Positions 1 to 64,000 of a stretch of 64,000 bases of DNA are shown here, in pieces (positions within the stretch are counted from its first letter, which is position 1; each line of letters opens with the position of its first letter). Both the position numbers and the translations under genes were made by a program. Origin of the DNA: Marinimicrobium agarilyticum DSM 16975 (GTDB lineage Bacteria > Pseudomonadota > Gammaproteobacteria > Pseudomonadales > Cellvibrionaceae); assembly GCF_000423345.1 (NCBI RefSeq), contig NZ_KE384008.1, positions 1-64,000 of the forward strand, given 5' to 3'. The notes under the pieces are model-generated. The model was not told the DNA's origin. It saw only the letters and a list, made by a program, of their open reading frames with translations, and searched no databases.

Positions 1-8
1 GCGGCGTT

Positions 9-24
9 GAGGCCGTAGAAAAAC
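9..24 (+). repeat. Left terminal inverted repeat of the IS
   Basis: GAGGCCGTAGAAAAAC pairs with the complement of 1767-1782 with one mismatch (C versus T at the sixth base). It lies 58 bp before the transposase start. Confidence 0.75.
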
Positions 25-81
25 TCCAAAAATAAGGCACTTTTTGCTAAAATTCAGGCATCGTTTAAAGGATGCGACGCC

Positions 82-1638
82 ATGCCAAACTTCAAGAAAT
101 ACGACTACAGCCAGAGCGCCATGGTCGTCATCGATTTTGAGGAACAGTTGCAGCCGGGAACCTTCGAGTTCACGCTGCACAGGCTGATCGATGACCATAT
201 TGACCTGTCGGCATTCCACGAAAAGTACAAGAACGACGCTGGCGGCCGCTCGGCCTACGACCCAGCGATCCTCCTAAAGATCATTCTTTATGCCTACGCC
301 AAAGGCATTACCTCCAGCCGTGAAATCCAGTGGCAGTGCGAACACAACATCATCTTCAAGGCCCTCTCCTGCGACTCGGTTCCCCACTTCACCAGTATCG
401 CCAGCTTTGTCAGTAGCTACCCAGACGCCATTGAATCGGTATTTGAGCAAGTGCTTCTGGTCTGTGACCAACAGGGCTTGCTCGGCAATGAGTTGTTTGC
501 CATTGATGGCTGCAAGATGTCCTCCAATGCCGCCAAAGAGCACTCCGGCACATTAGAAGAGTTGAGTCAGAAACGCGATAAAATCAAACGGAAGATCCGC
601 TCGTGTCTCAAGGAGCACAGGAACCTTGACGGTCGCAAACCCACTGAGCGGGATCGCAAGCGTCAGTTGCAGAAGGCCTCGGATACCCTGAGTAAAGAAT
701 TTGATCGGATCGACCAGTTCCTAAAGACGGCAACCCCACGGATGGGGCAGGGTAAGCGACCCAAAGAGGTTAAAAGCAACATTACCGATAACGAGTCGGC
801 GAAAATGACCACCAGCAAAGGCACCATCCAGGGTTATAACGGTGTCGCAACGGTGGATAAGAAACATCAGATTATCGTGGATGCCCAAGCCTTCGGTGAA
901 GGCCAGGAGCACCATACGTTGAAGCCGGTGCTGACCAGTATCGAAAATCGTTACCGGAAAGTCGGCATTCACCCTGGCATTCTAAAGTCCGGCGTGATTG
1001 TTACAGCTGACACTGGTTTTTCCAACGGCGCCAATGACGCGTATCTAAAAGACGAAGGTATCAATGCCTACATTCCGGACAACCGGTTTCGGTCCAGGGA
1101 CAAGATATTCGGTCATCAGAAAGAAAAGTATGGCAAGCGTCATCAAGATACCGTAAAAGGGATCAAGCCTGTCATTCCCTCCTCAGAGTTTACCTTTAAC
1201 CTTAAAAGGAAGACGTGCAAGTGCCCTGAAGGAAAAAGGATGTGGCTCAAGCATGAGTACCGACAAGGGCCCGGTCGAATCCAGCTGCACTTCGAAGGAA
1301 AGCTAACCGACTGCCGCCGCTGTCCTCGCAAGAACGAATGCATGCGCAACCCATCCTCCGCCGATACCCGAGAGGGTCATGGTCGTCAGGTATCAAAAAC
1401 CTTCTCAATACACGCCAATGCAACAGATTGGATGAAGTGTCGAGTGGATAGCAAGCAAGGCAAAGCGATTTACGGTCACCGCATGTCGGTGGTGGAGCCG
1501 GTATTCGGCAATATCGGTACCAATAAAGGTCTCAATCGATTCTCCTTGCGAGGAAAGCACAAGGTGCAAGGCCAATGGCAGTTGTACTGTTTAGTGCATA
1601 ACATCGAGAAGTTAGCCAATTATGGCGCTGTGGCGTGA
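82..1638 (+). CDS. IS1182-family DDE transposase
   Basis: A 518-residue protein of typical length for IS1182-family transposases, which cut and paste the element by DDE chemistry. The N-terminal third resembles the DUF772-type region (DPAILLKIILYAYAKG, residues about 61-76). A central FAIDGCKMSSNAAK segment carries the first catalytic Asp. A Cys cluster (CKCPEGKRM, then CRRCPRKNEC) and a C-terminal segment with VVEPVFGNI, where the catalytic Glu is expected, follow. No frameshift or internal stop is seen, so the element may still be mobile. The ATG lies 58 bp inside the left inverted repeat, preceded by AAAGGATG as a weak ribosome site. It is the only gene of the element. Confidence 0.92.
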   Translation: MPNFKKYDYSQSAMVVIDFEEQLQPGTFEFTLHRLIDDHIDLSAFHEKYKNDAGGRSAYDPAILLKIILYAYAKGITSSREIQWQCEHNIIFKALSCDSVPHFTSIASFVSSYPDAIESVFEQVLLVCDQQGLLGNELFAIDGCKMSSNAAKEHSGTLEELSQKRDKIKRKIRSCLKEHRNLDGRKPTERDRKRQLQKASDTLSKEFDRIDQFLKTATPRMGQGKRPKEVKSNITDNESAKMTTSKGTIQGYNGVATVDKKHQIIVDAQAFGEGQEHHTLKPVLTSIENRYRKVGIHPGILKSGVIVTADTGFSNGANDAYLKDEGINAYIPDNRFRSRDKIFGHQKEKYGKRHQDTVKGIKPVIPSSEFTFNLKRKTCKCPEGKRMWLKHEYRQGPGRIQLHFEGKLTDCRRCPRKNECMRNPSSADTREGHGRQVSKTFSIHANATDWMKCRVDSKQGKAIYGHRMSVVEPVFGNIGTNKGLNRFSLRGKHKVQGQWQLYCLVHNIEKLANYGAVA

Positions 1639-1766
1639 TCCACAGGCTTATCCACACTCGGATGGACTCAACTGTCTATAATGGATGATTATGTTAACCG
1701 AATCTGGTTAAATGTTAGCCAGACATAAATTGAGAAGGGGCGTAAAGGCGACGATTTCCGTAAATC

Positions 1767-1782
1767 GTTTTTCTACAGCCTC
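1767..1782 (-). repeat. Right terminal inverted repeat of the IS
   Basis: On the minus strand it reads GAGGCTGTAGAAAAAC, matching the left end at 15 of 16 positions. It is followed directly by GTTATGTCT, which looks like an integron core site. Confidence 0.75.
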
Positions 1783-1791
1783 GTTATGTCT
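1783..1791 (+). other. Candidate integron attC core (R') split by the IS
   Basis: GTTATGTCT lies directly right of the IS. If the IS and one copy of GTT are removed, the flanks join as GCGGCGTTATGTCT, which resembles the 3' end of an integron attC site (GGC followed by GTTRRRY; the fifth core base here is T instead of a purine). A ribosome site and ATG follow within 12 bases, as is usual in gene cassettes. This is inference from a short motif. Confidence 0.35.
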
Positions 1792-1802
1792 TCGGAGTAA
1801 AT

Positions 1803-2270
1803 ATGAAATATTTTCTAACCTTTCTTTTGTTTTTCTTCATGGCGTCGACTGCCGGCGCGGAGACGTTGTCAGAGAGTGAGATAATTAGCTTCATCGAAAC
1901 GGTAGATTCATCCTTCAAAAATAGAGATCCCGAGGCGCTCGCTTCTTCCTTATCTGACAGCGCGAAGCTGAAAGGAACCACGACTGTGTCAGGAAGCCAA
2001 TCGGAGTATTCTGCCAATAAAGAACAGTATGTTTCATCCGTAGTGGCGGCATGGAACAACTATAAAAATTATGAATACACTAAAGAGCAATCAACAATCA
2101 CTAATATTTCAAAAAGCAGCGCGGTTGTTGACGAAGTGGTAGTCGAAACTTTTGAAATTGGTGGTGATAGTTATGAAGTCAGGAGTGAGAACAAGGTTTT
2201 TATAGAAAAAGACCAAAAGACACTAAAAGCTATCAAAATTATCACCAATTCAACTGTCACAAAGACATAA
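1803..2270 (+). CDS. Small secreted protein, possibly NTF2-like; likely integron cassette gene
   Basis: 155 residues with a clear Sec signal peptide (hydrophobic residues 4-17, cleavage after AGA at about 19). The mature part has alternating helix and beta-rich stretches (SFIETVDSSFKNRDPEALAS, then VVDEVVVETFEI and YEVRSENKVFI) in the order seen in NTF2-like periplasmic proteins, but no catalytic motif is visible and I do not recognise the family. GGAG five bases before ATG supports the start. It begins 21 bp after the IS, is A+T-rich compared with the sugar genes, and its stop codon sits in AGACATAAC, the exact inverse of GTTATGTCT upstream. That bracketing suggests a captured gene cassette. 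Confidence 0.75.
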   Translation: MKYFLTFLLFFFMASTAGAETLSESEIISFIETVDSSFKNRDPEALASSLSDSAKLKGTTTVSGSQSEYSANKEQYVSSVVAAWNNYKNYEYTKEQSTITNISKSSAVVDEVVVETFEIGGDSYEVRSENKVFIEKDQKTLKAIKIITNSTVTKT

Positions 2271-2271
2271 C
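2263..2271 (+). other. Candidate attC R'' arm at the cassette 3' end, truncated site
   Basis: AGACATAAC overlaps the stop codon of the upstream gene and is the perfect 9-bp inverse complement of 1783-1791. In integron cassettes the inverse core of attC commonly overlaps or follows the stop codon. The rest of the expected attC is not seen; an IS110 fragment starts about 40 bp downstream and may have destroyed it. Confidence 0.3.
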
Positions 2272-2312
2272 CAGCGACTGTGATCCTAGGGCAACCCCTG
2301 CAGACTAAAATT

Positions 2313-2628
<316 letters not shown>

Positions 2629-3044
2629 TGATGCCGATGAGTCGCTCGTTGTTTCTGGCTTTAGCGTTGGTAGTTGTATTCATGGCCTACGCTTGCTAAA
2701 TTCGGACTTGATACCGAGTGCGGTCGAGCCCGTTCTACTGTTCGAGTTAAAGTTGGAGTCAGCATGGCGCTCAGGCTGGTTAACGGGCTAGACACTGTCT
2801 GCGCGAGCGCAAGCATCGAGCGGTTATACTTAAAACCTGCAGAAAAAGGTTTCGGTCTCACTATATCGCTTGGGTAAAGCGGTGAAAATTAAGAGAACTT
2901 CCATAGCGAGCGAACGCTATATATTTCTTTTTCTTTCTAAGAATTGCTCAAGAGATAATAATATCCCGATTTATTGAGCGTCTTTCGAAAACTGTTCTTG
3001 GATATTCTGGAAAGGTAATATTTACAATCAACGGAGGATTTTCA
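2629..3044. other. Gene-free stretch between the IS fragment and the next gene
   Basis: About 415 bp with no convincing gene. Short open frames lack ribosome sites and recognisable features. The last 150 bp are strongly A+T-rich and probably contain the promoter of the gene starting at 3045, with ACGGAGGA as its ribosome site. Confidence 0.5.
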
Positions 3045-3464
3045 GTGCTTAAATTTCTTTATTTTTTTATTTCTGTTGCTTTGTCTTCTCATGCTATGGC
3101 TTTCGAAATAGAACAAATTGAAAGTTTACATGAAAGTCAGATTGAATTCTTGGAGGGAAGGGTTCTGGAGCTGGATGCTTGTGTTAGATACTTCCGGTCT
3201 AGCAGTAGTGATGCAAAACTTGTTCCTATATGTTCGATATTTTCAAGGTTAAATACAGAAGAGGAAAAGGTTAATTCAGAGCGTAGGTGGAATGCTTTGA
3301 ATCAAGCATATTCAAGCTACATAACGTTAGTCGAGGAAGGCAGTATATCAGCGGCGAAAGCTAAAATAATTGAAAGACAAAGGAATAGGATTGCAGATCT
3401 GCTTGATGCTTCTGCGGATAGAGTGGAGGAATTTTTAGAGCTGTATGAAAGGTATAAAAATTAA
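3045..3464 (+). CDS. Small secreted helical protein, unknown function
   Basis: 139 residues starting at GTG, with a strong ribosome site (GGAGGA) eight bases upstream. A Sec signal peptide covers about residues 1-19 (hydrophobic FLYFFISVALSS, cleavage after AMA). The mature part is almost all charged helix (EEEKVNSERRWNALNQ, KAKIIERQRNRIADLLD, VEEFLELYERYK) and carries two cysteines (in LDACVRYF and VPICSIF) that could form a disulphide. Such composition suggests a periplasmic helical bundle. I do not recognise a family. It is A+T-rich like its neighbours and may share a transcript with the hydrolase gene 61 bp downstream. Confidence 0.7.
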   Translation: MLKFLYFFISVALSSHAMAFEIEQIESLHESQIEFLEGRVLELDACVRYFRSSSSDAKLVPICSIFSRLNTEEEKVNSERRWNALNQAYSSYITLVEEGSISAAKAKIIERQRNRIADLLDASADRVEEFLELYERYKN

Positions 3465-3525
3465 ATGAATCATGTCTTTTGACCAGTCCGTTAAGGTGTT
3501 TAAAGTTCAGTGCATTGGGTGGATT

Positions 3526-4377
3526 ATGCGTAAGTTTTTGATTTTTATTTTGCTGTGCCTGTCGTTACCTGTAAACGCAGATGTTATCCACGAAATGGAT
3601 CGTGAGGGTGATCACTTTGTGTACGTTCCCGATGAAACGCCAAAACACATTCTCGTAATTTCCCACGGTATGCTGTCAAAGGGCGAGGCCGCTTCCGATG
3701 TTGCCAATAGATACATCTCTCGTTGGGTCAAATATGCTGAAAAATATGAATTGTTGTTGATTGCGCCTGTCTTCGATACGCCACGCTTTGGTAATCTGGG
3801 CGGAGGCTATGGCGGGTATAGAAACCTGTTTGGGAAATACATTGCTGCTGATGAATTCGTTAATAAACTTGTAAATCGTTATTCGGTTAGAACGACCTCA
3901 GGTAGTAAGCGGTTTTATTTGTATGGTCACTCTGCCGGAGGGCAGTTTGTGAATAGGTACGTTGTTACTCACCCAGACAACATAATACATGCTGTTGTCA
4001 GCGCTGCTGGTCGCTACAGTTATCCGACCAAATCCAGCAAATGGCCTTACGGAGCTGGCAACCTCTTTAAAGCTATAACGTGGAAAGACGGTAGTAGAAG
4101 TCGTGTTGCTATCACTAGATCTCTCAGAAACTATGCGTTAGCTGCTGGGAAAGTTTCAATCGTTATCGGAAGTGAAGACACGAAGAGGCAGCCTAAAAGA
4201 CCTGCGCACAGCGGCAATACCCGCATAGAAATAGCGAACAGTTGGGCGCGGGAAATGAACCGTAACTCAAAACGTTACGGGCTTGAGGGGGCTGTCAATG
4301 TCAACGTCATAAAAGGAATTGGTCATAGCTCCTCAGCGCTAACCCCATATTGTGCGAATGTTTTATTTGGCGGTTAG
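3526..4377 (+). CDS. Secreted alpha/beta-hydrolase (PHB depolymerase/esterase-like)
   Basis: 283 residues from the ATG at 3526; an in-frame ATG at 3472 would put 18 polar residues before the signal peptide and lacks a ribosome site. The signal peptide (MRKFLIFILLCLSLPVNA) is followed by an alpha/beta-hydrolase core: oxyanion strand ILVISHGM, nucleophile elbow GHSAGG with Ser136, a possible acid strand (VIGSEDT) and the terminal His in IKGIGHSS. The layout resembles secreted esterases and polyhydroxybutyrate depolymerase-like proteins. It is probably periplasmic or exported; the substrate cannot be told. It sits in the A+T-rich accessory patch, not obviously linked to the pectin genes. Confidence 0.8.
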   Translation: MRKFLIFILLCLSLPVNADVIHEMDREGDHFVYVPDETPKHILVISHGMLSKGEAASDVANRYISRWVKYAEKYELLLIAPVFDTPRFGNLGGGYGGYRNLFGKYIAADEFVNKLVNRYSVRTTSGSKRFYLYGHSAGGQFVNRYVVTHPDNIIHAVVSAAGRYSYPTKSSKWPYGAGNLFKAITWKDGSRSRVAITRSLRNYALAAGKVSIVIGSEDTKRQPKRPAHSGNTRIEIANSWAREMNRNSKRYGLEGAVNVNVIKGIGHSSSALTPYCANVLFGG

Positions 4378-4412
4378 GAGGTATGACAAGTTGCTGAATG
4401 GTTGGGCCGCTT

Positions 4413-5210
4413 TTACTCGGCGCGCTTAACATCCACCAGAATAACCTGAATGTTCTCGCTTTCGAAGTACTTGACCAGCGCCGGGTCGGCCTCGCTGTCG
4501 GTGATCAATACATCGACTTCGGTAAGCGGGCAAAGGATGAAGTTGCTGCGCTTGCCGAGCTTGGTACTGTCGGCGAGTACAATCAACTGGTCTGCCTGCT
4601 TTTTCAATTTTTGCTCGGTCTGAATCAGCAGCGGGTCGGACTCCATGACTCCGAACTTGCCGATGCCCGGCGTTCCCATAAACATCTTGCTGGCTTGGTA
4701 ATACTGGATGGTGTCGTTTTCAAAGGCGCTGAGAATAATGCCCTGCTTTCGATACAGTTCACCGCCGGGCAATGTGATCTGGTTGTCGCTGGTTTCGGCC
4801 AGCTCTTGGGCCAGGACGAAAGAGTTGGTCAATACATTCAGGTGACGCTCGGAAAGGAACTCTCGCATCATATAGGTGGAGCTGCCACCGTTGATGATGA
4901 CGAACTCACCGTCTTCGCAGAGCTTGACCGCTTCTTTGGCAATCAGGCGCTTGATGTCGGCCCGTTGTTCTTTGGCGGCGAGAAACGCCGTGCCGGACAG
5001 GTGCGGGCGGCGCGCCCGCTTTTCCGAACCGTGAAGGACTTCGGCCCCGCCGCGGATTTTCCGCAGCTGCTCGTGTTTGGACAGTTTGGTAATGTCCCGG
5101 CGGATGGTCGCCTCCGAGGCATTCAACTGGGTCGACAGGTCGTTCACGCTGGCGAACTGTTGTTCGTCGAGAATATCCAGAAGCAACTGGTGGCGTTGTT
5201 TTTCGAGCAT
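4413..5210 (-). CDS. DeoR-family transcriptional regulator, probable rhamnose/RG-I regulator
   Basis: 265 residues from ATG at 5210; the longer frame from 5258 adds 16 unlikely residues. The N-terminal winged helix-turn-helix (LLLDILDEQQFASVNDLS, then NASEATIRRDITKL, residues about 8-45) is the DeoR signature. The C-terminal sugar-phosphate sensor domain has NGGSSTYMM, VLTNSF, LPGGELY and VLADSTKLGK, as in the DeoRC fold. Such proteins usually repress until a phosphorylated sugar intermediate binds. It lies last in the rhamnose operon after tpiA, with its own 157-bp upstream gap that carries 10-bp-phased repeats, so self-control is likely. Rhamnulose phosphate as effector is an inference. Confidence 0.9.
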   Translation of the reverse strand: MLEKQRHQLLLDILDEQQFASVNDLSTQLNASEATIRRDITKLSKHEQLRKIRGGAEVLHGSEKRARRPHLSGTAFLAAKEQRADIKRLIAKEAVKLCEDGEFVIINGGSSTYMMREFLSERHLNVLTNSFVLAQELAETSDNQITLPGGELYRKQGIILSAFENDTIQYYQASKMFMGTPGIGKFGVMESDPLLIQTEQKLKKQADQLIVLADSTKLGKRSNFILCPLTEVDVLITDSEADPALVKYFESENIQVILVDVKRAE

Positions 5211-5248
5211 AGGGGTCGGGTCGCTGTAAGTCCAATCATTGAACGTAA

Positions 5249-5331
5249 ATTTGATCAAAATTTATCATACCGGGTCGGCCTTAGCAAGCAAAACCGGTCT
5301 TAAATAATCATATAAACGGTCAAATGATCGT
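5249..5331 (-). promoter_or_regulatory. Two clusters of 10-bp-phased repeats before the DeoR gene
   Basis: Read on the minus strand, 5268-5249 gives ATGATAAATT directly followed by TTGATCAAAT. 5331-5302 gives ACGATCATTT, one degenerate unit, then ATGATTATTT, all in a 10-bp register. The same unit type recurs before other genes in the window. The position 39-121 bp before the regulator start suggests autoregulation. Confidence 0.5.
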
Positions 5332-5367
5332 ACCGAAAGTGCAAAGGTCAGGGTTTTTCCGACCCCA

Positions 5368-6180
5368 CTAAAGGCTTTTCCTGGCAAAAGCCAAGGGCTC
5401 TGCAAGTTGGGCGGTTTGGTTGGCAGACCGGGCAATGTCGATAAAGGATCCGGCGTTGAGGGAGGCACCACCAATCAGGCCACCGTCGACGCCTTCAAGG
5501 GCAAAGATGTCCGCACTGTTTTCCGCCTTGACGCTGCCACCGTACAGTACGTGGACGCTGGCCTCCGGTATCTGGTGCTTTCCCAACCACTCGAAAATGG
5601 CGCCGTGCACCGCTTCAATGTCTGAAGGGGAGGCGGTGCGTCCGGTACCGATGGCCCAAATGGGTTCGTAGGCGATCACTCCTGCGTGGAAGCCTTCGGG
5701 ACCGCACAGCTCAAAGACCGCTTGTAGCTGTTGGGTAATCACCTGAGTGGTTTCGTTGTTATCCCGTTCGGTTTGGCTTTCTCCCACACAGAGCACCGGC
5801 GTCAATCCGGCGTGTTTGGCCAGCCGGAATTTACGGGCCACGTCCCCGTCCGTTTCTGCCAGCCGCGCGCGGCGCTCTGAATGCCCCACCAGAACATAGC
5901 GGCATTGCAGCTCCTTGAGCATGGCGGCACTGGTTTCCCCGGTATAGGCCCCGACACACTCGGAGCTGACGTCCTGCGCCCCGAGGGCGATCTGGGCCGG
6001 TAATATTTGACGCAAGCTCTGCAGGTAGGGAAAGGGCGGGCAAACGCCCAGAGTCACGTGGTGAACCGGTTGTTTTTCCAACTGATGCCGGGCCCGGGTG
6101 ACCCAGCCGAGGTTATCGGCGAGGCTCCCGTTCATTTTCCAGTTGCCGAGAATCAGAGGTGTCTTGGAGGAGGTCTGCAT
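5368..6180 (-). CDS. tpiA: Triosephosphate isomerase
   Basis: 270 residues from ATG at 6180 (the open frame extends upstream into lutC, which is not real). It interconverts dihydroxyacetone phosphate and glyceraldehyde 3-phosphate as a cytoplasmic TIM barrel. GNWKMNGS carries the catalytic Lys, GHSERR the catalytic His, and YEPIWAIGTG the catalytic Glu and flexible loop; LYGGSVK and GLIGGASL form the phosphate site. It starts 11 bp after lutC and closes the rhamnose operon. Its likely job is to process DHAP released by the aldolase domain, so this may be a dedicated second copy besides a housekeeping one elsewhere. Confidence 0.95.
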   Translation of the reverse strand: MQTSSKTPLILGNWKMNGSLADNLGWVTRARHQLEKQPVHHVTLGVCPPFPYLQSLRQILPAQIALGAQDVSSECVGAYTGETSAAMLKELQCRYVLVGHSERRARLAETDGDVARKFRLAKHAGLTPVLCVGESQTERDNNETTQVITQQLQAVFELCGPEGFHAGVIAYEPIWAIGTGRTASPSDIEAVHGAIFEWLGKHQIPEASVHVLYGGSVKAENSADIFALEGVDGGLIGGASLNAGSFIDIARSANQTAQLAEPLAFARKSL

Positions 6181-6191
6181 CGCTTTTGCCT

Positions 6192-6845
6192 TTATTGTTC
6201 GTCGATCAGGAGGTAGTCGGCTTCCCGGGGCCCGTGTGCGCCGATCTGAATTTGCTGTTCGATATCCGCCGTGCGCGAGGGCCCGGTAATCCAGTTGACG
6301 GTGCGGGGAAGGGCGCCCCTGGCCTTCAGTCTTTGCCAGGCCTCCTCCTGATAGCCGACAATATCCCGCCGGGCGATCACCACGACCAGCCGCTCCACCA
6401 GGAATAAAAGACCGCTGGGGCATTCATCACTCAGGGACATGACGGTCCCGGTTTCGGCGATGCCGGTATGGGCCTGAACCACGCCCCAGCTTCCGGCCGC
6501 CGCCGGCGTTTCCGCTGTCGTGTTCAACCCACTCCAGTCCAGCGACCGGCCGATGATGGCCGGGGAGAGGTGAAAGTTGGCGTCGGTCGTCGCGTCCCGG
6601 ACGTTATCTCGCAACCATTGAGTGACTTGCGTCATGCTCTCAAGCTCCGCGACCCGGGCACCATTGCGACCCGCTTCCGCCGTAAAAGTGGCTACCGGAT
6701 CGGTCAGTCCCATTTCTGGCTGTACAGGAGCCCCCGTCTGCTGGTGGGAGAGCGCCTGGAAGGTCGCCTCGATGGTGTCGGCGTCATAGTGACCACCGGT
6801 GCTTCGTCCGATACGATCGAGAATTCGGCTACGGCTGTCAGTCAT
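6192..6845 (-). CDS. lutC: Lactate utilization protein C (LUD domain)
   Basis: 217 residues, usual length for LutC. The LUD (DUF162) domain covers most of the protein, with the late signature GIAETGTVMSLSDECPS near residues 130-147 and a C-terminal GPSRTADIEQQIQIGAHGP segment. With LutA and LutB it forms the iron-sulphur complex that oxidises L-lactate to pyruvate. Its start overlaps the end of lutB by 8 bp and tpiA follows 11 bp later, so translation is probably coupled. In this operon it should take the lactate formed by the aldolase-dehydrogenase fusion. Confidence 0.93.
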   Translation of the reverse strand: MTDSRSRILDRIGRSTGGHYDADTIEATFQALSHQQTGAPVQPEMGLTDPVATFTAEAGRNGARVAELESMTQVTQWLRDNVRDATTDANFHLSPAIIGRSLDWSGLNTTAETPAAAGSWGVVQAHTGIAETGTVMSLSDECPSGLLFLVERLVVVIARRDIVGYQEEAWQRLKARGALPRTVNWITGPSRTADIEQQIQIGAHGPREADYLLIDEQ

Positions 6846-8277
6846 GATTCGTCCCCTTGTGCCGTTGCTGCCATTGCGACTGAAAACTGCCGTTGTCCGG
6901 CGCGGGGAAGTCCCTGTGTCGACTCCATCCTGACATCAGGGGCAAAGTCCGGAAGCGGGATTTCCGGCCTCGGATCATCGACACCAGTTTCAGACTGAAG
7001 TGGGTGAGTCGTCGATACAGCACCGGGTGACGGCTCAGCCGGCAGAATAATTTGACGGCCAGTGTGGATACACTGGCATGTTTGGCTTCGCGCTGTTCCC
7101 GGTCACGCAGCTTGCGCATCAGGCCGGGCAGGGGAATACGCACCGGACACACTGACTCACACCGGCCGCAAAAGGTACTGGCGTTCGGCAACTGGTTGTC
7201 CTGCTCCTCATGTCTGAGTAAAGGCGTCAGCACGGCGCCCATCGGGCCCGGGTAAACGCTGTTGTAGCTGTGCCCGCCCACAGCCTGATAGACCGGGCAG
7301 TGGTTCATGCAGGCGCCGCAGCGGATGCAGTGCAGCATTTCTTCGTACTCGCTACCCAGCAGCTCGGAGCGGCGGTTGTCGAGCAGTACGATATGAAACT
7401 GCTCCGGTCCGTCCTTGTCACGCTCCGAGCGTGCGCCGGTAAAAAAGGACGTGTACGTGGTAATGTCCTGTCCGGTGGCGCTGCGGCCCAGTACCCGCAA
7501 AATCGCACTGGCGTCTTCCCAGGTCGGGACGATTTTGTCGATGGAGGTGGTAATGATGTGGGTTCGCGGCAGCGTCGCGGTCAGGTCGCCATTACCTTCG
7601 TTGGTCACGATGGCGGCGGTCCCTGTTTCCGCGATCAGCATATTCGCGCCGGTGATGCCCACATCCGCTTGCAGGAAGCGATCGCGAATGACCGCTCGGG
7701 CCTCGTTCACAATATCCGCGACTTCGTCCAGGGCACGTTCGCCGAGCGCGTGATTGGCGCGGAACAGCGATTGTACCTGGGCCTTGGTCTTGTGCAGCGC
7801 CGGCGCCACGATATGGCTGGGCCGCTCGTGGGCCAATTGCAAGACGTACTCGCCCAGGTCGGTTTCCTGGGGTTCGACGCCCGCCGCTTCCAGCGCTTCG
7901 TTAAGGTCCACTTCCTCCCCCACCATGGACTTGCCCTTGGTGGCGGTCTTGGCGTTCTGTGCCTGGCAGAGTCCGATCACAATCTCACGCATCTGTTCCG
8001 GTGTTTCCGCCCAATGCACCTGGCCGCCGGCGTTTTGCACTTTTTTCTCGAAGTGAAGCAGATACAGGTCGAGGTGTTTCAGGGCGCGAACGCGCACCTG
8101 CCGCGCCTGATCGCGCAATTGTTCAAAATTGCCGATCCGCTCGATGGCCGCCTGGCGTTTGTACACAAAGCCCGAGCCCGCCTTTTCCAGCGCTTCTTGC
8201 AGGTGATTGTCTTCCAGCGCCGCGCGGGAGCGAATAATGAAATCCGGTTGGGGTTCCTGTGTCTGGACCTGACTCAT
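6838..8277 (-). CDS. lutB: Lactate utilization iron-sulphur protein LutB
   Basis: 479 residues from ATG at 8277; the longer frame to 8355 lies inside lutA and lacks a ribosome site, whereas GAGAGTGA precedes 8277. An N-terminal LUD domain (LIAETGTAAIVTNEGNGD) is followed by two ferredoxin-type cluster motifs, CIRCGACMNHCPVY and CGRCESVCPVRIP, which bind two [4Fe-4S] clusters. The C-terminal part (DUF3390-like) is about 100 residues. It is the electron-transfer core of the LutABC L-lactate oxidising complex. The gene follows lutA directly and overlaps lutC. Confidence 0.95.
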   Translation of the reverse strand: MSQVQTQEPQPDFIIRSRAALEDNHLQEALEKAGSGFVYKRQAAIERIGNFEQLRDQARQVRVRALKHLDLYLLHFEKKVQNAGGQVHWAETPEQMREIVIGLCQAQNAKTATKGKSMVGEEVDLNEALEAAGVEPQETDLGEYVLQLAHERPSHIVAPALHKTKAQVQSLFRANHALGERALDEVADIVNEARAVIRDRFLQADVGITGANMLIAETGTAAIVTNEGNGDLTATLPRTHIITTSIDKIVPTWEDASAILRVLGRSATGQDITTYTSFFTGARSERDKDGPEQFHIVLLDNRRSELLGSEYEEMLHCIRCGACMNHCPVYQAVGGHSYNSVYPGPMGAVLTPLLRHEEQDNQLPNASTFCGRCESVCPVRIPLPGLMRKLRDREQREAKHASVSTLAVKLFCRLSRHPVLYRRLTHFSLKLVSMIRGRKSRFRTLPLMSGWSRHRDFPAPDNGSFQSQWQQRHKGTNHD

Positions 8278-8278
8278 G

Positions 8279-9100
8279 TCACTCTCCTTTTCCGCGGGTG
8301 GGAGAGGGCTCACCAATGGCTGGTGTCTGCAGTTCGCCGGCCAGGACCTCCGCAATATGACGCACCTGCACCCGGTCCGGGTTGTCCGGTTCCAGTCGTT
8401 GCAGCTTGCCTGCGATATTCAGCAGGCAGGAGAGGTCGCCCCCCAGCACCATGCTGGCACCCGACTGGCGAATGTTGTTCACTTTGTTGGTGACCATGCG
8501 GTTGGAGACATCGGAATACTTGACGCAAAAGGTGCCGCCGAAGCCGCAACAGACGTCGGTTTCTTCCATTTCGGTCACGTCGAGGTTGGCACAGCGTTTG
8601 AGCAGGGTTCTCGGTTGCTGCTTGATGCCCAGTTCCCGCAAGCCGGCGCAGCTGTCGTGATAGGTGACCGTTTCCGAGCTGAGGTCGATGCCGGCCCGCG
8701 TTGGGGCGTAATCCAACACTTCGGTCAGAAAAGTGGTCAGCTCGTAGACTTTTTCGCAAAAACGAACCACCGTCTCATGTCGCTCGTCCTGCGCAAACAG
8801 TTCCGGGTAGTGGGTTTTGATGGTACCGCCACAGGAGCCAGAAGGCAGAACAACGTAATCGTATTGCCCGAACTGCTGCACAATATTCCAGGCCAAGGCG
8901 CGGGTCTCCTCCGGCTGGCCATTATTGAAGGCCACCTGCCCGCAGCAGCTCTGTGGTGGAACGTGAACATCGCACCCGGCGCGTTCGAGCAGGGTGGCGG
9001 TGGCAAAGCCGATACTCGGGCGAATGAGATCGACCGGGCAGGTGACAAAAAGCCCGATCTGGTGCCTGCGTTTCGGAGAATTTTGGGGCGTCTCGGTCAT
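8279..9100 (-). CDS. lutA: Lactate utilization protein A (CCG-domain subunit)
   Basis: 273 residues with two cysteine-rich CCG domains typical of LutA/GlpC/heterodisulphide-reductase-like subunits: PPQSCCGQVAFNNGQ near residue 50, LPSGSCGGTIK near 90, and CCGFGGTFCVKY with the second CCG near 190. Such motifs bind iron-sulphur clusters. It ends one base before lutB begins. A hairpin with a T tract lies between rhaI and this gene, so lutABC-tpiA may be expressed below the level of rhaI or need a separate promoter. The role in oxidising rhamnose-derived lactate is inferred from the operon. Confidence 0.93.
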   Translation of the reverse strand: MTETPQNSPKRRHQIGLFVTCPVDLIRPSIGFATATLLERAGCDVHVPPQSCCGQVAFNNGQPEETRALAWNIVQQFGQYDYVVLPSGSCGGTIKTHYPELFAQDERHETVVRFCEKVYELTTFLTEVLDYAPTRAGIDLSSETVTYHDSCAGLRELGIKQQPRTLLKRCANLDVTEMEETDVCCGFGGTFCVKYSDVSNRMVTNKVNNIRQSGASMVLGGDLSCLLNIAGKLQRLEPDNPDRVQVRHIAEVLAGELQTPAIGEPSPTRGKGE

Positions 9101-9135
9101 GGGGCTCGGTCGCGTTGCGGAGAAACAAGGGAAAT

Positions 9136-9173
9136 AAAAAAGTGCCGGCCTGAATGCGAGAGAGGGCCGGCAC
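9136..9173 (-). terminator. Intrinsic-terminator-like hairpin between rhaI and lutA
   Basis: On the minus strand GTGCCGGCC (9173-9165) pairs perfectly with GGCCGGCAC (9150-9142) and is followed by six T residues (9141-9136). It has the full form of a Rho-independent terminator but lies inside the apparent operon. Confidence 0.75.
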
Positions 9174-9184
9174 CAAAGGGGGCG

Positions 9185-10477
9185 TTACACAATGCCGGAG
9201 CGGCTGCCGCCAGTGTCCGGACGCGCTTTGGCGGCCTGCTGGCGGTAGCCTGAGGCACGGTATATCGCGAGGGAGTCGATGGCGGCGCCTTTGTTTTTCC
9301 GGGCCATGGCCAGGATGGGTGAGACATCCGTATTGAAGGCGGCCTTTAAGGTGTTGCTGGCCATGATGGCGTCGTTATCGGTCTGATAACGCTCCAGCGC
9401 TTCACGATCCACCAGCAATGCTTTGATGAACGAGCGCTGCACTTCGGTGGCCGAGTTGATCAGGCTTTCGATCGGGTCGGTCACATTGTGAGACTGGTCC
9501 AGCATATAAGCCGGGGCGAATCCCGGCTGTTTGCGGTACTCGGCATCCACCAGCTCATTGAAAATCAGAAATTGCTGGTAGGGGTGCAGCGAGCCGCTGT
9601 CCAGGTCGTCATCCCCGTATTTACTGTCGTTGAAATGGAAGCCGCCCAGTTTTTTGAACTGAATCAGGCGGGAGACAATCATCTCAATGTTGACGTTGGG
9701 GGCGTGGTGGCCCAAGTCCACGAGGGATTTACAGCGCTCACCGGTTTCCATGGCGGCGAGAATATTCGAGCCCCAGTCCTGAATGACGGTGGAGTAGAAC
9801 GCTGGCTCAAACATCTTGTGTTCGATGTGCATTTCCCAGTCCTGCGGCAGGCCCTGGTAGATGGCCTTGGCACTGGCGAGGTAGCGCTCGAAGGCGCGCT
9901 GGAAATGTTGTTGGCCCGGGTGGTTGGAGCCATCGCCGACCCAGACGGTGAGCACTTTGGAGCCCAATTGCTTGCCCCACTCAATCACCTGAAGGTTGTG
10001 GGCCACTGCCTGCTCGCGCACGGCCGCGTCCGCGTGGCTCAGGCTGCCGTATTTGTAGGAGCGTTCCTGATCGGGTTGATCCTGAAAGGTGTTGGAATTC
10101 ACGGAACTCCAACCCAGGCCGTATTGATCCGAGTGGGCTTTCAGTTCGCTGAAGTCGTCGACTTTGTCCCAGGGGAAGTGTGGGGAAATCTCACTGGTAC
10201 AGCCGGACATCTGGTGGATGACTGCACAGTCCTCTACTTTTTCGAAGATATTGCGCGGCTCGCCCTCGCCCGGAAAACGCGCGAAACGCGTCCCACCGGT
10301 GCCCGTGCCCCAGGAGGGAACGGCGATATCGAATGCTTCCGCCTGGCGGGTCAGTGCCTGGATGTCCAGACCCCGGCGCTCGAGTTGCTCTCCCAGAGCG
10401 TCATAATCTTTCTGCAGGTCGGGGGTCAGTTGATCGTTCTTTTCGGCGACCAGCTCGGGGGAAATGGGGTATTTCAT
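9185..10477 (-). CDS. rhaI: L-rhamnose isomerase (RhaI type)
   Basis: 430 residues. It converts L-rhamnose to L-rhamnulose in the cytoplasm. It belongs to the Pseudomonas-type sugar isomerase family (TIM barrel, divalent metal), not the E. coli RhaA type. Supporting motifs are WGTGTGGTRFARFPG (residues 56-70), IEHKMFEPAFY with a metal-binding Glu, LVDLGHHAPNVNIE, and FHFNDSKYGDDDLDSG carrying metal and substrate ligands. It lies 90 bp after the aldolase-dehydrogenase gene on the same strand. A terminator-like hairpin follows, so it may be the last strongly expressed gene of the first operon part. Confidence 0.95.
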   Translation of the reverse strand: MKYPISPELVAEKNDQLTPDLQKDYDALGEQLERRGLDIQALTRQAEAFDIAVPSWGTGTGGTRFARFPGEGEPRNIFEKVEDCAVIHQMSGCTSEISPHFPWDKVDDFSELKAHSDQYGLGWSSVNSNTFQDQPDQERSYKYGSLSHADAAVREQAVAHNLQVIEWGKQLGSKVLTVWVGDGSNHPGQQHFQRAFERYLASAKAIYQGLPQDWEMHIEHKMFEPAFYSTVIQDWGSNILAAMETGERCKSLVDLGHHAPNVNIEMIVSRLIQFKKLGGFHFNDSKYGDDDLDSGSLHPYQQFLIFNELVDAEYRKQPGFAPAYMLDQSHNVTDPIESLINSATEVQRSFIKALLVDREALERYQTDNDAIMASNTLKAAFNTDVSPILAMARKNKGAAIDSLAIYRASGYRQQAAKARPDTGGSRSGIV

Positions 10478-10511
10478 ATTATCGTCCCGTTGTTTCCGGT
10501 GGTGATTATCT

Positions 10512-10539
10512 GAGCGCCCCGGGTTGATGCGGGGCGCTC
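10512..10539. other. Strong intercistronic hairpin between the aldolase gene and rhaI
   Basis: GAGCGCCCC (10512-10520) pairs with GGGGCGCTC (10531-10539). No T tract follows in either direction, so it is unlikely to be an intrinsic terminator. It might protect or process the message. Confidence 0.4.
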
Positions 10540-10567
10540 TTCAATAGTATCAGTTATGTCCGCTATT

Positions 10568-12676
10568 TTAGCGGGTAAACGATGGCGCGTGGCCCGCGTC
10601 GACGTTGATAATATTCCCGGTGGACTTGGCGGACAGATCAGCGGCAAAGAAGTAGGTCGCCTCAGCGATGTCTTCCGGCAGAACAGAACGCTTGAGCATG
10701 CTGCGCTGACGATAGTGCTCTTCGAGCTCATCGTTGCTGATGTCGTAAGCGGCCGCACGCTCTTTGCGCCATTCGCCGTCCCAGATTTTCGAGCCGCGCA
10801 AAACGGCATCAGGGTTGACGACATTGCAGCGGATACCCAGCGGTGCGCCTTCCAGAGCAATACAACGTGCCAGTTGAATCTCTGCCGCCTTGGCGGTGCA
10901 GTAGGCGGAAGCGCCGGGAGAGGCTACCAGGCCGTTTTTGCTCACCACGAACACGACGGAACCGCCTGTGCCCTGACGCTTGAGCAGTTTGAAGCCTTCG
11001 CGTCCGACCAGAAAGTAGCCCGTGGCCAGAATGTCCATGTTTTTGTTCCACAGGTCGAGACCGGTTTCGTCCAGAGGCGCGGAACTGGCGATGCCGGCGT
11101 TGGACACCAGAATGTCGATGCCGCCGTATTCCCGTGCGACGCTCGCCATGGCGTCGGCCACCGTTTTCTCTTTGGTGACATCGCATTGAACCTGACGCAC
11201 GACGTCTTTGCCAAAGGCGTTGGTCAGTTCACTGCAGGTATTTTCCAGGGCTTTGGTATCGATATCCGCTAACATCACGCAGGCGCCTTCACGCAGCATG
11301 CGGGCGGCAGTGGCCTTGCCGATGCCGCCGGCGCCGCCGGTGATAAATGCCACCCGGCCGGCGAGGGATTTGGGCTTGGGCATGCGCTGCAGCTTGGCTT
11401 CCTCAAGCAGCCAGTACTCAATATCAAACGCTTCCTGCTCGGGCAGGCCGACGTACTCACTGACGCCGCTGGCTTCGCGCATCACGTTGATGGCGTTGAC
11501 GTAAAACTCACCGGCGATGCGCGCGGTGGCTTTGTCTTTGGCGAAGGTGACCATGCCCACGCCGGGGACCAGGTAGACCACGGCATTGGGGTCGCGCATG
11601 GCGGGGCTGTTGTCGCGCTTGCAGCGGTTGTAATACTCCGCATAACTCTGACGGTAGGCTTCCAGCTGCTTATCGAGACCTTCAGCGCAACGCGCCAGCT
11701 CGTTGTCGAGATTGTTGGCCGTGGGGTCGAAGTCCACCACCAGCGGGCGGATCTTGGTCCGCAGGAAGTGGTCGGGGCAGGAGGTGCCGAGCGCGGCCAG
11801 TGGTTCCAGCTCCGCGGAGTTGACGAATTCGATCACGGTGTCCGAATCGTTGAAGTGGCCCACTTTGTATTGTTCGTTGGTAATCTTGCCGCGAATCAAC
11901 GGCATCAGTTGGCTGGCCACGGTCTGGCGTTGGTCGGCCTTCAGGGGTTCCCGGTACTTGGCGCCACCAAAAGCGTCGCTCTTGTTGTTGGCTTGCAGCC
12001 AGTCCTGCGCTCTCTGAATAATGTCCAGAGTGGCGAGGTAGCACTCTTTGGCGCTCTCGCCCCAAGTGAAAATACCGTGGCCTTCGAGCATGATGCCCTT
12101 GAGGTCCTGGTTGCCGCGCGCCACTTCTTCGAGTTTCAGTCCCAGGTCATAACCCGGGCGCTGCCAGGGCAGCCAACCCATCTGGCCTTCGAAAATCACT
12201 TCCGTCAGTTCTTTGCTGTTTTTGGTGCAGGCAATGGCAATGGCGGCATCCGGGTGCATGTGGTCGACATGCTTATGGGGAATGTAGGCGTGTAGCGGCG
12301 TATCGATGCTGGCGGCCTTCGGGTTGAGGTTGAAGGTGCAGTGGGGGAGGTAGCCCACCATTTCGTCTTCGTGCTCAAGGCCGCGGTACAGAGACTTCAA
12401 CTGCTGCAGTTTTTCCATATAAAGGGTGGAGAAACCGTCCAGCTCGATGGAGCCCAGGTCACCGCCGGAGCCCTTGACCCACAACACCTCTGCATTACCG
12501 CCGGTTAGCGGGTCGGTCATGTTGATCTTGGCGGAGGTGTTACCGCCCCCGAAGTTGGTAATGCGCAAATCGGAGCCGAGCAGATTTGATCGGTATTTCA
12601 ACAATTCCGGCTCGCTCATGCTGGCGGCCTTCTGGTCGTCCCAGAGATTCTGCAGTTTGTTGGAGGACATAATCAT
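10568..12676 (-). CDS. Bifunctional rhamnulose-1-phosphate aldolase / lactaldehyde dehydrogenase (RhaEW type)
   Basis: 702 residues in two domains. Residues 1 to about 425 are a class II aldolase domain with metal-ligand motif HVDHMHPDA and third His in LEGHGIFTWG; it splits rhamnulose 1-phosphate into DHAP and L-lactaldehyde. Residues about 435-702 are a short-chain dehydrogenase with Rossmann motif TGGAGGIGKA, NAGIA, and catalytic YCTAKAAE; it is expected to oxidise lactaldehyde to L-lactate. The fusion is known from several rhamnose regulons. Starts at 12676 and 12670 are both possible; the second has better spacing to AAAGAG. First gene of the operon, divergent from the permease gene across a 232-bp control region. 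Confidence 0.94.
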   Translation of the reverse strand: MIMSSNKLQNLWDDQKAASMSEPELLKYRSNLLGSDLRITNFGGGNTSAKINMTDPLTGGNAEVLWVKGSGGDLGSIELDGFSTLYMEKLQQLKSLYRGLEHEDEMVGYLPHCTFNLNPKAASIDTPLHAYIPHKHVDHMHPDAAIAIACTKNSKELTEVIFEGQMGWLPWQRPGYDLGLKLEEVARGNQDLKGIMLEGHGIFTWGESAKECYLATLDIIQRAQDWLQANNKSDAFGGAKYREPLKADQRQTVASQLMPLIRGKITNEQYKVGHFNDSDTVIEFVNSAELEPLAALGTSCPDHFLRTKIRPLVVDFDPTANNLDNELARCAEGLDKQLEAYRQSYAEYYNRCKRDNSPAMRDPNAVVYLVPGVGMVTFAKDKATARIAGEFYVNAINVMREASGVSEYVGLPEQEAFDIEYWLLEEAKLQRMPKPKSLAGRVAFITGGAGGIGKATAARMLREGACVMLADIDTKALENTCSELTNAFGKDVVRQVQCDVTKEKTVADAMASVAREYGGIDILVSNAGIASSAPLDETGLDLWNKNMDILATGYFLVGREGFKLLKRQGTGGSVVFVVSKNGLVASPGASAYCTAKAAEIQLARCIALEGAPLGIRCNVVNPDAVLRGSKIWDGEWRKERAAAYDISNDELEEHYRQRSMLKRSVLPEDIAEATYFFAADLSAKSTGNIINVDAGHAPSFTR

Positions 12677-12736
12677 TCGCTCTTTATTTATCGGTGAACG
12701 GTGTATGGCGTCATGAGATCGCCTTTTTGATTGACA

Positions 12737-12846
12737 ATGATTGTAAGTGATTAAAAATGGGTGGTCAAGAATGTATTTTGTGTTGTTGCTGGTTTTTTGA
12801 GGTTGTTAAAAACCAGAATTAACGTTATCGTTCATTAATAATCAAA
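12737..12846 (+). promoter_or_regulatory. Phased operator-like repeats between the two divergent rhamnose operons
   Basis: ATGATTGTAA (12737-12746) is directly followed by GTGATTAAAA (12747-12756). On the minus strand, TTGATTATTA (12846-12837) is followed by ATGAACGATA (12836-12827). Both pairs keep a 10-bp register and match the unit type seen before the DeoR gene. They lie 61-170 bp before the aldolase start and 63-172 bp before the permease start, so one regulator could control both operons. Confidence 0.5.
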
Positions 12847-12908
12847 TGTGTGCATATTGAAGACATTGTTCCGGCGCTCCCGGAGCCATTTCATTAGGCG
12901 AGAATAAG

Positions 12909-14618
12909 ATGACACATAATAATGAGTTCGAACGCTCCCCCGTAAAGCCCGAACGCCTGGAACCCGCCCGTCACTTTGCCGCGAGCTACTCGGGCGAGCA
13001 TGTGGCCGGAACCGAGTTTGTCATTGGTGCCCTGTTTGTGGCGTGGGGCGTGGGCGTGCAGGACATACTCTGGGGCTTGCTGTGGGGGAATCTGCTGGCT
13101 GTGCTGACCTGGGGCCTGGTCTGCGCGCCCATCGCCGTCAGCACCCGCCTGACTCTTTATGCCTACCTGGAGCGAATTGGCGGCAAAGGCATCATCAATC
13201 TTTATAGCATTGTCAACGGCGTCCTCTTCTGCGTTCTGGCTGGCACCATGATCACGGTGTCGGCCTCCGCCGCGCGCATCCTGTTTGATATTCCCCCTCA
13301 GGTTGATTGGTATCCCACCAGTGCCGGTTTTGTGGTGGTGGCTTTACTGGTCGGGGCTCTGGTGACGGTGATCGCCGCCAAGGGGTTTCGCCGCGTGGCG
13401 ATATTTTCCCAGGTGTGTGCTCCCTGGATGATTCTTATGTTCCTCGTCGGCGCGATGACCATGTTTTCCGTGCTCAGCGCGCAGACGCCCGAAATTCCCG
13501 GGCAAAGTGTCGCCGAGCGACTGCTGAGTATTGCCGACGCCCAGATATGGCGAGGTGATGAAGGCGGTCTGGGCCTTTGGCATGTCGCCGCTTTCGCCTG
13601 GGTCGCCAACCTCGCCATGCACGGCGGGCTCTCGGATATGACATTGTTGCGCTACGCTCGACGCTCCTCCTACGGTTTTCTGTCGGTGCTGGGGATGTTC
13701 ATTGGTCACTATGCGGCGTGGTTGTGTGCGGGCGTCATGGGGGCGGGTGCGGCTTTTATGCTCAAAGTCTCGATTCAGGAGTTGGATGCCGGGGCCGTGG
13801 CCTATCAGGCACTGGGAGCCACCGGCATACTGGTGGTGATCATCGCCGGTTGGACCACGTCCAATCCGACCATCTACCGCGCCGGGCTGGCGTTTCAGTC
13901 GCTGTATCCCCGCTGGAATCGCACGGCGGTGACGGCGGTAACTGGCCTGGTCACCACGATTATTGCCTGCTTTCCGTTTGTATTTACTCAACTGATGAGT
14001 TTTGTCGGGTTGATGGGGTTGATTCTCGCCCCGATCGGGGCCGTGATCGTGACGGAGCACTGGTTGTTCCCGCGTCTGGGGCTGACCCGCTACTGGAATC
14101 ACTACCGGGGCGGCTACCTGAACTGGCCCGCCTGTCTGGCCTGGGGGCTCTCCCTGTTGGCGGCCTGGGGCTTTAACAGCCTGGGGTTGCATCTGTTCTT
14201 TCTGTTGTTGCCTACGTGGGTCATCGCCACGTTGATCTATGCGGGCCTGGCGGCGCTCTGTGGTGCTCGAGAGCCGTATACCGAAGAGTCGGCACTGTAT
14301 GAAAAACGTGAAACCGAACGGCGGGAACAGGAACGCCATTACCTTGAGCAACTCCGGAATGTCAAAGCATCGGGTTCACACAGCGGTAGCTCCCTGACGC
14401 AGACGATTTCGATCAGTGTGGCCGTGCTGTCCTTGTTGTGGTGTTTGGCCCTCGGGGTACAGGCGCTTCGTACGGGCAGTATTGACGTGGTTAAAGACTG
14501 GCTGCTGTTTCCCACGGTACTCTATATGGTAACGGCGACGCTCTGGTCGCTGTTGAAGGAAAGGCAGGGAAGTGCCCTTCGAGAGGCCACTTTTTCGCAG
14601 GATGCACGCAAGCAATGA
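12909..14618 (+). CDS. NCS1-like (purine/cytosine permease family) transporter, probable L-rhamnose uptake
   Basis: 569 residues with about 12-14 hydrophobic segments, so an inner-membrane permease. The N-terminal GEHVAGTEFVIGALFVAWG and the later WTTSNPTIYRAGLAF segment resemble the nucleobase:cation symporter-1 family (cytosine permease-like). A long charged stretch (residues about 458-490, YEKRETERREQERHY) precedes two last membrane segments. The gene is divergent from the rhamnose operon and 58 bp before the kinase gene, and no other sugar permease lies in the window. Rhamnose (or a rhamnose-containing disaccharide) is thus the likely substrate by context only. Confidence 0.8.
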   Translation: MTHNNEFERSPVKPERLEPARHFAASYSGEHVAGTEFVIGALFVAWGVGVQDILWGLLWGNLLAVLTWGLVCAPIAVSTRLTLYAYLERIGGKGIINLYSIVNGVLFCVLAGTMITVSASAARILFDIPPQVDWYPTSAGFVVVALLVGALVTVIAAKGFRRVAIFSQVCAPWMILMFLVGAMTMFSVLSAQTPEIPGQSVAERLLSIADAQIWRGDEGGLGLWHVAAFAWVANLAMHGGLSDMTLLRYARRSSYGFLSVLGMFIGHYAAWLCAGVMGAGAAFMLKVSIQELDAGAVAYQALGATGILVVIIAGWTTSNPTIYRAGLAFQSLYPRWNRTAVTAVTGLVTTIIACFPFVFTQLMSFVGLMGLILAPIGAVIVTEHWLFPRLGLTRYWNHYRGGYLNWPACLAWGLSLLAAWGFNSLGLHLFFLLLPTWVIATLIYAGLAALCGAREPYTEESALYEKRETERREQERHYLEQLRNVKASGSHSGSSLTQTISISVAVLSLLWCLALGVQALRTGSIDVVKDWLLFPTVLYMVTATLWSLLKERQGSALREATFSQDARKQ

Positions 14619-14676
14619 TTGAGTACGAGTGACCGGGCCACTCGTGGTTAGTAATGATCTGATTATCTGAGGTTAA

Positions 14677-16068
14677 GTGAGCAGAATGGATTACGTTGTC
14701 GTACTGGATATCGGGAAAACAAATATTAAGGTTCATGTGCTGGATAAGCACATGGACAGTGTCTTTGAGCAGTCAAAGCCAAACACGGTGATGGACGGCG
14801 AGCCGTACCCGCACTTTGATGTGGACGCGATCTGGGCGTGGTTTCTCACGGTCCTGCAGGAGGTGGCCGGACAATTTCCGGTGAATGCCATCAGCGTCAC
14901 CACTCACGGTGCCACGGCGGCTCTGGTCGACCGATCGAGCCCCGGGAACGGCCTGGTGCTTCCGGTTCTGGATTATGAGTTTTCGGGGCCGGGCAGTCTG
15001 AGCGATGACTACGCCGAGGTTCGCCCGCCGTTTAACGAGACGCGTTCACCCTCGCTGCCTTCGGGGATGAACCTGGGGCGGCAGCTGTATTGGCAACAGG
15101 TGTGTTTCCCCGAGGCTTTCAAGCGGGCGACGGATATTCTTCTTTACCCCCAGTATTGGGTATGGCGGCTGACGGGCATCTGCTGCTCGGAAGTGACTTC
15201 TCTGGGCTGTCATACCGACCTATGGGCGCCGGAAAAAGGGGACTTCTCCGGGCTGGTGGATCAAATGCAGTGGCGATCCTTGTTTCCGGAAATAAGACCG
15301 GCGGATAGTGTCGCCGGGGCCATCACCGAGGAGGTCAGCAAGAAGACGGGGTTGCCTGAGCGGTGCCCGGTAACGGTCGGTATTCACGACAGCAATGCCA
15401 GCTACCTCCGGTACGTCAAAGCCAGCAAGGGCGAACCTTTTGCCGTTATCTCCACCGGCACCTGGGCGATTACGATGGCCAACGGCGGTCCGAAAGCCGG
15501 TCTTGATGAATCCCGGGATATGCTGATGAACGTCGACTTTCGTCGCGAACCGGTTGCCTGTGCCCGGTTTATGGCGGGGCGGGAATACGAAAGTATTTGC
15601 CACAAGATGGGGTCTTTCCCCGCTGAGCCGTTCAGCATTCGGGATGTTGAAGTGATTCTTGAAACAGACGCTCATGCCTTGCCGGCGTTCTGCGAGAGTT
15701 CAGGGCCGTTCTCCGGGAAAACCGGATCGCTTCACGCCGACGTCAACCGCATTAATGGGGCCGCCTTGGCATCAGTGTACTGTGCTTTGATGCTGGATCT
15801 GGAACTGGATTTACTCAAAGCGAATGGAGATATTTTCCTCGAAGGCGCGTTCCTGAAAAATGCGTTCCTTTGCCAACTGTTGGCCACCTTGCGGGGGGAG
15901 CAGCGCCTGTTTCTCTCCAATGATTCAACCGGAACCGTGAAGGGCGCGGCTGCTTTGGCCGACCCGGAGGCGCCCATAGAAGAGAAGAGAGCGCTGTGTG
16001 AACCCCTGCAGCTTCCCGAGCTCCCATCCTATCGCGAGCGGTGGCGGCAACGATGCCAGTCCTTGTAG
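14677..16068 (+). CDS. FGGY-family carbohydrate kinase, probable L-rhamnulokinase
   Basis: 463 residues, typical of FGGY kinases. The N-terminal ATP phosphate motif VVLDIGKTNIKVHV is at residues 7-20, VTTHGATAALVD near 80, and the second nucleotide motif STGTWAITMANGG near 265. The two actin-like domains make it a cytoplasmic sugar kinase. Its place between a permease and a rhamnogalacturonan lyase, opposite the rhamnose isomerase, points to phosphorylation of L-rhamnulose. It is not close to E. coli RhaB in motif details, so the substrate is inferred. GTG at 14677 has a close GAGG; ATG at 14686 is an alternative. Confidence 0.88.
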   Translation: MSRMDYVVVLDIGKTNIKVHVLDKHMDSVFEQSKPNTVMDGEPYPHFDVDAIWAWFLTVLQEVAGQFPVNAISVTTHGATAALVDRSSPGNGLVLPVLDYEFSGPGSLSDDYAEVRPPFNETRSPSLPSGMNLGRQLYWQQVCFPEAFKRATDILLYPQYWVWRLTGICCSEVTSLGCHTDLWAPEKGDFSGLVDQMQWRSLFPEIRPADSVAGAITEEVSKKTGLPERCPVTVGIHDSNASYLRYVKASKGEPFAVISTGTWAITMANGGPKAGLDESRDMLMNVDFRREPVACARFMAGREYESICHKMGSFPAEPFSIRDVEVILETDAHALPAFCESSGPFSGKTGSLHADVNRINGAALASVYCALMLDLELDLLKANGDIFLEGAFLKNAFLCQLLATLRGEQRLFLSNDSTGTVKGAAALADPEAPIEEKRALCEPLQLPELPSYRERWRQRCQSL

Positions 16069-16074
16069 ACGACG

Positions 16075-16094
16075 CCCGGGTTTCCGGGTTTTTT
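16075..16094 (+). terminator. Weak intrinsic terminator after the kinase gene
   Basis: CCCGG and CCGGG pair around a GTTT loop and are followed by six T residues. It sits 61 bp before the PL11 start, so read-through into the lyase gene is possible. Confidence 0.55.
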
Positions 16095-16155
16095 ATGTAC
16101 TCGATCACTCACTCTTAACCAGAAAAACGCCGATAGACAACGAGGTATAAAGATC

Positions 16156-18144
16156 ATGCGAATCCCGCCAAAGAAAACTGCGAGTAAAGTGATAAAACGC
16201 AAAGCATCTGGAGCGTTGGTCTGCGGTTTGTCGCTTGCAGTGGCAGCCTGCAGCACAGGCCCAGAACCGGCGGGAGACCAGGCCCGTCAAGGTGGAAATG
16301 GCCGGGACGCTCGACAACTGGAGCAACTGGATCGGGGGCTGATTGCGGTTCCCGCCGAGGAGGGCGTTCTGGTCTCCTGGCGGAAGCTACAGGGCGACCC
16401 GGAGCATTTGTCGCTTTCCCTTTATCGCAACGGCAAGGAACTCACTGAGCAGCCTGTTTCGCAGACAACCAATTTTCTGGACCTGAAAGGGGGTTCTGGC
16501 GCCGAGTATGAACTGCGCTCAGGGGGGCAGGTGGTGGCGAGCGTCAGTGCCTGGGAGAATCCCTATCTGAGCCTGCCCATTGACCAGCCGGAAGGGGGAA
16601 TCACGCCCGATGGAGAGCGTTACTCTTACACGGCAAACGACGCGAGCGTCGGGGACCTGAACGGTGACGGACGTTACGAAATTATCCTGAAGTGGGATCC
16701 CACCAACGCCAAAGACAATTCTCAGAGCGGCTACACTGGCAACGCTTTGATCGATGCGTACACCCTGGAAGGGGAGCGACTGTGGCGCATAGATCTGGGC
16801 CCCAATATCCGAGCGGGGGCTCACTATACCCAGTTTATGGTATACGACTTTGACGGTGATGGTCGCTCGGAAATCGCCATGAAAACGGCAGACGGTACCG
16901 TCGACGGCCAGGGCTCGGTCATTGGAGATCCCGATGCAGACTGGGTGTCCGATGGGGGGAAACAGGAGGTTCGAGATCGCACCGGCTCCGAGGTGACTCC
17001 GGATGGTCGGTATATGGCCCATCTCAAGGGCCGCATCCTGAGTGGGCCGGAATACTTCTCGGTCTTTGAGGGCGCCACCGGCCGCGAGCTGGATACCGTT
17101 GCCTATATTCCGCAGAGAGCCCCCGGGAATGACAATCCCAGCCCCGAGGAAATGAAACGACTGTGGGGGGATGGTTATGGCAACCGCTCTGAGCGTTACC
17201 TCGCGGGTGTCGCCTATCTGGATGGCGAACAGCCCAGCGTGGTTATGGCACGGGGCTACTATGAGCGCAGCGTGATCGCCGCGTACGACTTCAGGGACGG
17301 CTCGATTTCCACTCGCTGGGTCTTCGACTCATCCGCCGAGGGTGTACCGGAGAACTTCGCAGGGCAGGGCAACCACCAACTGTCGGTCGCAGATATTGAC
17401 CGTGACGGCAAGGATGAAATTGTCTACGGCGCCATGGCGCTCGATAATGACGGTTCGCCCAAATGGACCACAGCCTTGGGCCATGGCGACGCCATGCATG
17501 TGTCGGATCTGGATCCTACTCGACCCGGATTGGAACTCTTTGGTGTTTATGAGTCGGTTCGCAGCAACGGCGGCATTGGTTCCGCCCTGATCGACGTGGA
17601 GGACGGCACTGTGCTGTGGAGCATGAGCGCGGAAAAGGACAACGGCCGGGGCTTGGCCGCCGATATCGACCCGCGGCATCCGGGAGCGGAAGTCTGGGCC
17701 TTGAATGCACCAGAGTTATTCAATATAAAAGGCGAACCGGTGTCTCCCCAAAGGCCAGCGCATGTCAACTTCGCCATCTGGTGGGACGGCGATCCGCTCC
17801 GGGAGCTATTGGACGGTACTACCATCTACAAGTGGGACTGGAATGTCGGGTCTGCAGAACCGATTCTGGAGACAGAGGGTACCCGGTCCAACAATGGCAC
17901 CAAAGCGAATCCCGCACTTTCGGCCGATATTCTCGGGGACTGGCGCGAAGAAGTGATTTTCCGGACCGAGGATAACCAGGCCCTGCGGATCTACTCCACA
18001 AATATTGTCAGCGATATGAGCCTGACAACCCTGATGCACAATGCGCAGTACCGCCTGTCGGTGGCCTGGCAGAATACCTCCTACAATCAGCCTCCGCACC
18101 CGGATTACTACCTGGGTGATGGAATGGACAAGCAGGAACGATAA
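16156..18144 (+). CDS. PL11 rhamnogalacturonan endolyase, lipoprotein
   Basis: 662 residues. PL11 enzymes cut the rhamnose-galacturonate bond of rhamnogalacturonan I by beta-elimination using calcium. A lipoprotein signal ends in LAVAACS (Cys near residue 32); no Asp follows the Cys, so outer-membrane sorting is likely. The catalytic beta-propeller is seen from residues about 55 to 655, with repeated calcium-type loops DLNGDGRYE, DFDGDGRSE and DIDRDGKDE, plus GPNIRAGAHYTQF and MKTADGTVDG. The end YNQPPHPDYYLGDGM is the usual PL11 C-terminus, so there is no extra module. It is the third gene of the permease-kinase run and probably acts at the cell surface to start RG-I breakdown. Confidence 0.95.
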   Translation: MRIPPKKTASKVIKRKASGALVCGLSLAVAACSTGPEPAGDQARQGGNGRDARQLEQLDRGLIAVPAEEGVLVSWRKLQGDPEHLSLSLYRNGKELTEQPVSQTTNFLDLKGGSGAEYELRSGGQVVASVSAWENPYLSLPIDQPEGGITPDGERYSYTANDASVGDLNGDGRYEIILKWDPTNAKDNSQSGYTGNALIDAYTLEGERLWRIDLGPNIRAGAHYTQFMVYDFDGDGRSEIAMKTADGTVDGQGSVIGDPDADWVSDGGKQEVRDRTGSEVTPDGRYMAHLKGRILSGPEYFSVFEGATGRELDTVAYIPQRAPGNDNPSPEEMKRLWGDGYGNRSERYLAGVAYLDGEQPSVVMARGYYERSVIAAYDFRDGSISTRWVFDSSAEGVPENFAGQGNHQLSVADIDRDGKDEIVYGAMALDNDGSPKWTTALGHGDAMHVSDLDPTRPGLELFGVYESVRSNGGIGSALIDVEDGTVLWSMSAEKDNGRGLAADIDPRHPGAEVWALNAPELFNIKGEPVSPQRPAHVNFAIWWDGDPLRELLDGTTIYKWDWNVGSAEPILETEGTRSNNGTKANPALSADILGDWREEVIFRTEDNQALRIYSTNIVSDMSLTTLMHNAQYRLSVAWQNTSYNQPPHPDYYLGDGMDKQER

Positions 18145-18178
18145 CTTCTGACAGTGGCTCATTCAAAGTAAGTTCATT

Positions 18179-18210
18179 AAAGGCCGGCTCCGATGGAACC
18201 GGCCTTTTTT
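18179..18210 (+). terminator. Intrinsic terminator after the PL11 gene
   Basis: AAAGGCCGG pairs with CCGGCCTTT and is followed by T residues to 18210. It ends the permease-kinase-lyase transcript. Confidence 0.85.
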
Positions 18211-18296
18211 GTTGGCACGGACAAGGTTGGTTGGGAGGGTATGTAGGTTTTGAGAAGACGGAGGGACCGGAGGCTGTAGAGTCTGGGTGCGAGCAC

Positions 18297-18323
18297 AAAA
18301 AAAGGCACCTTTCGGTGCCTTTT
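18297..18323 (-). terminator. Intrinsic terminator of the first TonB-dependent receptor
   Basis: AAAGGCACC and GGTGCCTTT pair around TTTC; on the minus strand the hairpin runs into a T tract (18303-18297). It lies 25 bp after the receptor stop codon. Confidence 0.85.
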
Positions 18324-18348
18324 CTGGTTTGCGAACGCTATAGAAGGT

Positions 18349-21300
18349 TTACATTCTATAGGTAAAGCCCGCTGAGAACATACGGCCAGACCACTGTAGA
18401 TCGTTGGTTCGCCCTACGCCTGACGTTTCCAGCTTGACCTCTTTACCCAAGTTGCGAGCATCCACGTAGAATTTCAGGTTGTCGTCATAGGTATAAGTGA
18501 TCTTGCCGTCTATATAGCCGCTGGCGTCAACAAAAACCGGTAGACCGTCAACCACCCGTGAGAAGTACTCGTCACGGTAATTGTAGGCCAGCTTGAGGCT
18601 CCAGGTGTCGTCCTCATAGAAGGCCTCCAGGTTATAGGAGTTCTCAGACTGACCACGAAGCGGCATCTGTTCGCCAGTCAGCGGGTTGAAGTCATCGACG
18701 TTATCGGCGGTAATGTAGGTGTAGTTCGCTTTTGCACCAGTGTTGTTGAACGGTGCCGGCAAGAAGTCAAAGAAAGTGGAGGCCTGGAATTCGAAGCCCT
18801 TGGTGGTGATGCCTTCTTTGTTCACCTGCTGACGAACATCCCACAGGGTACCATCATTGAAGAAGTCGACGTCGTCCTGGTATTCCGCGTCAAAGATGTA
18901 GCTGGTGATGTCCTTGACAAAGTAAGCACCGGAAATAATGGAGGCGTCATTCGGGTACCATGTCAGCGCCACTTCACCTTGGGTCGCTCGGTACGGATCC
19001 AGGTCCGGGTTGCCAGCTGTACAAGTATTGGCGAGCATCTGGTCTCGGGCAAGCGGGTAATCGCGCAAGGTACAGTCGGCGTTGATATTTAGATCATTGA
19101 TCTGTGGACGGGCCATTACCTTCGCCACGCCTACATAGGCCTCGAGACCTTCAATCATTTCCAGAGTCAGGTTCAAGCTTGGAAGAACGTCAACAAAATC
19201 TTCTTCAACGGTTTGGCGACCTTCGAATGCCCGCGGATCGTCTGGGTCCTCAACGCCCGCCAGGTCCTCGCCGTTGGGACCGTAAATCGGATCGCCATTC
19301 TCGTCGGTTTGCTCAACAAGCACGCGGATGCGGGTAAAGCCTTCCGAGGCGGTTTCAGTGCGCGCGACGCGAACACCAAAGTTGCCACGCAGCGCCATGC
19401 TACCGATATCCGTTTCAAAGTCGGCCTGCACATAGGCAGACTGAGTCTGGACATTAATATCATAGCGGCTATCAATCGGTTGCAGATTGCCGCGAGCGGC
19501 TTCGGCGGAACTGAAGCCACTGCGCTCAAGCAGAGCCGCCAAGTAGGGCTCGGTATCGACGGCCATATAGCTTTCGATAATGTCTACGCCGGGGTTGTAA
19601 TCCTTGAAGAACTGATCGGTGGCGAACCGGTTGCCGATCAATACGGCTTCGTGATCGTCCTGAGTCCAGATTCTGGTTTCCCCATCAACGGTATAGGGGT
19701 TACCAACGGTTTGCATCAGGTTGTAGCCCCACGCGTTGTTCGCAAACTTCTGGTCGGTGGCAATAAAACCGGTGCGGTAGGCGGTAAAGAATGAATTCTC
19801 GCGGCTGTAGGTCACATCCAGCTTCGCGATGTTCTCGGACGCCTCGCTCTGGGAGGGTGCGTATTTGAAACGATCCAGTGATGTGTATTGCGTACCATCG
19901 TTGTAGTTGAAGGTCTCGAACGTGTCGTTTGGATCACTCTGATTGATAATATAAGCATCGGTAAAATCAATTTCCGGCAGGTTATTGACCTGGGTCACTA
20001 CAATACCGCCGACGTTGTTCTGCGCGGTCTGGGTGTCACGAGAGTCAATATCCTCAAAGGTCGTTGAACGCGCAATATAGCCATCAATAACCAGGTTTTC
20101 ATTGACGTAGTCAAAGCCCGCCCGCATGACTTTGCGCTCTTGGTCCCAGTCAAAGTTCAGCGTCCGGTTTCTGATGGTGGCGCCAATCGGTGTGCCTGCG
20201 TCATTGTATCCGTTGGTGACGAGCTTAACGACGTTTTTGTTCTCATCGACTACGGCACTGTCTACATCAAAGGCTGAGCCCACTTCGACCTGGAAGTTCC
20301 GGTCGGTGGCGACTTTATGCCGGCTACTGTCAGTGTAGGATAGATCGAAAGAGAGCTTGTCAGTGACTGCATACTGCATTTCCACGTTGGCCGACAAGCG
20401 ATCCTCTTCTCGACCCCAAATGCTGTAACGAGGCGTGCTTGGACTGTACTCGTTCCACTGAAGGAGGCAAGTCTCTTGCTCAGCGGAATCAAGTACGGGG
20501 CTTCCATCTTCATTTAATTTTCCGCAGTCGGCTCTAGTCGCAAATTCTGGGCCTGAATACAGTTGGTCAATTGACGTTTTCTGGTCGGAATCATCAACGT
20601 CACGATATTTCTGCCAGTTGGTGTTCCGCAGACCGTGAAGCATGGTGTGGGCATCGGAGCCGGTAATATTCACCAGAAAGCCGAGTCGGTCGGAGAACTT
20701 ATAAACGCCGGTCAAGTTGTACTTGGGCGATACTTCATCAATCATGGAGTTGTACTGAGCTTCACCATTGATGGACAGGAAATTTTCATCGAATTCATTG
20801 GGCTTGCGGGTGTTGATCTGGATGGTGCCGCCCACGCCACCTTCGGTGAGTCGTGCCTCGGAACCTTTATAAACGTCGATGGACTTGACCAGTTCTGAGG
20901 CCATATCCCGGAAGTCGACGCTACGGCTACCGCCCATGCCCATGGCGGTCACACCATTCACTTCAACGCGTACCAGTCCGGATTCGACGCCTCGGACGCT
21001 GACAGAGGTACCTTCCCCCATATCGCGGTTAAGCTGAATCCCTGAAATGCGCTGCAATGCTTCGCCAATATTCTTGTCGGGGAATTCGGCGATATCTTCA
21101 GCAACCAGTGAGTCCATCATGGTGCCGGCTTCTCGTTTCCGGTCCAGGGCGCTGGTGTAGCTTTGACGAATGCCGCTGACCACGATCTCCTCGAGCGTGC
21201 TCGGACTGATGTCAGGACGCGCGTCTCCGGAGTCATCCAGCACTGATTGGGCCTGCTCTTCTTGTTCTTGCTCTTGCTCTTGCGCGTAGACATTGGTAGC

Positions 21301-21429
21301 TGCAAATGTGCCTACGGCGGCACCTGCCAGCACAATAGAAGCTATCCGTTTGGCCAAGGAGTCTTTTTTGAACAGTGGAGCCTGTGAGTCGATGCAGTCA
21401 ATCTTATTAGACTGATTGTATTTATTCAT
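18349..21429 (-). CDS. TonB-dependent receptor, probable RG-I oligosaccharide importer
   Basis: 1026 residues, typical of the carbohydrate-type receptors (TonB-Xanth-Caul group). A long N-terminal extension with a signal segment (ASIVLAGAAVGTFAATNVYA) is followed by a Gln/Glu repeat (residues about 50-60). LEEIVVSGIRQSYTSALDRKR is close to a TonB-box and plug start, and the plug runs to about residue 230 with RISGIQLNRD, VSVRGVE and GGVGGTIQINTRKP. The 22-strand barrel ends in the aromatic GRMFSAGFTYRM. It should import large oligosaccharides across the outer membrane. It is transcribed away from PL11-2 across a 696-bp region that carries two different repeat arrays. Confidence 0.93.
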   Translation of the reverse strand: MNKYNQSNKIDCIDSQAPLFKKDSLAKRIASIVLAGAAVGTFAATNVYAQEQEQEQEEQAQSVLDDSGDARPDISPSTLEEIVVSGIRQSYTSALDRKREAGTMMDSLVAEDIAEFPDKNIGEALQRISGIQLNRDMGEGTSVSVRGVESGLVRVEVNGVTAMGMGGSRSVDFRDMASELVKSIDVYKGSEARLTEGGVGGTIQINTRKPNEFDENFLSINGEAQYNSMIDEVSPKYNLTGVYKFSDRLGFLVNITGSDAHTMLHGLRNTNWQKYRDVDDSDQKTSIDQLYSGPEFATRADCGKLNEDGSPVLDSAEQETCLLQWNEYSPSTPRYSIWGREEDRLSANVEMQYAVTDKLSFDLSYTDSSRHKVATDRNFQVEVGSAFDVDSAVVDENKNVVKLVTNGYNDAGTPIGATIRNRTLNFDWDQERKVMRAGFDYVNENLVIDGYIARSTTFEDIDSRDTQTAQNNVGGIVVTQVNNLPEIDFTDAYIINQSDPNDTFETFNYNDGTQYTSLDRFKYAPSQSEASENIAKLDVTYSRENSFFTAYRTGFIATDQKFANNAWGYNLMQTVGNPYTVDGETRIWTQDDHEAVLIGNRFATDQFFKDYNPGVDIIESYMAVDTEPYLAALLERSGFSSAEAARGNLQPIDSRYDINVQTQSAYVQADFETDIGSMALRGNFGVRVARTETASEGFTRIRVLVEQTDENGDPIYGPNGEDLAGVEDPDDPRAFEGRQTVEEDFVDVLPSLNLTLEMIEGLEAYVGVAKVMARPQINDLNINADCTLRDYPLARDQMLANTCTAGNPDLDPYRATQGEVALTWYPNDASIISGAYFVKDITSYIFDAEYQDDVDFFNDGTLWDVRQQVNKEGITTKGFEFQASTFFDFLPAPFNNTGAKANYTYITADNVDDFNPLTGEQMPLRGQSENSYNLEAFYEDDTWSLKLAYNYRDEYFSRVVDGLPVFVDASGYIDGKITYTYDDNLKFYVDARNLGKEVKLETSGVGRTNDLQWSGRMFSAGFTYRM

Positions 21430-21560
21430 TATGAAATCCCGCCTTAATTGTTAGTAAGTGGAAATTTTATTAAATAGTTACTTTTCTAACAGGGGCCATA
21501 TTATAACCAAAAAAAGTCAAATTCAATAAAATATAGCCATAATTGAACGTGAAGTTTCGT

Positions 21561-21610
21561 CGGTAACAGTCCGTAACAATCAGTGGTGATCGGTAACAGT
21601 CGGTAACAGT
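21561..21610 (-). promoter_or_regulatory. Five consecutive 10-bp units (CGGTAACAGT type) upstream of the receptor
   Basis: Exact CGGTAACAGT copies start at 21561, 21591 and 21601; 21571-21580 is a two-mismatch copy and 21581-21590 is degenerate. All sit in one unbroken 10-bp register, 132-181 bp before the receptor start. One-helix-turn spacing suggests a binding array for an oligomeric regulator; the sequence differs from the ATGAT-type arrays. Confidence 0.6.
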
Positions 21611-21959
21611 CATGTGGGTATTTTTAGAATAATTGTCTAAGTTTATAGATAAGTATCACATAATTAGCGGGGTGTGCATGCGCTCCCTTTAAAGGTTGTT
21701 TTGACCATAAGTCTTGGGTCTGCTTCTTTATAGAAGAATTGCCTGAAATCCCCTGCAATCACGGCTTATAGGAAGAAGTAGAGCCGCTGTAGCGCTGTGA
21801 TGCCCTTGAGCCTGGTTGTCGTCCTATGCCTTAAAATCAATCGGTTTGCTCCTTGGTCTTTTACGACTTGGGCAAGTGCCGCGGCGACCGTTGAAAGGGC
21901 GGTTTTTCCGAAAGGTGTTGGCAAACAACGAGGAAAAGCACTAGAATCGTGATCGAAGC

Positions 21960-22021
21960 TGATGTAATATGATTGTTGGTGGCTAAATGTTAGTGCACAA
22001 ATAATTATAAATGATTAATTT
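21960..22021 (+). promoter_or_regulatory. Phased ATGAT-type repeat pairs before PL11-2
   Basis: CTGATGTAAT then ATGATTGTTG occupy 21960-21979; ATAATTATAA then ATGATTAATT occupy 22002-22021. Each pair keeps the 10-bp register. They end 104 bp before the lyase start. Confidence 0.45.
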
Positions 22022-22125
22022 CGTTGGTATTCAACCATTTATAAGATAAAACCCGGTTTCAACGCCAAGTTGTTTCACTGTCAGCTCTACACCACTTTCT
22101 TAGAATCACTTTCGGAGATCGCATA

Positions 22126-25100
22126 ATGAGAAAAGACGGAAGGTATTTCAAAGGCATACGTTACACCGCTGCAGCACCGTTTGTGCCATTGGCACTGACA
22201 GCGATGCTCGCGGCTTGCGGTAGTGACGATTACACTCCAGCCGAGCCTTATGAGGCGCCTCCTCTGGAGGACGTTCAGCGCGATACCACCGGCGGTTCCA
22301 ATGTCCAGTACCTGGACAGAGGTCTGGTGGTCATGCCCGCCGAGGATGGTGGCAACGCTCTCAGTTGGCGCTGGTCCGGTCTCGACGAGCAACGAATTCA
22401 TTTTAAAGTTCACAAGAACGGAGAGTTCTTCAGAACGGTTCGCCCCGGTGAACCCACCTTCCTGGAAGATATCAACGGCCAACCGGGTGACAGCTACCAG
22501 GTAATGGCTCTCGTTGACGACGAAGAGAAAGATGCTTCCGACGTTGTTCAGGTTCAAGAGAAGTCCTACCTGAATATCCCCCTGAACAAGCCGGCAAACG
22601 GCTTCGTGGATGGTGTCGAATACAGCTATATCGCTAATGACGCTTCTGCGGCTGACCTGACGGGTGACGGCCAATACGAGCTCATTCTCAAGTGGGAGCC
22701 GGACAACGCCAAGGATAACTCACAGGCGGGCAAAACCGGTGACGTCCTGATCGATGCTTATACCCTGGAAGGCGAGCTTCTTTGGCGCATCAACCTCGGG
22801 CCGAACATCCGTGCGGGCGCTCATTATACTCAATTTATCGCTTTTGACTTCAACCAGGACGGCCGGGCAGAAGTTGCCATGAAAACTGCCGACGGTACGG
22901 TTGATGGCCGAGGAACCGTCCTCGGTGATGCGGAAGCTGACTATCGTAACGACGGCGGCTACGTGCTGGACGGTCCTGAGTACCTGACCATGTTTGAAGG
23001 TACTTCTGGAGAAGCGTTAGACACCGTGGATTATATTCCGCCTCGTGGCGATGACATCAATGCTATCTGGGGTGACGATTACGGCAACCGTGTCGACCGC
23101 TTCCTGGCGGGCGTAGCGTATCTGGACGGTCAAACTCCCAGTCTGGTCATGTCTCGCGGCTACTATACCCGCGCGGTTGTGGCGACGTTTAACTTTGATG
23201 GGGAAGAGCTGACTCAGAACTGGGTTTACGACTCCAACCTGGATGAATCCGGACACAGTCTGGCAGGTCAGGGCGCGCACAGTCTGAGCGTGGCCGACGT
23301 CGATAACGACGGGAAAGACGAAATCATTTTCGGTGCCGCTACGTTGGATGATGATGGCACGGCGCTCTATAGCACCGGGCTTGGTCATGGCGATGCGCTT
23401 CATGTGGCCGATATCATTCTGGACAATGAAGGTCTGGAAATCTTCATGGTGCATGAGAGCTCAACGTCCTACATTACCGAAGAAGGTAACTTTGGTGTGG
23501 AAGTGCATGATGCCGCAACCGGCGAGATCCTGATCTCCCAGCCGAGCAATGGTGAGGGCGATGATGTGGGCCGCGGCGTGACCGGCGACATCGACCCGAA
23601 CTATGAAGGTATGGAAAGCTGGGGCTCTCGCGGCGGTCTGATGGCGGCTGACGGTTCAGTCATCTCCAATAACAAGCCTGCCATGAACTTTATGGTCTGG
23701 TGGGATGGCGATCTCAATCGCGAAATGCTTGACGGTACCGAAATCACCAAGTGGAACGCGGAGTCTAAGCTGGTTGACGAGCCGCTGTTTAACGCTGGCA
23801 CCTTCTCCAACGGGTTGGCGGTCTCCAATAACGGCAGTAAAGCAACCCCGTCACTATCGGCCGATATTCTCGGCGATTGGCGTGAGGAAGTTGTGTTCGC
23901 CAACGAGGCTAGCACCTCTTTGATGGTCTACTCAAGCAACATTCCAACCGATGTCCGGTTGCCGACATTGATGCACGATCGTCAATATCGGACGGCGATT
24001 GCGTGGCAGAACGTCGGGTACAACCAACCGCCCCATCCGAGCTTCTACCTCGGTTCTGACATGGAGTTGTACCAGCACGTTGTCAGAGAGCTTCCTCAGT
24101 TCAAGACCCAGGCTGTGGAAGGAGAGGCCGCAACAGGAGTTGTCGCTCAGGGCAACAACGACAACATCCTGATCAAGGTCTTTACCGGTGGTGCAGAGCT
24201 GGGTTCGGCGACCATCCTGCGTGCCGAGGTTGACGATAGCGAAGCGGCTACCGAGGTCGGTATGCTGGAAGGTGGCGAGACCTCATTTGTTGACGACTCC
24301 GCCGTTCCGGACACCACCTATTACTACTGGGTGGAAGCCGAGGATGCGAGTGGATCCGCCATCGCCGGTCTCGACGGTTCTTATCGGGCGCGTATGACCT
24401 CCACGCTCATTCCGCGAGTCGCGGTGGCCAGCCTGGACAACTACGTCGATCTGACTTGGGTAACCAGCCTCAAGCTCAGTGATGTCTACATCTACCGGGC
24501 CGAGACCGAAGAGTTCGGCATGGTGCCGGAGAAGCCCTCGACCTCCTACGCCCGTGTCAACGGCAAGGCCAGAACCTGGACCGATGCGCGGACTGAAGAA
24601 GGTCAGATGTACTACTACTGGGTCGAACTGGTCACTATGGATGGCGACTCCATTCTTGCGGATCCCGCGTTTGGTGAAAACCTAGTTGTGGCCAAGACTA
24701 ACCTCAATGCCACCTATCAGGACGGTGTTCTGAACGTCTGCTGGGAGCTTGAGAACGTTGAGCCAGGCGCTACCTATAATGAGCTCTATCGCAATGACCA
24801 GAATCAGGCGGGCGGTCGCAGCCGGATTTACCCGATCAGTGATCCGTCCGTGATTTATGACGGTTGCTTCGAGGATGTAGGTCCAACTGCAGTCGATGAA
24901 AGCGGAGAGCCTATAGAAGGTGAGAACGAGATTGTGGAAGGCCAAGGCTACTGGTACATGTTCAAGCAGGTCGCGAGCAATGAAATTGTCGGGCCGTTCG
25001 GTTACGGACTTGAAACCAATGTCACCAACCTGAATGCCGAGTTGGATCCGTTGCTGGGTACCATAAACCTCACCTGGAAGCTGTGGAATTTTGGCCAGGA

Positions 25101-26055
25101 AATTGTCAATGTTGACCTGTACCGAAACACCAGTGCCTCGTTGAGCGGAAGAACTCTGGTCAGCGAAGATGTTCTCGCTACCGACGGTCGTTACCGCGAT
25201 ACCGGCGGTGAAAGTGGTTTCACCCAGGGGCAGACTTACTGGTATTTCTTTGAGGTGACTCTGGCCGACAGCTCGGTCGTCAATACCGACCCTGAAGGCG
25301 AAGTCATGTTTGAGTTGCCTGAACCGGAGACCAACATCTTCACTCGTCTCGAAGATGGTGGCATTCGCATCGACTGGAACCTGAAAAACTTCGGCGAGAT
25401 CACCAAGATCGAGATTCTCCGTAACACCGAGGCCTCTGCGGAAGGCGCCATGGTAGTTGCTTCGGAAGGTCTTGAGCCCCGTGGTGTTTACGCGGAGTAT
25501 GACAATCTTGTCGAAGGTCAGCCCTACTGGTACATGATGCGTGTCACAACGGCCGAAGGTGATGTCATTACCGGAGACCTGGCGACCGAGCTTGTTTACC
25601 AAGAGAACCCGAGTTCTACCAGCGTGATCATCAATGAGAACGAAGACGGCTATTGCGGAATGTCGGATGGGACCATTGATACTAACCACGCCGGCTTCGA
25701 AGGCGATGGCTTCTCCAACACCGCCAACGCCGAGGGTGAGTACATTGACTATAAAGTCAACATCCCTGCCGCTGGTACCTACCGCTTCCTGGTACGCTAT
25801 GCGAACGGCGCTGGGGACAACCGTTTCGCTCGGCTGGATGTCAACAGCCAGATCGGTTTGGCCCAGATTGATATGGAGAACTCCGGCGGCTGGACCGAGT
25901 GGGGTGAGTCTCAGGTAGATGTAGAGCTGGAGGCTGGCGAGGCGAATGTCAGGCTGCATTCCGGTACTGCCAGCGGTTTGGCTAACCTCGACTACCTGAT
26001 GATCGATGCCCTGACCACCGAGGATGCCCCACAGAGAATTGCTTGTGCTCTGTAG
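22126..26055 (+). CDS. Multidomain PL11 rhamnogalacturonan endolyase with fibronectin-like repeats and CBM
   Basis: 1309 residues, about twice the catalytic length. A lipoprotein signal ends at LAACGSDD (Cys near 31). The PL11 domain spans about 50-655, with calcium loops such as DLTGDGQYE and DVDNDGKDE, GPNIRAGAHYTQF, and the closing YNQPPHPSFYLGSDM. Then come five beta-sandwich repeats of about 100 residues, each with a YYYWVE or YWYMF-type motif (near residues 730, 830, 945, 1040 and 1130), probably fibronectin-III-like spacers. The last 140 residues (FEGDGFSNTANAEGEYIDY, TYRFLVRYANG, LDYLMIDAL) look like a CBM35/CBM6-type binding module. It probably anchors at the cell surface and reaches into pectin. 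A strong terminator follows. Confidence 0.94.
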   Translation: MRKDGRYFKGIRYTAAAPFVPLALTAMLAACGSDDYTPAEPYEAPPLEDVQRDTTGGSNVQYLDRGLVVMPAEDGGNALSWRWSGLDEQRIHFKVHKNGEFFRTVRPGEPTFLEDINGQPGDSYQVMALVDDEEKDASDVVQVQEKSYLNIPLNKPANGFVDGVEYSYIANDASAADLTGDGQYELILKWEPDNAKDNSQAGKTGDVLIDAYTLEGELLWRINLGPNIRAGAHYTQFIAFDFNQDGRAEVAMKTADGTVDGRGTVLGDAEADYRNDGGYVLDGPEYLTMFEGTSGEALDTVDYIPPRGDDINAIWGDDYGNRVDRFLAGVAYLDGQTPSLVMSRGYYTRAVVATFNFDGEELTQNWVYDSNLDESGHSLAGQGAHSLSVADVDNDGKDEIIFGAATLDDDGTALYSTGLGHGDALHVADIILDNEGLEIFMVHESSTSYITEEGNFGVEVHDAATGEILISQPSNGEGDDVGRGVTGDIDPNYEGMESWGSRGGLMAADGSVISNNKPAMNFMVWWDGDLNREMLDGTEITKWNAESKLVDEPLFNAGTFSNGLAVSNNGSKATPSLSADILGDWREEVVFANEASTSLMVYSSNIPTDVRLPTLMHDRQYRTAIAWQNVGYNQPPHPSFYLGSDMELYQHVVRELPQFKTQAVEGEAATGVVAQGNNDNILIKVFTGGAELGSATILRAEVDDSEAATEVGMLEGGETSFVDDSAVPDTTYYYWVEAEDASGSAIAGLDGSYRARMTSTLIPRVAVASLDNYVDLTWVTSLKLSDVYIYRAETEEFGMVPEKPSTSYARVNGKARTWTDARTEEGQMYYYWVELVTMDGDSILADPAFGENLVVAKTNLNATYQDGVLNVCWELENVEPGATYNELYRNDQNQAGGRSRIYPISDPSVIYDGCFEDVGPTAVDESGEPIEGENEIVEGQGYWYMFKQVASNEIVGPFGYGLETNVTNLNAELDPLLGTINLTWKLWNFGQEIVNVDLYRNTSASLSGRTLVSEDVLATDGRYRDTGGESGFTQGQTYWYFFEVTLADSSVVNTDPEGEVMFELPEPETNIFTRLEDGGIRIDWNLKNFGEITKIEILRNTEASAEGAMVVASEGLEPRGVYAEYDNLVEGQPYWYMMRVTTAEGDVITGDLATELVYQENPSSTSVIINENEDGYCGMSDGTIDTNHAGFEGDGFSNTANAEGEYIDYKVNIPAAGTYRFLVRYANGAGDNRFARLDVNSQIGLAQIDMENSGGWTEWGESQVDVELEAGEANVRLHSGTASGLANLDYLMIDALTTEDAPQRIACAL

Positions 26056-26097
26056 AGCGAATGGTAATACTCTGAGGTAACCCATTTTTGGGAACTT

Positions 26098-26130
26098 AAA
26101 GGCCAGGGCCAACGCCCTGGCCTTTTTTTT
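26098..26130 (+). terminator. Strong intrinsic terminator after PL11-2
   Basis: GGCCAGGGC (26101-26109) pairs perfectly with GCCCTGGCC (26114-26122) around CAAC, followed by eight T residues. Confidence 0.92.
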
Positions 26131-26289
26131 GTGCTTAACTATAAGGATGTTGCATCGATCGGTTGAACTCACAATCGTGTCCTTTATCGACCCTACCGGG
26201 TGGGGTCATTGGGGACTATCTATAATCTAAAGCCCGGTGGGCGTGATGAATCTACAGTGTGTTTCCATTACACATAGGGAGAACAATAA

Positions 26290-27186
26290 ATGAAGGCTAT
26301 TATTGCCGTCCTTCTGGTGCCGCTATCGGCTGTAGCTGGTGTTACCGACTCGAGTTCTGACCGATTTGATTTCACAGAGACACTATGGATTTATCACATG
26401 GTTGACGAGGGAGGAATCGTTTATCAGGCGCCTATCGAATACAATGAGAGGGTGGGATCCGTAATCGTGTACGAAGCGCTGGATCAATACATGGCAGAAC
26501 TTGGCGACCCGCATGAGCCCGAGTTTTTTATTCAACCTAGCGAGGAACAACCGGTACTCGACAAGTTCGTGTTTGTCACAGGCGTTTCCCAAAAGACCTA
26601 TTTCCTCAAGGACCACTGGCTCGGAGATGGGAAAAAATGGGTCCCAATGCACCCTGAGGACTACAAGAAGCTGAGAAGCATGATAGATTCAAGGCGGGCG
26701 GGACACGGAAACCTCAATCCGGTTGAGGCGCTTGAGAAATTCACAGAAGAGGTTCATTCTTCAGGCCAGCAAGATGTACCGCCTGCTTGGCAGCCTGTTC
26801 AGGAGCATCAAGAAGAAACTCCGACCGAGGAATCTGCGAATAATCAAAGGCCGTCCCATGGCAGCAGTGAGCCACCAGTCGTTAACGATAGCCACGAGAG
26901 TGAAAATGATTCGATAAACGAAAAGAGCCTCAAAGGCCAGTCTGACAATAGTGGTCCGACAGTTTCGCATTCTGACGGTATAGCCGAGAAACGGCTTTCA
27001 AAAGACCAAGAGGCAAGTATTGAAGATGAAGGAAGCCCTAACGCTCCTCCGGATCAACCGCTCGGAGCCGAAGGTGCGGATGCAGCTACAGGTGCTGATG
27101 AGCTAAAGAACGGCAATTGGAACCTGGTTGCTATCTTCTCTGTATTATTCCTATGTTACTTTCTGTATGCCAGAAAGAAGCGTTAA
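26290..27186 (+). CDS. Membrane-anchored protein of unknown function, copy A
   Basis: 298 residues with four parts: a signal peptide (residues 1 to about 16, ending AVAG), a conserved folded part (about 20-155, rich in aromatic and acidic residues, e.g. TETLWIYHMVDEGG and DHWLGDGKKWVPM), a long polar, probably disordered stretch (about 155-270, many Glu, Ser, Asn, Pro), and one C-terminal membrane helix followed by ARKKR. This predicts a type I protein with a periplasmic head on a flexible stalk. No known family is recognised. GGGAG stands nine bases before ATG. A near-identical copy lies at 29558-30436; both are convergent with TonB-receptor C-terminal coding sequence, which hints at a link with receptor function. 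Confidence 0.82.
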   Translation: MKAIIAVLLVPLSAVAGVTDSSSDRFDFTETLWIYHMVDEGGIVYQAPIEYNERVGSVIVYEALDQYMAELGDPHEPEFFIQPSEEQPVLDKFVFVTGVSQKTYFLKDHWLGDGKKWVPMHPEDYKKLRSMIDSRRAGHGNLNPVEALEKFTEEVHSSGQQDVPPAWQPVQEHQEETPTEESANNQRPSHGSSEPPVVNDSHESENDSINEKSLKGQSDNSGPTVSHSDGIAEKRLSKDQEASIEDEGSPNAPPDQPLGAEGADAATGADELKNGNWNLVAIFSVLFLCYFLYARKKR

Positions 27187-27283
27187 AAAGGGACTTTCCT
27201 GAATTAAAATCGCCCCAAAAATCGAAGTCTGTAAAAACGCTGCCGACTTGCGTCTGCAGCAAAACGGTGAGGAAAGCACCTGG

Positions 27284-27472
27284 TTAAAAGGTTGCGCTGA
27301 TACCAACGGTAAAGGTTCGGCCAATCTCGGTTTCAAAGAGCGGGTCCTGACGCTGGCTGTCGATATACAGCGTATTTCGCTCGTTGGTGAGGTTCTGGGC
27401 CGCGGAAACCAGGTTGAGCGAGTCTGTCATGTAGTAGGAAGCGGACGCTTTCACGAAAAAGGTGGTTTTCCC
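27284..27472 (-). pseudogene. C-terminal remnant (62 codons) of a TonB-dependent receptor
   Basis: On the minus strand, 62 codons up to the stop at 27284 match the last barrel strands of the intact receptor at 30534 (shared: LTNERNTLYIDSQRQDPLF and EIGRTFTV, ending SATF). About a fifth of residues differ, so it came from a related receptor or an old duplication. Nothing of the remaining roughly 900 residues is present, and no start exists. The receptor-type terminator hairpin (27239-27260) still follows it. Confidence 0.85.
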
Positions 27473-27546
27473 GGAAAATATATGGAAAAACTAGTTCGTT
27501 TTCTGGTAAGCCGAGATATTGTTCTTACAAGAAGAGGTGTAATTAA

Positions 27547-27990
27547 ATGCGTATGCTTTGTATTTTCTCTGTATTCCTTACTGTGGCGCTCTCAGCTAAT
27601 GATGGAATGACTTCCCCTGTTGATACCGTAGAAAAATTCTGCGAACTTGATTTTCAAGGGGCTCGGCTTTCTGCAGACGGCTACAAAGATATTTCTGGAT
27701 TAGTCGTCAGTATCAACGGAGAGCCTGGTTGGGATACTGTGTTTGTTACAAATAGTTTTAAAGTTGTCTCTGAAGATACAGAGGATCAACAAGGCCTAGT
27801 AACCGTCGAGTACTCGTTTTGGGGTGAGGCTTCTGTTGCGGGGGTTATCGCTAATGAGTCAGTGTCTCAGTATCAATTTGAATTGCGAATGGATTCTGAT
27901 GGGGTATGGAGGATAGAGAACATTCCGCCTTATCCACGAGTGTCAAAGAGTAAGGCCTCAGACATAACAGGGTACTCTTTTAGCAATTGA
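27547..27990 (+). CDS. Small secreted protein, unknown function
   Basis: 147 residues; AAGAGGTG lies about nine bases before ATG. A short signal peptide (MRMLCIFSVFLTVALSA) precedes a mature part of alternating strands (GLVTVEYSFWGEASVAGV, SQYQFELRMDSDGVWRIENIPP). The closing strand followed by DGVWRIENI is often seen in NTF2-like or DUF3828-type periplasmic domains, but I cannot assign a family. It lies inside the segment between the two duplicated copies, next to the receptor remnant, so it may have arrived with the rearrangement. Confidence 0.7.
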   Translation: MRMLCIFSVFLTVALSANDGMTSPVDTVEKFCELDFQGARLSADGYKDISGLVVSINGEPGWDTVFVTNSFKVVSEDTEDQQGLVTVEYSFWGEASVAGVIANESVSQYQFELRMDSDGVWRIENIPPYPRVSKSKASDITGYSFSN

Positions 27991-28425
27991 GCCGGGTAAA
28001 GTAAACGGCGGGCAGCAGCTAATTAAGTACCCATACGCCTAGCCCCGACGTTGCGATTTTTTTCAAGTTGCTCTCTTAGTATGCTCATAACAACTCTTTT
28101 CTTGTACCTGTGTGGCCGGTTCATATGCTCCATTTTCTTTATAGAAACTTGGGATTGGGATGGCGAATTTTACTGTTGTCCTTGTCATTAATAACCCTCA
28201 ATAACTCATATATTGATATGGTAATCCTCCCATAAACTCAGAGTACTCATAGCTAGAGTTTTCTTGTAATCTATCCCAAGAGGAGGTTCTGCATAGAGAT
28301 GTTATGTTGCGCCAAAGCAGAAAGCGGCCATGGTGGCCTCACTTTACTTATGAACCCTGTTAAAAATGGGGGAATTACCGACGGGAGCCGAGCTGTAAAG
28401 GCTGCAAATAAAAGGAAGGTTTATC
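27991..28425. other. Gene-free stretch before the hydrolase gene
   Basis: 435 bp with no supported gene. A short frame starting at 28299 has no family features. AAAGGAAGG about eight bases before 28426 is the ribosome site of the next gene. Confidence 0.5.
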
Positions 28426-29457
28426 ATGAAAAGAACTGTGCCAAAAATTGTCTGCGTGATCCTGGTTCTATCTGCGGTTGCCGCTTCAGGATCGGAATTG
28501 GTTGATTTTGGAGAGTATAAGGTCATATATCAGAAAGACTGCTTTTCTGGCTCCCACGGAAACTACGACGAATGGATCGATAACCTGGTAAAACTCAACA
28601 AGCGCAACAAAACACAAGAAGACAAGCAGGCGGCCCGAGAGCGATTGCACGAGGCCATGCCCGCGGAACTGCACGAGCACTACAAAACCCATTTGACCTG
28701 TAACTGGTTCAGTTATCTGGTGGACGGGGGCGAGGTATGGGGGTACATCATAAAGCCGAAACAGGTGGAGAGAGAGCTTCCGGTGATCATTTATAACCGT
28801 GGCGGCAATCTCGACTTCGGCGGCATGGTTTTTGGTCGCATGTTCAATGAGCTGTTTCCCTACGCTGACGAAGGGTTCATCGTTATCGGAAGCCAGTACC
28901 GCGGCACCTTCTCAAAATCAGACGATTCGGACTTCTCTGATCAGTTCGGCGGAGATGACGTAAACGACGTGCTTGAGTTACTGAATATAATTCCTCACAT
29001 CGAAGGTGCCGATAGTTCAAAGATCACAATGGTTGGTCATAGTCGTGGGGCGATACAGACCCTTCTCGTTCTGCGTCGCACTGATGAAGTGAAGGCTGTG
29101 GCCGCCTTGGCTGGCGTTTACGACCTGGAGGAAGGACTCAGGCGGCGGCCTGGGATGGAAAGGGTATTCGAGGCGAGAATACCCAACTACAGCAACGCTA
29201 AACACGAGGAACTGGCTAAACGGTCGGCGCTTCTTTGGGCGGACGAGCTTGACAAAAGCGTCCCTGTTCTACTGGTTCACGGGCAAGCGGATAAGCGGGC
29301 CAGTGCCACTCACTCACTGAATTTGGCCCAAGCCTTTCAGGAGAACAGTCATCCCTACAAGCTCGTGATTTACCCCATGGAGGACCACGGTTTTCGGGGG
29401 CGTCGGAAAGAGGTCACCCAATTGGTGTTGGACTGGCTCAACGAACAGCTGAACTGA
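28426..29457 (+). CDS. Secreted alpha/beta-hydrolase, prolyl-oligopeptidase-like fold
   Basis: 343 residues. An N-terminal signal peptide (residues 1 to about 25) leads to an alpha/beta-hydrolase core of the S9/dienelactone-hydrolase type. LPVIIYNRGGN gives the oxyanion strand, MVGHSRGA carries the nucleophile Ser206, VPVLLVHGQADKR the likely acid, and YPMEDHGFRGR the catalytic His near 330. Peptidase or esterase action cannot be separated by eye; near pectin genes an acetyl or feruloyl esterase role is possible but unproven. It lies between the two copies of the duplicated membrane-protein gene. Confidence 0.85.
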   Translation: MKRTVPKIVCVILVLSAVAASGSELVDFGEYKVIYQKDCFSGSHGNYDEWIDNLVKLNKRNKTQEDKQAARERLHEAMPAELHEHYKTHLTCNWFSYLVDGGEVWGYIIKPKQVERELPVIIYNRGGNLDFGGMVFGRMFNELFPYADEGFIVIGSQYRGTFSKSDDSDFSDQFGGDDVNDVLELLNIIPHIEGADSSKITMVGHSRGAIQTLLVLRRTDEVKAVAALAGVYDLEEGLRRRPGMERVFEARIPNYSNAKHEELAKRSALLWADELDKSVPVLLVHGQADKRASATHSLNLAQAFQENSHPYKLVIYPMEDHGFRGRRKEVTQLVLDWLNEQLN

Positions 29458-29557
29458 GAGACTAGGGTGGATTCAATAAGCATAGTGCTACGCATTTAAG
29501 CTAATGCTCTTTTGTTTAAATCCTGGTCAGGATATCAGAAACATTTAGGGAGAAAAA

Positions 29558-30436
29558 ATGAGAGTTATTCTCGTCGTCTTTTTAGCGCCGCTGTTGGCTG
29601 TGGCTGGTGTTCCCGACTCGAGTTCTGACCGATTTGATTTCACAGAGACACTATGGATTTATCACATGGTTGACGAGGGAGGAGTCGTTTATCAGGCGCC
29701 TATCGAATACAATGAGAGGGTGGGATCCGTAATCGTGTATGAAGCGCTGGATCAATACATGGCAGAACTTGGCGCCCCGCATGAGCCCGAGTTTTTTATT
29801 CAACCTAACGAGGAACAACCGGTACTCGACAAGTTCGTGTTTGTCACAGGCGTTTCCCAAAAGACCTATCTCCTCAAGGACCACTGGCTCGGAGATGGCA
29901 AAAAATGGGTCCCAATGCACCCTGAGGACTACAAGAAGCTGAGAAGCATGATAGATTCAAGGCGGGCGGGACACGGAAACCTCAATCCGGTTGAGGCGCT
30001 TGAGAAATTCACAGAAGAGGTTCATTCTTCAGGCCAGCAAGATGTACCGCCTGCTTGGCAGCCTGTTCAGGAGCATCAAGAAGAAACTCCGACCGAGGAA
30101 TCTGCGAATAATCAAAGGCCGTCCCATGGCAGCAGTGAGCCACCAGTCGTTAACGATAGCCACGAGAGTGAAAATGATTCGATAGACGAAAAGAGCCTCA
30201 AAGGTCAGTCTGACGATAGTGGTCCGACAGTTTCGCGTTCTGCCGGTATAGCCGAAAAACGGCTTTCAAAAGACCAGGAGGTAGTTATCGAGGATGGAAA
30301 AAGCCATAGCGCTTCACCGGCTCAACCGCCCGGAGTCGCAGCTGCAGATAAGCTGAAGAGTGGCAAGTGGAAACTGGTTACTATTTTCTCTGTTTTATTC
30401 CTATGTTACTTTCTGTATGCCCGAAAGAAGCGTTAA
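29558..30436 (+). CDS. Membrane-anchored protein of unknown function, copy B
   Basis: 292 residues with the same layout as the gene at 26290: signal peptide, folded part, acidic disordered stalk, single C-terminal membrane helix, ARKKR tail. Residues 20-230 differ from copy A at only a few positions, while the signal peptide and the stalk end (about 235-270) differ by substitutions and a short deletion. It is convergent with the intact receptor gene at 30534, separated by the receptor terminator. Retention of both open frames and of near-identical heads suggests recent exchange between copies or strong selection. Confidence 0.82.
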   Translation: MRVILVVFLAPLLAVAGVPDSSSDRFDFTETLWIYHMVDEGGVVYQAPIEYNERVGSVIVYEALDQYMAELGAPHEPEFFIQPNEEQPVLDKFVFVTGVSQKTYLLKDHWLGDGKKWVPMHPEDYKKLRSMIDSRRAGHGNLNPVEALEKFTEEVHSSGQQDVPPAWQPVQEHQEETPTEESANNQRPSHGSSEPPVVNDSHESENDSIDEKSLKGQSDDSGPTVSRSAGIAEKRLSKDQEVVIEDGKSHSASPAQPPGVAAADKLKSGKWKLVTIFSVLFLCYFLYARKKR

Positions 30437-30482
30437 AAAGCGACTGTCTTGAATCCAGGTTTTCCCAAAAATCGAAGTCTGT

Positions 30483-30510
30483 AAAAAAGCTGCCGACAAA
30501 CGTCGGCAGC
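30483..30510 (-). terminator. Intrinsic terminator of the second TonB-dependent receptor
   Basis: GCTGCCGAC and GTCGGCAGC pair perfectly around AAAC; on the minus strand six T residues follow (30488-30483). A one-mismatch relative lies at 27239-27260 in copy A. Confidence 0.88.
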
Positions 30511-30533
30511 AAAACGGTGAGGAGAGCACCTGG

Positions 30534-33449
30534 TTAAAAAGTAGCGCTGACACCGACGGTGAAGGTACGACCAATTTCGGTTTCAAACAGTGGGTCCTGA
30601 CGTTGACTGTCGATATACAGTGTGTTCCGTTCGTTCGTCAGGTTCTGTGCCTCGAAAATCAGCTTGATCGTGTCTGTGACGTAGTAGGAGGCTGAGGCGT
30701 CTACAAACAGGGTTGACTCGTTACCCAGTACGTCACTGTCGTTCGCGCCTGAGGGCACAGCACGCAGATAACCGGACCGGTAGCTACCGGTGGTGCGAAT
30801 GCTGAAGTCCTCGTTCTCGTAGTACAGGGTCGCACTGGCGGAATTTTCGGACAGCCCGATCAGGTCATTGGTTGTGGTCAACGTCGGAACACCCTCTTCG
30901 CTCTGGAGTACATAGTCAATCTCGGAGGTTACATGGGTGTAGTTGGCCAGCAGCCCAAAGTCCTGCCAGAAGCCTTCCAGGAACGTCATCGGCATTTGCA
31001 GGTTCAGCTCGACCCCGCTGAGCGGGCCGCCTTCGGTATTGCTTGAGCGGTTGACGGTGAACAGGTCGTCAGGGTTGGCGGCCGTGCCTTCCAGCAGGGT
31101 GCTCGGTAACCCCAGCTCTGTGTACGGCACCAGACTGGAGATGGATTGAATGTACGTGCTGATGTCTTTTCTGAAGTAGGCGACAGAGGCGAGCGCACCT
31201 TCGTCAAAGTACCACTCGAGCGCGGCATCAAAGGTATTGGCACGGATAGGTTCCAGGAAAGGGTTGCCCACGGAGGCGGTGCGGGTGACCGGGTTCATGG
31301 AGCCGCTCGGAATCAGAAGCCCCAGGTTCGGGCGCGACATCACCTTCGCCGCTGAGAACCGCCCTTGAAGCTCGGGGGTGAACTCCACCACCACGTTGGC
31401 TGAGGGCAAAAGGTCATCGTACTGACGGGTGACTACGGTGCGCTGCGCGACGGTTGAATAAGGTGAATCCTCTGGGGCAGCTGTTGGGATAAACCCGACG
31501 CTTTCCTGGTCGGTATCGATATAGCGAAAACCGAAATCACCGCGCACCGGGTACGCCCAGCTGTCGAAATTGAATTCGGTCATGGCATAAAGGCTGTCGA
31601 TTCTCTCGATTACGGCTGGTGATTGCGCACCACACTCAGCACCGCACCAGGTAAAGTCGTTGAAGCCTACGATGGACTTCCATTTTTCATGATCGACGCC
31701 CACGTAATTACCCATTGTGCCTGAGCCCAGAATGTCGTTGACGCCGTCAATGGTGCGGGTAAAGTCGGCGACAGTCGTACCTTCGGGCAGCTCTGAGGTA
31801 TCGCGGAACTCGTCGGCGATCTGAATGGAGTGGCTCTGGTAATCACTCTCGCGGCTCTGCATGCCGAACTTGAAGGTGAAGGCCGGGGAGAAATACCAGG
31901 TCAGGTTGGCCTCTGCCGTCGTATTTTCGGTGACACGAGTCAAATTGCGAGTGTTGTAGTTCCCCAGGACCACCCCGTCCTCGCGACGAGGAGCGTAGTT
32001 GAAGTTACTGGGATCGTTGACATCGATACCGTAGCTCATTGCGGGAATGTTGTCGCGGCCACGGAAGTCGATGGTGAAGTCATCGGTGTTGGGGGAATCG
32101 AGGTTAACCGTCAGGCGCTCGGGGTTATCAAACTCGGATTCGGAGCGACCTAAAAGCGCACTGGCCTCCCAATTCTCATTAAAAACATGAGAGAAGCTGA
32201 GGCTGGTTTGCTCGAAGGTGGAAGTGAACCTGTCTACCAGACTTTCGGAGCGCAGGTTGACGCCATCGAACACGCCGTATTCCAATGATCCATCGGCGTT
32301 CACTTCCAGTTCGCGCACCGAGACCATGGGTTGGCCATTCACATTGGCGTTACGTGCGAAAGAGAGGGCATCAATGTAGTTGTCTCGCCGAACGACGTCA
32401 TATCTAGAGTAAAGGTTGTCCAGTGCAATGTTGGTATCTGGAGTGGGTTGCCACTCCAGAGTCAGGACACCACCGCTTCGCTCGGCGTCCTGCTCGGAGT
32501 TGAGGTAGCGTGGGATCCTGGGCAGAAAAATCCCTCCCCCCGGATTGCCGGACACGCCCGTGCTTGATTGAATCAGCTCATAAGCTTCGGCGCTACCGGT
32601 GCGGGGATTGTTGGTGGCACAGTTCAGAGCATCCGTTCCCTTCAGCGCGCTGTCTTCCGGGTTCTGCGGCGTGTAACCCACCGGGGAGCAGAAACCACCG
32701 TTAACGTAGGTGGGTAGTATATTCACCGCCGAATAGCCCACTTCGCGAATGTTTCGTTCCGAATGGGCTACAGCCGCGAGTACCCCAAAGGTGCCATCGG
32801 CGAACTTCTTGGATATCAACCCGGAAAACCGTGGGTCTACCGAGTCCCCGACTTGGTTATATACCCCCCGAACGGTCCCGGTCATGGTCAAGTCGTCTTC
32901 AGTGGAGAGTGGCTTGGGCGCGCGCAAATCTACAGTTGCCCCCAACGAGCCCTCCTCAATGTTGGCACTTGGGGTTTTGCGGACGGTCAACTCGGAGAAA
33001 ATTTCCGTCGGAAAGACGTTGAAATCAAAGCTGCGACCGGCGTTGCCAGCACCGTAAATATCGGAAGAGCCCGTTTGTGAGGTGCCTTCCATTCCGTTGA
33101 TGCGTACGCGGGTGAACTCGGGTCCCAGGCCCCGCACTGAAATGTTTTTGCCCTCTCCGCCATCGCCGCGGGACAGAGTGACCCCGGGAATGCGTTGCAT
33201 GGATTCGGCCAGGTTGGAGTCAGGGAACTTGCCGATGTCCTCGGCGACAATGCTGTCCACGGCGGCGGTACTTTCCCGCTTTTGGTTGAGCGCGGTGTTC
33301 AGGGACGCCCGAAACCCGGTGACCTGAATTTCTTCAATGCCCGGGTTAGCCGTCTCGCTCGTTTGAGCGTTGGCTGTGCCGGACAGGGCCATAGCGGCTG
33401 TCAGAGCGACGGCCAATGGTGTTTTGCGGAACGAGGTCTCGTGGCTCAT
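30534..33449 (-). CDS. TonB-dependent receptor, carbohydrate type
   Basis: 971 residues. The signal peptide ends ANA near 28. IEEIQVTGFRASLNTALNQKR marks the plug start, and the plug has RIPGVTLSRGDGGEGKN, VRGLGPEFTRVRINGM and a closing GATVDLRAPKP. The 22-strand barrel runs to the terminal GRTFTVGVSATF with Phe at the end, as needed for outer-membrane insertion. Such receptors bring oligosaccharides into the periplasm using the TonB motor. Phased ATGAT-type repeats lie about 100 bp before the start, shared with the divergent GH42 gene. The substrate is likely an RG-I or galactan fragment by context. Its C-terminal end belongs to the duplicated segment. Confidence 0.93.
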   Translation of the reverse strand: MSHETSFRKTPLAVALTAAMALSGTANAQTSETANPGIEEIQVTGFRASLNTALNQKRESTAAVDSIVAEDIGKFPDSNLAESMQRIPGVTLSRGDGGEGKNISVRGLGPEFTRVRINGMEGTSQTGSSDIYGAGNAGRSFDFNVFPTEIFSELTVRKTPSANIEEGSLGATVDLRAPKPLSTEDDLTMTGTVRGVYNQVGDSVDPRFSGLISKKFADGTFGVLAAVAHSERNIREVGYSAVNILPTYVNGGFCSPVGYTPQNPEDSALKGTDALNCATNNPRTGSAEAYELIQSSTGVSGNPGGGIFLPRIPRYLNSEQDAERSGGVLTLEWQPTPDTNIALDNLYSRYDVVRRDNYIDALSFARNANVNGQPMVSVRELEVNADGSLEYGVFDGVNLRSESLVDRFTSTFEQTSLSFSHVFNENWEASALLGRSESEFDNPERLTVNLDSPNTDDFTIDFRGRDNIPAMSYGIDVNDPSNFNYAPRREDGVVLGNYNTRNLTRVTENTTAEANLTWYFSPAFTFKFGMQSRESDYQSHSIQIADEFRDTSELPEGTTVADFTRTIDGVNDILGSGTMGNYVGVDHEKWKSIVGFNDFTWCGAECGAQSPAVIERIDSLYAMTEFNFDSWAYPVRGDFGFRYIDTDQESVGFIPTAAPEDSPYSTVAQRTVVTRQYDDLLPSANVVVEFTPELQGRFSAAKVMSRPNLGLLIPSGSMNPVTRTASVGNPFLEPIRANTFDAALEWYFDEGALASVAYFRKDISTYIQSISSLVPYTELGLPSTLLEGTAANPDDLFTVNRSSNTEGGPLSGVELNLQMPMTFLEGFWQDFGLLANYTHVTSEIDYVLQSEEGVPTLTTTNDLIGLSENSASATLYYENEDFSIRTTGSYRSGYLRAVPSGANDSDVLGNESTLFVDASASYYVTDTIKLIFEAQNLTNERNTLYIDSQRQDPLFETEIGRTFTVGVSATF

Positions 33450-33546
33450 TTGGGTTGCTCCATTATTAGAGTGTAAATATTTTGCAAAGCCTTTGACGGA
33501 CTTGGCCCGCCATAATCTGGCTGACTCTAGGCCACAGAAAAACCAC

Positions 33547-33582
33547 TGTCAATCATAATAAATCATTTGTCATCCAAATCAT
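33547..33582 (-). promoter_or_regulatory. Phased repeats before receptor 2
   Basis: On the minus strand ATGATTTATT (33566-33557) is directly followed by ATGATTGACA (33556-33547); ATGACAA and ATGATTTGG precede them at slightly shorter spacing. They lie about 100-130 bp before the receptor start. Confidence 0.5.
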
Positions 33583-33753
33583 TCAGTTGTAGTCACTCTG
33601 TACTTTCGCACGTGGTTCGATAACTTATCGCCAGGTTCAAGACTTATGGGGCTTTGAGGTCACGGTTGGGGGGGAGCAAGGATAATGGACGCTGTGGGAG
33701 GCTGGGATCTGGGAGTAATACCGGAGGGCGGGAGAGAGAATTTGCCATATAAA

Positions 33754-33823
33754 ATGATCAAAAAAGATCATAATAAGCCATGTGTTGTAATTTGTTTTCC
33801 TTTACGATCAAATATGTCAGAAT
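33754..33823 (+). promoter_or_regulatory. Phased repeats before the GH42 gene
   Basis: ATGATCAAAA then AAGATCATAA occupy 33754-33773, and ACGATCAAAT then ATGTCAGAAT occupy 33804-33823, each with a 10-bp step. They end 96 bp before the GH42 start. Confidence 0.45.
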
Positions 33824-33918
33824 AATCAGATAAATCAAGGGTTTCACCGTCTAAGTGTCTCTACAGTGCCCGGTGGTGAACGAATCAATAAACCTCATAA
33901 CAAACGAGAGATCCGACC

Positions 33919-36048
33919 ATGCAGGTATCGAGAAGAGATGCCATGAAGCTGATGGCCTCGGCCAGCGGTTTGGCTGCGAGCGCCCCTTACGTCTACGCCG
34001 GAAGTTCCACCCTTTCGAACGTCACTAACGCCCAGCCTTACGCCATGAAGCGGCTGGTTCACGGCGTTTGTTATTACCCCGAGTTGTGGCCCGAGGAGGA
34101 CATCGATCGGGATATCAAGGAGATGAGGGCGCTTGGCATCAACCTGATTCGTATCGGCGAGTTTGCTTGGTCCACCATGGAGCCGGAAGAGGGCAAGATA
34201 TCACTCCGATTTTTCAAAAGGGTGATGGACAAGTTTCATGGGGCAGGATTCTCGGTGGTGTTCTGCACACCGACACCCACTCCGCCACGCTGGCTGACTT
34301 ACGGCCATCCCGAGCGGTTATTTGTCAACTCTGACGGTGAACCATTGATTCACGGCTCCCGTCAGCATGCGAGTTACGAGCATCCGGCCGTAAGAAAGGC
34401 CTGCTTTCGCATTATCGAAGCCATCGCTCGGGAGCTGGGCGACCATCCCGCTCTTGTCGGGTGGCAAATTGACAACGAGCTCAAATGCCATGTGGCGGAA
34501 GACTTCAGTCCGGCGGCGGTTGCGTCCTGGCATCGCTGGTTGAAGGAGCGCTTTGGCACCATTGACCGGTTGAACAAGGAATGGGGTACGCACATCTGGA
34601 GTACCTACTACCAATCCTTCGAGCAGGTGCCCGCGCCGTTCAACACACCCTTTCTGCACAATGCGTCGTTGAGCACGGCCTATCGCATGTTCAACCGTGA
34701 GCGCATTGCCGAGTTTTCAGATCAACAGTGTGCGATTCTTCGCCAGCACTCAAAACATCCGATCACTCACAACACCAACCCGATGTTCTCGGTGAACCAC
34801 GAGCGTTTATTCAAAAATCTGGATTTCGCGTCCTATGATGCGTACCCCTCAAGCAAGCAGTGGGACGCGCTGGTGTTCCGTAGCGATATGTACCGTGCGG
34901 CCAAACCGGGCCGGCCTTTCTGGTTGATGGAAACCAGTGTTGCTCATAATGGCTGGTTGGGAAATCACAGCCCCATGCACCCGGCGGGATTTCTGGCCGC
35001 GGAGGCTACCCTGGTCTATGCCATGGGGGGCGAAGGCTTCTGTTATTGGTTGTGGCGGCAGCAGCGCACCGGCGCGGAGATCAGCCACAGTGCGGTATTC
35101 AGTAGTTGGTACAAACCTTCCATCGGTTACTCCCAGGTCGAAAAAGTAGAGCAGATGCGCCAGCAGCTTGAGCCGCTGCTGGTGAGCAGCCAGCCCTGGG
35201 TGCCGGAAATTGCCGTGACCTGGTCGGACCACGCTCGCGCGATGATCGAGACCGAGCCGATGGACCGGGACGAGGGCGCTCCGGAATCCTACCAGGATGT
35301 GGTCGAGTTGTGGCACAAGAAGGTCTTTGAGTTGGGCTACCATCGAGAAATTCGATTCGAAGGGGCCGAGCTCGACGGGCTGAAGTTGCTTATAACACCG
35401 GCAATGCCTTACGTCAGCGAGGAATTTCTGCAGCGGGTGATCGCCTTTGTCAAGGCGGGTGGCGTCTGGCTGGTGGGCCCTGGCACGGGGACGCGGGGTC
35501 GCGAACATACAATCCCCACGGACTCCGGCCTGGCGCTAGTGGATGACGTGGCCGGCGTGAGTACCGAATATGTTTTTCCGCTGACGGACACCGGCATTCA
35601 AGGGCAGGCCGACAATCGAACCCTGGATTTCACGGGTTGGTGCGCGGCGGTCAAAGCCGACCACAGTGATACGCGGGTGCTGGGAACCTTGAAAACGGAC
35701 TTGGCCCCAGGAACGGCTTTTCTGACCGAACGCAAATTGGGCAAGGGCAAAGTAGTGTTACTTTCGGCGCACCCGGTCGGCGAGTCCGGCGACCAATTCC
35801 TGAATGAACTGGTGCAGCGGTACGCGCAAGAGCTGGGGTTAACCGCTCCGTTTGAGGTCAGTGCAGGCACCGTGGTGGCGCCTCGTGTGGACGCACAAGG
35901 ACGACGTTTGTGGGTGGCCGTGAACATGGACGGTGAGGGCGGAGAGCTGTCGGTTCCCGCTGGAGCAAAAGATGCCGCCAGTGGGGAATCGATTCGAAGC
36001 TCACGCGTCAATGTCGCTCCTTACGGCTGGAGGGCAGTGAAGGTATGA
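33919..36048 (+). CDS. GH42 beta-galactosidase, Tat-exported
   Basis: 709 residues. The N-terminus SRRDAMKLMASASGLAAS is a twin-arginine signal, so export of a folded enzyme to the periplasm is likely. The GH42 TIM barrel starts near residue 45 (VCYYPELWPEEDI); the acid/base is Glu187 in WQIDNELK and the nucleophile Glu338 in LMETSVAHNG. A trimerisation domain (about 425-630) and a small C-terminal beta domain follow. It removes beta-galactosyl residues, here probably from galactan or arabinogalactan side chains of RG-I. Its stop overlaps the ATG of a short Tat-signal remnant. Divergent receptor 2 probably shares its control region. Confidence 0.93.
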   Translation: MQVSRRDAMKLMASASGLAASAPYVYAGSSTLSNVTNAQPYAMKRLVHGVCYYPELWPEEDIDRDIKEMRALGINLIRIGEFAWSTMEPEEGKISLRFFKRVMDKFHGAGFSVVFCTPTPTPPRWLTYGHPERLFVNSDGEPLIHGSRQHASYEHPAVRKACFRIIEAIARELGDHPALVGWQIDNELKCHVAEDFSPAAVASWHRWLKERFGTIDRLNKEWGTHIWSTYYQSFEQVPAPFNTPFLHNASLSTAYRMFNRERIAEFSDQQCAILRQHSKHPITHNTNPMFSVNHERLFKNLDFASYDAYPSSKQWDALVFRSDMYRAAKPGRPFWLMETSVAHNGWLGNHSPMHPAGFLAAEATLVYAMGGEGFCYWLWRQQRTGAEISHSAVFSSWYKPSIGYSQVEKVEQMRQQLEPLLVSSQPWVPEIAVTWSDHARAMIETEPMDRDEGAPESYQDVVELWHKKVFELGYHREIRFEGAELDGLKLLITPAMPYVSEEFLQRVIAFVKAGGVWLVGPGTGTRGREHTIPTDSGLALVDDVAGVSTEYVFPLTDTGIQGQADNRTLDFTGWCAAVKADHSDTRVLGTLKTDLAPGTAFLTERKLGKGKVVLLSAHPVGESGDQFLNELVQRYAQELGLTAPFEVSAGTVVAPRVDAQGRRLWVAVNMDGEGGELSVPAGAKDAASGESIRSSRVNVAPYGWRAVKV

Positions 36049-36146
36049 ACCGCCGAACATTTCTGCAGGGTGCGGCTTCCGTGGCGGCATTGGTCGGGCG
36101 CATCATATCGTCGACCTCGGTGCTCAAAAGGCCGATAAGTTTATGA
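36045..36146 (+). pseudogene. Remnant of a Tat-exported protein gene (signal peptide only)
   Basis: ATG overlaps the GH42 stop (ATGA), and 33 codons follow, starting with a textbook twin-arginine signal (MNRRTFLQGAASVAALVG) before the frame closes. Another frame stays open from about 36105 to 36251 without a start. This looks like the 5' end of a translationally coupled exported enzyme whose body was deleted. What it encoded is not recognisable. Confidence 0.55.
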
Positions 36147-36205
36147 ATGGCAATGCCATTCCCCGGGCAATAGCGCTGGCCTCGCCAATGTTTTGCAATT
36201 ACCGG

Positions 36206-37501
36206 TTAGCGAAAGCAGCCGTACTCAATATCGAAAGCATCCCGCGCGGGTAACCCTTCGTAGGCATCAATGGCTTCGGCGCCACGCATAATGTCAATCG
36301 CGTTCAGGTAGGATTCTGCAACAATCCGCGATTCAACCTGGGTGCGGCCCCAGGTGATCATACCGACGCCGGGGATCAGGCAAACCGTTGGCATCGGAGA
36401 GGCCATGGCGGGGGAGATGCCTCGCTTGAAGGCGTTGTAATAGTCGGTGTAGGCGCGTATGTATTGGTGAACGCCCTCTGTTAACCGGCGTTTGAGTTCG
36501 TCGGCAGTGCCGTTGTTCGGGTCCCATTCGACATAAAGTGGGTTGGGCTTGGTCCGCCGCAAGTGATGGGCACAGGCGACGCGCTCTCGGGCCAGGCGGG
36601 GCGCATCCGCCGAATTGACGAACTGCAAAATCTTCGCTCCCGACTTGATGGTCGCCACCGCCGGACTCTGATCGGACACCAGCTCTCGGAGAAGCATCAG
36701 GATATCTGCCAGTAGCGTCTGTCGGTCTGCATCACTCAATGCGGTGTAGCGCTGGCCACCGAATGTCGACTCACCCTTGTCGCGTGCGGCAACGTATTGG
36801 GACGCTCGCTCGATCAGCTCCAGGGTCTGCTGGTAGCAGGCCTTGCTGTCGTCGGACCAGGTGGCGACGCCATTGCCGGAAAGAAGGGCGCCTTTGGCAT
36901 CGGGGTGACTGCTCCAGGCCTCCTGTAGCTGCAGGCCCAGCTTGAAGCCCGGCCGTTGACGGGGTAGCCATATCAGATCATTACCCCAGATTTTCTCCGT
37001 CAACGCTCGAGCGTTTTTGCTGGCGCCAACGGCGAGGGCAGCGCTGGGGTGGGTGTGGGTGACGTGGGCGTAGGGCATGAAGGCGTGTAGCGCCGTGTCT
37101 GTTGAGGGGGAAAAGTCGCTCGGCTGAAAGACGGACGCTCTAATCTGCCCCATCACCGCCTCTTCCGCCTCTCGGTTTGTGGCTGATTGCCGATGTTGGT
37201 TGTAAGCATCACGGAGGGCGACAAGCTTGTCCTGGTAAAGTGGCAGGAAGTGCTGTGCCTTCGAACCGCGCAGGTCCTGACCGGAGCCTTTGACCCAGAT
37301 GATTTCCACGAGCTTTCCCGTGGCCGGGTCTTTCTCCATGACCTTTACCGAGGTGCTACCGCCTTCTGTGAGAGTGATGCGGGGGTCCCCTCCCAAGGTG
37401 TTGGAGCGGTAAATCAGTGCGTCCAGGGGGGAGAGTTGGCGAGCGAAGTCGTCGTCCCAGGCGTACTGGACGTGTGTGTAGTGATTCTCTCGGCCTTGCA
37501 T
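36206..37501 (-). CDS. Stand-alone class II aldolase, paralogue of the RhaEW aldolase domain, altered metal site
   Basis: 431 residues from ATG at 37501, preceded by GAGG eight bases upstream; longer starts lack this. It aligns along the whole aldolase domain of the 702-residue fusion: YRSNTLGGDPRIT, IIWVKGSGQDL, HVTHTHPSAALAV and CLIPGVGMITWG, ending after DAFDIEYGCFR, the point where the dehydrogenase of the fusion begins. The HxH metal motif is kept, but the third ligand motif reads LLSGNGVATW, with Asn where the fusion has His. It may be inactive, use a changed site, or act on another sugar phosphate. It is divergent from the first PL26 gene. Confidence 0.85.
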   Translation of the reverse strand: MQGRENHYTHVQYAWDDDFARQLSPLDALIYRSNTLGGDPRITLTEGGSTSVKVMEKDPATGKLVEIIWVKGSGQDLRGSKAQHFLPLYQDKLVALRDAYNQHRQSATNREAEEAVMGQIRASVFQPSDFSPSTDTALHAFMPYAHVTHTHPSAALAVGASKNARALTEKIWGNDLIWLPRQRPGFKLGLQLQEAWSSHPDAKGALLSGNGVATWSDDSKACYQQTLELIERASQYVAARDKGESTFGGQRYTALSDADRQTLLADILMLLRELVSDQSPAVATIKSGAKILQFVNSADAPRLARERVACAHHLRRTKPNPLYVEWDPNNGTADELKRRLTEGVHQYIRAYTDYYNAFKRGISPAMASPMPTVCLIPGVGMITWGRTQVESRIVAESYLNAIDIMRGAEAIDAYEGLPARDAFDIEYGCFR

Positions 37502-37554
37502 AAGCGGAACCTCAGGAATTGGCATCGTAAGTGGCCCGGCAGGGAATGATACAA

Positions 37555-37604
37555 TGTAAATCATTAAAAGTCATATAGATCCAAAATAAATCATTAGTTG
37601 TCAT
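37555..37604 (-). promoter_or_regulatory. Five-unit 10-bp-phased ATGAT-type array between the aldolase paralogue and PL26
   Basis: On the minus strand from 37604, consecutive 10-mers read ATGACAACTA, ATGATTTATT, a degenerate unit, ATGACTTTTA and ATGATTTACA. This is the clearest array of its kind in the window. It lies 54 bp before the aldolase start and 90 bp before the PL26 start, so it can serve both. Confidence 0.6.
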
Positions 37605-37694
37605 TATTTGTCGGTTATGCTAGTTTTTCACCTGCCAGGAGACAGGCTGATGACTGTCGAAAAACGATAAAAGACCCGCTGGAGTAGTCCCCGG

Positions 37695-40400
37695 ATGAAT
37701 CGACGCGAATTTCTCAAAAGAGGTGGTGTTGCCGCCTCTCTTCCTCTGACGCTTCAGGCCCTCTCGAGCGGCTGTGCCACGTCTGCTCCAGCGTTTGCGC
37801 CCACTCGCCAGGCCGGTCATCTGAGTTGGCTGGAGGGTGAAGAGCCGGCGGTCAAAGCGGGAACCACCTGGGGTCAGCCGTGGCCCGAGGGGGAGCTTTC
37901 AACGGGGCAGGCGCTTCGTCTGCTCGCAGAAGACGGGCAAGCGGTGCCCCTGCAGAGCTGGCCGACGGCCTATTGGCCGGACGGTAGCGTCAAGTGGACG
38001 GCCCATGCCGTGCCGGCGGGCGTGGTGCTTGGCAAACAGTTTCGGGTAGAGAAGGGCAGTGGCCCCGCTCCCCAGCAGCCGGTTCGCGTGAGCTCATTGA
38101 GTGGTGCCATTGAGGTGGATACCGGCCCTGTCACCTATTCGGTACCGACGTCCGGTGAGTATCTGATCCGTTCCATGGCACGAAGCGGTGCCGTTGTGGC
38201 GAAGAACGCGCGTATGGTCGGGCTGGTCCAGGATGAAGTGGACCCGGGGGCGTCGGTTTCCCGAGTGTCCTCTTTTCAGTCACGGACCGACCGTGTCACC
38301 GTGGAGCAGGAAGGCCCCGTGCGAGCGGTCATCAAGCTCGAGGGTGTCCACCAGATTGACGCCGGCAAAGAGTGGCTGCCGTTCACGTTGCGCCTCTACT
38401 TTTACAGCGGTGCGGAGTCGCTGCGAGTCAGCCACAGTTTTATTTTTGATGGCGACGATCAGAAAGACTTTATTCGTGGTTTGGGGCTGCGCTTTGACGT
38501 TGTGCAGCGCGATGAACTTTACGATCGCCATGTGCGGTTTGTCGGGGAAAACGATGGTCTGTGGGCTGAGTCTCCGAAAGGGATAACCGGACTGCGTCGG
38601 GACCCGGGCAAGGCCGTGCGCGATGCGCAAATTGCCGGTCGGAAAACGCCCCCGCTGGATGAGTGGAACCCCGGCATCACCCAAGGGTTGCACTGGATTC
38701 CCGTCTGGAATGACTTTACGCTTTCACAGCTGAATGCCAACGGCTTCACCATCAAAAAACGCACGAAAGCCGGCCATGCCTGGATCAATGCCGATCAGGG
38801 TTGCCGGGCAGCGGGAACCGCCTATCTGGGCGGCGTTTCCGGTGGCGTACTCTTCGGTATGCGGGACTTCTGGCAGCTGCATCCTGTTCAAATCGACCTT
38901 CGCAACGCCGGTGGGGAAGAGGCCGAGGCAACGCTCTGGTTTTGGTCCCCCGAGGCACCGCCCATGGATGTGCGCTTCTACCACGATGGCCTCGGGCAGG
39001 AAACGCACGAACAGCAGCTGGATGCGCTGAAGATTACCTATGAAGATTACGAGCCCGGCTTCGGCACGGCTCACGGGGTAGCCAGAACAACGGATTTTGT
39101 GCTCTGTGTGCTGGGGGCGACGCCCTCGCGCGCCACGACCGTGGACTGGGCGAACGAGATTCGCCGCCCGGGGCAAGTGATTGCCGCCCCCGAGGATATC
39201 CTGAAGGCCGGCGTCTTCGGTGGTTTGTGGAGCCTGCCTGACCGCTCTTCCCCGAAGAAAAAACAGATTGAAGACCGACTTGCCTGGCAGGTGGATTACT
39301 ATCGCCAGCAGGTGGGTCAACGCCACTGGTATGGTTTTTGGGACTACGGCGATGTCATGCACACTTACGATGTCGACCGTCACGTCTGGCGCTACGACAT
39401 CGGCGGCTACGCCTGGGACAATTCCGAACTCTCTCCGGATTTATGGTTGTGGTACTCATTCCTGCGCAGTGGTGACCCCGAAACCTTCCGCCTTGCCGAG
39501 GCCATGACCCGCCACAATCGGGATGTGGATATTTACCATCTCGGCCGTTTCCGGGGGCTGGGTACCCGGCACAATGTCCAGCACTGGGGTTGCAGCGCCA
39601 AACAGTTGCGAATCAGCACGGCGGCGTACCGTCGTTTCCATTATTTTCTGACCGGTGATGACCGTACCGGGGATGTGCTCGATGAAGTCGTCGATGCGGG
39701 AGAGGCCCTCGCCAGAGTCGACCCCACCCGCAAGCTGTCCAACCGGGACCCGGTGCCGGGCCCGGAGCGCATGCAGGTGGGCACTGACTGGGGCTCGATT
39801 GCGGCCAACTGGCTGACGGCCTGGGAGCGGACCGGGGACGATCGGTACCGGCAGCGGCTGGTGGAAGCGATGCGTACCATCGGCGCTCATCCCGATGGGT
39901 TTTTTGCGGGCACTTACGGTTTTGATCCGGCCACCAAGGAACTGCTCGCGCCCGCTGATCGAGAGGCGGAGGTCTCACACCTAAGCGCGGTCTTCGGGCT
40001 GGTGGAGATCAATGCCGAGCTGATCCAACTGCTCGATGTTCCCGAGTACAAGGCCGCCTGGCTGAAGTACTGTCGGCTGTACAATGCGAGCGATGAACAG
40101 AAGAAAGCGGCCGTGGGCCGGGCGTTCGGCACTCACCTGGAAGCGCCGCACTCTCGCCTGACCGCCTATGCGGCGGCTCAGGATGCGGATTCGGCCCTGG
40201 CCAAGCGTGCCTGGAAAGAGTTCCGCTTACCTCAGGAATTCGCCCTTCAGTGGACGGGCGAGCGCCAGGCGGTGCTTGACGTTAAAGGCCCCCAGGTGCT
40301 CAACCCCGTGGTGGAAGCTCCCTGGCTGTCGACCAACGACAGTTCTCAGTGGGGATTGGCCGCCATCCAGAATTTGGCGTTGATTGGTGATGCGTTGTAA
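37695..40400 (+). CDS. PL26-like exo-rhamnogalacturonan lyase, Tat-exported
   Basis: 901 residues, similar in length and motifs to the PcRGLX family (PL26), which releases unsaturated galacturonosyl-rhamnose from chain ends of RG-I. MNRREFLKRGG is a twin-arginine signal; a Cys in LSSGCATS could allow lipidation, though the lipobox is imperfect. The N-terminal RIFT-barrel part has GTTWGQPWPEGE and SWPTAYWPDGSVKW (residues about 56-115), then LYFYSGAESLRV and DFIRGLGLRF. The (alpha/alpha) barrel part has YGFWDYGDVMHTYDV, NSELSPDLWLWYSF and RHNVQHWGCSAKQLR. A paralogue lies at 49870. The GH105, mutarotase and YesU-like genes follow, probably as one transcript. Confidence 0.88.
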   Translation: MNRREFLKRGGVAASLPLTLQALSSGCATSAPAFAPTRQAGHLSWLEGEEPAVKAGTTWGQPWPEGELSTGQALRLLAEDGQAVPLQSWPTAYWPDGSVKWTAHAVPAGVVLGKQFRVEKGSGPAPQQPVRVSSLSGAIEVDTGPVTYSVPTSGEYLIRSMARSGAVVAKNARMVGLVQDEVDPGASVSRVSSFQSRTDRVTVEQEGPVRAVIKLEGVHQIDAGKEWLPFTLRLYFYSGAESLRVSHSFIFDGDDQKDFIRGLGLRFDVVQRDELYDRHVRFVGENDGLWAESPKGITGLRRDPGKAVRDAQIAGRKTPPLDEWNPGITQGLHWIPVWNDFTLSQLNANGFTIKKRTKAGHAWINADQGCRAAGTAYLGGVSGGVLFGMRDFWQLHPVQIDLRNAGGEEAEATLWFWSPEAPPMDVRFYHDGLGQETHEQQLDALKITYEDYEPGFGTAHGVARTTDFVLCVLGATPSRATTVDWANEIRRPGQVIAAPEDILKAGVFGGLWSLPDRSSPKKKQIEDRLAWQVDYYRQQVGQRHWYGFWDYGDVMHTYDVDRHVWRYDIGGYAWDNSELSPDLWLWYSFLRSGDPETFRLAEAMTRHNRDVDIYHLGRFRGLGTRHNVQHWGCSAKQLRISTAAYRRFHYFLTGDDRTGDVLDEVVDAGEALARVDPTRKLSNRDPVPGPERMQVGTDWGSIAANWLTAWERTGDDRYRQRLVEAMRTIGAHPDGFFAGTYGFDPATKELLAPADREAEVSHLSAVFGLVEINAELIQLLDVPEYKAAWLKYCRLYNASDEQKKAAVGRAFGTHLEAPHSRLTAYAAAQDADSALAKRAWKEFRLPQEFALQWTGERQAVLDVKGPQVLNPVVEAPWLSTNDSSQWGLAAIQNLALIGDAL

Positions 40401-40451
40401 ACGCCGGACCGGTTTTTCATTATTATTAATACTCTAGAGGTTGTAAGAAGT

Positions 40452-41558
40452 ATGCCTACCGTTGCACATAACATCGAATTCGCGACTGTCCGGAACAGCA
40501 TCGACAAGCTGATCGACAACTTGGTTAACATCAAAGATGAAACCGGTGAGTTCCTGCTCAAGCTGGAAGACGGCCGGGTGATTGACACCAAAGGCTGGGC
40601 CGGCTGGGAATGGACCCACGGTATTGGTCTTTACGGTCTGATGAAGTACTGGGACATCACCGGTGATGAAAAGCCCAAAAAGATCATTGAGGACTGGTTC
40701 TCTGATCGTCTGAAAGAGGGCACTCCGACCAAGAACGTGAACACCATGTCGCCCTTCCTCACAATGGCCTACATGCACGAGCGCACCGGGGAACGGAGCC
40801 ACCTGCCTTACCTCGACGTCTGGGCCGAGTGGGTCATGCGGGATATGCCGCGCACCACTGAAAATGGCCTGCAGCATATTGTCTACAACTCCGAAAATTA
40901 CCAGCAGCTGTGGGACGACACCTTGATGATGAGCGTCATGCCGCTGGCCAAAATCGGCCTGCTGCTCGATCGCCCTCACTATGTCGAGGAAGCCAAGCGC
41001 CAGTTCATGCTGCATGTAAAATATCTGGCGGATCGTAAAACCGGGCTCTGGTTCCACGGTTGGACCTTCGATGGTAACCACAACTTCGCCGATGCCCTTT
41101 GGGCGAGAGGCAACAGCTGGGTCACCATTTCCATCCCGGAGTTTATTGAGCTGCTGGACTTGCCCAAGACCGATGGTCTGCGCCTGTTCCTGGAAGAGAC
41201 CCTGGAGGCACAAGTCAAAGCCCTGCAGGAAACCCAACACAGCGACGGCCTCTGGCACACGTTGCTCGACGATCCTGACTCATATCTGGAAGCCTCGGCC
41301 GCGGCCGGATTTGCGTACGGTATTCTCAAAGGGATTCGCAAAGGCTATCTCGATAAAAAATACGAAGAAGTCGGCATCAAGGCGGTCAAGGCCGTGCTGA
41401 AGAACATCAGCGCCGATGGCGAGCTTCAGCAGGTGTCTTTCGGTACCCCGGTCTTTGACGACCTGCAGGGCTATCGTGACATTCCGCTGACGTCCATGCC
41501 CTACGGCCAGTCCATGGCCATCCTGCTTCTGGTCGAGTACATGAACTACTACATCTGA
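40452..41558 (+). CDS. GH105 unsaturated rhamnogalacturonyl hydrolase, cytoplasmic
   Basis: 368 residues without signal peptide, close in size to Bacillus YteR/YesR. It hydrates and splits unsaturated galacturonosyl-rhamnose to rhamnose and 5-keto-4-deoxyuronate. Motifs: WEWTHGIGLYGLMKYW (residues about 50-65), LWDDTLMMSVMPL with the catalytic Asp (near 157), WFHGWTFDGNHNFADALWARGNSW, and SYLEASAAAGFAYGI. The lack of export signal means its substrate reaches the cytoplasm, in contrast to the exported GH105 at 56503. It follows PL26 by 51 bp; a G+C-rich hairpin follows the stop. Confidence 0.94.
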   Translation: MPTVAHNIEFATVRNSIDKLIDNLVNIKDETGEFLLKLEDGRVIDTKGWAGWEWTHGIGLYGLMKYWDITGDEKPKKIIEDWFSDRLKEGTPTKNVNTMSPFLTMAYMHERTGERSHLPYLDVWAEWVMRDMPRTTENGLQHIVYNSENYQQLWDDTLMMSVMPLAKIGLLLDRPHYVEEAKRQFMLHVKYLADRKTGLWFHGWTFDGNHNFADALWARGNSWVTISIPEFIELLDLPKTDGLRLFLEETLEAQVKALQETQHSDGLWHTLLDDPDSYLEASAAAGFAYGILKGIRKGYLDKKYEEVGIKAVKAVLKNISADGELQQVSFGTPVFDDLQGYRDIPLTSMPYGQSMAILLLVEYMNYYI

Positions 41559-41646
41559 GGGGCGCCTGCCCCGACCGCCGCTCAAGGGCGCGGCGGGGTT
41601 GCCTTTCCAATCTCATTGACCACTGAACCGGGAGGGTATCCGAGCG

Positions 41647-41961
41647 ATGGAAAAGATTGCCTTTGTCATGCAGCTTAAACCGGGCTGCGAGCAGGAGTAC
41701 GAAAAACGTCACGACGAGATCTGGCCCGAGCTTGTGGAAGAACTCCGGGCCGCCGGCGTTTCGGACTATTCCATTTTCCTGCATCCGCAGACGTTCCAGT
41801 TATTCGGGGTTCTGAAACGCACAGAGAATCATCGAATGAGCGAGCTTCCGGAAACGGATGTCATGCAAAAATGGTGGCGTCACATGGCGGACATTATGGA
41901 GACCGAGCCCGACAACAGTCCGGTCTCAGTCCCTCTCAATAACGTGTTTCATCTGGAGTAG
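41647..41961 (+). CDS. rhaM: L-rhamnose mutarotase
   Basis: 104 residues, the exact size of RhaM/RhaU. It interconverts alpha and beta anomers of L-rhamnose so that the isomerase can use all of it. Family motifs: [22 protein letters not shown] (split over residues 9-30) with catalytic His in [25 protein letters not shown], and [12 protein letters not shown]. It is cytoplasmic and follows GH105, fitting release of free rhamnose there. GGGAGG lies 14 bases before ATG. Confidence 0.96.
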
Positions 41962-41972
41962 CGAAAAGCCTC

Positions 41973-42782
41973 ATGAGTAATAGGACGTCTCTGCTCGCCA
42001 GGGTTGTGTTCGCCCGCTGGTTACCGCTACTCGCGCTGTTGCTGATCGGGACCGCAGGCTGTGCAAGGGTCACACCTGACGAGCTCGCGGCGAACGCGGT
42101 CCCGGACGCAATACCGGTTCCCGGCGAGTTGCTTTACCGGGCTGACTTTAATCACCCGGACTCGGTCGCAGAGTGGGTCATGGAAGGCCCCGGTGAGGTT
42201 TCATTCAAGCAGGGCTGGATGGAAATGCTGTCGCCGCAGGAGCAGGGCCATCACGTATTCTGGTGCCCGGAGGACTTTCCCGATCGCTTCATCGCCCGTT
42301 GGCAGGCGCAGAACCTCGACCTGGAGGCGGGTCTGGTCATCGTCTTCTTCGCGGCGACCGGTGTGGACGGCCAAGATATATTTGCTCCCGGGCTGCCCGT
42401 AAGGGATGGCACCTTTACCCAGTACACTGAGGGAGAGATCAAGAGTTACCACATTTCCTACTACGCCAATGCCGCCCACAATCCGGGGCGCGGCCATGCC
42501 AATTTGCGTAAGAACAACACGTTCAGTCTCCTTCAGAAGGGAGAGGTAGGAATACCGACGGATTCCACGCGCGAGCACGAGCTGACGCTTGTCAAAGAAG
42601 GGGCGCGGATTCGCCTCTATGTGGACGATCGAAAGGTGATTGACTACACCGACGACACCCCGGTGGTGAACGATGTCGACACCGGGCTCGCGCTGGGAGG
42701 TGGCAAGATCGGCTTTCGGCAAATGAAATGGACTCACTTCCGCTATAAAAACTTCCGCGTCTACGCGCTTCCCGCGCGCTAG
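41973..42782 (+). CDS. DUF1961 (YesU-like) lipoprotein
   Basis: 269 residues. A lipoprotein signal ends LLIGTAGCAR (Cys near 30; no Asp at +2, so outer membrane). The rest is a single beta-jelly-roll domain of the DUF1961/YesU family: YRADFNHPDSVAEWVMEG, the central HISYYANAAHNPGRGHANLRKN, and the closing IGFRQMKWTHFRYKNFRVY. YesU is encoded in the Bacillus rhamnogalacturonan cluster, and these folds resemble concanavalin-like lectins and lyases. Binding or processing of RG-I fragments is likely, but the exact reaction is not known to me. It starts 11 bp after rhaM. Confidence 0.88.
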   Translation: MSNRTSLLARVVFARWLPLLALLLIGTAGCARVTPDELAANAVPDAIPVPGELLYRADFNHPDSVAEWVMEGPGEVSFKQGWMEMLSPQEQGHHVFWCPEDFPDRFIARWQAQNLDLEAGLVIVFFAATGVDGQDIFAPGLPVRDGTFTQYTEGEIKSYHISYYANAAHNPGRGHANLRKNNTFSLLQKGEVGIPTDSTREHELTLVKEGARIRLYVDDRKVIDYTDDTPVVNDVDTGLALGGGKIGFRQMKWTHFRYKNFRVYALPAR

Positions 42783-42786
42783 GGCA

Positions 42787-42814
42787 GATAGGGAGGCGCA
42801 CCGTCCTCCCTATC
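42787..42814 (+). other. Perfect hairpin after the YesU-like gene
   Basis: GATAGGGAGG (42787-42796) pairs with CCTCCCTATC (42805-42814) around eight bases. It starts four bases after the stop codon but has no T tract; it may end or protect the operon message. Confidence 0.45.
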
Positions 42815-42931
42815 GTCACGGCCCTGCCAACCGGTTTGCACCACGTAACGCATCTCTCTCAAAACCCCTGTTCCTCGAAACCCCTTTTCCCCCAATCCCT
42901 TCCGCTTGAAGTGCTGGTGTGCATCCGTTAT

Positions 42932-42957
42932 ATTGGTAAGACAGGTTGTCCAATTTT
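42932..42957 (+). promoter_or_regulatory. Candidate GntR operator before uxuA
   Basis: The 26 bases beginning ATTGGTAAGACAG match 45226-45251 at 20 of 26 positions. Outer arms ATTGG and CCAAT, and inner GACA and TGTC, give inverted symmetry. It lies 85-110 bp before the uxuA start. The GntR gene downstream is the obvious candidate binder. Confidence 0.4.
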
Positions 42958-43041
42958 GGGGATATCGAGGCCGATGGTTCCGGCCCTCGCTCCAAGTGGG
43001 CACGGCAGCATTGAAAATCAGTGACAGTACGCGAGGCGAGC

Positions 43042-44235
43042 ATGCAAGAAACATGGCGGTGGTTTGGGCTGGACGATCCGGTGACTCTGGAGCATATTCT
43101 ACAGGCCGGGGCCACCGGTGTGGTCACCGCCCTACACCAGGTGCCCACGGGGGACGCCTGGTCTCTTGAGGACATCCTGGAGCGCAAGGCCATGATCGAG
43201 GCGCAGGGAATGAACTGGGCCGTGGTGGAAAGTGTGCCTTTGCACAACGACATCAAAACCCGCTCTGGAAATCATCAGGCCTACATTGAAAACTACAAGA
43301 CCAGCATCCGGAACCTGGGAAAAGCGGGAGTCACCACTCTGTGCTACAACTTTATGCCGGTGGTGGACTGGACTCGAACGAACTTGAGCTATGTGTTGCC
43401 CAACCGGAGCCAGGCCCTGCGGTTTGAGATGAGTGATTTCGCCGCCTACGACGTCCACATACTCCAGCGAGCCAACGCCGCCGCCGATTACACTCCAGAG
43501 GTGCTCGCCCGCGCGCAAGCGCGCTTCGGCTCAATGAGCGACGAGGAAAAACAATTGCTGGAGAAAAACATCATCGCCGGCCTGCCCGGGGGGGAAGGCT
43601 CTTATGACCGGCCCGGTATCAAGAGCGCCATCGAGCGGTTCATTGCCCTGGGCAATGAGGGCATGCGAGCCAACCTGTTTTCCTTCTTGCGTGAGGTAGT
43701 GCCTGTGGCTGAAGAGGCGGGGGTGCGCCTGTGTATTCATCCCGATGACCCCCCGTTCTCGCTTTTCGGTCTGCCCCGTGTCGTGTCCACCGCAAGTGAT
43801 GTACGCGCACTGCTTGAGGCGGTGCCCAGCGAGGCCAATGGCCTGACGCTGTGCGCCGGGTCTTACGGCGCCCGCAGTGATAATGATCTGCTGAAAATGG
43901 CCGAGGAGTTCGGCCCGCGAATCTATTTCGCCCACCTGCGAAATGTGACGCGGGAAGCGGACGGCTCTTTTTACGAAGCGGATCATCTGGGCGGCGATGT
44001 CAACATGGTAGGGCTGATTGACCGTTTGCTGAGCGAGGAGGCGCGTCGACGGGCCGACCAAAGCCCCCAGTGGGAGATTCCCATGCGCCCCGACCACGGG
44101 CACCTGATGGCGGATGAAATCGGCAAGCCGGGGGTCAATCCGGGTTATTCCTACGGGGGTCGAATGAAAGGCTTGGCGGAACTCAGGGGCATAATTCACG
44201 CGTTACAGGCCGTGCGTTCACAAGCCACGGGCTGA
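43042..44235 (+). CDS. uxuA: Mannonate dehydratase
   Basis: 397 residues from ATG at 43042, with GAGG five bases upstream; the GTG at 43021 has no ribosome site. The enzyme dehydrates D-mannonate to 2-keto-3-deoxygluconate in glucuronate breakdown. TIM-barrel and metal-site motifs: WAVVESVPLHNDIK, CYNFMPVVDWTRT, LCIHPDDPPFSLFGLPR, LCAGSYGARSDNDL, IYFAHLRNV and RPDHGHLM. Its neighbours are a GntR regulator on the other strand and, further right, GH2 and GH115, so it likely handles glucuronate removed from RG-I side chains. The uronate isomerase and mannonate reductase needed upstream are not in the window. Confidence 0.95.
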   Translation: MQETWRWFGLDDPVTLEHILQAGATGVVTALHQVPTGDAWSLEDILERKAMIEAQGMNWAVVESVPLHNDIKTRSGNHQAYIENYKTSIRNLGKAGVTTLCYNFMPVVDWTRTNLSYVLPNRSQALRFEMSDFAAYDVHILQRANAAADYTPEVLARAQARFGSMSDEEKQLLEKNIIAGLPGGEGSYDRPGIKSAIERFIALGNEGMRANLFSFLREVVPVAEEAGVRLCIHPDDPPFSLFGLPRVVSTASDVRALLEAVPSEANGLTLCAGSYGARSDNDLLKMAEEFGPRIYFAHLRNVTREADGSFYEADHLGGDVNMVGLIDRLLSEEARRRADQSPQWEIPMRPDHGHLMADEIGKPGVNPGYSYGGRMKGLAELRGIIHALQAVRSQATG

Positions 44236-44246
44236 GTGCCCACCTG

Positions 44247-44942
44247 TCAGAGCGGGTTGTTGAAGTGCGTGGCAGCGGCCTCGGAGGCATTTTCCAGGTG
44301 CCGGCGCATGGCGTTGCGGGCCGCATCAGGATCCCGCGCGGCCAGCGCATCGATAATCGCCTGGTGGTCTTCCAGTATCGGGTGGATACCCTCGCGCCTT
44401 ATGCGTTCGGAGAAGGCAGTATGCAGCTCGGACTGGTTGCGTAGCTCCCACAGCCAGTCCACGACCGCAAAAAACGCGCTATTCTGACTGGCGTTGGCAA
44501 TAATGTTGTGAAATTTCCAGTCCGCCTGTTCCGATGCATCCTCCTGTTTTTCCTCTTCTTCCATTTCCCGGTACGTCTGGCGCAGCTGTTGCAGTTGCTC
44601 ATCAGTGATACGGGTAGCCGCCAAAGCACAGGCCTCGGGTTCCAACAGCATCCGTGTTTCCAGGATTTCGAAAGGGCCGATACCCTTATCTTTGACTTCC
44701 AGCTTTGGCCTTTTCTTGGTCACATAAATACCCGAACCGGTGCGGATCTCAATCACCCCCTGCAGCTCCAGCGCGATCATCGCCTCCCGCACGGTGGGGC
44801 GGCTCACGCCCAGGCGTTCGGCAAGGTCCCGCTCCGCCGGAAACTTCTGGCCGGGCTTGATCTTGCCCTCGCTAATAAAGCGGGATAACTGGTTGGCTAC
44901 CTTGATGTACAAGCGGTCTGGCTTGACGGCTTCAAACTGCAT
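44247..44942 (-). CDS. GntR/FadR-family transcriptional regulator, probable glucuronate-branch regulator
   Basis: 231 residues. The N-terminal winged helix (IKPGQKFPAERDLAERLG, then SRPTVREAMIALELQGVIE, residues about 28-68) is the GntR signature. The C-terminal all-helical FCD domain has ETRMLLEPEACALAATR and WKFHNIIANASQN with metal-binding residues, as in UxuR/ExuR and other FadR-subfamily members. It is convergent with uxuA (11 bp apart) and divergent from the GH2-GH31-PL26-GH115 run. A uronate such as mannonate or fructuronate is the likely effector, by analogy. Paired sites at 42932 and 45226 may be its operators. Confidence 0.92.
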   Translation of the reverse strand: MQFEAVKPDRLYIKVANQLSRFISEGKIKPGQKFPAERDLAERLGVSRPTVREAMIALELQGVIEIRTGSGIYVTKKRPKLEVKDKGIGPFEILETRMLLEPEACALAATRITDEQLQQLRQTYREMEEEEKQEDASEQADWKFHNIIANASQNSAFFAVVDWLWELRNQSELHTAFSERIRREGIHPILEDHQAIIDALAARDPDAARNAMRRHLENASEAAATHFNNPL

Positions 44943-45141
44943 GGCGTCATCCTTTAGGGGGAGCGGGCGGAGTGCGCGATGGGCGGCGTTCTCGGCTCCA
45001 GGTCGGGTCAGGGCGCAAGTTTACTATGGCCATGGGGGGATGCCAACTTGAGCCAAAGGCCTTGGCCCGCGCTCGACAAGCGGGTTTTGGGCGGGGATTG
45101 GTGCTGAAAAATTAAACAAAATTGCTTATAAATAAGTTATT

Positions 45142-45171
45142 ATGATTAGATGTAACCAATAATGACCGTTA
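45142..45171 (+). promoter_or_regulatory. Three-unit phased ATGAT-type array upstream of GH2
   Basis: ATGATTAGAT, GTAACCAATA and ATGACCGTTA follow each other in a 10-bp register. The site lies between the GntR gene and GH2, 289-318 bp before the latter. Confidence 0.4.
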
Positions 45172-45225
45172 TTTTGGTGAATAGGCTTCTTTCCAAGCAA
45201 AATTGAGCTAGAATAATCTTTTAAA

Positions 45226-45251
45226 ATTGGTAATACAGCTTTGCCGGTTTT
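45226..45251 (+). promoter_or_regulatory. Candidate GntR operator upstream of GH2
   Basis: The 26 bases starting ATTGGTAATACAG share 20 positions with the site before uxuA. It lies 209-234 bp before GH2 and just before a structured leader. Confidence 0.4.
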
Positions 45252-45369
45252 CCCCGGCTGAGGCATACTGACCCCCGGTTGCGCCATTGGCTTTGAATGT
45301 CGTATGACGCACCGTCCCTGGATGATCTCTTACGAGTATCCTTAGCGGGCAGCAATGCCCGCTTTTTTT
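45238..45369 (+). ncRNA. Candidate structured leader or small RNA ending in a terminator
   Basis: The stretch has no open frame but several possible stems: GCCGG/CCGGC near 45243-45258, CATAC/GTATG near 45266 and 45302, a GCC-ATT-GGC hairpin inside, and a final terminator at 45344-45369. It lies 90 bp before GH2 on the same strand. It could be an attenuator that responds to a metabolite or a protein, or an independent small RNA. I do not recognise an Rfam class, and the stems were found by eye. Confidence 0.35.
45344..45369 (+). terminator. Orphan intrinsic terminator 90 bp before GH2
   Basis: AGCGGGC and GCCCGCT pair around AGCAAT and are followed by seven T residues. No gene on the plus strand ends before it, so it ends a leader or small RNA. 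Confidence 0.85.
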
Positions 45370-45459
45370 GTAGGTCCCGCTGGGGAGGGAAGCCTGTGAG
45401 AGCTCCCCAAGGCGCCGATAAACGTCAATAGTAATAGTAAGAATGACGAGGAAAGCGGT

Positions 45460-47232
45460 ATGAAATATTGGCTTGTTGTGTTTTTCCTCTGGCTGCCCTG
45501 CGCGAACGCCGTTGAGTTGCTCCAGAATACCGAGGCCCGGACCTATCACAGCCTGAATGGTCAGTGGAACGTCATCGTCGATGCTTTCGATGTCGGGGAC
45601 AAAAGGCAGTTCTACCGTGACGCTTCCCCACAATCTCCGTCAGACCTTCTTGAGTACAATTTTGACAACGCCCAAAAGCTCAACGTGCCGGGCGACTGGA
45701 ATACCCAGGATGACACCTTATTTCGTTATGAGGGCACCGTCTGGTATCAACGGGACGTAAATATCGATAAACAGGCCGGGACGAAATACCTCCTGCATTT
45801 CGGGGCCGTCAACTACCTGGCCCAGGTCTACCTGAATGGCGAGTTGCTTGGTCAGCATGAAGGTGGCTTCACGCCGTTTCAGTTTGATGTGACGAAACAG
45901 TTGACTGACGGACACAACACCGTTGTCGTGAAGGTCAATAACCGCAGAGAGCCCGACTACATTCCCACCATGAGTACCGATTGGTGGAACTATGGAGGGA
46001 TCACCCGCCCGGTTAAGCTGATCGAGCTCGAAGAGCGTTACGTGTCCGATTACGCCTTCGAATATGTATCCGGTGAGCAACCCGCGATCAATCTCCGCGT
46101 TGAAACCGCGGGCGCTATAAAGAAGGGCGGGCAGGTCCAGTTTGCCATACCGGAGCTGGGCGTGAGCGAGTCCATCATGCTGAACGAGCAAGGGGTTGGC
46201 CAGGTCCGGGTTTCCGTCGAACCCCGGCTGTGGTCCCCGGAGTCCCCCAAACTGTATGAGATCAGGCTCGCGTTTGAGGGAAGTCTGATTACCGATAAAG
46301 TCGGTTTTCGCGATATTGATATTGCGGGCACAGAAATTCTGTTGAACGGTGAACCGGTTTTTCTCCGGGGTATATCGCTTCACGAGGAGGTGCCCTATGG
46401 CGCCGGACGAGCCTGGAGCGAGGATCACGCGAGAACACTGCTGACCTGGGCCAAGGAGCTGGGAAGCAACTATGTTCGCCTGGCTCACTACCCCCACAAT
46501 GAAGCCATGTTGCGTATGGCGGATGAAATGGGCCTGCTGGTCTGGGCTGAAATTCCCGTGTACTGGGATATTCAGTTTGATAATGAGGAGGTCTACAAAA
46601 AGGCCGAACAGCAGTTCACGGAAATGCTGGAGCGCGATAAAAACCGTGCCTCTGTCATCCTGTGGTCCGTGGCCAACGAGACCCCCAAGAACGAAACCCG
46701 TACGGAGTTTTTGAGCGCGTTGGTGGATAAAGTCCATCAGCTCGACCCGACTCGCCTGGTGACCGCCGCCATCAATACCCAGAGCACCACCGAGTACGGC
46801 CACCGTATTGACGACCCATTCGCGGAAAAGGTGGACGTTATCGGTATCAATTCCTATTGCGGCTGGTATCAGGACACACCCGAAGAGTGTGCGGACTACC
46901 GTTGGGTATCCGATTACGAAAAGCCCATCATTGTCAGCGAGTTCGGTGCCGGCGCCCTTCAGGGGCACCACGGCAACGCCGATCAAGTGTTCACCGAGGA
47001 AAACCAGGCCAAGGTCTACCGTTACAACCTTGAGATGCTGGATAACATGGAACACCTACGGGGCGTCTCTCCCTGGATTCTCAAAGACTTTCTCTCTCCT
47101 CGTCGACCCCTGGCTCACATTCAGGACTATTGGAACCGAAAAGGCTTGTTGTCCGAGAACGGCATCAGGAAGAAAGCCTGGTATGTGATGCACGACTGGT
47201 ATAAGACGAAATCCGACCCAGAGAAGCAATAG
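45460..47232 (+). CDS. GH2 beta-glycosidase, probable beta-glucuronidase/galacturonidase
   Basis: 590 residues with a Sec signal (WLVVFFLWLPCANA). The GH2 order is seen: sugar-binding jelly roll (LNGQWNVIVDAF to about 200, with FGAVNYLAQVYLNG and NYGGITRPV), immunoglobulin-like domain (about 200-285), and TIM barrel. Acid/base is Glu407 in SVANETPKNE and nucleophile Glu494 in IVSEFGAGAL. The length and the NKTG-like absence of extra C-terminal domains fit the beta-glucuronidase size class rather than LacZ. It is exported, and with GH115 and uxuA points to removal of uronic acid side groups. Substrate is inferred. GH31 starts one base after its stop. Confidence 0.92.
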   Translation: MKYWLVVFFLWLPCANAVELLQNTEARTYHSLNGQWNVIVDAFDVGDKRQFYRDASPQSPSDLLEYNFDNAQKLNVPGDWNTQDDTLFRYEGTVWYQRDVNIDKQAGTKYLLHFGAVNYLAQVYLNGELLGQHEGGFTPFQFDVTKQLTDGHNTVVVKVNNRREPDYIPTMSTDWWNYGGITRPVKLIELEERYVSDYAFEYVSGEQPAINLRVETAGAIKKGGQVQFAIPELGVSESIMLNEQGVGQVRVSVEPRLWSPESPKLYEIRLAFEGSLITDKVGFRDIDIAGTEILLNGEPVFLRGISLHEEVPYGAGRAWSEDHARTLLTWAKELGSNYVRLAHYPHNEAMLRMADEMGLLVWAEIPVYWDIQFDNEEVYKKAEQQFTEMLERDKNRASVILWSVANETPKNETRTEFLSALVDKVHQLDPTRLVTAAINTQSTTEYGHRIDDPFAEKVDVIGINSYCGWYQDTPEECADYRWVSDYEKPIIVSEFGAGALQGHHGNADQVFTEENQAKVYRYNLEMLDNMEHLRGVSPWILKDFLSPRRPLAHIQDYWNRKGLLSENGIRKKAWYVMHDWYKTKSDPEKQ

Positions 47233-47233
47233 T

Positions 47234-49756
47234 ATGCGTATAACCTGCACAGCGCCTCACCAAGGCCGGTCTTCAGGAAAATTGGCTGAGGGGCTCCGGC
47301 ACCTATTGTTCGGCCTGCTTCTGGTGAGTAACGCGTTGGTGGCCTCGGGGCCCGGCGATATTCAAGCCGTCGTTGAAAAAGACGGGAACAGGGTCCGCTT
47401 CTCGGCCGACAATGCGGATGTGCAGCTTGAGTTCTGCACACCCTCCATGGTGCGCGTACGCAGTAGCTGGGATCGGGAGTTCGATGAAAATTCAGCGCTC
47501 GGGCTGATGGTTCCGACCAATGAGTGGCCTTCGGTGTCGGTGCGTTCCACGGAGATGGACGACTTCTATAAGCTTGAAACAGACGCCCTGACCATCCGTG
47601 TCTATAAATCGCCCCTGCGGCTTGAGTTTTATACCTCCGATGGCACCTTGTTATCCACGGAGAAACTCAACACGCAAGCTGCAGGAATGGTTCGGGAAGA
47701 GCAGGGAATTGCCGTCCATAAAAAGCTCCATGCGGGCGAGCAGGTCTTCGGGTTTGGTCAGCGCATGGACTTTGTCAATCAACGGGGGAAAAGACTGGAG
47801 CTGACCGTTGGGCGCGGCATTGGCCGCCCCCATATCGTCGGGGCTTACAATATTCTTGAAGCCAACTATAGCCCGGTGCCGTTTTTTATGAGCACGCGGG
47901 GGTACGGCATCTTCCTCCATACCCCTTACACGTCCCACTGGGATATGGGGCGCTCCAACCCCGACTCATATTCCTTTAAGGCCAAGGGGGGCGAGCTGGA
48001 TTATTACTTTATGGCCGGCCCCGGCTTTCCCGCCATTCTGGATCTGTATACCTCGGTGACCGGCAAGTCACCGCTCTTGCCGAAATTTGCGCACGGCCTG
48101 CATGTGGGAACCTATAGCGGCGGCACCTGGGGGTATGAGGAGCATACTTCCACGGATTACGTGGTCGAGCTGGGCAGAAAGTTCCGGGAAAAGGGCATCC
48201 CCGTGGACCTGATTCATCTGGACTCCACCTGGCGACTGTTTGGTGAACACGGCGGCAGTGGGGCCACCACTTTTGAATGGCGCAACACTTTTGACGAACC
48301 GGAAGCCATGTTCGATCAGCTATATGATATGGGCTACAGCATGGTGGGCGTCCACGTTCGTCCGCGTTACGACAATGGCGAAAAATACAAGCTGTTGGAT
48401 CAGGCACGGGAAGCCGGCATGGTCTATCCCGAGCCCCATGACTCGGGCGAGTTTGTCAATTTCTTTGATCCCGAGGCGGTGGACTGGTGGTGGGAGAATG
48501 GCGCCATGAAAGTGGTTTCCCAGGGAGCCATGTTCTTCAAAACCGACGAAGGCAGCGCCTTCGGGAGAAAGGCAAACGAAAGCAACAAGACGGGGCCGAC
48601 CGGGACGGAGGCGGAGCGCCTGCACAACCTCTTCCCCCTGGCCTACGCCAAAGCGCCGTTTGAAAAGTTCAGTGAGCACAATGCCATGCGCGGTTTGAAT
48701 CTGACCCGCGAAGGCTATGCTGGCATTCAGCGGTATCCCTATATTTGGGCCGGTGATTGGCCCAGCGAGTGGCAGTATTTCAAACCGGTGATTCGCGCGG
48801 GACTCAACATGGGGCTCTCGGGCGTCGGTTATTGGTCTCACAATATGGGAGGCTTCGAGCACAAGCCGGATCCGGAGCTGTATATCCGGTGGACGCAGTT
48901 TGGACTCTTCAGTCCCATGGCGCACCTGTTTGGTATGGATCACCCCGGTTACAAAGAGCCCTGGAGTTATGGGGAAGAAGCTGAGCGGATCTTCAAGCAG
49001 TACGATCGCATGCGCTACCGGTTTATTCCCTACCTCTACAGCGAGGCGTATCAGATGCACCGCACCGGGATGCCCATGATGCGGGCCCTGGTGCTGGAAT
49101 ATCAGGATGACGAAAACACTCACGATATTGATGACCAATACTTATTGGGGAGCAACCTGCTGATCGCTCCGGTGACCACAAAAGGGGCGAAAACCCGTGT
49201 GGTCTATTTGCCGGAAGGCACCTGGTATGACTACTGGAATGGTCAAGCTTACGAAGGGAAGCGTTACCACAATATCGTTACGCCATTGGAAAAACTGCCG
49301 ATCTTCGTCAAGGCCGGCGGCATTCTGCCTCAACAAAAAGTGTTGAACCTCGGGCAGGAAACCGCCGATCGCATCACGCTTGAGATCTTTCCGGAGGGTG
49401 AGTCTTCCTACGACATCTACGATGATGATGGCAAGAGCCAGGACTATGAGTCCGGCGAGTACGCCATTACCGACGTTACCGTTAAAGAAGCCGACGATAG
49501 AACCCTTATCAAAGTGGCAGCGCCTCGGGGCAAGTATGAAGTGCCGGAGCGCCGCTACGCGCTGAGAGTTCATGGTGGCTCCGCTCCCCAGGCTGTTTAT
49601 GAGGGCGGGAAGCCGCTCCCCTCTTTGCCTACGGCGTCCGCGTATGAAACGCATGGACCCAAAGCGGGTTGGTATTTTGACCAAAACGCTGGTGAGCTCC
49701 ATGTGAACCTGGCGGGAACCAGTAAAGAGGCGATTACCGTTGCAATTACCCGGTAG
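47234..49756 (+). CDS. GH31 alpha-glycosidase (alpha-xylosidase/glucosidase-like)
   Basis: 840 residues. A signal segment (HLLFGLLLVSNALVA, residues about 23-37) follows a long polar start. An N-terminal beta-sandwich (about 40-245) precedes the TIM barrel. The nucleophile is Asp438 in FFKTDEGSAFG and the acid/base Asp508 in WAGDWPSEW; HMFGMDHPG-type and YLYSEAYQMHRTGMPMMRAL segments follow, then a proximal and a distal C-terminal beta domain, with DDDGKSQDYESGEY near the end. GH31 members act on alpha-xylosides, glucosides or galactosides; which one cannot be told. It is translationally coupled to GH2 and followed by PL26-2, so a side-chain trimming role is likely. Confidence 0.93.
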   Translation: MRITCTAPHQGRSSGKLAEGLRHLLFGLLLVSNALVASGPGDIQAVVEKDGNRVRFSADNADVQLEFCTPSMVRVRSSWDREFDENSALGLMVPTNEWPSVSVRSTEMDDFYKLETDALTIRVYKSPLRLEFYTSDGTLLSTEKLNTQAAGMVREEQGIAVHKKLHAGEQVFGFGQRMDFVNQRGKRLELTVGRGIGRPHIVGAYNILEANYSPVPFFMSTRGYGIFLHTPYTSHWDMGRSNPDSYSFKAKGGELDYYFMAGPGFPAILDLYTSVTGKSPLLPKFAHGLHVGTYSGGTWGYEEHTSTDYVVELGRKFREKGIPVDLIHLDSTWRLFGEHGGSGATTFEWRNTFDEPEAMFDQLYDMGYSMVGVHVRPRYDNGEKYKLLDQAREAGMVYPEPHDSGEFVNFFDPEAVDWWWENGAMKVVSQGAMFFKTDEGSAFGRKANESNKTGPTGTEAERLHNLFPLAYAKAPFEKFSEHNAMRGLNLTREGYAGIQRYPYIWAGDWPSEWQYFKPVIRAGLNMGLSGVGYWSHNMGGFEHKPDPELYIRWTQFGLFSPMAHLFGMDHPGYKEPWSYGEEAERIFKQYDRMRYRFIPYLYSEAYQMHRTGMPMMRALVLEYQDDENTHDIDDQYLLGSNLLIAPVTTKGAKTRVVYLPEGTWYDYWNGQAYEGKRYHNIVTPLEKLPIFVKAGGILPQQKVLNLGQETADRITLEIFPEGESSYDIYDDDGKSQDYESGEYAITDVTVKEADDRTLIKVAAPRGKYEVPERRYALRVHGGSAPQAVYEGGKPLPSLPTASAYETHGPKAGWYFDQNAGELHVNLAGTSKEAITVAITR

Positions 49757-49869
49757 GCCTCGTTTTCCTTACTGAAGGGACTGGTTGGGCGCACAGTTAG
49801 ACGCTGTGTCGCCAAGCCATAAAAATTGAGAGACCCGAAGAACATAAAAACCACGAATGTAGGATGGTC

Positions 49870-52593
49870 ATGACCATGAGATTTCCCAGAACTTTCGCTT
49901 TGTTAACGCTCGCGTTGCTTCCCTGGACCTGGGTCACTGGTGCTCAGGCAGAGGAAAAGCCCGAGGCACAGCTGCATTGGCTGAAGCACGATACGGCCCG
50001 GGACGCGGTGGGTACCACATGGGGAACGCCTTGGCCCCAGGGGGCGGTCGAGCCGGAAAGTGAATTTACCCTGAGCCCGGAATCCGGCCAACCCCTGCCT
50101 GTGCAGAGCTGGCCGCTGGCCTACTGGCCCGATGGCTCGCTGAAGTGGAGCGGGCATGCGATCGCCCCTCTTGAGGTGGACTCTATCGCGCTGACGCTTC
50201 GCCCCGGCGACGCCACGCAACCAGCGCAGGCGCTGACCGTGAGTGAAAACGAAGAGAGCATTCGCGTGAACACCGGCTCCATTCAGGCGGTCCTCCCAAA
50301 ATCCGGCAACCGGTTAATTCATTCAATTACCCGTGAAGGTCGGGACACCTTGCACAACGGGCGTCTCGTCATCCTGTCCCAAGGGCAAGCCGAAGCCGAA
50401 GTGGGGGAGCCGCTGACGGTGAACGCTTTCACCGGTCGCCTCGATAAGGTGACACTCGAGCAGGCCGGGCCGGTGCGCGCCGTGGTCAAGCTCGAGGGCA
50501 AGCACGTCGGCGAAAATGGACGAGCCTGGATTCCTTTCGTGGTGCGCCTATACTTTTACGCCGGAGATGATTCGGTGCGTATGGTCCATACCATGATCTA
50601 TGACGGTGACCAGAAGCGGGACTTCATTCGAGGGGTGGGCGTTCGTTTCGATGTGCCCATGGAGGGCCCACTGCACGACCGGCATGTGCGCTTTTCCGGG
50701 GAGGACGGTGGACTCTTTGCGGAAGCCGTGCGCGGGATCACCGGTTTGCGGCGAGACCCCGGTGAGGCGGTACGCGACGCACAAACCGCTGGTCGGGCCA
50801 CGCCGCCCCTGGACGAGTGGGCCAGAAGCGTTTCCGAGCGCATAGACGTGATTCCGGCTTTCGGGGATTACACCCTCTCACAACTGACCGCCGACGCTTT
50901 TGAAATTCGCAAACGCACCCAGCCCGGATTGGCCTGGCTCGACTCCGCCGAGGGCGGGCGTTCGAGCGGGCTGGGTTACATTGGCAGCCCCGAGGGTGGA
51001 GTGGCCTTTGGCATCCGTGATTTCTGGCAAAGCCATCCCTCGCAACTGGATATTCGAAACGCCAGAACCGATAACGCCGAAGTGACCATGTGGCTCTGGT
51101 CGCCGCAAGCCCGGCCCATGGATATGCGTTTTTATCACGACGGTATGGGGCTGGATACCCACGAAAAGCAGCTCGATGCCATGGGGGTAACCTATGAGGA
51201 TTACGAACCCGGGTTTGCGAGCGCCACGGGCGTAGCCCGCACCAGCGAGCTGCGCCTATGGGCGTTGCCGGCCACACCGGACCGTGAAACCACGGTCCAG
51301 ATGGCTCGAACCCTGGCCCAGCCACCACAAATGGTCGCCCGTCCCAAAGACTACGAAGCGGCCGGTGTTTTCGGGGCCGCCATCTGGGACCTGCCGGATC
51401 GTTCCACCCCCGCCAAAACCGCGATTGAAAATCAGGTCGACTTTTATCTGGATCACTACCTGACTCAGGTGGAGGAGCACAACTGGTACGGTTTCTGGGA
51501 TTACGGCGATGTGATGCACACTTACGACCACGATCGCCACACCTGGCGTTATGACGTCGGTGGTTTCGCCTGGGCCAACTCCGAGCTTTCACCCGACATC
51601 TGGCTCTGGTATTCCTTCCTGCGTACCGGCCGGGCGGACGTCTTCCAGATGGCCGAGGCGATGACCCGCCACACCGGCGAGGTGGACGTGTACCACCTCG
51701 GGCGTTTCGAAGGTCTCGGTTCCCGTCACAATGTCAGGCACTGGGGCGACAGCGCGAAACAGTTGCGTATCAGTACGCCCGCCAACCGTCGCTTCTATTA
51801 TTTCCTGACAGCGGACGAGCGGGTCGGGGACTTGATGCGCGCGACCCTGGGAGCCGAACGCCGCTTATTGGACGTGCCACCGCTGCGCAAACTCGATCGC
51901 CCCCAGCCAGATTTCACCGGTAAGCCGTATTCCTTGATGATGGGGTTGGGAACGGACTGGAACTCCGTGGCCGCCGCCTGGCTGACCGAATGGGAGCGCA
52001 CGGGAGAGCCGGAATATCGGGACAAGCTCTTGCGCGCGATGCGCAGTATCGGTGAATTCGAACACGGTCTGCTTTCGTCGGGCACCGCTTACGATCCAGA
52101 CACCGGTCGCTTCTACCACGTGGGGGAGGGTGTCTCCGGTTCACATCTGGCCATGGTGTTCGGGGGCGTGGAGATCAATGCCGAGCTGATTCAACTGCTG
52201 GACGTGCCCGAGTACGAAGCCGCGTTCATCCAGTATGGTCGCTTTTTCAATGCCTCTTCTGAGGAGAAGGCCGAGATCATTGGCCAACCCTATAACCGAA
52301 ACCTGAATCTGGGGCAGGCGCATTCGCGCATGACGGCCTACTCCGCCTGGAAGTTGGACGATGAGGCTCTGGCAGAACGGGCCTGGAACGAATTTTTCAG
52401 TGGTAGAGCCGGCATCAGGATCTTTGGTACACCCTATCCGACCAGAACGGTCAGCCCCCCCGAGGTGCTGGCCCCGGTGACCGAAGCTCGTGGGGTATCC
52501 ACCAATGCCGTGTCGCAATTCGGTCTGACGGCGATTCAGATCATGGCACTGATTGGCGAGGAGGCGCCGGAAGAAATTCCGGAGCGCGATTGA
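49870..52593 (+). CDS. PL26-like exo-rhamnogalacturonan lyase, Sec-exported paralogue
   Basis: 907 residues from ATG at 49870 (AGGA five bases upstream; ATG at 49864 overlaps that site). It has the same family motifs as the gene at 37695: GTTWGTPWPQGAVE, SWPLAYWPDGSLKW, DFIRGVGVRF, YGFWDYGDVMHTYD, SPDIWLWYSFLR and RHNVRHWGDSAKQLR. The export signal is different: an ordinary Sec peptide (FALLTLALLPWTWVTGAQA) instead of a twin-arginine one. Both copies are full length, so they may differ in place or in preferred decoration of the substrate. It overlaps or directly precedes the GH115-CE12 gene. Confidence 0.88.
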   Translation: MTMRFPRTFALLTLALLPWTWVTGAQAEEKPEAQLHWLKHDTARDAVGTTWGTPWPQGAVEPESEFTLSPESGQPLPVQSWPLAYWPDGSLKWSGHAIAPLEVDSIALTLRPGDATQPAQALTVSENEESIRVNTGSIQAVLPKSGNRLIHSITREGRDTLHNGRLVILSQGQAEAEVGEPLTVNAFTGRLDKVTLEQAGPVRAVVKLEGKHVGENGRAWIPFVVRLYFYAGDDSVRMVHTMIYDGDQKRDFIRGVGVRFDVPMEGPLHDRHVRFSGEDGGLFAEAVRGITGLRRDPGEAVRDAQTAGRATPPLDEWARSVSERIDVIPAFGDYTLSQLTADAFEIRKRTQPGLAWLDSAEGGRSSGLGYIGSPEGGVAFGIRDFWQSHPSQLDIRNARTDNAEVTMWLWSPQARPMDMRFYHDGMGLDTHEKQLDAMGVTYEDYEPGFASATGVARTSELRLWALPATPDRETTVQMARTLAQPPQMVARPKDYEAAGVFGAAIWDLPDRSTPAKTAIENQVDFYLDHYLTQVEEHNWYGFWDYGDVMHTYDHDRHTWRYDVGGFAWANSELSPDIWLWYSFLRTGRADVFQMAEAMTRHTGEVDVYHLGRFEGLGSRHNVRHWGDSAKQLRISTPANRRFYYFLTADERVGDLMRATLGAERRLLDVPPLRKLDRPQPDFTGKPYSLMMGLGTDWNSVAAAWLTEWERTGEPEYRDKLLRAMRSIGEFEHGLLSSGTAYDPDTGRFYHVGEGVSGSHLAMVFGGVEINAELIQLLDVPEYEAAFIQYGRFFNASSEEKAEIIGQPYNRNLNLGQAHSRMTAYSAWKLDDEALAERAWNEFFSGRAGIRIFGTPYPTRTVSPPEVLAPVTEARGVSTNAVSQFGLTAIQIMALIGEEAPEEIPERD

Positions 52594-52642
52594 TATGGTT
52601 TGTCGACTGACCGCTGTAGGGTTGAAACGGAGTGGCGAAATC

Positions 52643-55600
52643 ATGCGGGGATTGTTGCTATTGTGCCTCCTTTTCCCAATGGTTGCGCAGGCAGAAGAGA
52701 TTCGACCGTTTCCTGCGGAGGTGGCCCCTGAAAATGTGCCATCAACCGCGTTTCCGCTGGTGGCTGATGGTCGTGCCGCCCCTCTGGTAGTGGCCAATGA
52801 TGCCGCCAGCGTGATCAAAATTGCCGTGCACGATCTCGCTGACGATGTAGAGCGCGTGACCGGAGTACGCCCGGCTATTCGCCACCGTCCGCCAGACAGC
52901 GCGCCTTATGTTCACGTGGGAATCGCTCCGGCGCTGGAAGATCGTTGGGAAGCATTTCGGCTTTCCGCGGACTCGCGGGTGCTGGCGGTCGAGGGCGCTG
53001 ACCCTCGCGGTGTCGCGTACGGCCTCTACGAGCTCTCGCGTCGTATTGGTGTCTCGCCCTGGTATTGGTGGGCCGATGTGCCCGTGGAACGGCGGGACCA
53101 GCTGTATCTGAGCGCTGGCCGTGAACCGGTCGATGCGCCCGCCGTGCAATACCGCGGCATCTTCATCAACGATGAGTGTTGGGGGTTGGGTGCCTGGGCC
53201 GCGAAAACGTTTGAACCGGCGGTGGGCACGCTCGGGCCGAAAACCTATGAACGGATTTTCGAACTTTTGTTGCGCTTGCGCGCCAACGCCATCTGGCCCG
53301 GCATGCACCCCTGCACCACACCGTTTCATCAGGTAGAAGGTAATAGCGACCTGGCCGACGATTACGCCATCGTGGTCGGCTCCAGCCATGCCGAGCCCAT
53401 GTTGCGCAATAATGTGGGGGAGTGGGACGAGCCCAAAGACCATTTTAACTTCCTGTCACACCGCGACAAAGTTCTCAACTACTGGGAAGAAAGAGTGAAG
53501 GAGCGCCGTTCGGGCGAAAGCCTCTGGACGTTGGGCATGCGCGGCATTCACGACAGCGGCATTGTTGGTCCGGACTCGCAGGAAGAACGCATCGGGGTTC
53601 TGGAAGATATTTTTAAAGCCCAGCGTCACCTTCTGGCCGAACATCTCGGTGACGGTGACCCCACCGAAGCGGCGCAGATCTTCGTGCCCTACAAAGAAGT
53701 CCTCAAGGATTACAACGCGGGCCTGAAGGTGCCAGAGGATGTGATGATCGTCTGGCCCGACGACAACTTCGGTTACGTGCGTCGTTATGCCACCCCTGAG
53801 GAACGGGAGCGGCCCGGTGGTCTGGGTGTTTATTACCATCTGTCCTACCTGGGCTCGCCGCTTTCCTGGCTCTGGTTCGACTCCCAGTCGGTTTCCCTCG
53901 TCTGGTCGGAAATGACCCGCACCTACGAGCAGGGGGCACGCTCATTCTGGGTGGGCAATGTCGGCGACCTAAAAGCCCACGAGCTGAGCACCGAGTTTTT
54001 TCTCGATCTCGCCTGGAACGCGGATCGGACCAGCCCGGACGCGCCGATGCAATTTCTGCACGATATGGCGGCCCGGGATTTTGGGCCCGAGCATGCCGAT
54101 GCCATTGCCGCCATCTGGCGGCGCCATCAGCACCTGGCCTTCGCGCGCAAGCCGGAACACCTGCAGTGGCATCTCTCGCTGGAACCCTATGAACCGACCG
54201 AGCTGACCGATACGGAGATACATCGCCGTCTGGAAGCCTATCGAGCCCTGGTGGCGGATACGGCGCAGGCCTCCAAAGCGTTACCGGAAGCGGCACAGGA
54301 TGCCTTCTTTCAACTGGTGGAATATCCGGTTCGGGCGGCGGCCGCGGCCAATGAGCGCTATTTTCTGATGGAACTGGCCCGTCGGCAGAATGCCCGTGGT
54401 GCCGAGGTTGCGCAAACGACCGTTGTCAGAGCCGAAGACGCCGCGCACCGAATCGAATCGCTGACTCGGCGATACAACCAGGAGCTCGCCGGCGGCAAGT
54501 GGCAGCATATTCTGACCGCCGGTGGCGTTTCCCCTGACGATTGGCCACGCTTTCAACCCGACCCCATTCCCCCGCTGGGCTCACAGACGGACGTGATCAG
54601 GGACGCTTTGGTGTCGGAATCGAGCGACCAGCCTTTTCAGGTTCAGAAGGCGCCCCCCGACGCGCGAGCGGGGGATTTCTACGAATCCGAGGGTGTGGTC
54701 TCCATCAACGCCGGACACTTCACCGGCCGAAAGGATCATGGTGAGGGCGGCTGGCGCTCGGTTGAAGGACTGGGCCGCACTGGTTCGGCGGTGACGGTAC
54801 TCCCCTCCACTCTGAACATTGATCCCGACTCCGCTCCGCGACTCAGCTATCGCTTTCATGTGGCCACTGGAGGGAGGGCCCGGGTTCATCTTCGGCTCTT
54901 GCCGACCCACCCGATTGTGCCCGGCAACAGTTTGCGCCTGGCGCTCGCATTGGATGATGGCGACGCGTTGCCGGTGACCGTGACCGAGGGCTTTGATACC
55001 TATAGCGATGAATGGAAAAATCGGGTGTTGGCCAATGCCACTGAAACCACCCTGGAGCTGAATGAAAAACTTGAACCGGGCTGGCATACGCTGCATCTGG
55101 TGGCGGTGGACCCCGGTGTTGTCGTGGATAAAATCGTGATCGATTTCGGGGGGCTTCAGCCCTCCTATGACGGTCCGACGGAAACTCGGGTCGAGCACAT
55201 GAGCGCCGGGGAAACCGAAGCGGTTTCCTATCGCTTGGATTTCGGTTCCGGCGCCGTGGCGGATGGCTACACAGGGGTTGGATCGGAAACGCGGTACTCC
55301 GCTGAACGGGGATATGGCTGGGTGGGTACCAATACGCCTGAGTGCAGTAAGAATGAGGTGGATGCGCTGCGAGGCGATGTCTGCGTCGCTAACGAGCCTT
55401 TCACTCTTGCGGTCGATGTTCCCGAAGGGAATTACAATGTGTCGGTTATCTTCGGCGCATCGGAATCCGCGTCGGAGAACACGGTGAAGGTGGAGGCGCG
55501 CCGGTTGATGCTTCATTCGGTTTCGACAGAGGCGGGGAAGCGAAGGAGCGCGACCTTCACCGTGAACCGGCGAAGCCCGCAGCTTGAAGGGTCGGCAAGG

Positions 55601-56482
55601 GTTTCCCTGAACGCCCGTGAGCAGGGCCCGCCGATGATCGCGCACTGGGATAAGCACCTGACCATTGAGTTCCTAGGCAATCCCGCCGCCGTGGCTGCAC
55701 TGCATATCGAGCCGGCGCCGGCAGCGACTACCGTATTCATTGCGGGGGATTCGACCGTAACGGATCAGCGTAATGAGCCCTGGGCCGGTTGGGGGCAGAT
55801 GTTGCCTTCCTTTTTCAAGCCGGGCGTGGCCATCGCCAATCACGCCGAATCGGGCCGCGCCCTTTACAGTTTTGAATCAGAACATCGGCTGGAGAAAATT
55901 CTCGACACCATGAAGCGCGGAGATTACCTGTTTATTCAGTTCGGCCACAACGACCAGAAAGACAAGAGTGACGGTGCCGGGCCCTTCACCACCTACCAGG
56001 AAAATTTGCGCGAGTACATTGCGGCGGTGCGCAATAAAGGCGGCATCCCCGTGCTGATCACGCCCATGGAGCGTCGCCGTTGGAGTGAAGGAAAGCCCGG
56101 AGAAACCCTGACGGATTTTGCCGTGGCGATGCACCAAGTGGGAGAGGAGCAGGGCGTGCCGGTCATTGATCTCCACGGCATGAGCCTGGAGCTCTACGCG
56201 GCGTTGGGAGAGTCAGGTTCCAGAAAAGCGTTTGTGCACTATCCGGCGAACACCTTTCCCGGTCAGGATCAGGCACTGAAAGACAATACTCACCACAGTC
56301 CCTACGGGGCCTACGAGTTGGCTCGTGCCGTGGTTAAGGGTATCCGGGAAAAGGTGCCCGGGCTGGCGACGCATCTGCGCGAGAATGTGCCTCCGTTTGA
56401 TCCCGCCGAACCGGACGCCCCGGATGCCGTGTTCGTCCCGGCAAGCCCGGTGTTTGAGTTGGAGAAACCCGAAGGAAATTGA
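52643..56482 (+). CDS. GH115 alpha-glucuronidase fused to a CE12 rhamnogalacturonan acetylesterase
   Basis: 1279 residues from ATG at 52643, which gives a clean signal peptide (MRGLLLLCLLFPMVAQA); 52595 is an alternative. Residues about 30-640 are GH115-like: RGVAYGLYELSRRIGVSPWYWWADVP, QYRGIFINDECWGLG, LRANAIWPGMHPC and VWPDDNFGYVRR. A beta-rich C-terminal GH115 part reaches about 850. A second beta-sandwich (SYRLDFGSG to IEFLGNP, about 855-1010) leads to an SGNH esterase of CE12 type with Ser1037 in IAGDSTVT, QFGHNDQ and His1217/1218 in DNTHHSPYGAYE. It should remove (methyl)glucuronic acid and acetyl groups. The coupling of these two activities in one chain is unusual. Confidence 0.92.
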   Translation: MRGLLLLCLLFPMVAQAEEIRPFPAEVAPENVPSTAFPLVADGRAAPLVVANDAASVIKIAVHDLADDVERVTGVRPAIRHRPPDSAPYVHVGIAPALEDRWEAFRLSADSRVLAVEGADPRGVAYGLYELSRRIGVSPWYWWADVPVERRDQLYLSAGREPVDAPAVQYRGIFINDECWGLGAWAAKTFEPAVGTLGPKTYERIFELLLRLRANAIWPGMHPCTTPFHQVEGNSDLADDYAIVVGSSHAEPMLRNNVGEWDEPKDHFNFLSHRDKVLNYWEERVKERRSGESLWTLGMRGIHDSGIVGPDSQEERIGVLEDIFKAQRHLLAEHLGDGDPTEAAQIFVPYKEVLKDYNAGLKVPEDVMIVWPDDNFGYVRRYATPEERERPGGLGVYYHLSYLGSPLSWLWFDSQSVSLVWSEMTRTYEQGARSFWVGNVGDLKAHELSTEFFLDLAWNADRTSPDAPMQFLHDMAARDFGPEHADAIAAIWRRHQHLAFARKPEHLQWHLSLEPYEPTELTDTEIHRRLEAYRALVADTAQASKALPEAAQDAFFQLVEYPVRAAAAANERYFLMELARRQNARGAEVAQTTVVRAEDAAHRIESLTRRYNQELAGGKWQHILTAGGVSPDDWPRFQPDPIPPLGSQTDVIRDALVSESSDQPFQVQKAPPDARAGDFYESEGVVSINAGHFTGRKDHGEGGWRSVEGLGRTGSAVTVLPSTLNIDPDSAPRLSYRFHVATGGRARVHLRLLPTHPIVPGNSLRLALALDDGDALPVTVTEGFDTYSDEWKNRVLANATETTLELNEKLEPGWHTLHLVAVDPGVVVDKIVIDFGGLQPSYDGPTETRVEHMSAGETEAVSYRLDFGSGAVADGYTGVGSETRYSAERGYGWVGTNTPECSKNEVDALRGDVCVANEPFTLAVDVPEGNYNVSVIFGASESASENTVKVEARRLMLHSVSTEAGKRRSATFTVNRRSPQLEGSARVSLNAREQGPPMIAHWDKHLTIEFLGNPAAVAALHIEPAPAATTVFIAGDSTVTDQRNEPWAGWGQMLPSFFKPGVAIANHAESGRALYSFESEHRLEKILDTMKRGDYLFIQFGHNDQKDKSDGAGPFTTYQENLREYIAAVRNKGGIPVLITPMERRRWSEGKPGETLTDFAVAMHQVGEEQGVPVIDLHGMSLELYAALGESGSRKAFVHYPANTFPGQDQALKDNTHHSPYGAYELARAVVKGIREKVPGLATHLRENVPPFDPAEPDAPDAVFVPASPVFELEKPEGN

Positions 56483-56503
56483 GCCTTACATTCGATGTAA
56501 GGC
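56483..56503. terminator. Symmetric hairpin between convergent GH115-CE12 and GH105 genes
   Basis: GCCTTACAT and ATGTAAGGC pair perfectly around TCG, touching both stop codons. There is no clear T tract on either side, so it is a possible bidirectional but weak terminator. Confidence 0.45.
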
Positions 56504-57870
56504 TATTCCACGAGCTGCAACGAACTGTCATTTATCTCGAATTCATTATTCTCGAGCATCAGGATGACTTCGGCACCGGCCAGCATGACGGGGCCGTAAC
56601 CGTGTGCGGCGTATACGTTCACGGGTCGGTAATAGTAAAAGGCGGGATCAAAACCCATGCCGGTGCCCACACAGGTTCCCTCGATCTGGCCGGCATCATT
56701 GACCTGTGTTGCAACGGCATTCCACGCCAAAAGTACGGCGGGAGCGTAGGCCTTTTTGTCGATATAGCCTCGGTTGATGGCCCTTGCCATCGAGTAGGCG
56801 AATATCGCCGTGGCCGACGTTTCCAGGTAGGTGTCATTTCGGTCGAGCAACTGGTGCCATAGGCCGGTACCGTCCTGGTAGGCAACAAGCCCCTTGATGT
56901 GCGCTTTCAATTGATCCAGGACCCCGGTGTAACCGGGGTGGTCTTTGGGTAGCACCTCCAGCAACTCGACCATGGCCATCACCGCCCAACCGTTTGCCCG
57001 TCCCCAGTGGAACTCGGGGTGGTCCTCCATACCCTGCACCCACCCGTGCATATAGAGGCCTTTGTCTTTGTTGAACATCCGTTCCGAAAACTGATGGATC
57101 TGTTTGACGGCATCGTCAAAATATTTCCCTTCTCCGGAATAATGCCCCATTTGAGCCAGCGCCGGAACGCTCATAAACAGGTCATCCAGCCAAAGGGTGT
57201 TGTCATGAGGTCGGTTGCGGGCCAAGGTACCATCCTCAAGACGAAACTGCTCTTCGCTGATGTACTCGAGAAAGTTTTCTATTAACGGTTCTACCGGTGC
57301 GTCCAACCCGTTCATTTTCGCCTTGATCATGGCGGCAGCCAGGGAGCCGGAATCATCGAGCGAGTCGGGCTCCAGAACACTTCGAATCGGTGAGCCTCTG
57401 AGGCCTTCAGTGCTGTGATTTTCGGCAATGTTCGCGATAAGCGTTAAACGGCTATTGGTATAGTCCGCATAGTAGGGTTCACCCGTTGCTTCGGACGCCA
57501 ACAACATGCCCGCATAGGTGACACCCCACTCATAGCCGGTAATGTGAAAAGAGGTATCGTCGAAAGACAGACTCCCTCTCATTGCGCCAGAGTCCGTCAC
57601 TACCTTTCCGGTTTTCGCATCCACAACGGCGGAGGCCGAGTTCTCATCGAGAAAGCGGTAGACCCTATCCAGGACGGACTTTACGCTCTGCACTTCCGGT
57701 GCCCCATAAGGGGTTGGATACTCGGCGGGAAGCAGATGGAGCGGCACCCTTGCGTCATTGGGTTGGGCCATGGCGGTAGTGGCCCAGAGGCACAAAACGC
57801 TCAATGCGAAATATCTGGGTAAGAGGCCGGAGGTGAGTTCAGGTGTTATTTTTTTAAATGATGGATGCAT
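56503..57870 (-). CDS. GH105-family unsaturated uronyl hydrolase, exported
   Basis: 455 residues from ATG at 57870, with GGAG nine bases before; 57885 is less likely. A hydrophobic signal segment (RYFALSVLCLWATTAMA, residues about 20-36) suggests export. The (alpha/alpha)6 barrel shows EWGVTYAGMLLASE, HDNTLWLDDLFMSVPALAQMG with the catalytic Asp, LYMHGWVQGMEDHPEFHWGRANGWAV, and TYLETSATAIFAYSM. It is longer than the cytoplasmic GH105 at 40452, with an N-terminal extension and a C-terminal segment (GFDPAFYYYRPVNVYAAHG). It likely works in the periplasm on unsaturated RG-I ends. It is last in a three-gene minus-strand operon after the TIM-barrel gene. Confidence 0.92.
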   Translation of the reverse strand: MHPSFKKITPELTSGLLPRYFALSVLCLWATTAMAQPNDARVPLHLLPAEYPTPYGAPEVQSVKSVLDRVYRFLDENSASAVVDAKTGKVVTDSGAMRGSLSFDDTSFHITGYEWGVTYAGMLLASEATGEPYYADYTNSRLTLIANIAENHSTEGLRGSPIRSVLEPDSLDDSGSLAAAMIKAKMNGLDAPVEPLIENFLEYISEEQFRLEDGTLARNRPHDNTLWLDDLFMSVPALAQMGHYSGEGKYFDDAVKQIHQFSERMFNKDKGLYMHGWVQGMEDHPEFHWGRANGWAVMAMVELLEVLPKDHPGYTGVLDQLKAHIKGLVAYQDGTGLWHQLLDRNDTYLETSATAIFAYSMARAINRGYIDKKAYAPAVLLAWNAVATQVNDAGQIEGTCVGTGMGFDPAFYYYRPVNVYAAHGYGPVMLAGAEVILMLENNEFEINDSSLQLVE

Positions 57871-57888
57871 GATAGGAATCTCCATAGG

Positions 57889-58728
57889 CTACGTGGCGCA
57901 CTGGCGCAAATGCTCCAGAATACCCTGCACATTCCCGGGGTTAGTGCTCTCGAGAATGGTATGAATGCCGGGTTTGAGCTTCTGGATCAGCGACATCAAA
58001 TAGCGATGATCCATTTCACCGGTACCGGAAGGCAGGTCACCTTCTTTCTTGCCGTCCTTGACCACAAAGTCTTTGCTGTGAATTGCGACGATACGATCGC
58101 CAAAGAGATTGAAAGCCTCATCCATTAATTCTTGCTGACGATGGCATTGGTCCAGCGGGAAAAAGTTGACCGGGTCGTAGATCACCTGAACGTTGGGGGA
58201 GTCCACCATCTCCAGAAGCTCCAGCATCTTCTCGTAGCTATGCACCGTATGATGGTGTGCCACCCCCTCAATGCCCACAATCGTGCCATAGGTTTCGGCG
58301 GTTTTCGCCAGGCGTCGGACGGCGTCCACCAACTCCAGGAATGACTCCTTTGTCTGACTGTCCGGGTGATAGCTGCAGTCGCCGTTCTTTGAGCCGGTCT
58401 CGGTGCCCACAATGGCGCAGCCGAAATCCCGCGCAAAGCGCAGGTGTTCTTCAAAACGTTTGAGGCCCTGCTCTTTGGCGACCGGGTCGGGGTGAATGGG
58501 GTTGATGTAGCAGCCCAGTACGGCGATCGCAATGCCCTGCGCGGCGAAGGCATCGCGAACCTGATTGGCAAACCCGGGGCTCAGTTGCCCGGGTTGCTCG
58601 CCAATCACAGGGAACGATTTGGCGGGGGCGAGTTGCACGCAGGACACATCGTACTGGCCAAGCATGGCCGCAATGTCGGCGGGGGTACCCTGGCCGTAGT
58701 CGTGTGCTCTCAGGCCCAAGTTCAGCAT
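57889..58728 (-). CDS. Sugar phosphate isomerase/epimerase-like TIM-barrel protein
   Basis: 279 residues without signal peptide. AP-endonuclease-2-type TIM barrel with metal-ligand motifs: GTETGSKNGDCS (Glu), GIEGVAHHHTVHS (Glu and His cluster), VQVIYDPVNFF (Asp), VAIHSKDFVV (His) and the closing TILESTNPG (Glu). Such enzymes isomerise or epimerise free sugars, inositols or keto-acids with a divalent metal. No family-specific function can be told. It lies between the CE12 tandem esterase and GH105 genes in one operon, so a role in converting a rare sugar or unsaturated uronate from RG-I is a reasonable guess. Confidence 0.88.
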   Translation of the reverse strand: MLNLGLRAHDYGQGTPADIAAMLGQYDVSCVQLAPAKSFPVIGEQPGQLSPGFANQVRDAFAAQGIAIAVLGCYINPIHPDPVAKEQGLKRFEEHLRFARDFGCAIVGTETGSKNGDCSYHPDSQTKESFLELVDAVRRLAKTAETYGTIVGIEGVAHHHTVHSYEKMLELLEMVDSPNVQVIYDPVNFFPLDQCHRQQELMDEAFNLFGDRIVAIHSKDFVVKDGKKEGDLPSGTGEMDHRYLMSLIQKLKPGIHTILESTNPGNVQGILEHLRQCAT

Positions 58729-58775
58729 AGTGTATGTCCTTCTTAAACAGTCAGTGAATGATGATCGACGATGGT

Positions 58776-60317
58776 TCAGGGCTGCTCTTCAAGGATGGCT
58801 TCAAGCTCATCGGCCACGATACGCGCGGTGAATCTGGCACCGTCGAGGGAGGTATGCGTGTGCTCATCGGCGAAGAATGATTCCACATGCTCAGGCCCCA
58901 GCTCGTCGTAGCGATCGGCGACCAATTTGTGCAGGTCTATCAGGTGGACTCCGCTTTCTGCCGCGATTTGTCGTGCCCACTGAGGGTAGCTGTTTTCCGG
59001 GCGGACAATCTGCTCTGCGCTTTCATCCCAGATTTTCCGGGGCACCGGGGTAAAGAGCACCGGTGTCACGCCGCGGGCCATCGCTTCACCGATCATTTTG
59101 CGCAGGTACCAACCGTAAGTGTGAACCGTCTCGGTTTCGCCCGTCAGCCTATTGTCGATGGTTTCCTGTGCTTCGCTGATACCATCAATCGTGCCGCGCG
59201 CACGTTGTTTGTCATTGAGCGCCGCGGAATCATTGTGGCCAAACTGGATCAGCATATAATCGCCCGGGCGGGTCATGTTCAAGGCTCGCTTCCAGTGGCC
59301 TCCCGTCACGAAAGTCCGGCTGCTGAAACCGCCGATGGCGCGATTGACCAGGTTGTATTGATTGCTGTCGAGATAGTGCCCGAGGAAGTCGCCCCAGCCC
59401 CACTGGCCGCCGGCGCCATCGCCCCAGCCGTTGCGAACGGTGGAGTCGCCCACCATGAAAATGCTGGTTTTTTCGGGTGACGCCACCACGGGTAAGCGTA
59501 AGAAAGTCCAGTCATAAGCGCGGACCTCGCGACCTTTTTCGGAATACAGGTCCGCCGCCAGAGTAGGGCGCAGCCCTTTCAGGGCCGATACGATGGTCTC
59601 GGCATGGATCTCGGCGCCGGCCGCGTTGAAGTGCGTGTGGTCTTTCGGATAGAGCGCCGATACCTTTTCGGGCCCCAGCTGTTCCAGCTTGTCAGCGACC
59701 AGGTTGGTCACGTCAATAAACGGTGTATCCAGCTCCCAGGCCAACTGATGCATCCAGTGCCCATATTGGCCGTTACGCCGCTCGATTCTGCCTTGATCCC
59801 ACCGATTGCGTGCGGTCAGCGAGAGCAGTACCGGCGTTGCGTCTTTGGCGCGGACGTCCGCGACCATCTGACGGATGTAGTGGCCGAAGGTATAGACGGT
59901 TTCCTCTTTTCCGGTCACCTGATTGGATATGTCGGTCTGCTCGTCTCCCAGGCCGGGCAGGGAGCCGCGCGCGCGGCTGTCGTCGTTGATTTCACCGGCG
60001 TCGTTGTGACCGAATTGGATAAGCACCAGGTCACCGGGCTGTACCTCTTCCATCATGGATTGCCACAGACCTTCGGTGATAAAGGTGCGGCTGCTTCGGC
60101 CGCCGCGAGCCCGGTTCTCAACGGTTACCTGTTTCTTGTCGAAATAGGTCTGCAAGAGCGCGGCCCAGCCCTGGTGGTCTTTATCGCTGTAGGAGGCGGC
60201 GGTGGAGTCTCCCGCGATGAAAATGTGTTGGGGGCGCAGGTCGTCGGCCAGGCAATGCTGTCCGAGCATGAGAGTGAGGACGAGGGTGATAAAACCGGTG
60301 GCTCGTCGTGACTGCAT
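58776..60317 (-). CDS. Tandem-domain CE12 rhamnogalacturonan acetylesterase
   Basis: 513 residues from ATG at 60317, preceded by AGAGGA at seven bases; the frame upstream to 60476 has no such site. A Sec signal (ITLVLTLMLGQHCLA) is followed by two complete SGNH domains. Domain 1 (about 30-250) has Ser38 in IAGDSTAA, FGHNDAGE and KDHTHFNAAG; domain 2 (about 283-510) has Ser292 in MVGDSTVRNG, FGHNDSAA and DEHTHTSLDGA. Both keep Ser, Asn and Asp-x-x-His, so both should be active. CE12 enzymes remove acetyl groups from galacturonate in RG-I, clearing the way for lyases. It is first in the operon with the TIM-barrel and GH105 genes. Confidence 0.94.
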   Translation of the reverse strand: MQSRRATGFITLVLTLMLGQHCLADDLRPQHIFIAGDSTAASYSDKDHQGWAALLQTYFDKKQVTVENRARGGRSSRTFITEGLWQSMMEEVQPGDLVLIQFGHNDAGEINDDSRARGSLPGLGDEQTDISNQVTGKEETVYTFGHYIRQMVADVRAKDATPVLLSLTARNRWDQGRIERRNGQYGHWMHQLAWELDTPFIDVTNLVADKLEQLGPEKVSALYPKDHTHFNAAGAEIHAETIVSALKGLRPTLAADLYSEKGREVRAYDWTFLRLPVVASPEKTSIFMVGDSTVRNGWGDGAGGQWGWGDFLGHYLDSNQYNLVNRAIGGFSSRTFVTGGHWKRALNMTRPGDYMLIQFGHNDSAALNDKQRARGTIDGISEAQETIDNRLTGETETVHTYGWYLRKMIGEAMARGVTPVLFTPVPRKIWDESAEQIVRPENSYPQWARQIAAESGVHLIDLHKLVADRYDELGPEHVESFFADEHTHTSLDGARFTARIVADELEAILEEQP

Positions 60318-60522
60318 GCGGAGTTCCTCTTGGGTCTGACGGTGGTTGATTCCCGTGCTTTTATTGTCTTTTAACGCTGGATACCGGGCAGTAGGCGGTG
60401 ACGTAACGACCGGCGTTGCCGCATCGGCGTTAAAAAGTCTGTTGAATGTTGTGCGGCCTCCTCCCATGTCTGGCACATCACTCTGGTGTTGAGTCGTTGG
60501 TCAGACAGGAGAGGGAAAACCG

Positions 60523-60540
60523 CACTATAGTTCTATAGTG
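60523..60540. promoter_or_regulatory. Palindrome between two divergent esterase genes
   Basis: CACTATAG and CTATAGTG form perfect 8-bp arms around TT. It lies 206-223 bp before the CE12 tandem start and 149-166 bp before the CE2-like start. A weak row of 10-bp-phased units (ending GTGATTTTTT, TTGACATCAA) lies at 60548-60587. Operator function is a guess. Confidence 0.35.
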
Positions 60541-60688
60541 ACCTAAAATGCAATTAAATTGTTATTTGTGATTTTTTTTGACATCAAGGCGTGAAGCGCT
60601 TTTCGTCAGAAGCGATTGCCCTGAACGTTGTGGCACGACGTGGAATCGGTTACATTTCCCCTTCAATTCGTAAAAGGCGCTCGGTGTT

Positions 60689-61762
60689 ATGCGTAATGTT
60701 TGGTTGTTGTCCGCGTTGGTGTTGTTGGCGGCTTGTGCCCTGGAATCTCCTGGCGAGCTTGCGGGGGAGAAGGGTGTTGAGGATCTGGAGCCCGCGTCCG
60801 CGCGGCTGATTGGGCGGTTCGATGTGCGTGAATCGGGCAGTGCCGCCTTCACCTGGCCCGGTTCAGCCATGGCGTTCCGGTTTTCGGGCACGGCCGCGTC
60901 TCTCAAAATTCAGAGTGCCGGTCGGGTCCGCTTTCAGGTGACCGTGGATGGCGGTGAGGGCGCTGATCTTTGGGTCAGCGAAGGCTTGCATCGCTACGAG
61001 CTTGTCTCCGGATTGTCAGCGGGTGAACATACGATAAGGATCACTCGCCTCGGTGAGTCGTTTGAAGGCACAACCGTGTTTGCGTCGGCGCCCGAGGTGG
61101 AGGGTCGTTTGCTCTCGCCACCGACGGCACCGCAGCGGCAGCTCCTTTTCCTGGGAGATTCAATCACCGCGGGTTACGGGGTGGAAGGGGAGACCGCGCA
61201 ATGCCCTTACGCTCAGGAAACCAGTAACCCGCTGCTGACCTATGCCTCGGTGGCGGCAGACGCGCTGGACGCCGAAGCGCATCTCATCGCCTGGTCCGGC
61301 ATCGGTGTCTGGCGCAGTTATGGGGAAGACGTGAGTGAGCAGCCCACGTTGATCGAACGGCGTCGCCGGACGCTGGCGCTGGAGCCCCAACCACAGTGGG
61401 ATGTTCAGCGATATCGACCGGATGCCGTGATGATCGCCATCGGCACCAACGACTTTTGGACCGGGTCGGCTCCGGGGTACCACAACGCCATGCAGTCGCT
61501 GCTCGCCCAGCTGCGAACCGATTACCCGCGAGTGCCTTTCTACCTGATCGCAAGCCCGATGCTGAGCGCAGAGGCGCGTGAGTCCCAAGTGGCGGTGTTG
61601 CAGTCACTGGCGAACGACAACAACATTCACTTTCTGGATCTCGGGAAAATCGAGCCGGAAGAGGGCTATGGTTGCGACTATCATCCCAACGTGATGACGC
61701 AGGCACGCTTGGGGCATAATCTTGAGAAAGTGTTAGCGCGGGATTTGGGGTGGGGTGGCTAG
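60689..61762 (+). CDS. CE2-type SGNH acetyl esterase, lipoprotein
   Basis: 357 residues. A lipoprotein signal ends VLLAAC (Cys16). An N-terminal jelly-roll domain (about 35-145, FDVRESGSAAFTWPGSAMAFRF and HRYELVSGLSAGEHTIRI) comes before an SGNH hydrolase domain with Ser158 in FLGDSITAGYGV, IGTNDFW, and the late CDYHPNVMTQARLG carrying the catalytic Asp/His. That domain pair is the hallmark of CE2 acetylxylan esterases. It probably deacetylates hemicellulose or pectin pieces at the outer membrane or in the periplasm. It is divergent from the CE12 tandem gene. Confidence 0.92.
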   Translation: MRNVWLLSALVLLAACALESPGELAGEKGVEDLEPASARLIGRFDVRESGSAAFTWPGSAMAFRFSGTAASLKIQSAGRVRFQVTVDGGEGADLWVSEGLHRYELVSGLSAGEHTIRITRLGESFEGTTVFASAPEVEGRLLSPPTAPQRQLLFLGDSITAGYGVEGETAQCPYAQETSNPLLTYASVAADALDAEAHLIAWSGIGVWRSYGEDVSEQPTLIERRRRTLALEPQPQWDVQRYRPDAVMIAIGTNDFWTGSAPGYHNAMQSLLAQLRTDYPRVPFYLIASPMLSAEARESQVAVLQSLANDNNIHFLDLGKIEPEEGYGCDYHPNVMTQARLGHNLEKVLARDLGWGG

Positions 61763-61829
61763 AGGAGAGATCCGGATGGCCGCGCCCGTCGTATTCATCT
61801 GATCATGATGATTCTTTTGGAGTGTTGCC

Positions 61830-62003
61830 ATGCCCCCGAGTGCCGATTCGGTAGACCGCTTGCCCTGCCGCGGTTGCCTGCCCACCTGTAAGAATTACCC
61901 GGTTTGCGACGGAAAGCCCTGGCGGGCACTGGACGCAGCGGTGGCGGGAGAGGCGCCCGCAGAGCGGGGTACCTCCAACCGCGAAACCGGACGACGGGTT
62001 TAG
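61830..62003 (+). CDS. Small Cys-rich protein, unknown function
   Basis: 57 residues; GGAG stands seven bases before ATG. The centre LPCRGCLPTCKNYPVCDGKP has four cysteines in C-x2-C-x3-C-x5-C spacing, which suggests binding of a metal or iron-sulphur cluster. The C-terminal part is polar. There is no signal peptide. Its stop overlaps the stop region of the convergent siderophore-type receptor by four bases. I do not recognise a named family. Good ribosome site and motif make it more credible than a random frame. Confidence 0.6.
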   Translation: MPPSADSVDRLPCRGCLPTCKNYPVCDGKPWRALDAAVAGEAPAERGTSNRETGRRV

Positions 62004-64000
62004 AACTGGTAGCGGACCCGACCGACAACGTTGCGTGCTTCGCCCGGGAAACAGTCGCCCCGTGAAAGACAGGTTGCCTGGAACGCCTTGTCCGCGACGT
62101 TCCGTGCGTTCAACGTGAAATCCCACTGGCCGGCCTGGTAGCCGATCATCAGGTCTCCCAGTGTGTACGACGGGGTCCGGATCTCATCTTGACCGCCCCA
62201 GCTTTCACCCATGTAGCGAAGGCCACCCCCGACTTTGAAGCCCTGGAAGCCTGCGGGTCGCCAGGTGACCCATGTAGACGCCTGATTCTCCGGCACACTG
62301 GCCAGGTGGTAGCCCTCGGCGGACTCGGTGTCCAGGTGGCTGGCGTTGAACTCCAGATCGAGATCTCCCAGCGTGACCAATGCCTCCAGCTCCACGCCTT
62401 CCACCGACGCTTCACCCCGCTGTTGCTGGTAGTCCCCGGCAAGTGATGTCGGGTCGCTCAGATTGCTCTGGGTAATGTCGAAGTAGGCCAGGGTGACCAT
62501 CGCCGGTATATCGTAGGATTGGTACTTCACACCCACTTCCACCTGCTCGCCTTCCTGGGGGTCGAGGGTGTTGCCTCGACCGTCGTCACCAATCACCGGC
62601 TCGAAGGACTCCGCATAACTCGCGTAGGGCGCGAGCCCGTTATCGAATTGATAGAGCACGCCCAGTGCGCTGCTGACAGCGTCGTCCTGCTGACGGGCGG
62701 TGCCGGTATTGGTCTCGGTGTCATCGACCCGAAGGCCAGCGGTTACGCGCCAATTTCCGATGCTGATCTGGTCGTTGACGTAGAGCCCCAGATCTTCCGT
62801 AGTGGTGTCCGGGCTGGTGCTGTACAAGCTGTTGAGGTAATCGGCGGGCGGCACATTGCCGTATACCGGATTGAACACGTTGAGCCAGTAAGCATCGCCA
62901 AAGTTGTTATCAGGGCCGCGGCTCTCGGAATCGTAACCCAGCGCGAACGCATAGTAGCCGGCGTCCCCCAGCGTGACGTCCTGATATTGAGCACCGACAA
63001 GAACCTCGTGGTACAGCGCTCCGGTCGAAAATTGGGCGCGCAAACGTGTGTCGATCGCCAGTTGCTCTGAGCTGGCGTCGTTGCGATAAAAAGTTCTCGG
63101 TACCAGGCCATCGTTATAGAGGCTGCCATCGTCGTTATAGACATAGCGATCCCCTCCGATGAACGAGGTCCAGGCCTGTTGGTAGTCGGCCTGGGCGTCG
63201 CTGTAGCGCGAAGTGACTTCCAGGCTCCAGATGCTGTTGAAGTGGTGGTTCGCCAGGAAGGTGACCGACGTGGTTTCGGTGTTGTAGCGATTGTATCCCG
63301 GCTCGCCGGTATAGGTGCTGTTTTCGATCTCCTCGCCATTGGGCGCGGGGTAAAGGGTACCGTAGAGGGGCAGAAACTGGGCGCCGGTATCGCTTTCGGT
63401 TTCGGTGTGATTGACCAGCAGAGTCAGGTCGGTATCGGTGTCGGGTCGCCAGGTGATGGAAGGGGCTATGACGGTGGTGTTGTCTTCCACGAAATCCACC
63501 TGGGTGTCCGAGTCCCGATGCACGCCGACCACGCGGTAGAGCCATTCGTCACTGTCGCCGATCCGACCAGTACTGTCGAACGCCAACTGCTTGCGGTCGA
63601 AGTTACCCAATTCCGCGACGATTTCATGAGCCGAGTCCGCCTTGGGCAGCTTGGAGACGATATTGACAATACCACCGGGTGAGCCCTGCCCGTAGAGGAC
63701 CGAGGCGGGGCCTTTGAGGATTTCCACCTGCTCGAGCGTGTATACATCCGGTCGGGTATTGTTGTAGTTGCCGAAAAGGGACTGAAGGCTGTCCTGGTAC
63801 AGCGGGACATTCAGCCCTCGGACTTTGAGCCAATCCCCCCGTGTCGCGTAGCCGAAGGTTTTGCCTGTAACCCCCGAGGAGTAAGTAAAGGTGTCGTCCA
63901 GAGCCAGCGCCCCTTTCTCAATGATATCGAGCTCGCTCTCGATGGAGACTGAGCGGGCGGTCTCCATGATGGGGGTATCGGACTTTAGGGCCGAGTAGCG
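62000..64000 (-). CDS. TonB-dependent siderophore-type receptor (5' end outside window)
   Basis: 667 codons are visible; the frame is open to the window edge, so the signal peptide and plug start are missing (a Met at 63967 is internal). The plug has DDTFTYSSGVTGKTFGY, RGDWLKVRGLNVPLYQDSL, YTLEQVEILKGPASVLYGQGSPGGIVNIVSK, typical of siderophore receptors (FhuE/FpvA-like). The barrel ends RNVVGRVRYQF with a terminal Phe. It should import ferric siderophores, so it probably marks the right border of the pectin locus. A Cys-rich small gene is convergent with it. Confidence 0.93.
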   Translation of the reverse strand, partial: RYSALKSDTPIMETARSVSIESELDIIEKGALALDDTFTYSSGVTGKTFGYATRGDWLKVRGLNVPLYQDSLQSLFGNYNNTRPDVYTLEQVEILKGPASVLYGQGSPGGIVNIVSKLPKADSAHEIVAELGNFDRKQLAFDSTGRIGDSDEWLYRVVGVHRDSDTQVDFVEDNTTVIAPSITWRPDTDTDLTLLVNHTETESDTGAQFLPLYGTLYPAPNGEEIENSTYTGEPGYNRYNTETTSVTFLANHHFNSIWSLEVTSRYSDAQADYQQAWTSFIGGDRYVYNDDGSLYNDGLVPRTFYRNDASSEQLAIDTRLRAQFSTGALYHEVLVGAQYQDVTLGDAGYYAFALGYDSESRGPDNNFGDAYWLNVFNPVYGNVPPADYLNSLYSTSPDTTTEDLGLYVNDQISIGNWRVTAGLRVDDTETNTGTARQQDDAVSSALGVLYQFDNGLAPYASYAESFEPVIGDDGRGNTLDPQEGEQVEVGVKYQSYDIPAMVTLAYFDITQSNLSDPTSLAGDYQQQRGEASVEGVELEALVTLGDLDLEFNASHLDTESAEGYHLASVPENQASTWVTWRPAGFQGFKVGGGLRYMGESWGGQDEIRTPSYTLGDLMIGYQAGQWDFTLNARNVADKAFQATCLSRGDCFPGEARNVVGRVRYQF

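Follow-up and report, generated by a model that had tools for sequence, protein, structure and literature searches.

A GH115-CE12 fusion in RG-I degradation loci of a small clade of Cellvibrionaceae, a candidate bifunctional debranching enzyme

Glycoside hydrolases of family GH115 are alpha-specific and inverting, and in xylan they cut an alpha-1,2 uronic acid linkage, the same type of linkage as that between galacturonic acid (GalA) and rhamnose in RG-I. Beet RG-I, and mucilages and gums of Malvaceae that are likewise acetylated, carry glucuronic acid (GlcA) in beta linkage to O-3 of GalA; such a residue would fit a GH115 in its location, not in its anomer. BtGH115A (5by3) is a 4-O-methyl-alpha-glucuronidase acting on decorated arabinogalactan, a reported substrate that conflicts with beta-linked GlcA (PMC9063842), the form found on arabinogalactan side chains (PMC8424115). 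In glucuronoxylan, an acetyl group on the xylose that bears MeGlcA hinders GH115, and deacetylation by an SGNH esterase boosts GH115 activity ninefold (PMC5863359). The SGNH esterase that frees GH115 sites in this way, FjoAcXE, has the role that we propose below for the CE12 half of a fusion protein, although there the two enzymes are separate proteins, the substrate is xylan and the esterase belongs to a different SGNH family (PMC5863359). Acetylation of RG-I affects O-2/O-3 of GalA and, in the case of okra, O-3 of Rha as well (PMC11360243); alpha-linked GlcA on RG-I was not reported in the literature searched, where nothing decisive was found. A marine Maribacter PUL with a GH115 beside two GH105 and a GH78 was interpreted as a galactan/arabinogalactan locus, so a GH115 near GH105 is not unprecedented (PMC11036162).

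The gene described here lies in a window of 64,000 nucleotides (the whole stretch of DNA that was analysed). An uninterrupted ORF on the forward strand (52643..56482, from an ATG at 52643 to a stop at 56482; an alternative in-frame start, TTG, is possible at 52553) encodes 1279 aa with a signal-like leader, MRGLLLLCLLFPMVAQA, at the N-terminus, and the domain order is GH115, GH115_C, YxiM/CE12-type beta-sandwich and SGNH (CE12-like). The GH115 N-terminal domain (52700..53131, residues ~20-163, limits approximate) was delimited from the secondary structure of the AlphaFold model and from alignments with 5by3 and 4zmh, and is followed by the GH115 catalytic domain (53132..54160, residues 164-506; Glyco_hydro_115, PF15979, E 5.8e-117) and GH115_C (54677..55183, residues 679-847; PF17829, E 7.6e-43). 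Beyond a variable linker (55184..55228, residues 848-862), which is 40-50% identical between fusions, the CE12 half comprises an AGA/YxiM galactose-binding-like beta-sandwich (55229..55687, residues 863-1015, from PF21254 and the 2o14 alignment; AGA-YXIM_GBD match to residues 863-944, E 2.6e-10) and the SGNH/CE12 catalytic domain (55730..56482, residues 1030-1279, from PF13472 and conserved blocks; Lipase_GDSL_2 match to residues 1035-1180, E 9e-14), all on the forward strand. AlphaFold modelled the GH115 catalytic core and the CE12-type half with confidence (mean pLDDT 83), and in a Foldseek search with this model 5by3 ranked first, ranks 1-11 were all GH115, and 2o14 at rank 12 was the first non-GH115 match. 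GH115_C was poorly modelled (low pLDDT, model residues 598-829), the alignment used by AlphaFold having misplaced the GH115_C of unfused homologues, and because of this misalignment we conclude nothing on how the two active sites lie to each other. Pfam, sequence and Foldseek results agree on the GH115-CE12 fusion that an earlier note had claimed for this gene, and it recurs in four other species with 75-79% identity to the query; since five species share the fusion, we reject the possibility that an error of assembly or reading frame had merged two genes.

By sequence, the nearest solved structure to the first half is BtGH115A (5by3, E 2e-145), ahead of all xylan-active GH115 structures. The BoAgu115A residues D206, R328, D332, E375, Y420 and H422, the functional importance of which is known from mutagenesis (PMC3879575), occur unchanged in the query and in almost all of the homologues collected. 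The earlier note had named the loss of catalytic residues as an objection to its reading; all six equivalents are retained, and a degenerate GH115 was ruled out on these grounds. Three further BoAgu115A residues, W249, D424 and V426, which are common to the three aligned xylan-active references, are H, S and L in the query, and His, Ser and Trp in BtGH115A (position 249 was gap-shifted in the MAFFT map, and local and HMMER alignments agree on His). W249 of BoAgu115A contacts O3 of GlcA, and D424 was proposed to tune D206 (PMC3879575). The query also retains F203, W245 and M248, the residues lining the 4-O-methyl channel. The predicted GH115 half therefore lacks residues typical of xylan-active GH115s and resembles BtGH115A, its best structural and sequence relative, in having His at 249 and Ser at 424; unlike the query, BtGH115A has no esterase fusion and carries Trp, not Leu, at position 426. 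The xylan alpha-1,2-glucuronidases BoAgu115A, SdeAgu115A and wtsAgu115A share with the query the catalytic residue equivalents and GH115_C, but they fall in a different clade and their W249, D424 and V426 are replaced in it.

In a FastTree phylogeny of GH115 domains, some deeper branches of which were weakly supported, the fusions and an unfused GH115 of a related genome (G021) formed one clade (support 1.0), and this clade was nested in a wider group (0.95) that took in the GH115s of G034, G066, G156, G160, a Verrucomicrobia MAG (L004) and an Oxalobacteraceae MAG (L005) and fell outside both xylan clades. The query thus shows neither the W249/D424/V426 signature nor the xylan-clade position of the xylan alpha-1,2-glucuronidase subgroup, and xylan-type GH115 specificity was ruled out by residue signature and tree position. 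We scored 20-kb stretches for RG-I markers (PL11, PL26, GH105, GH42 and rhamnose genes), discarding CBM-only matches, namely the two of L207 and L210, where nothing but the CBM6/35 domain of the PL11 protein had matched. RG-I loci accounted for 9/10 of the query's GH115 clade against 0/20 of the other GH115 loci in the same bacterial family (Fisher p 7e-7, relatedness ignored), the sole exception in the clade being G021, where the GH115 stands alone with no RG-I lyases nearby. Outside the family, PL11 adjoins the GH115 in L005, so the clade extends beyond it, and in L004 a GH105 lies 5 kb from the GH115. The comparison of loci makes a good case that the fusion belongs to RG-I degradation, and it points to a GH115 lineage tied to RG-I rather than to xylan.

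The second half has the conserved SGNH blocks GDST (Ser1037), GHND (1101-1104) and DNTH (Asp1214, His1217). Its nearest solved structures are YxiM (2o14, E 2e-24) and the Aspergillus rhamnogalacturonan acetylesterase (1deo, E 1e-12), CE12 enzymes that have SGNH with GDST, GHND and DxxH as in the query; YxiM also has the same type of beta-sandwich before SGNH. Both are stand-alone proteins, whereas the esterase of the query follows a glycoside hydrolase. The NCBIfam PaeY model scored the CE12 half at 58 bits, against a cut-off of 1000 for that model. The closest relatives of this half come from Verrucomicrobiota and Aestuariibacter, and some of its relatives adjoin pectin enzymes (GH28 and a pectinesterase in L032; a Pel9A-like pectate lyase in L064).

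The earlier note had placed the gene in an RG-I locus, and judged by its predicted genes the window is a complete RG-I degradation locus, in which PL11, PL26 and GH105 occur together with L-rhamnose catabolism. It encodes two PL11, two PL26, two GH105, GH42, GH31, a GH2 resembling beta-glucuronidase, UxuA, a two-domain SGNH esterase, CE2, rhamnose isomerase, aldolase and kinase, and three TonB-dependent receptors; the genes scanned yielded neither an endo-galactanase nor an arabinofuranosidase, and the window genes scanned yielded no xylanase. On the forward strand lie a PL11 rhamnogalacturonan lyase (16156..18144), a PL11 lyase with a C-terminal CBM6/35 (22126..26055), a PL26 and a GH105 that are conserved partners in fusion loci (37695..41558), and a PL26 exo-rhamnogalacturonan lyase (49864..52593), which directly precedes the fusion in every fusion locus and here is separated from it by 49 bases. 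The second esterase, with two SGNH (CE12/PaeY-like) domains, is conserved beside the fusion (58776..60476, reverse strand). The earlier note had also taken GH2 and uxuA as supporting neighbours. They belong to a uxuA-FCD-GH2 block (43021..47232, forward strand, with the FCD regulator on the minus strand) that is found in this species only and is missing from the corresponding place in the fusion loci of G002, G087, G089 and G091 and in G001, where DUF1961 is followed directly by GH31 or PL26; because the block is species-specific and absent in the other fusion loci, GH2 and uxuA are not conserved partners. The GH2s of G002, G001 and G021 are only ~47% identical and lie at other places in the genome, and G087 and G034 had none at the threshold used. 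Of the earlier overall reading, the fusion and the RG-I setting stand, the catalytic residues are intact, and the support from GH2/uxuA falls away.

The fusion was found in 5/144 genomes of Cellvibrionaceae, which belong to two genera (G000 and G002 of the window's genus; G087, G089 and G091 of the second). In all five carriers it lies within an RG-I locus, after PL26 and before an AP_endonuc_2 protein and the two-domain esterase, and its synteny with PL26, GH105, DUF1961 and the second esterase holds across the five species, between which the domains of both halves are ~63-90% identical. No second GH115-CE12 fusion was found among ~1,400 other genomes probed: none with the CE12-half probe in 369 genomes of the class, 388 of Verrucomicrobiota, 395 of Bacteroidota and 246 of Planctomycetota (phyla named after the seed loci), none with the GH115 family model in 183 Bacteroidota and 180 Verrucomicrobiota (long ORFs partly checked), and none in the best 80 genome loci or in plasmid records. 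Since the searched genomes are samples, these figures speak for rarity, not absence; the fusion, which the earlier note had allowed might be widespread and already characterised, is rare by these counts and uncharacterised in the literature searched. As predicted from sequence, it is a new domain combination of two known families, confined so far as sampled to a small clade.

In a third species of the window's genus (G001) the flanking genes are the same, but only CE12 is present and the whole GH115 half is gone; the ORF reads from the leader peptide of the fusion (QAAEIRPLP) directly into the start of CE12 (KFDFG). By this junction, G001 is apparently a case of clean in-frame loss of ~2.5 kb that left CE12 behind the GH115 leader. 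The CE12 of G001 branches from within the fused sequences, with G002 as its sister, which makes loss the simpler reading. Because G001 keeps the locus without the GH115 half, the coupling of GH115 and CE12 is not essential. A neighbouring genus has GH115 alone, and in G034 and G066 an unfused GH115 and an unfused CE12 flank GH42 in an RG-I locus; their CE12 comes from a different sub-branch from that of the fusion, which argues that GH115 and CE12 were paired more than once, once as a fusion. In the Verrucomicrobiota locus L183, CE12 and a xylan-like GH115 lie 1.4 kb apart.

Our main reading, to which we assign a probability of roughly 0.6, is that the fusion is a secreted bifunctional debranching enzyme for acetylated, uronic-acid-decorated RG-I. 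It would be a secreted protein, periplasmic or outer, working as a two-headed enzyme of RG-I breakdown: the CE12 half would remove O-acetyl groups from the GalA of RG-I or from nearby sugars, and the GH115 half terminal (4-O-methyl-)GlcA from the same residue or its neighbour. As in glucuronoxylan, acetylation would stand in the way of the glucuronidase, so deacetylation would come first and two heads on one chain would allow the two cuts in sequence, after which PL11, PL26 and GH105 could pass. What we infer is what each half does, in which order the two act and which linkage is cut, and GlcA is put forward as the substrate from family membership only; that acetyl and GlcA may lie close together on the substrate is a reasonable supposition, in view of the acetyl hindrance of GH115 in glucuronoxylan and of the GH115-deacetylase fusions among xylan-type GH115s. 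The evidence in its favour consists of the fusion itself, the intact sites, the consistent location in RG-I loci, the missing xylan signature and the independent co-location of unfused GH115 and CE12. On the other side, the known GlcA of arabinogalactan is beta-linked and GH115 is alpha-specific, and the two halves could have different substrates and merely share secretion. If the fusion is active as proposed, RG-I would carry a uronic acid decoration next to acetyl, frequent enough to select a fused enzyme, and the fusion would point to a pectin decoration not clearly described by plant chemistry; it would also bear on the question whether BtGH115A-like enzymes act on alpha- or beta-linked uronic acid (PMC9063842). 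The fused, GH115-only and CE12-only proteins of related species form a natural set for testing the benefit of fusion.

It is possible, if rather unlikely, that the halves act on different glycans, the GH115 like BtGH115A on (Me)GlcA of arabinogalactan side chains attached to, or co-occurring with, RG-I and the CE12 on the RG-I backbone, with the fusion fixing no more than co-expression and co-secretion. The best solved relative is the one arabinogalactan-active GH115 (PMC13059095) and shares its pocket changes with the query, GH42 and GH2 are present in the locus, arabinogalactan side chains do occur on pectin (PMC8424115), and G001 dispenses with the GH115 half; however, BtGH115A lies outside the query's clade in the tree and is not its sister, that clade resides in lyase-based RG-I loci, and the gene scan described above gave neither endo-galactanase nor arabinofuranosidase.

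We think it improbable that the two genes were joined by chance in one small clade, as a neutral event that leaves the halves functionally uncoupled. The limitation of the fusion to two genera, the variable linker and its renewed breakage in G001 would suit such an origin, but it was retained in five species at the identities given above for both halves, and against it stand the independent unfused pairing in G034 and G066 and the neighbour pair in L183.

We also consider it doubtful that this GH115 clade, instead of cutting GlcA from a side chain, cuts the end of the RG-I backbone, i.e., the alpha-1,2 bond from a non-reducing GalA to rhamnose, in which case the fused CE12 would first deacetylate that same GalA and the hydrolysis would be a new activity for GH115; the conserved F203, W245 and M248 channel, which accepts the 4-O-methyl of GlcA, speaks against it.

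Least probable is a xylan-type glucuronidase joined to an acetyl xylan esterase and acting on xylan attached to RG-I, since, although most characterised GH115s are xylan-specific (PMC13059095) and xylan-type GH115s do occur in fusion with an SGNH esterase (L186) or a polysaccharide deacetylase (L187), the query has all three signature residues replaced, lies outside both xylan clades, has no xylanase detected among the window genes scanned, and carries a CE12/YxiM-like esterase whose relatives adjoin pectin enzymes. These two Verrucomicrobiota proteins resemble the query in that a GH115 is fused to a deacetylase-type domain, but the GH115 is of the xylan type and the partner is a PAF-acetylhydrolase-like esterase or a polysaccharide deacetylase, not CE12.

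The whole GH115 module of the GH115-CE12 fusion (52643-56482 of the window) is, judging from sequence, lost in-frame in G001, the third species of the genus (L106:14758-16170). The CE12 protein encoded at this locus carries at its N-terminus the leader of the fusion.

In all five species with the fusion, the gene is accompanied nearby by that of a two-domain SGNH/PaeY-like esterase (window 58776-60476), the two esterase domains lying in tandem within one protein, and most related RG-I loci contain a DUF1961 protein (window 41973-42782) at 51-80% identity. A uxuA-FCD-GH2 block (window 43021-47232) is present in the window's species only, the rest of the RG-I gene order being conserved. The window also encodes the rhamnulose-phosphate aldolase half of RhaD without the dehydrogenase half (36206-37564), in addition to a second, full-length RhaD-type protein (10568-12676).

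The Verrucomicrobiota genome G591 encodes both a tandem GH115 gene pair (L185:2680-8784), the second member of which shares 55% identity with the GH115 of the fusion, and, of the unfused CE12 proteins recovered from outside the window's genus, the closest (64%). Also in Verrucomicrobiota, GH115 of the xylan type is joined to a PAF-acetylhydrolase-like SGNH domain (L186:1293-5048) or to a polysaccharide deacetylase (L187:2022-5549). GH115 is combined with a GH10 xylanase in one protein of Filimonas zeae (1199 aa; L048:9965-13561) and with GH67 in a Tannerella MAG (1508 aa; L083:7880-12403), the latter a single chain with two alpha-glucuronidase families. CE12 of the fusion's kind is joined to a GH106 alpha-L-rhamnosidase in one chain of Thermophagus xiamenensis (1374 aa; L157:1613-5734), the gene of which is adjoined by PL11- and GH105-like genes.
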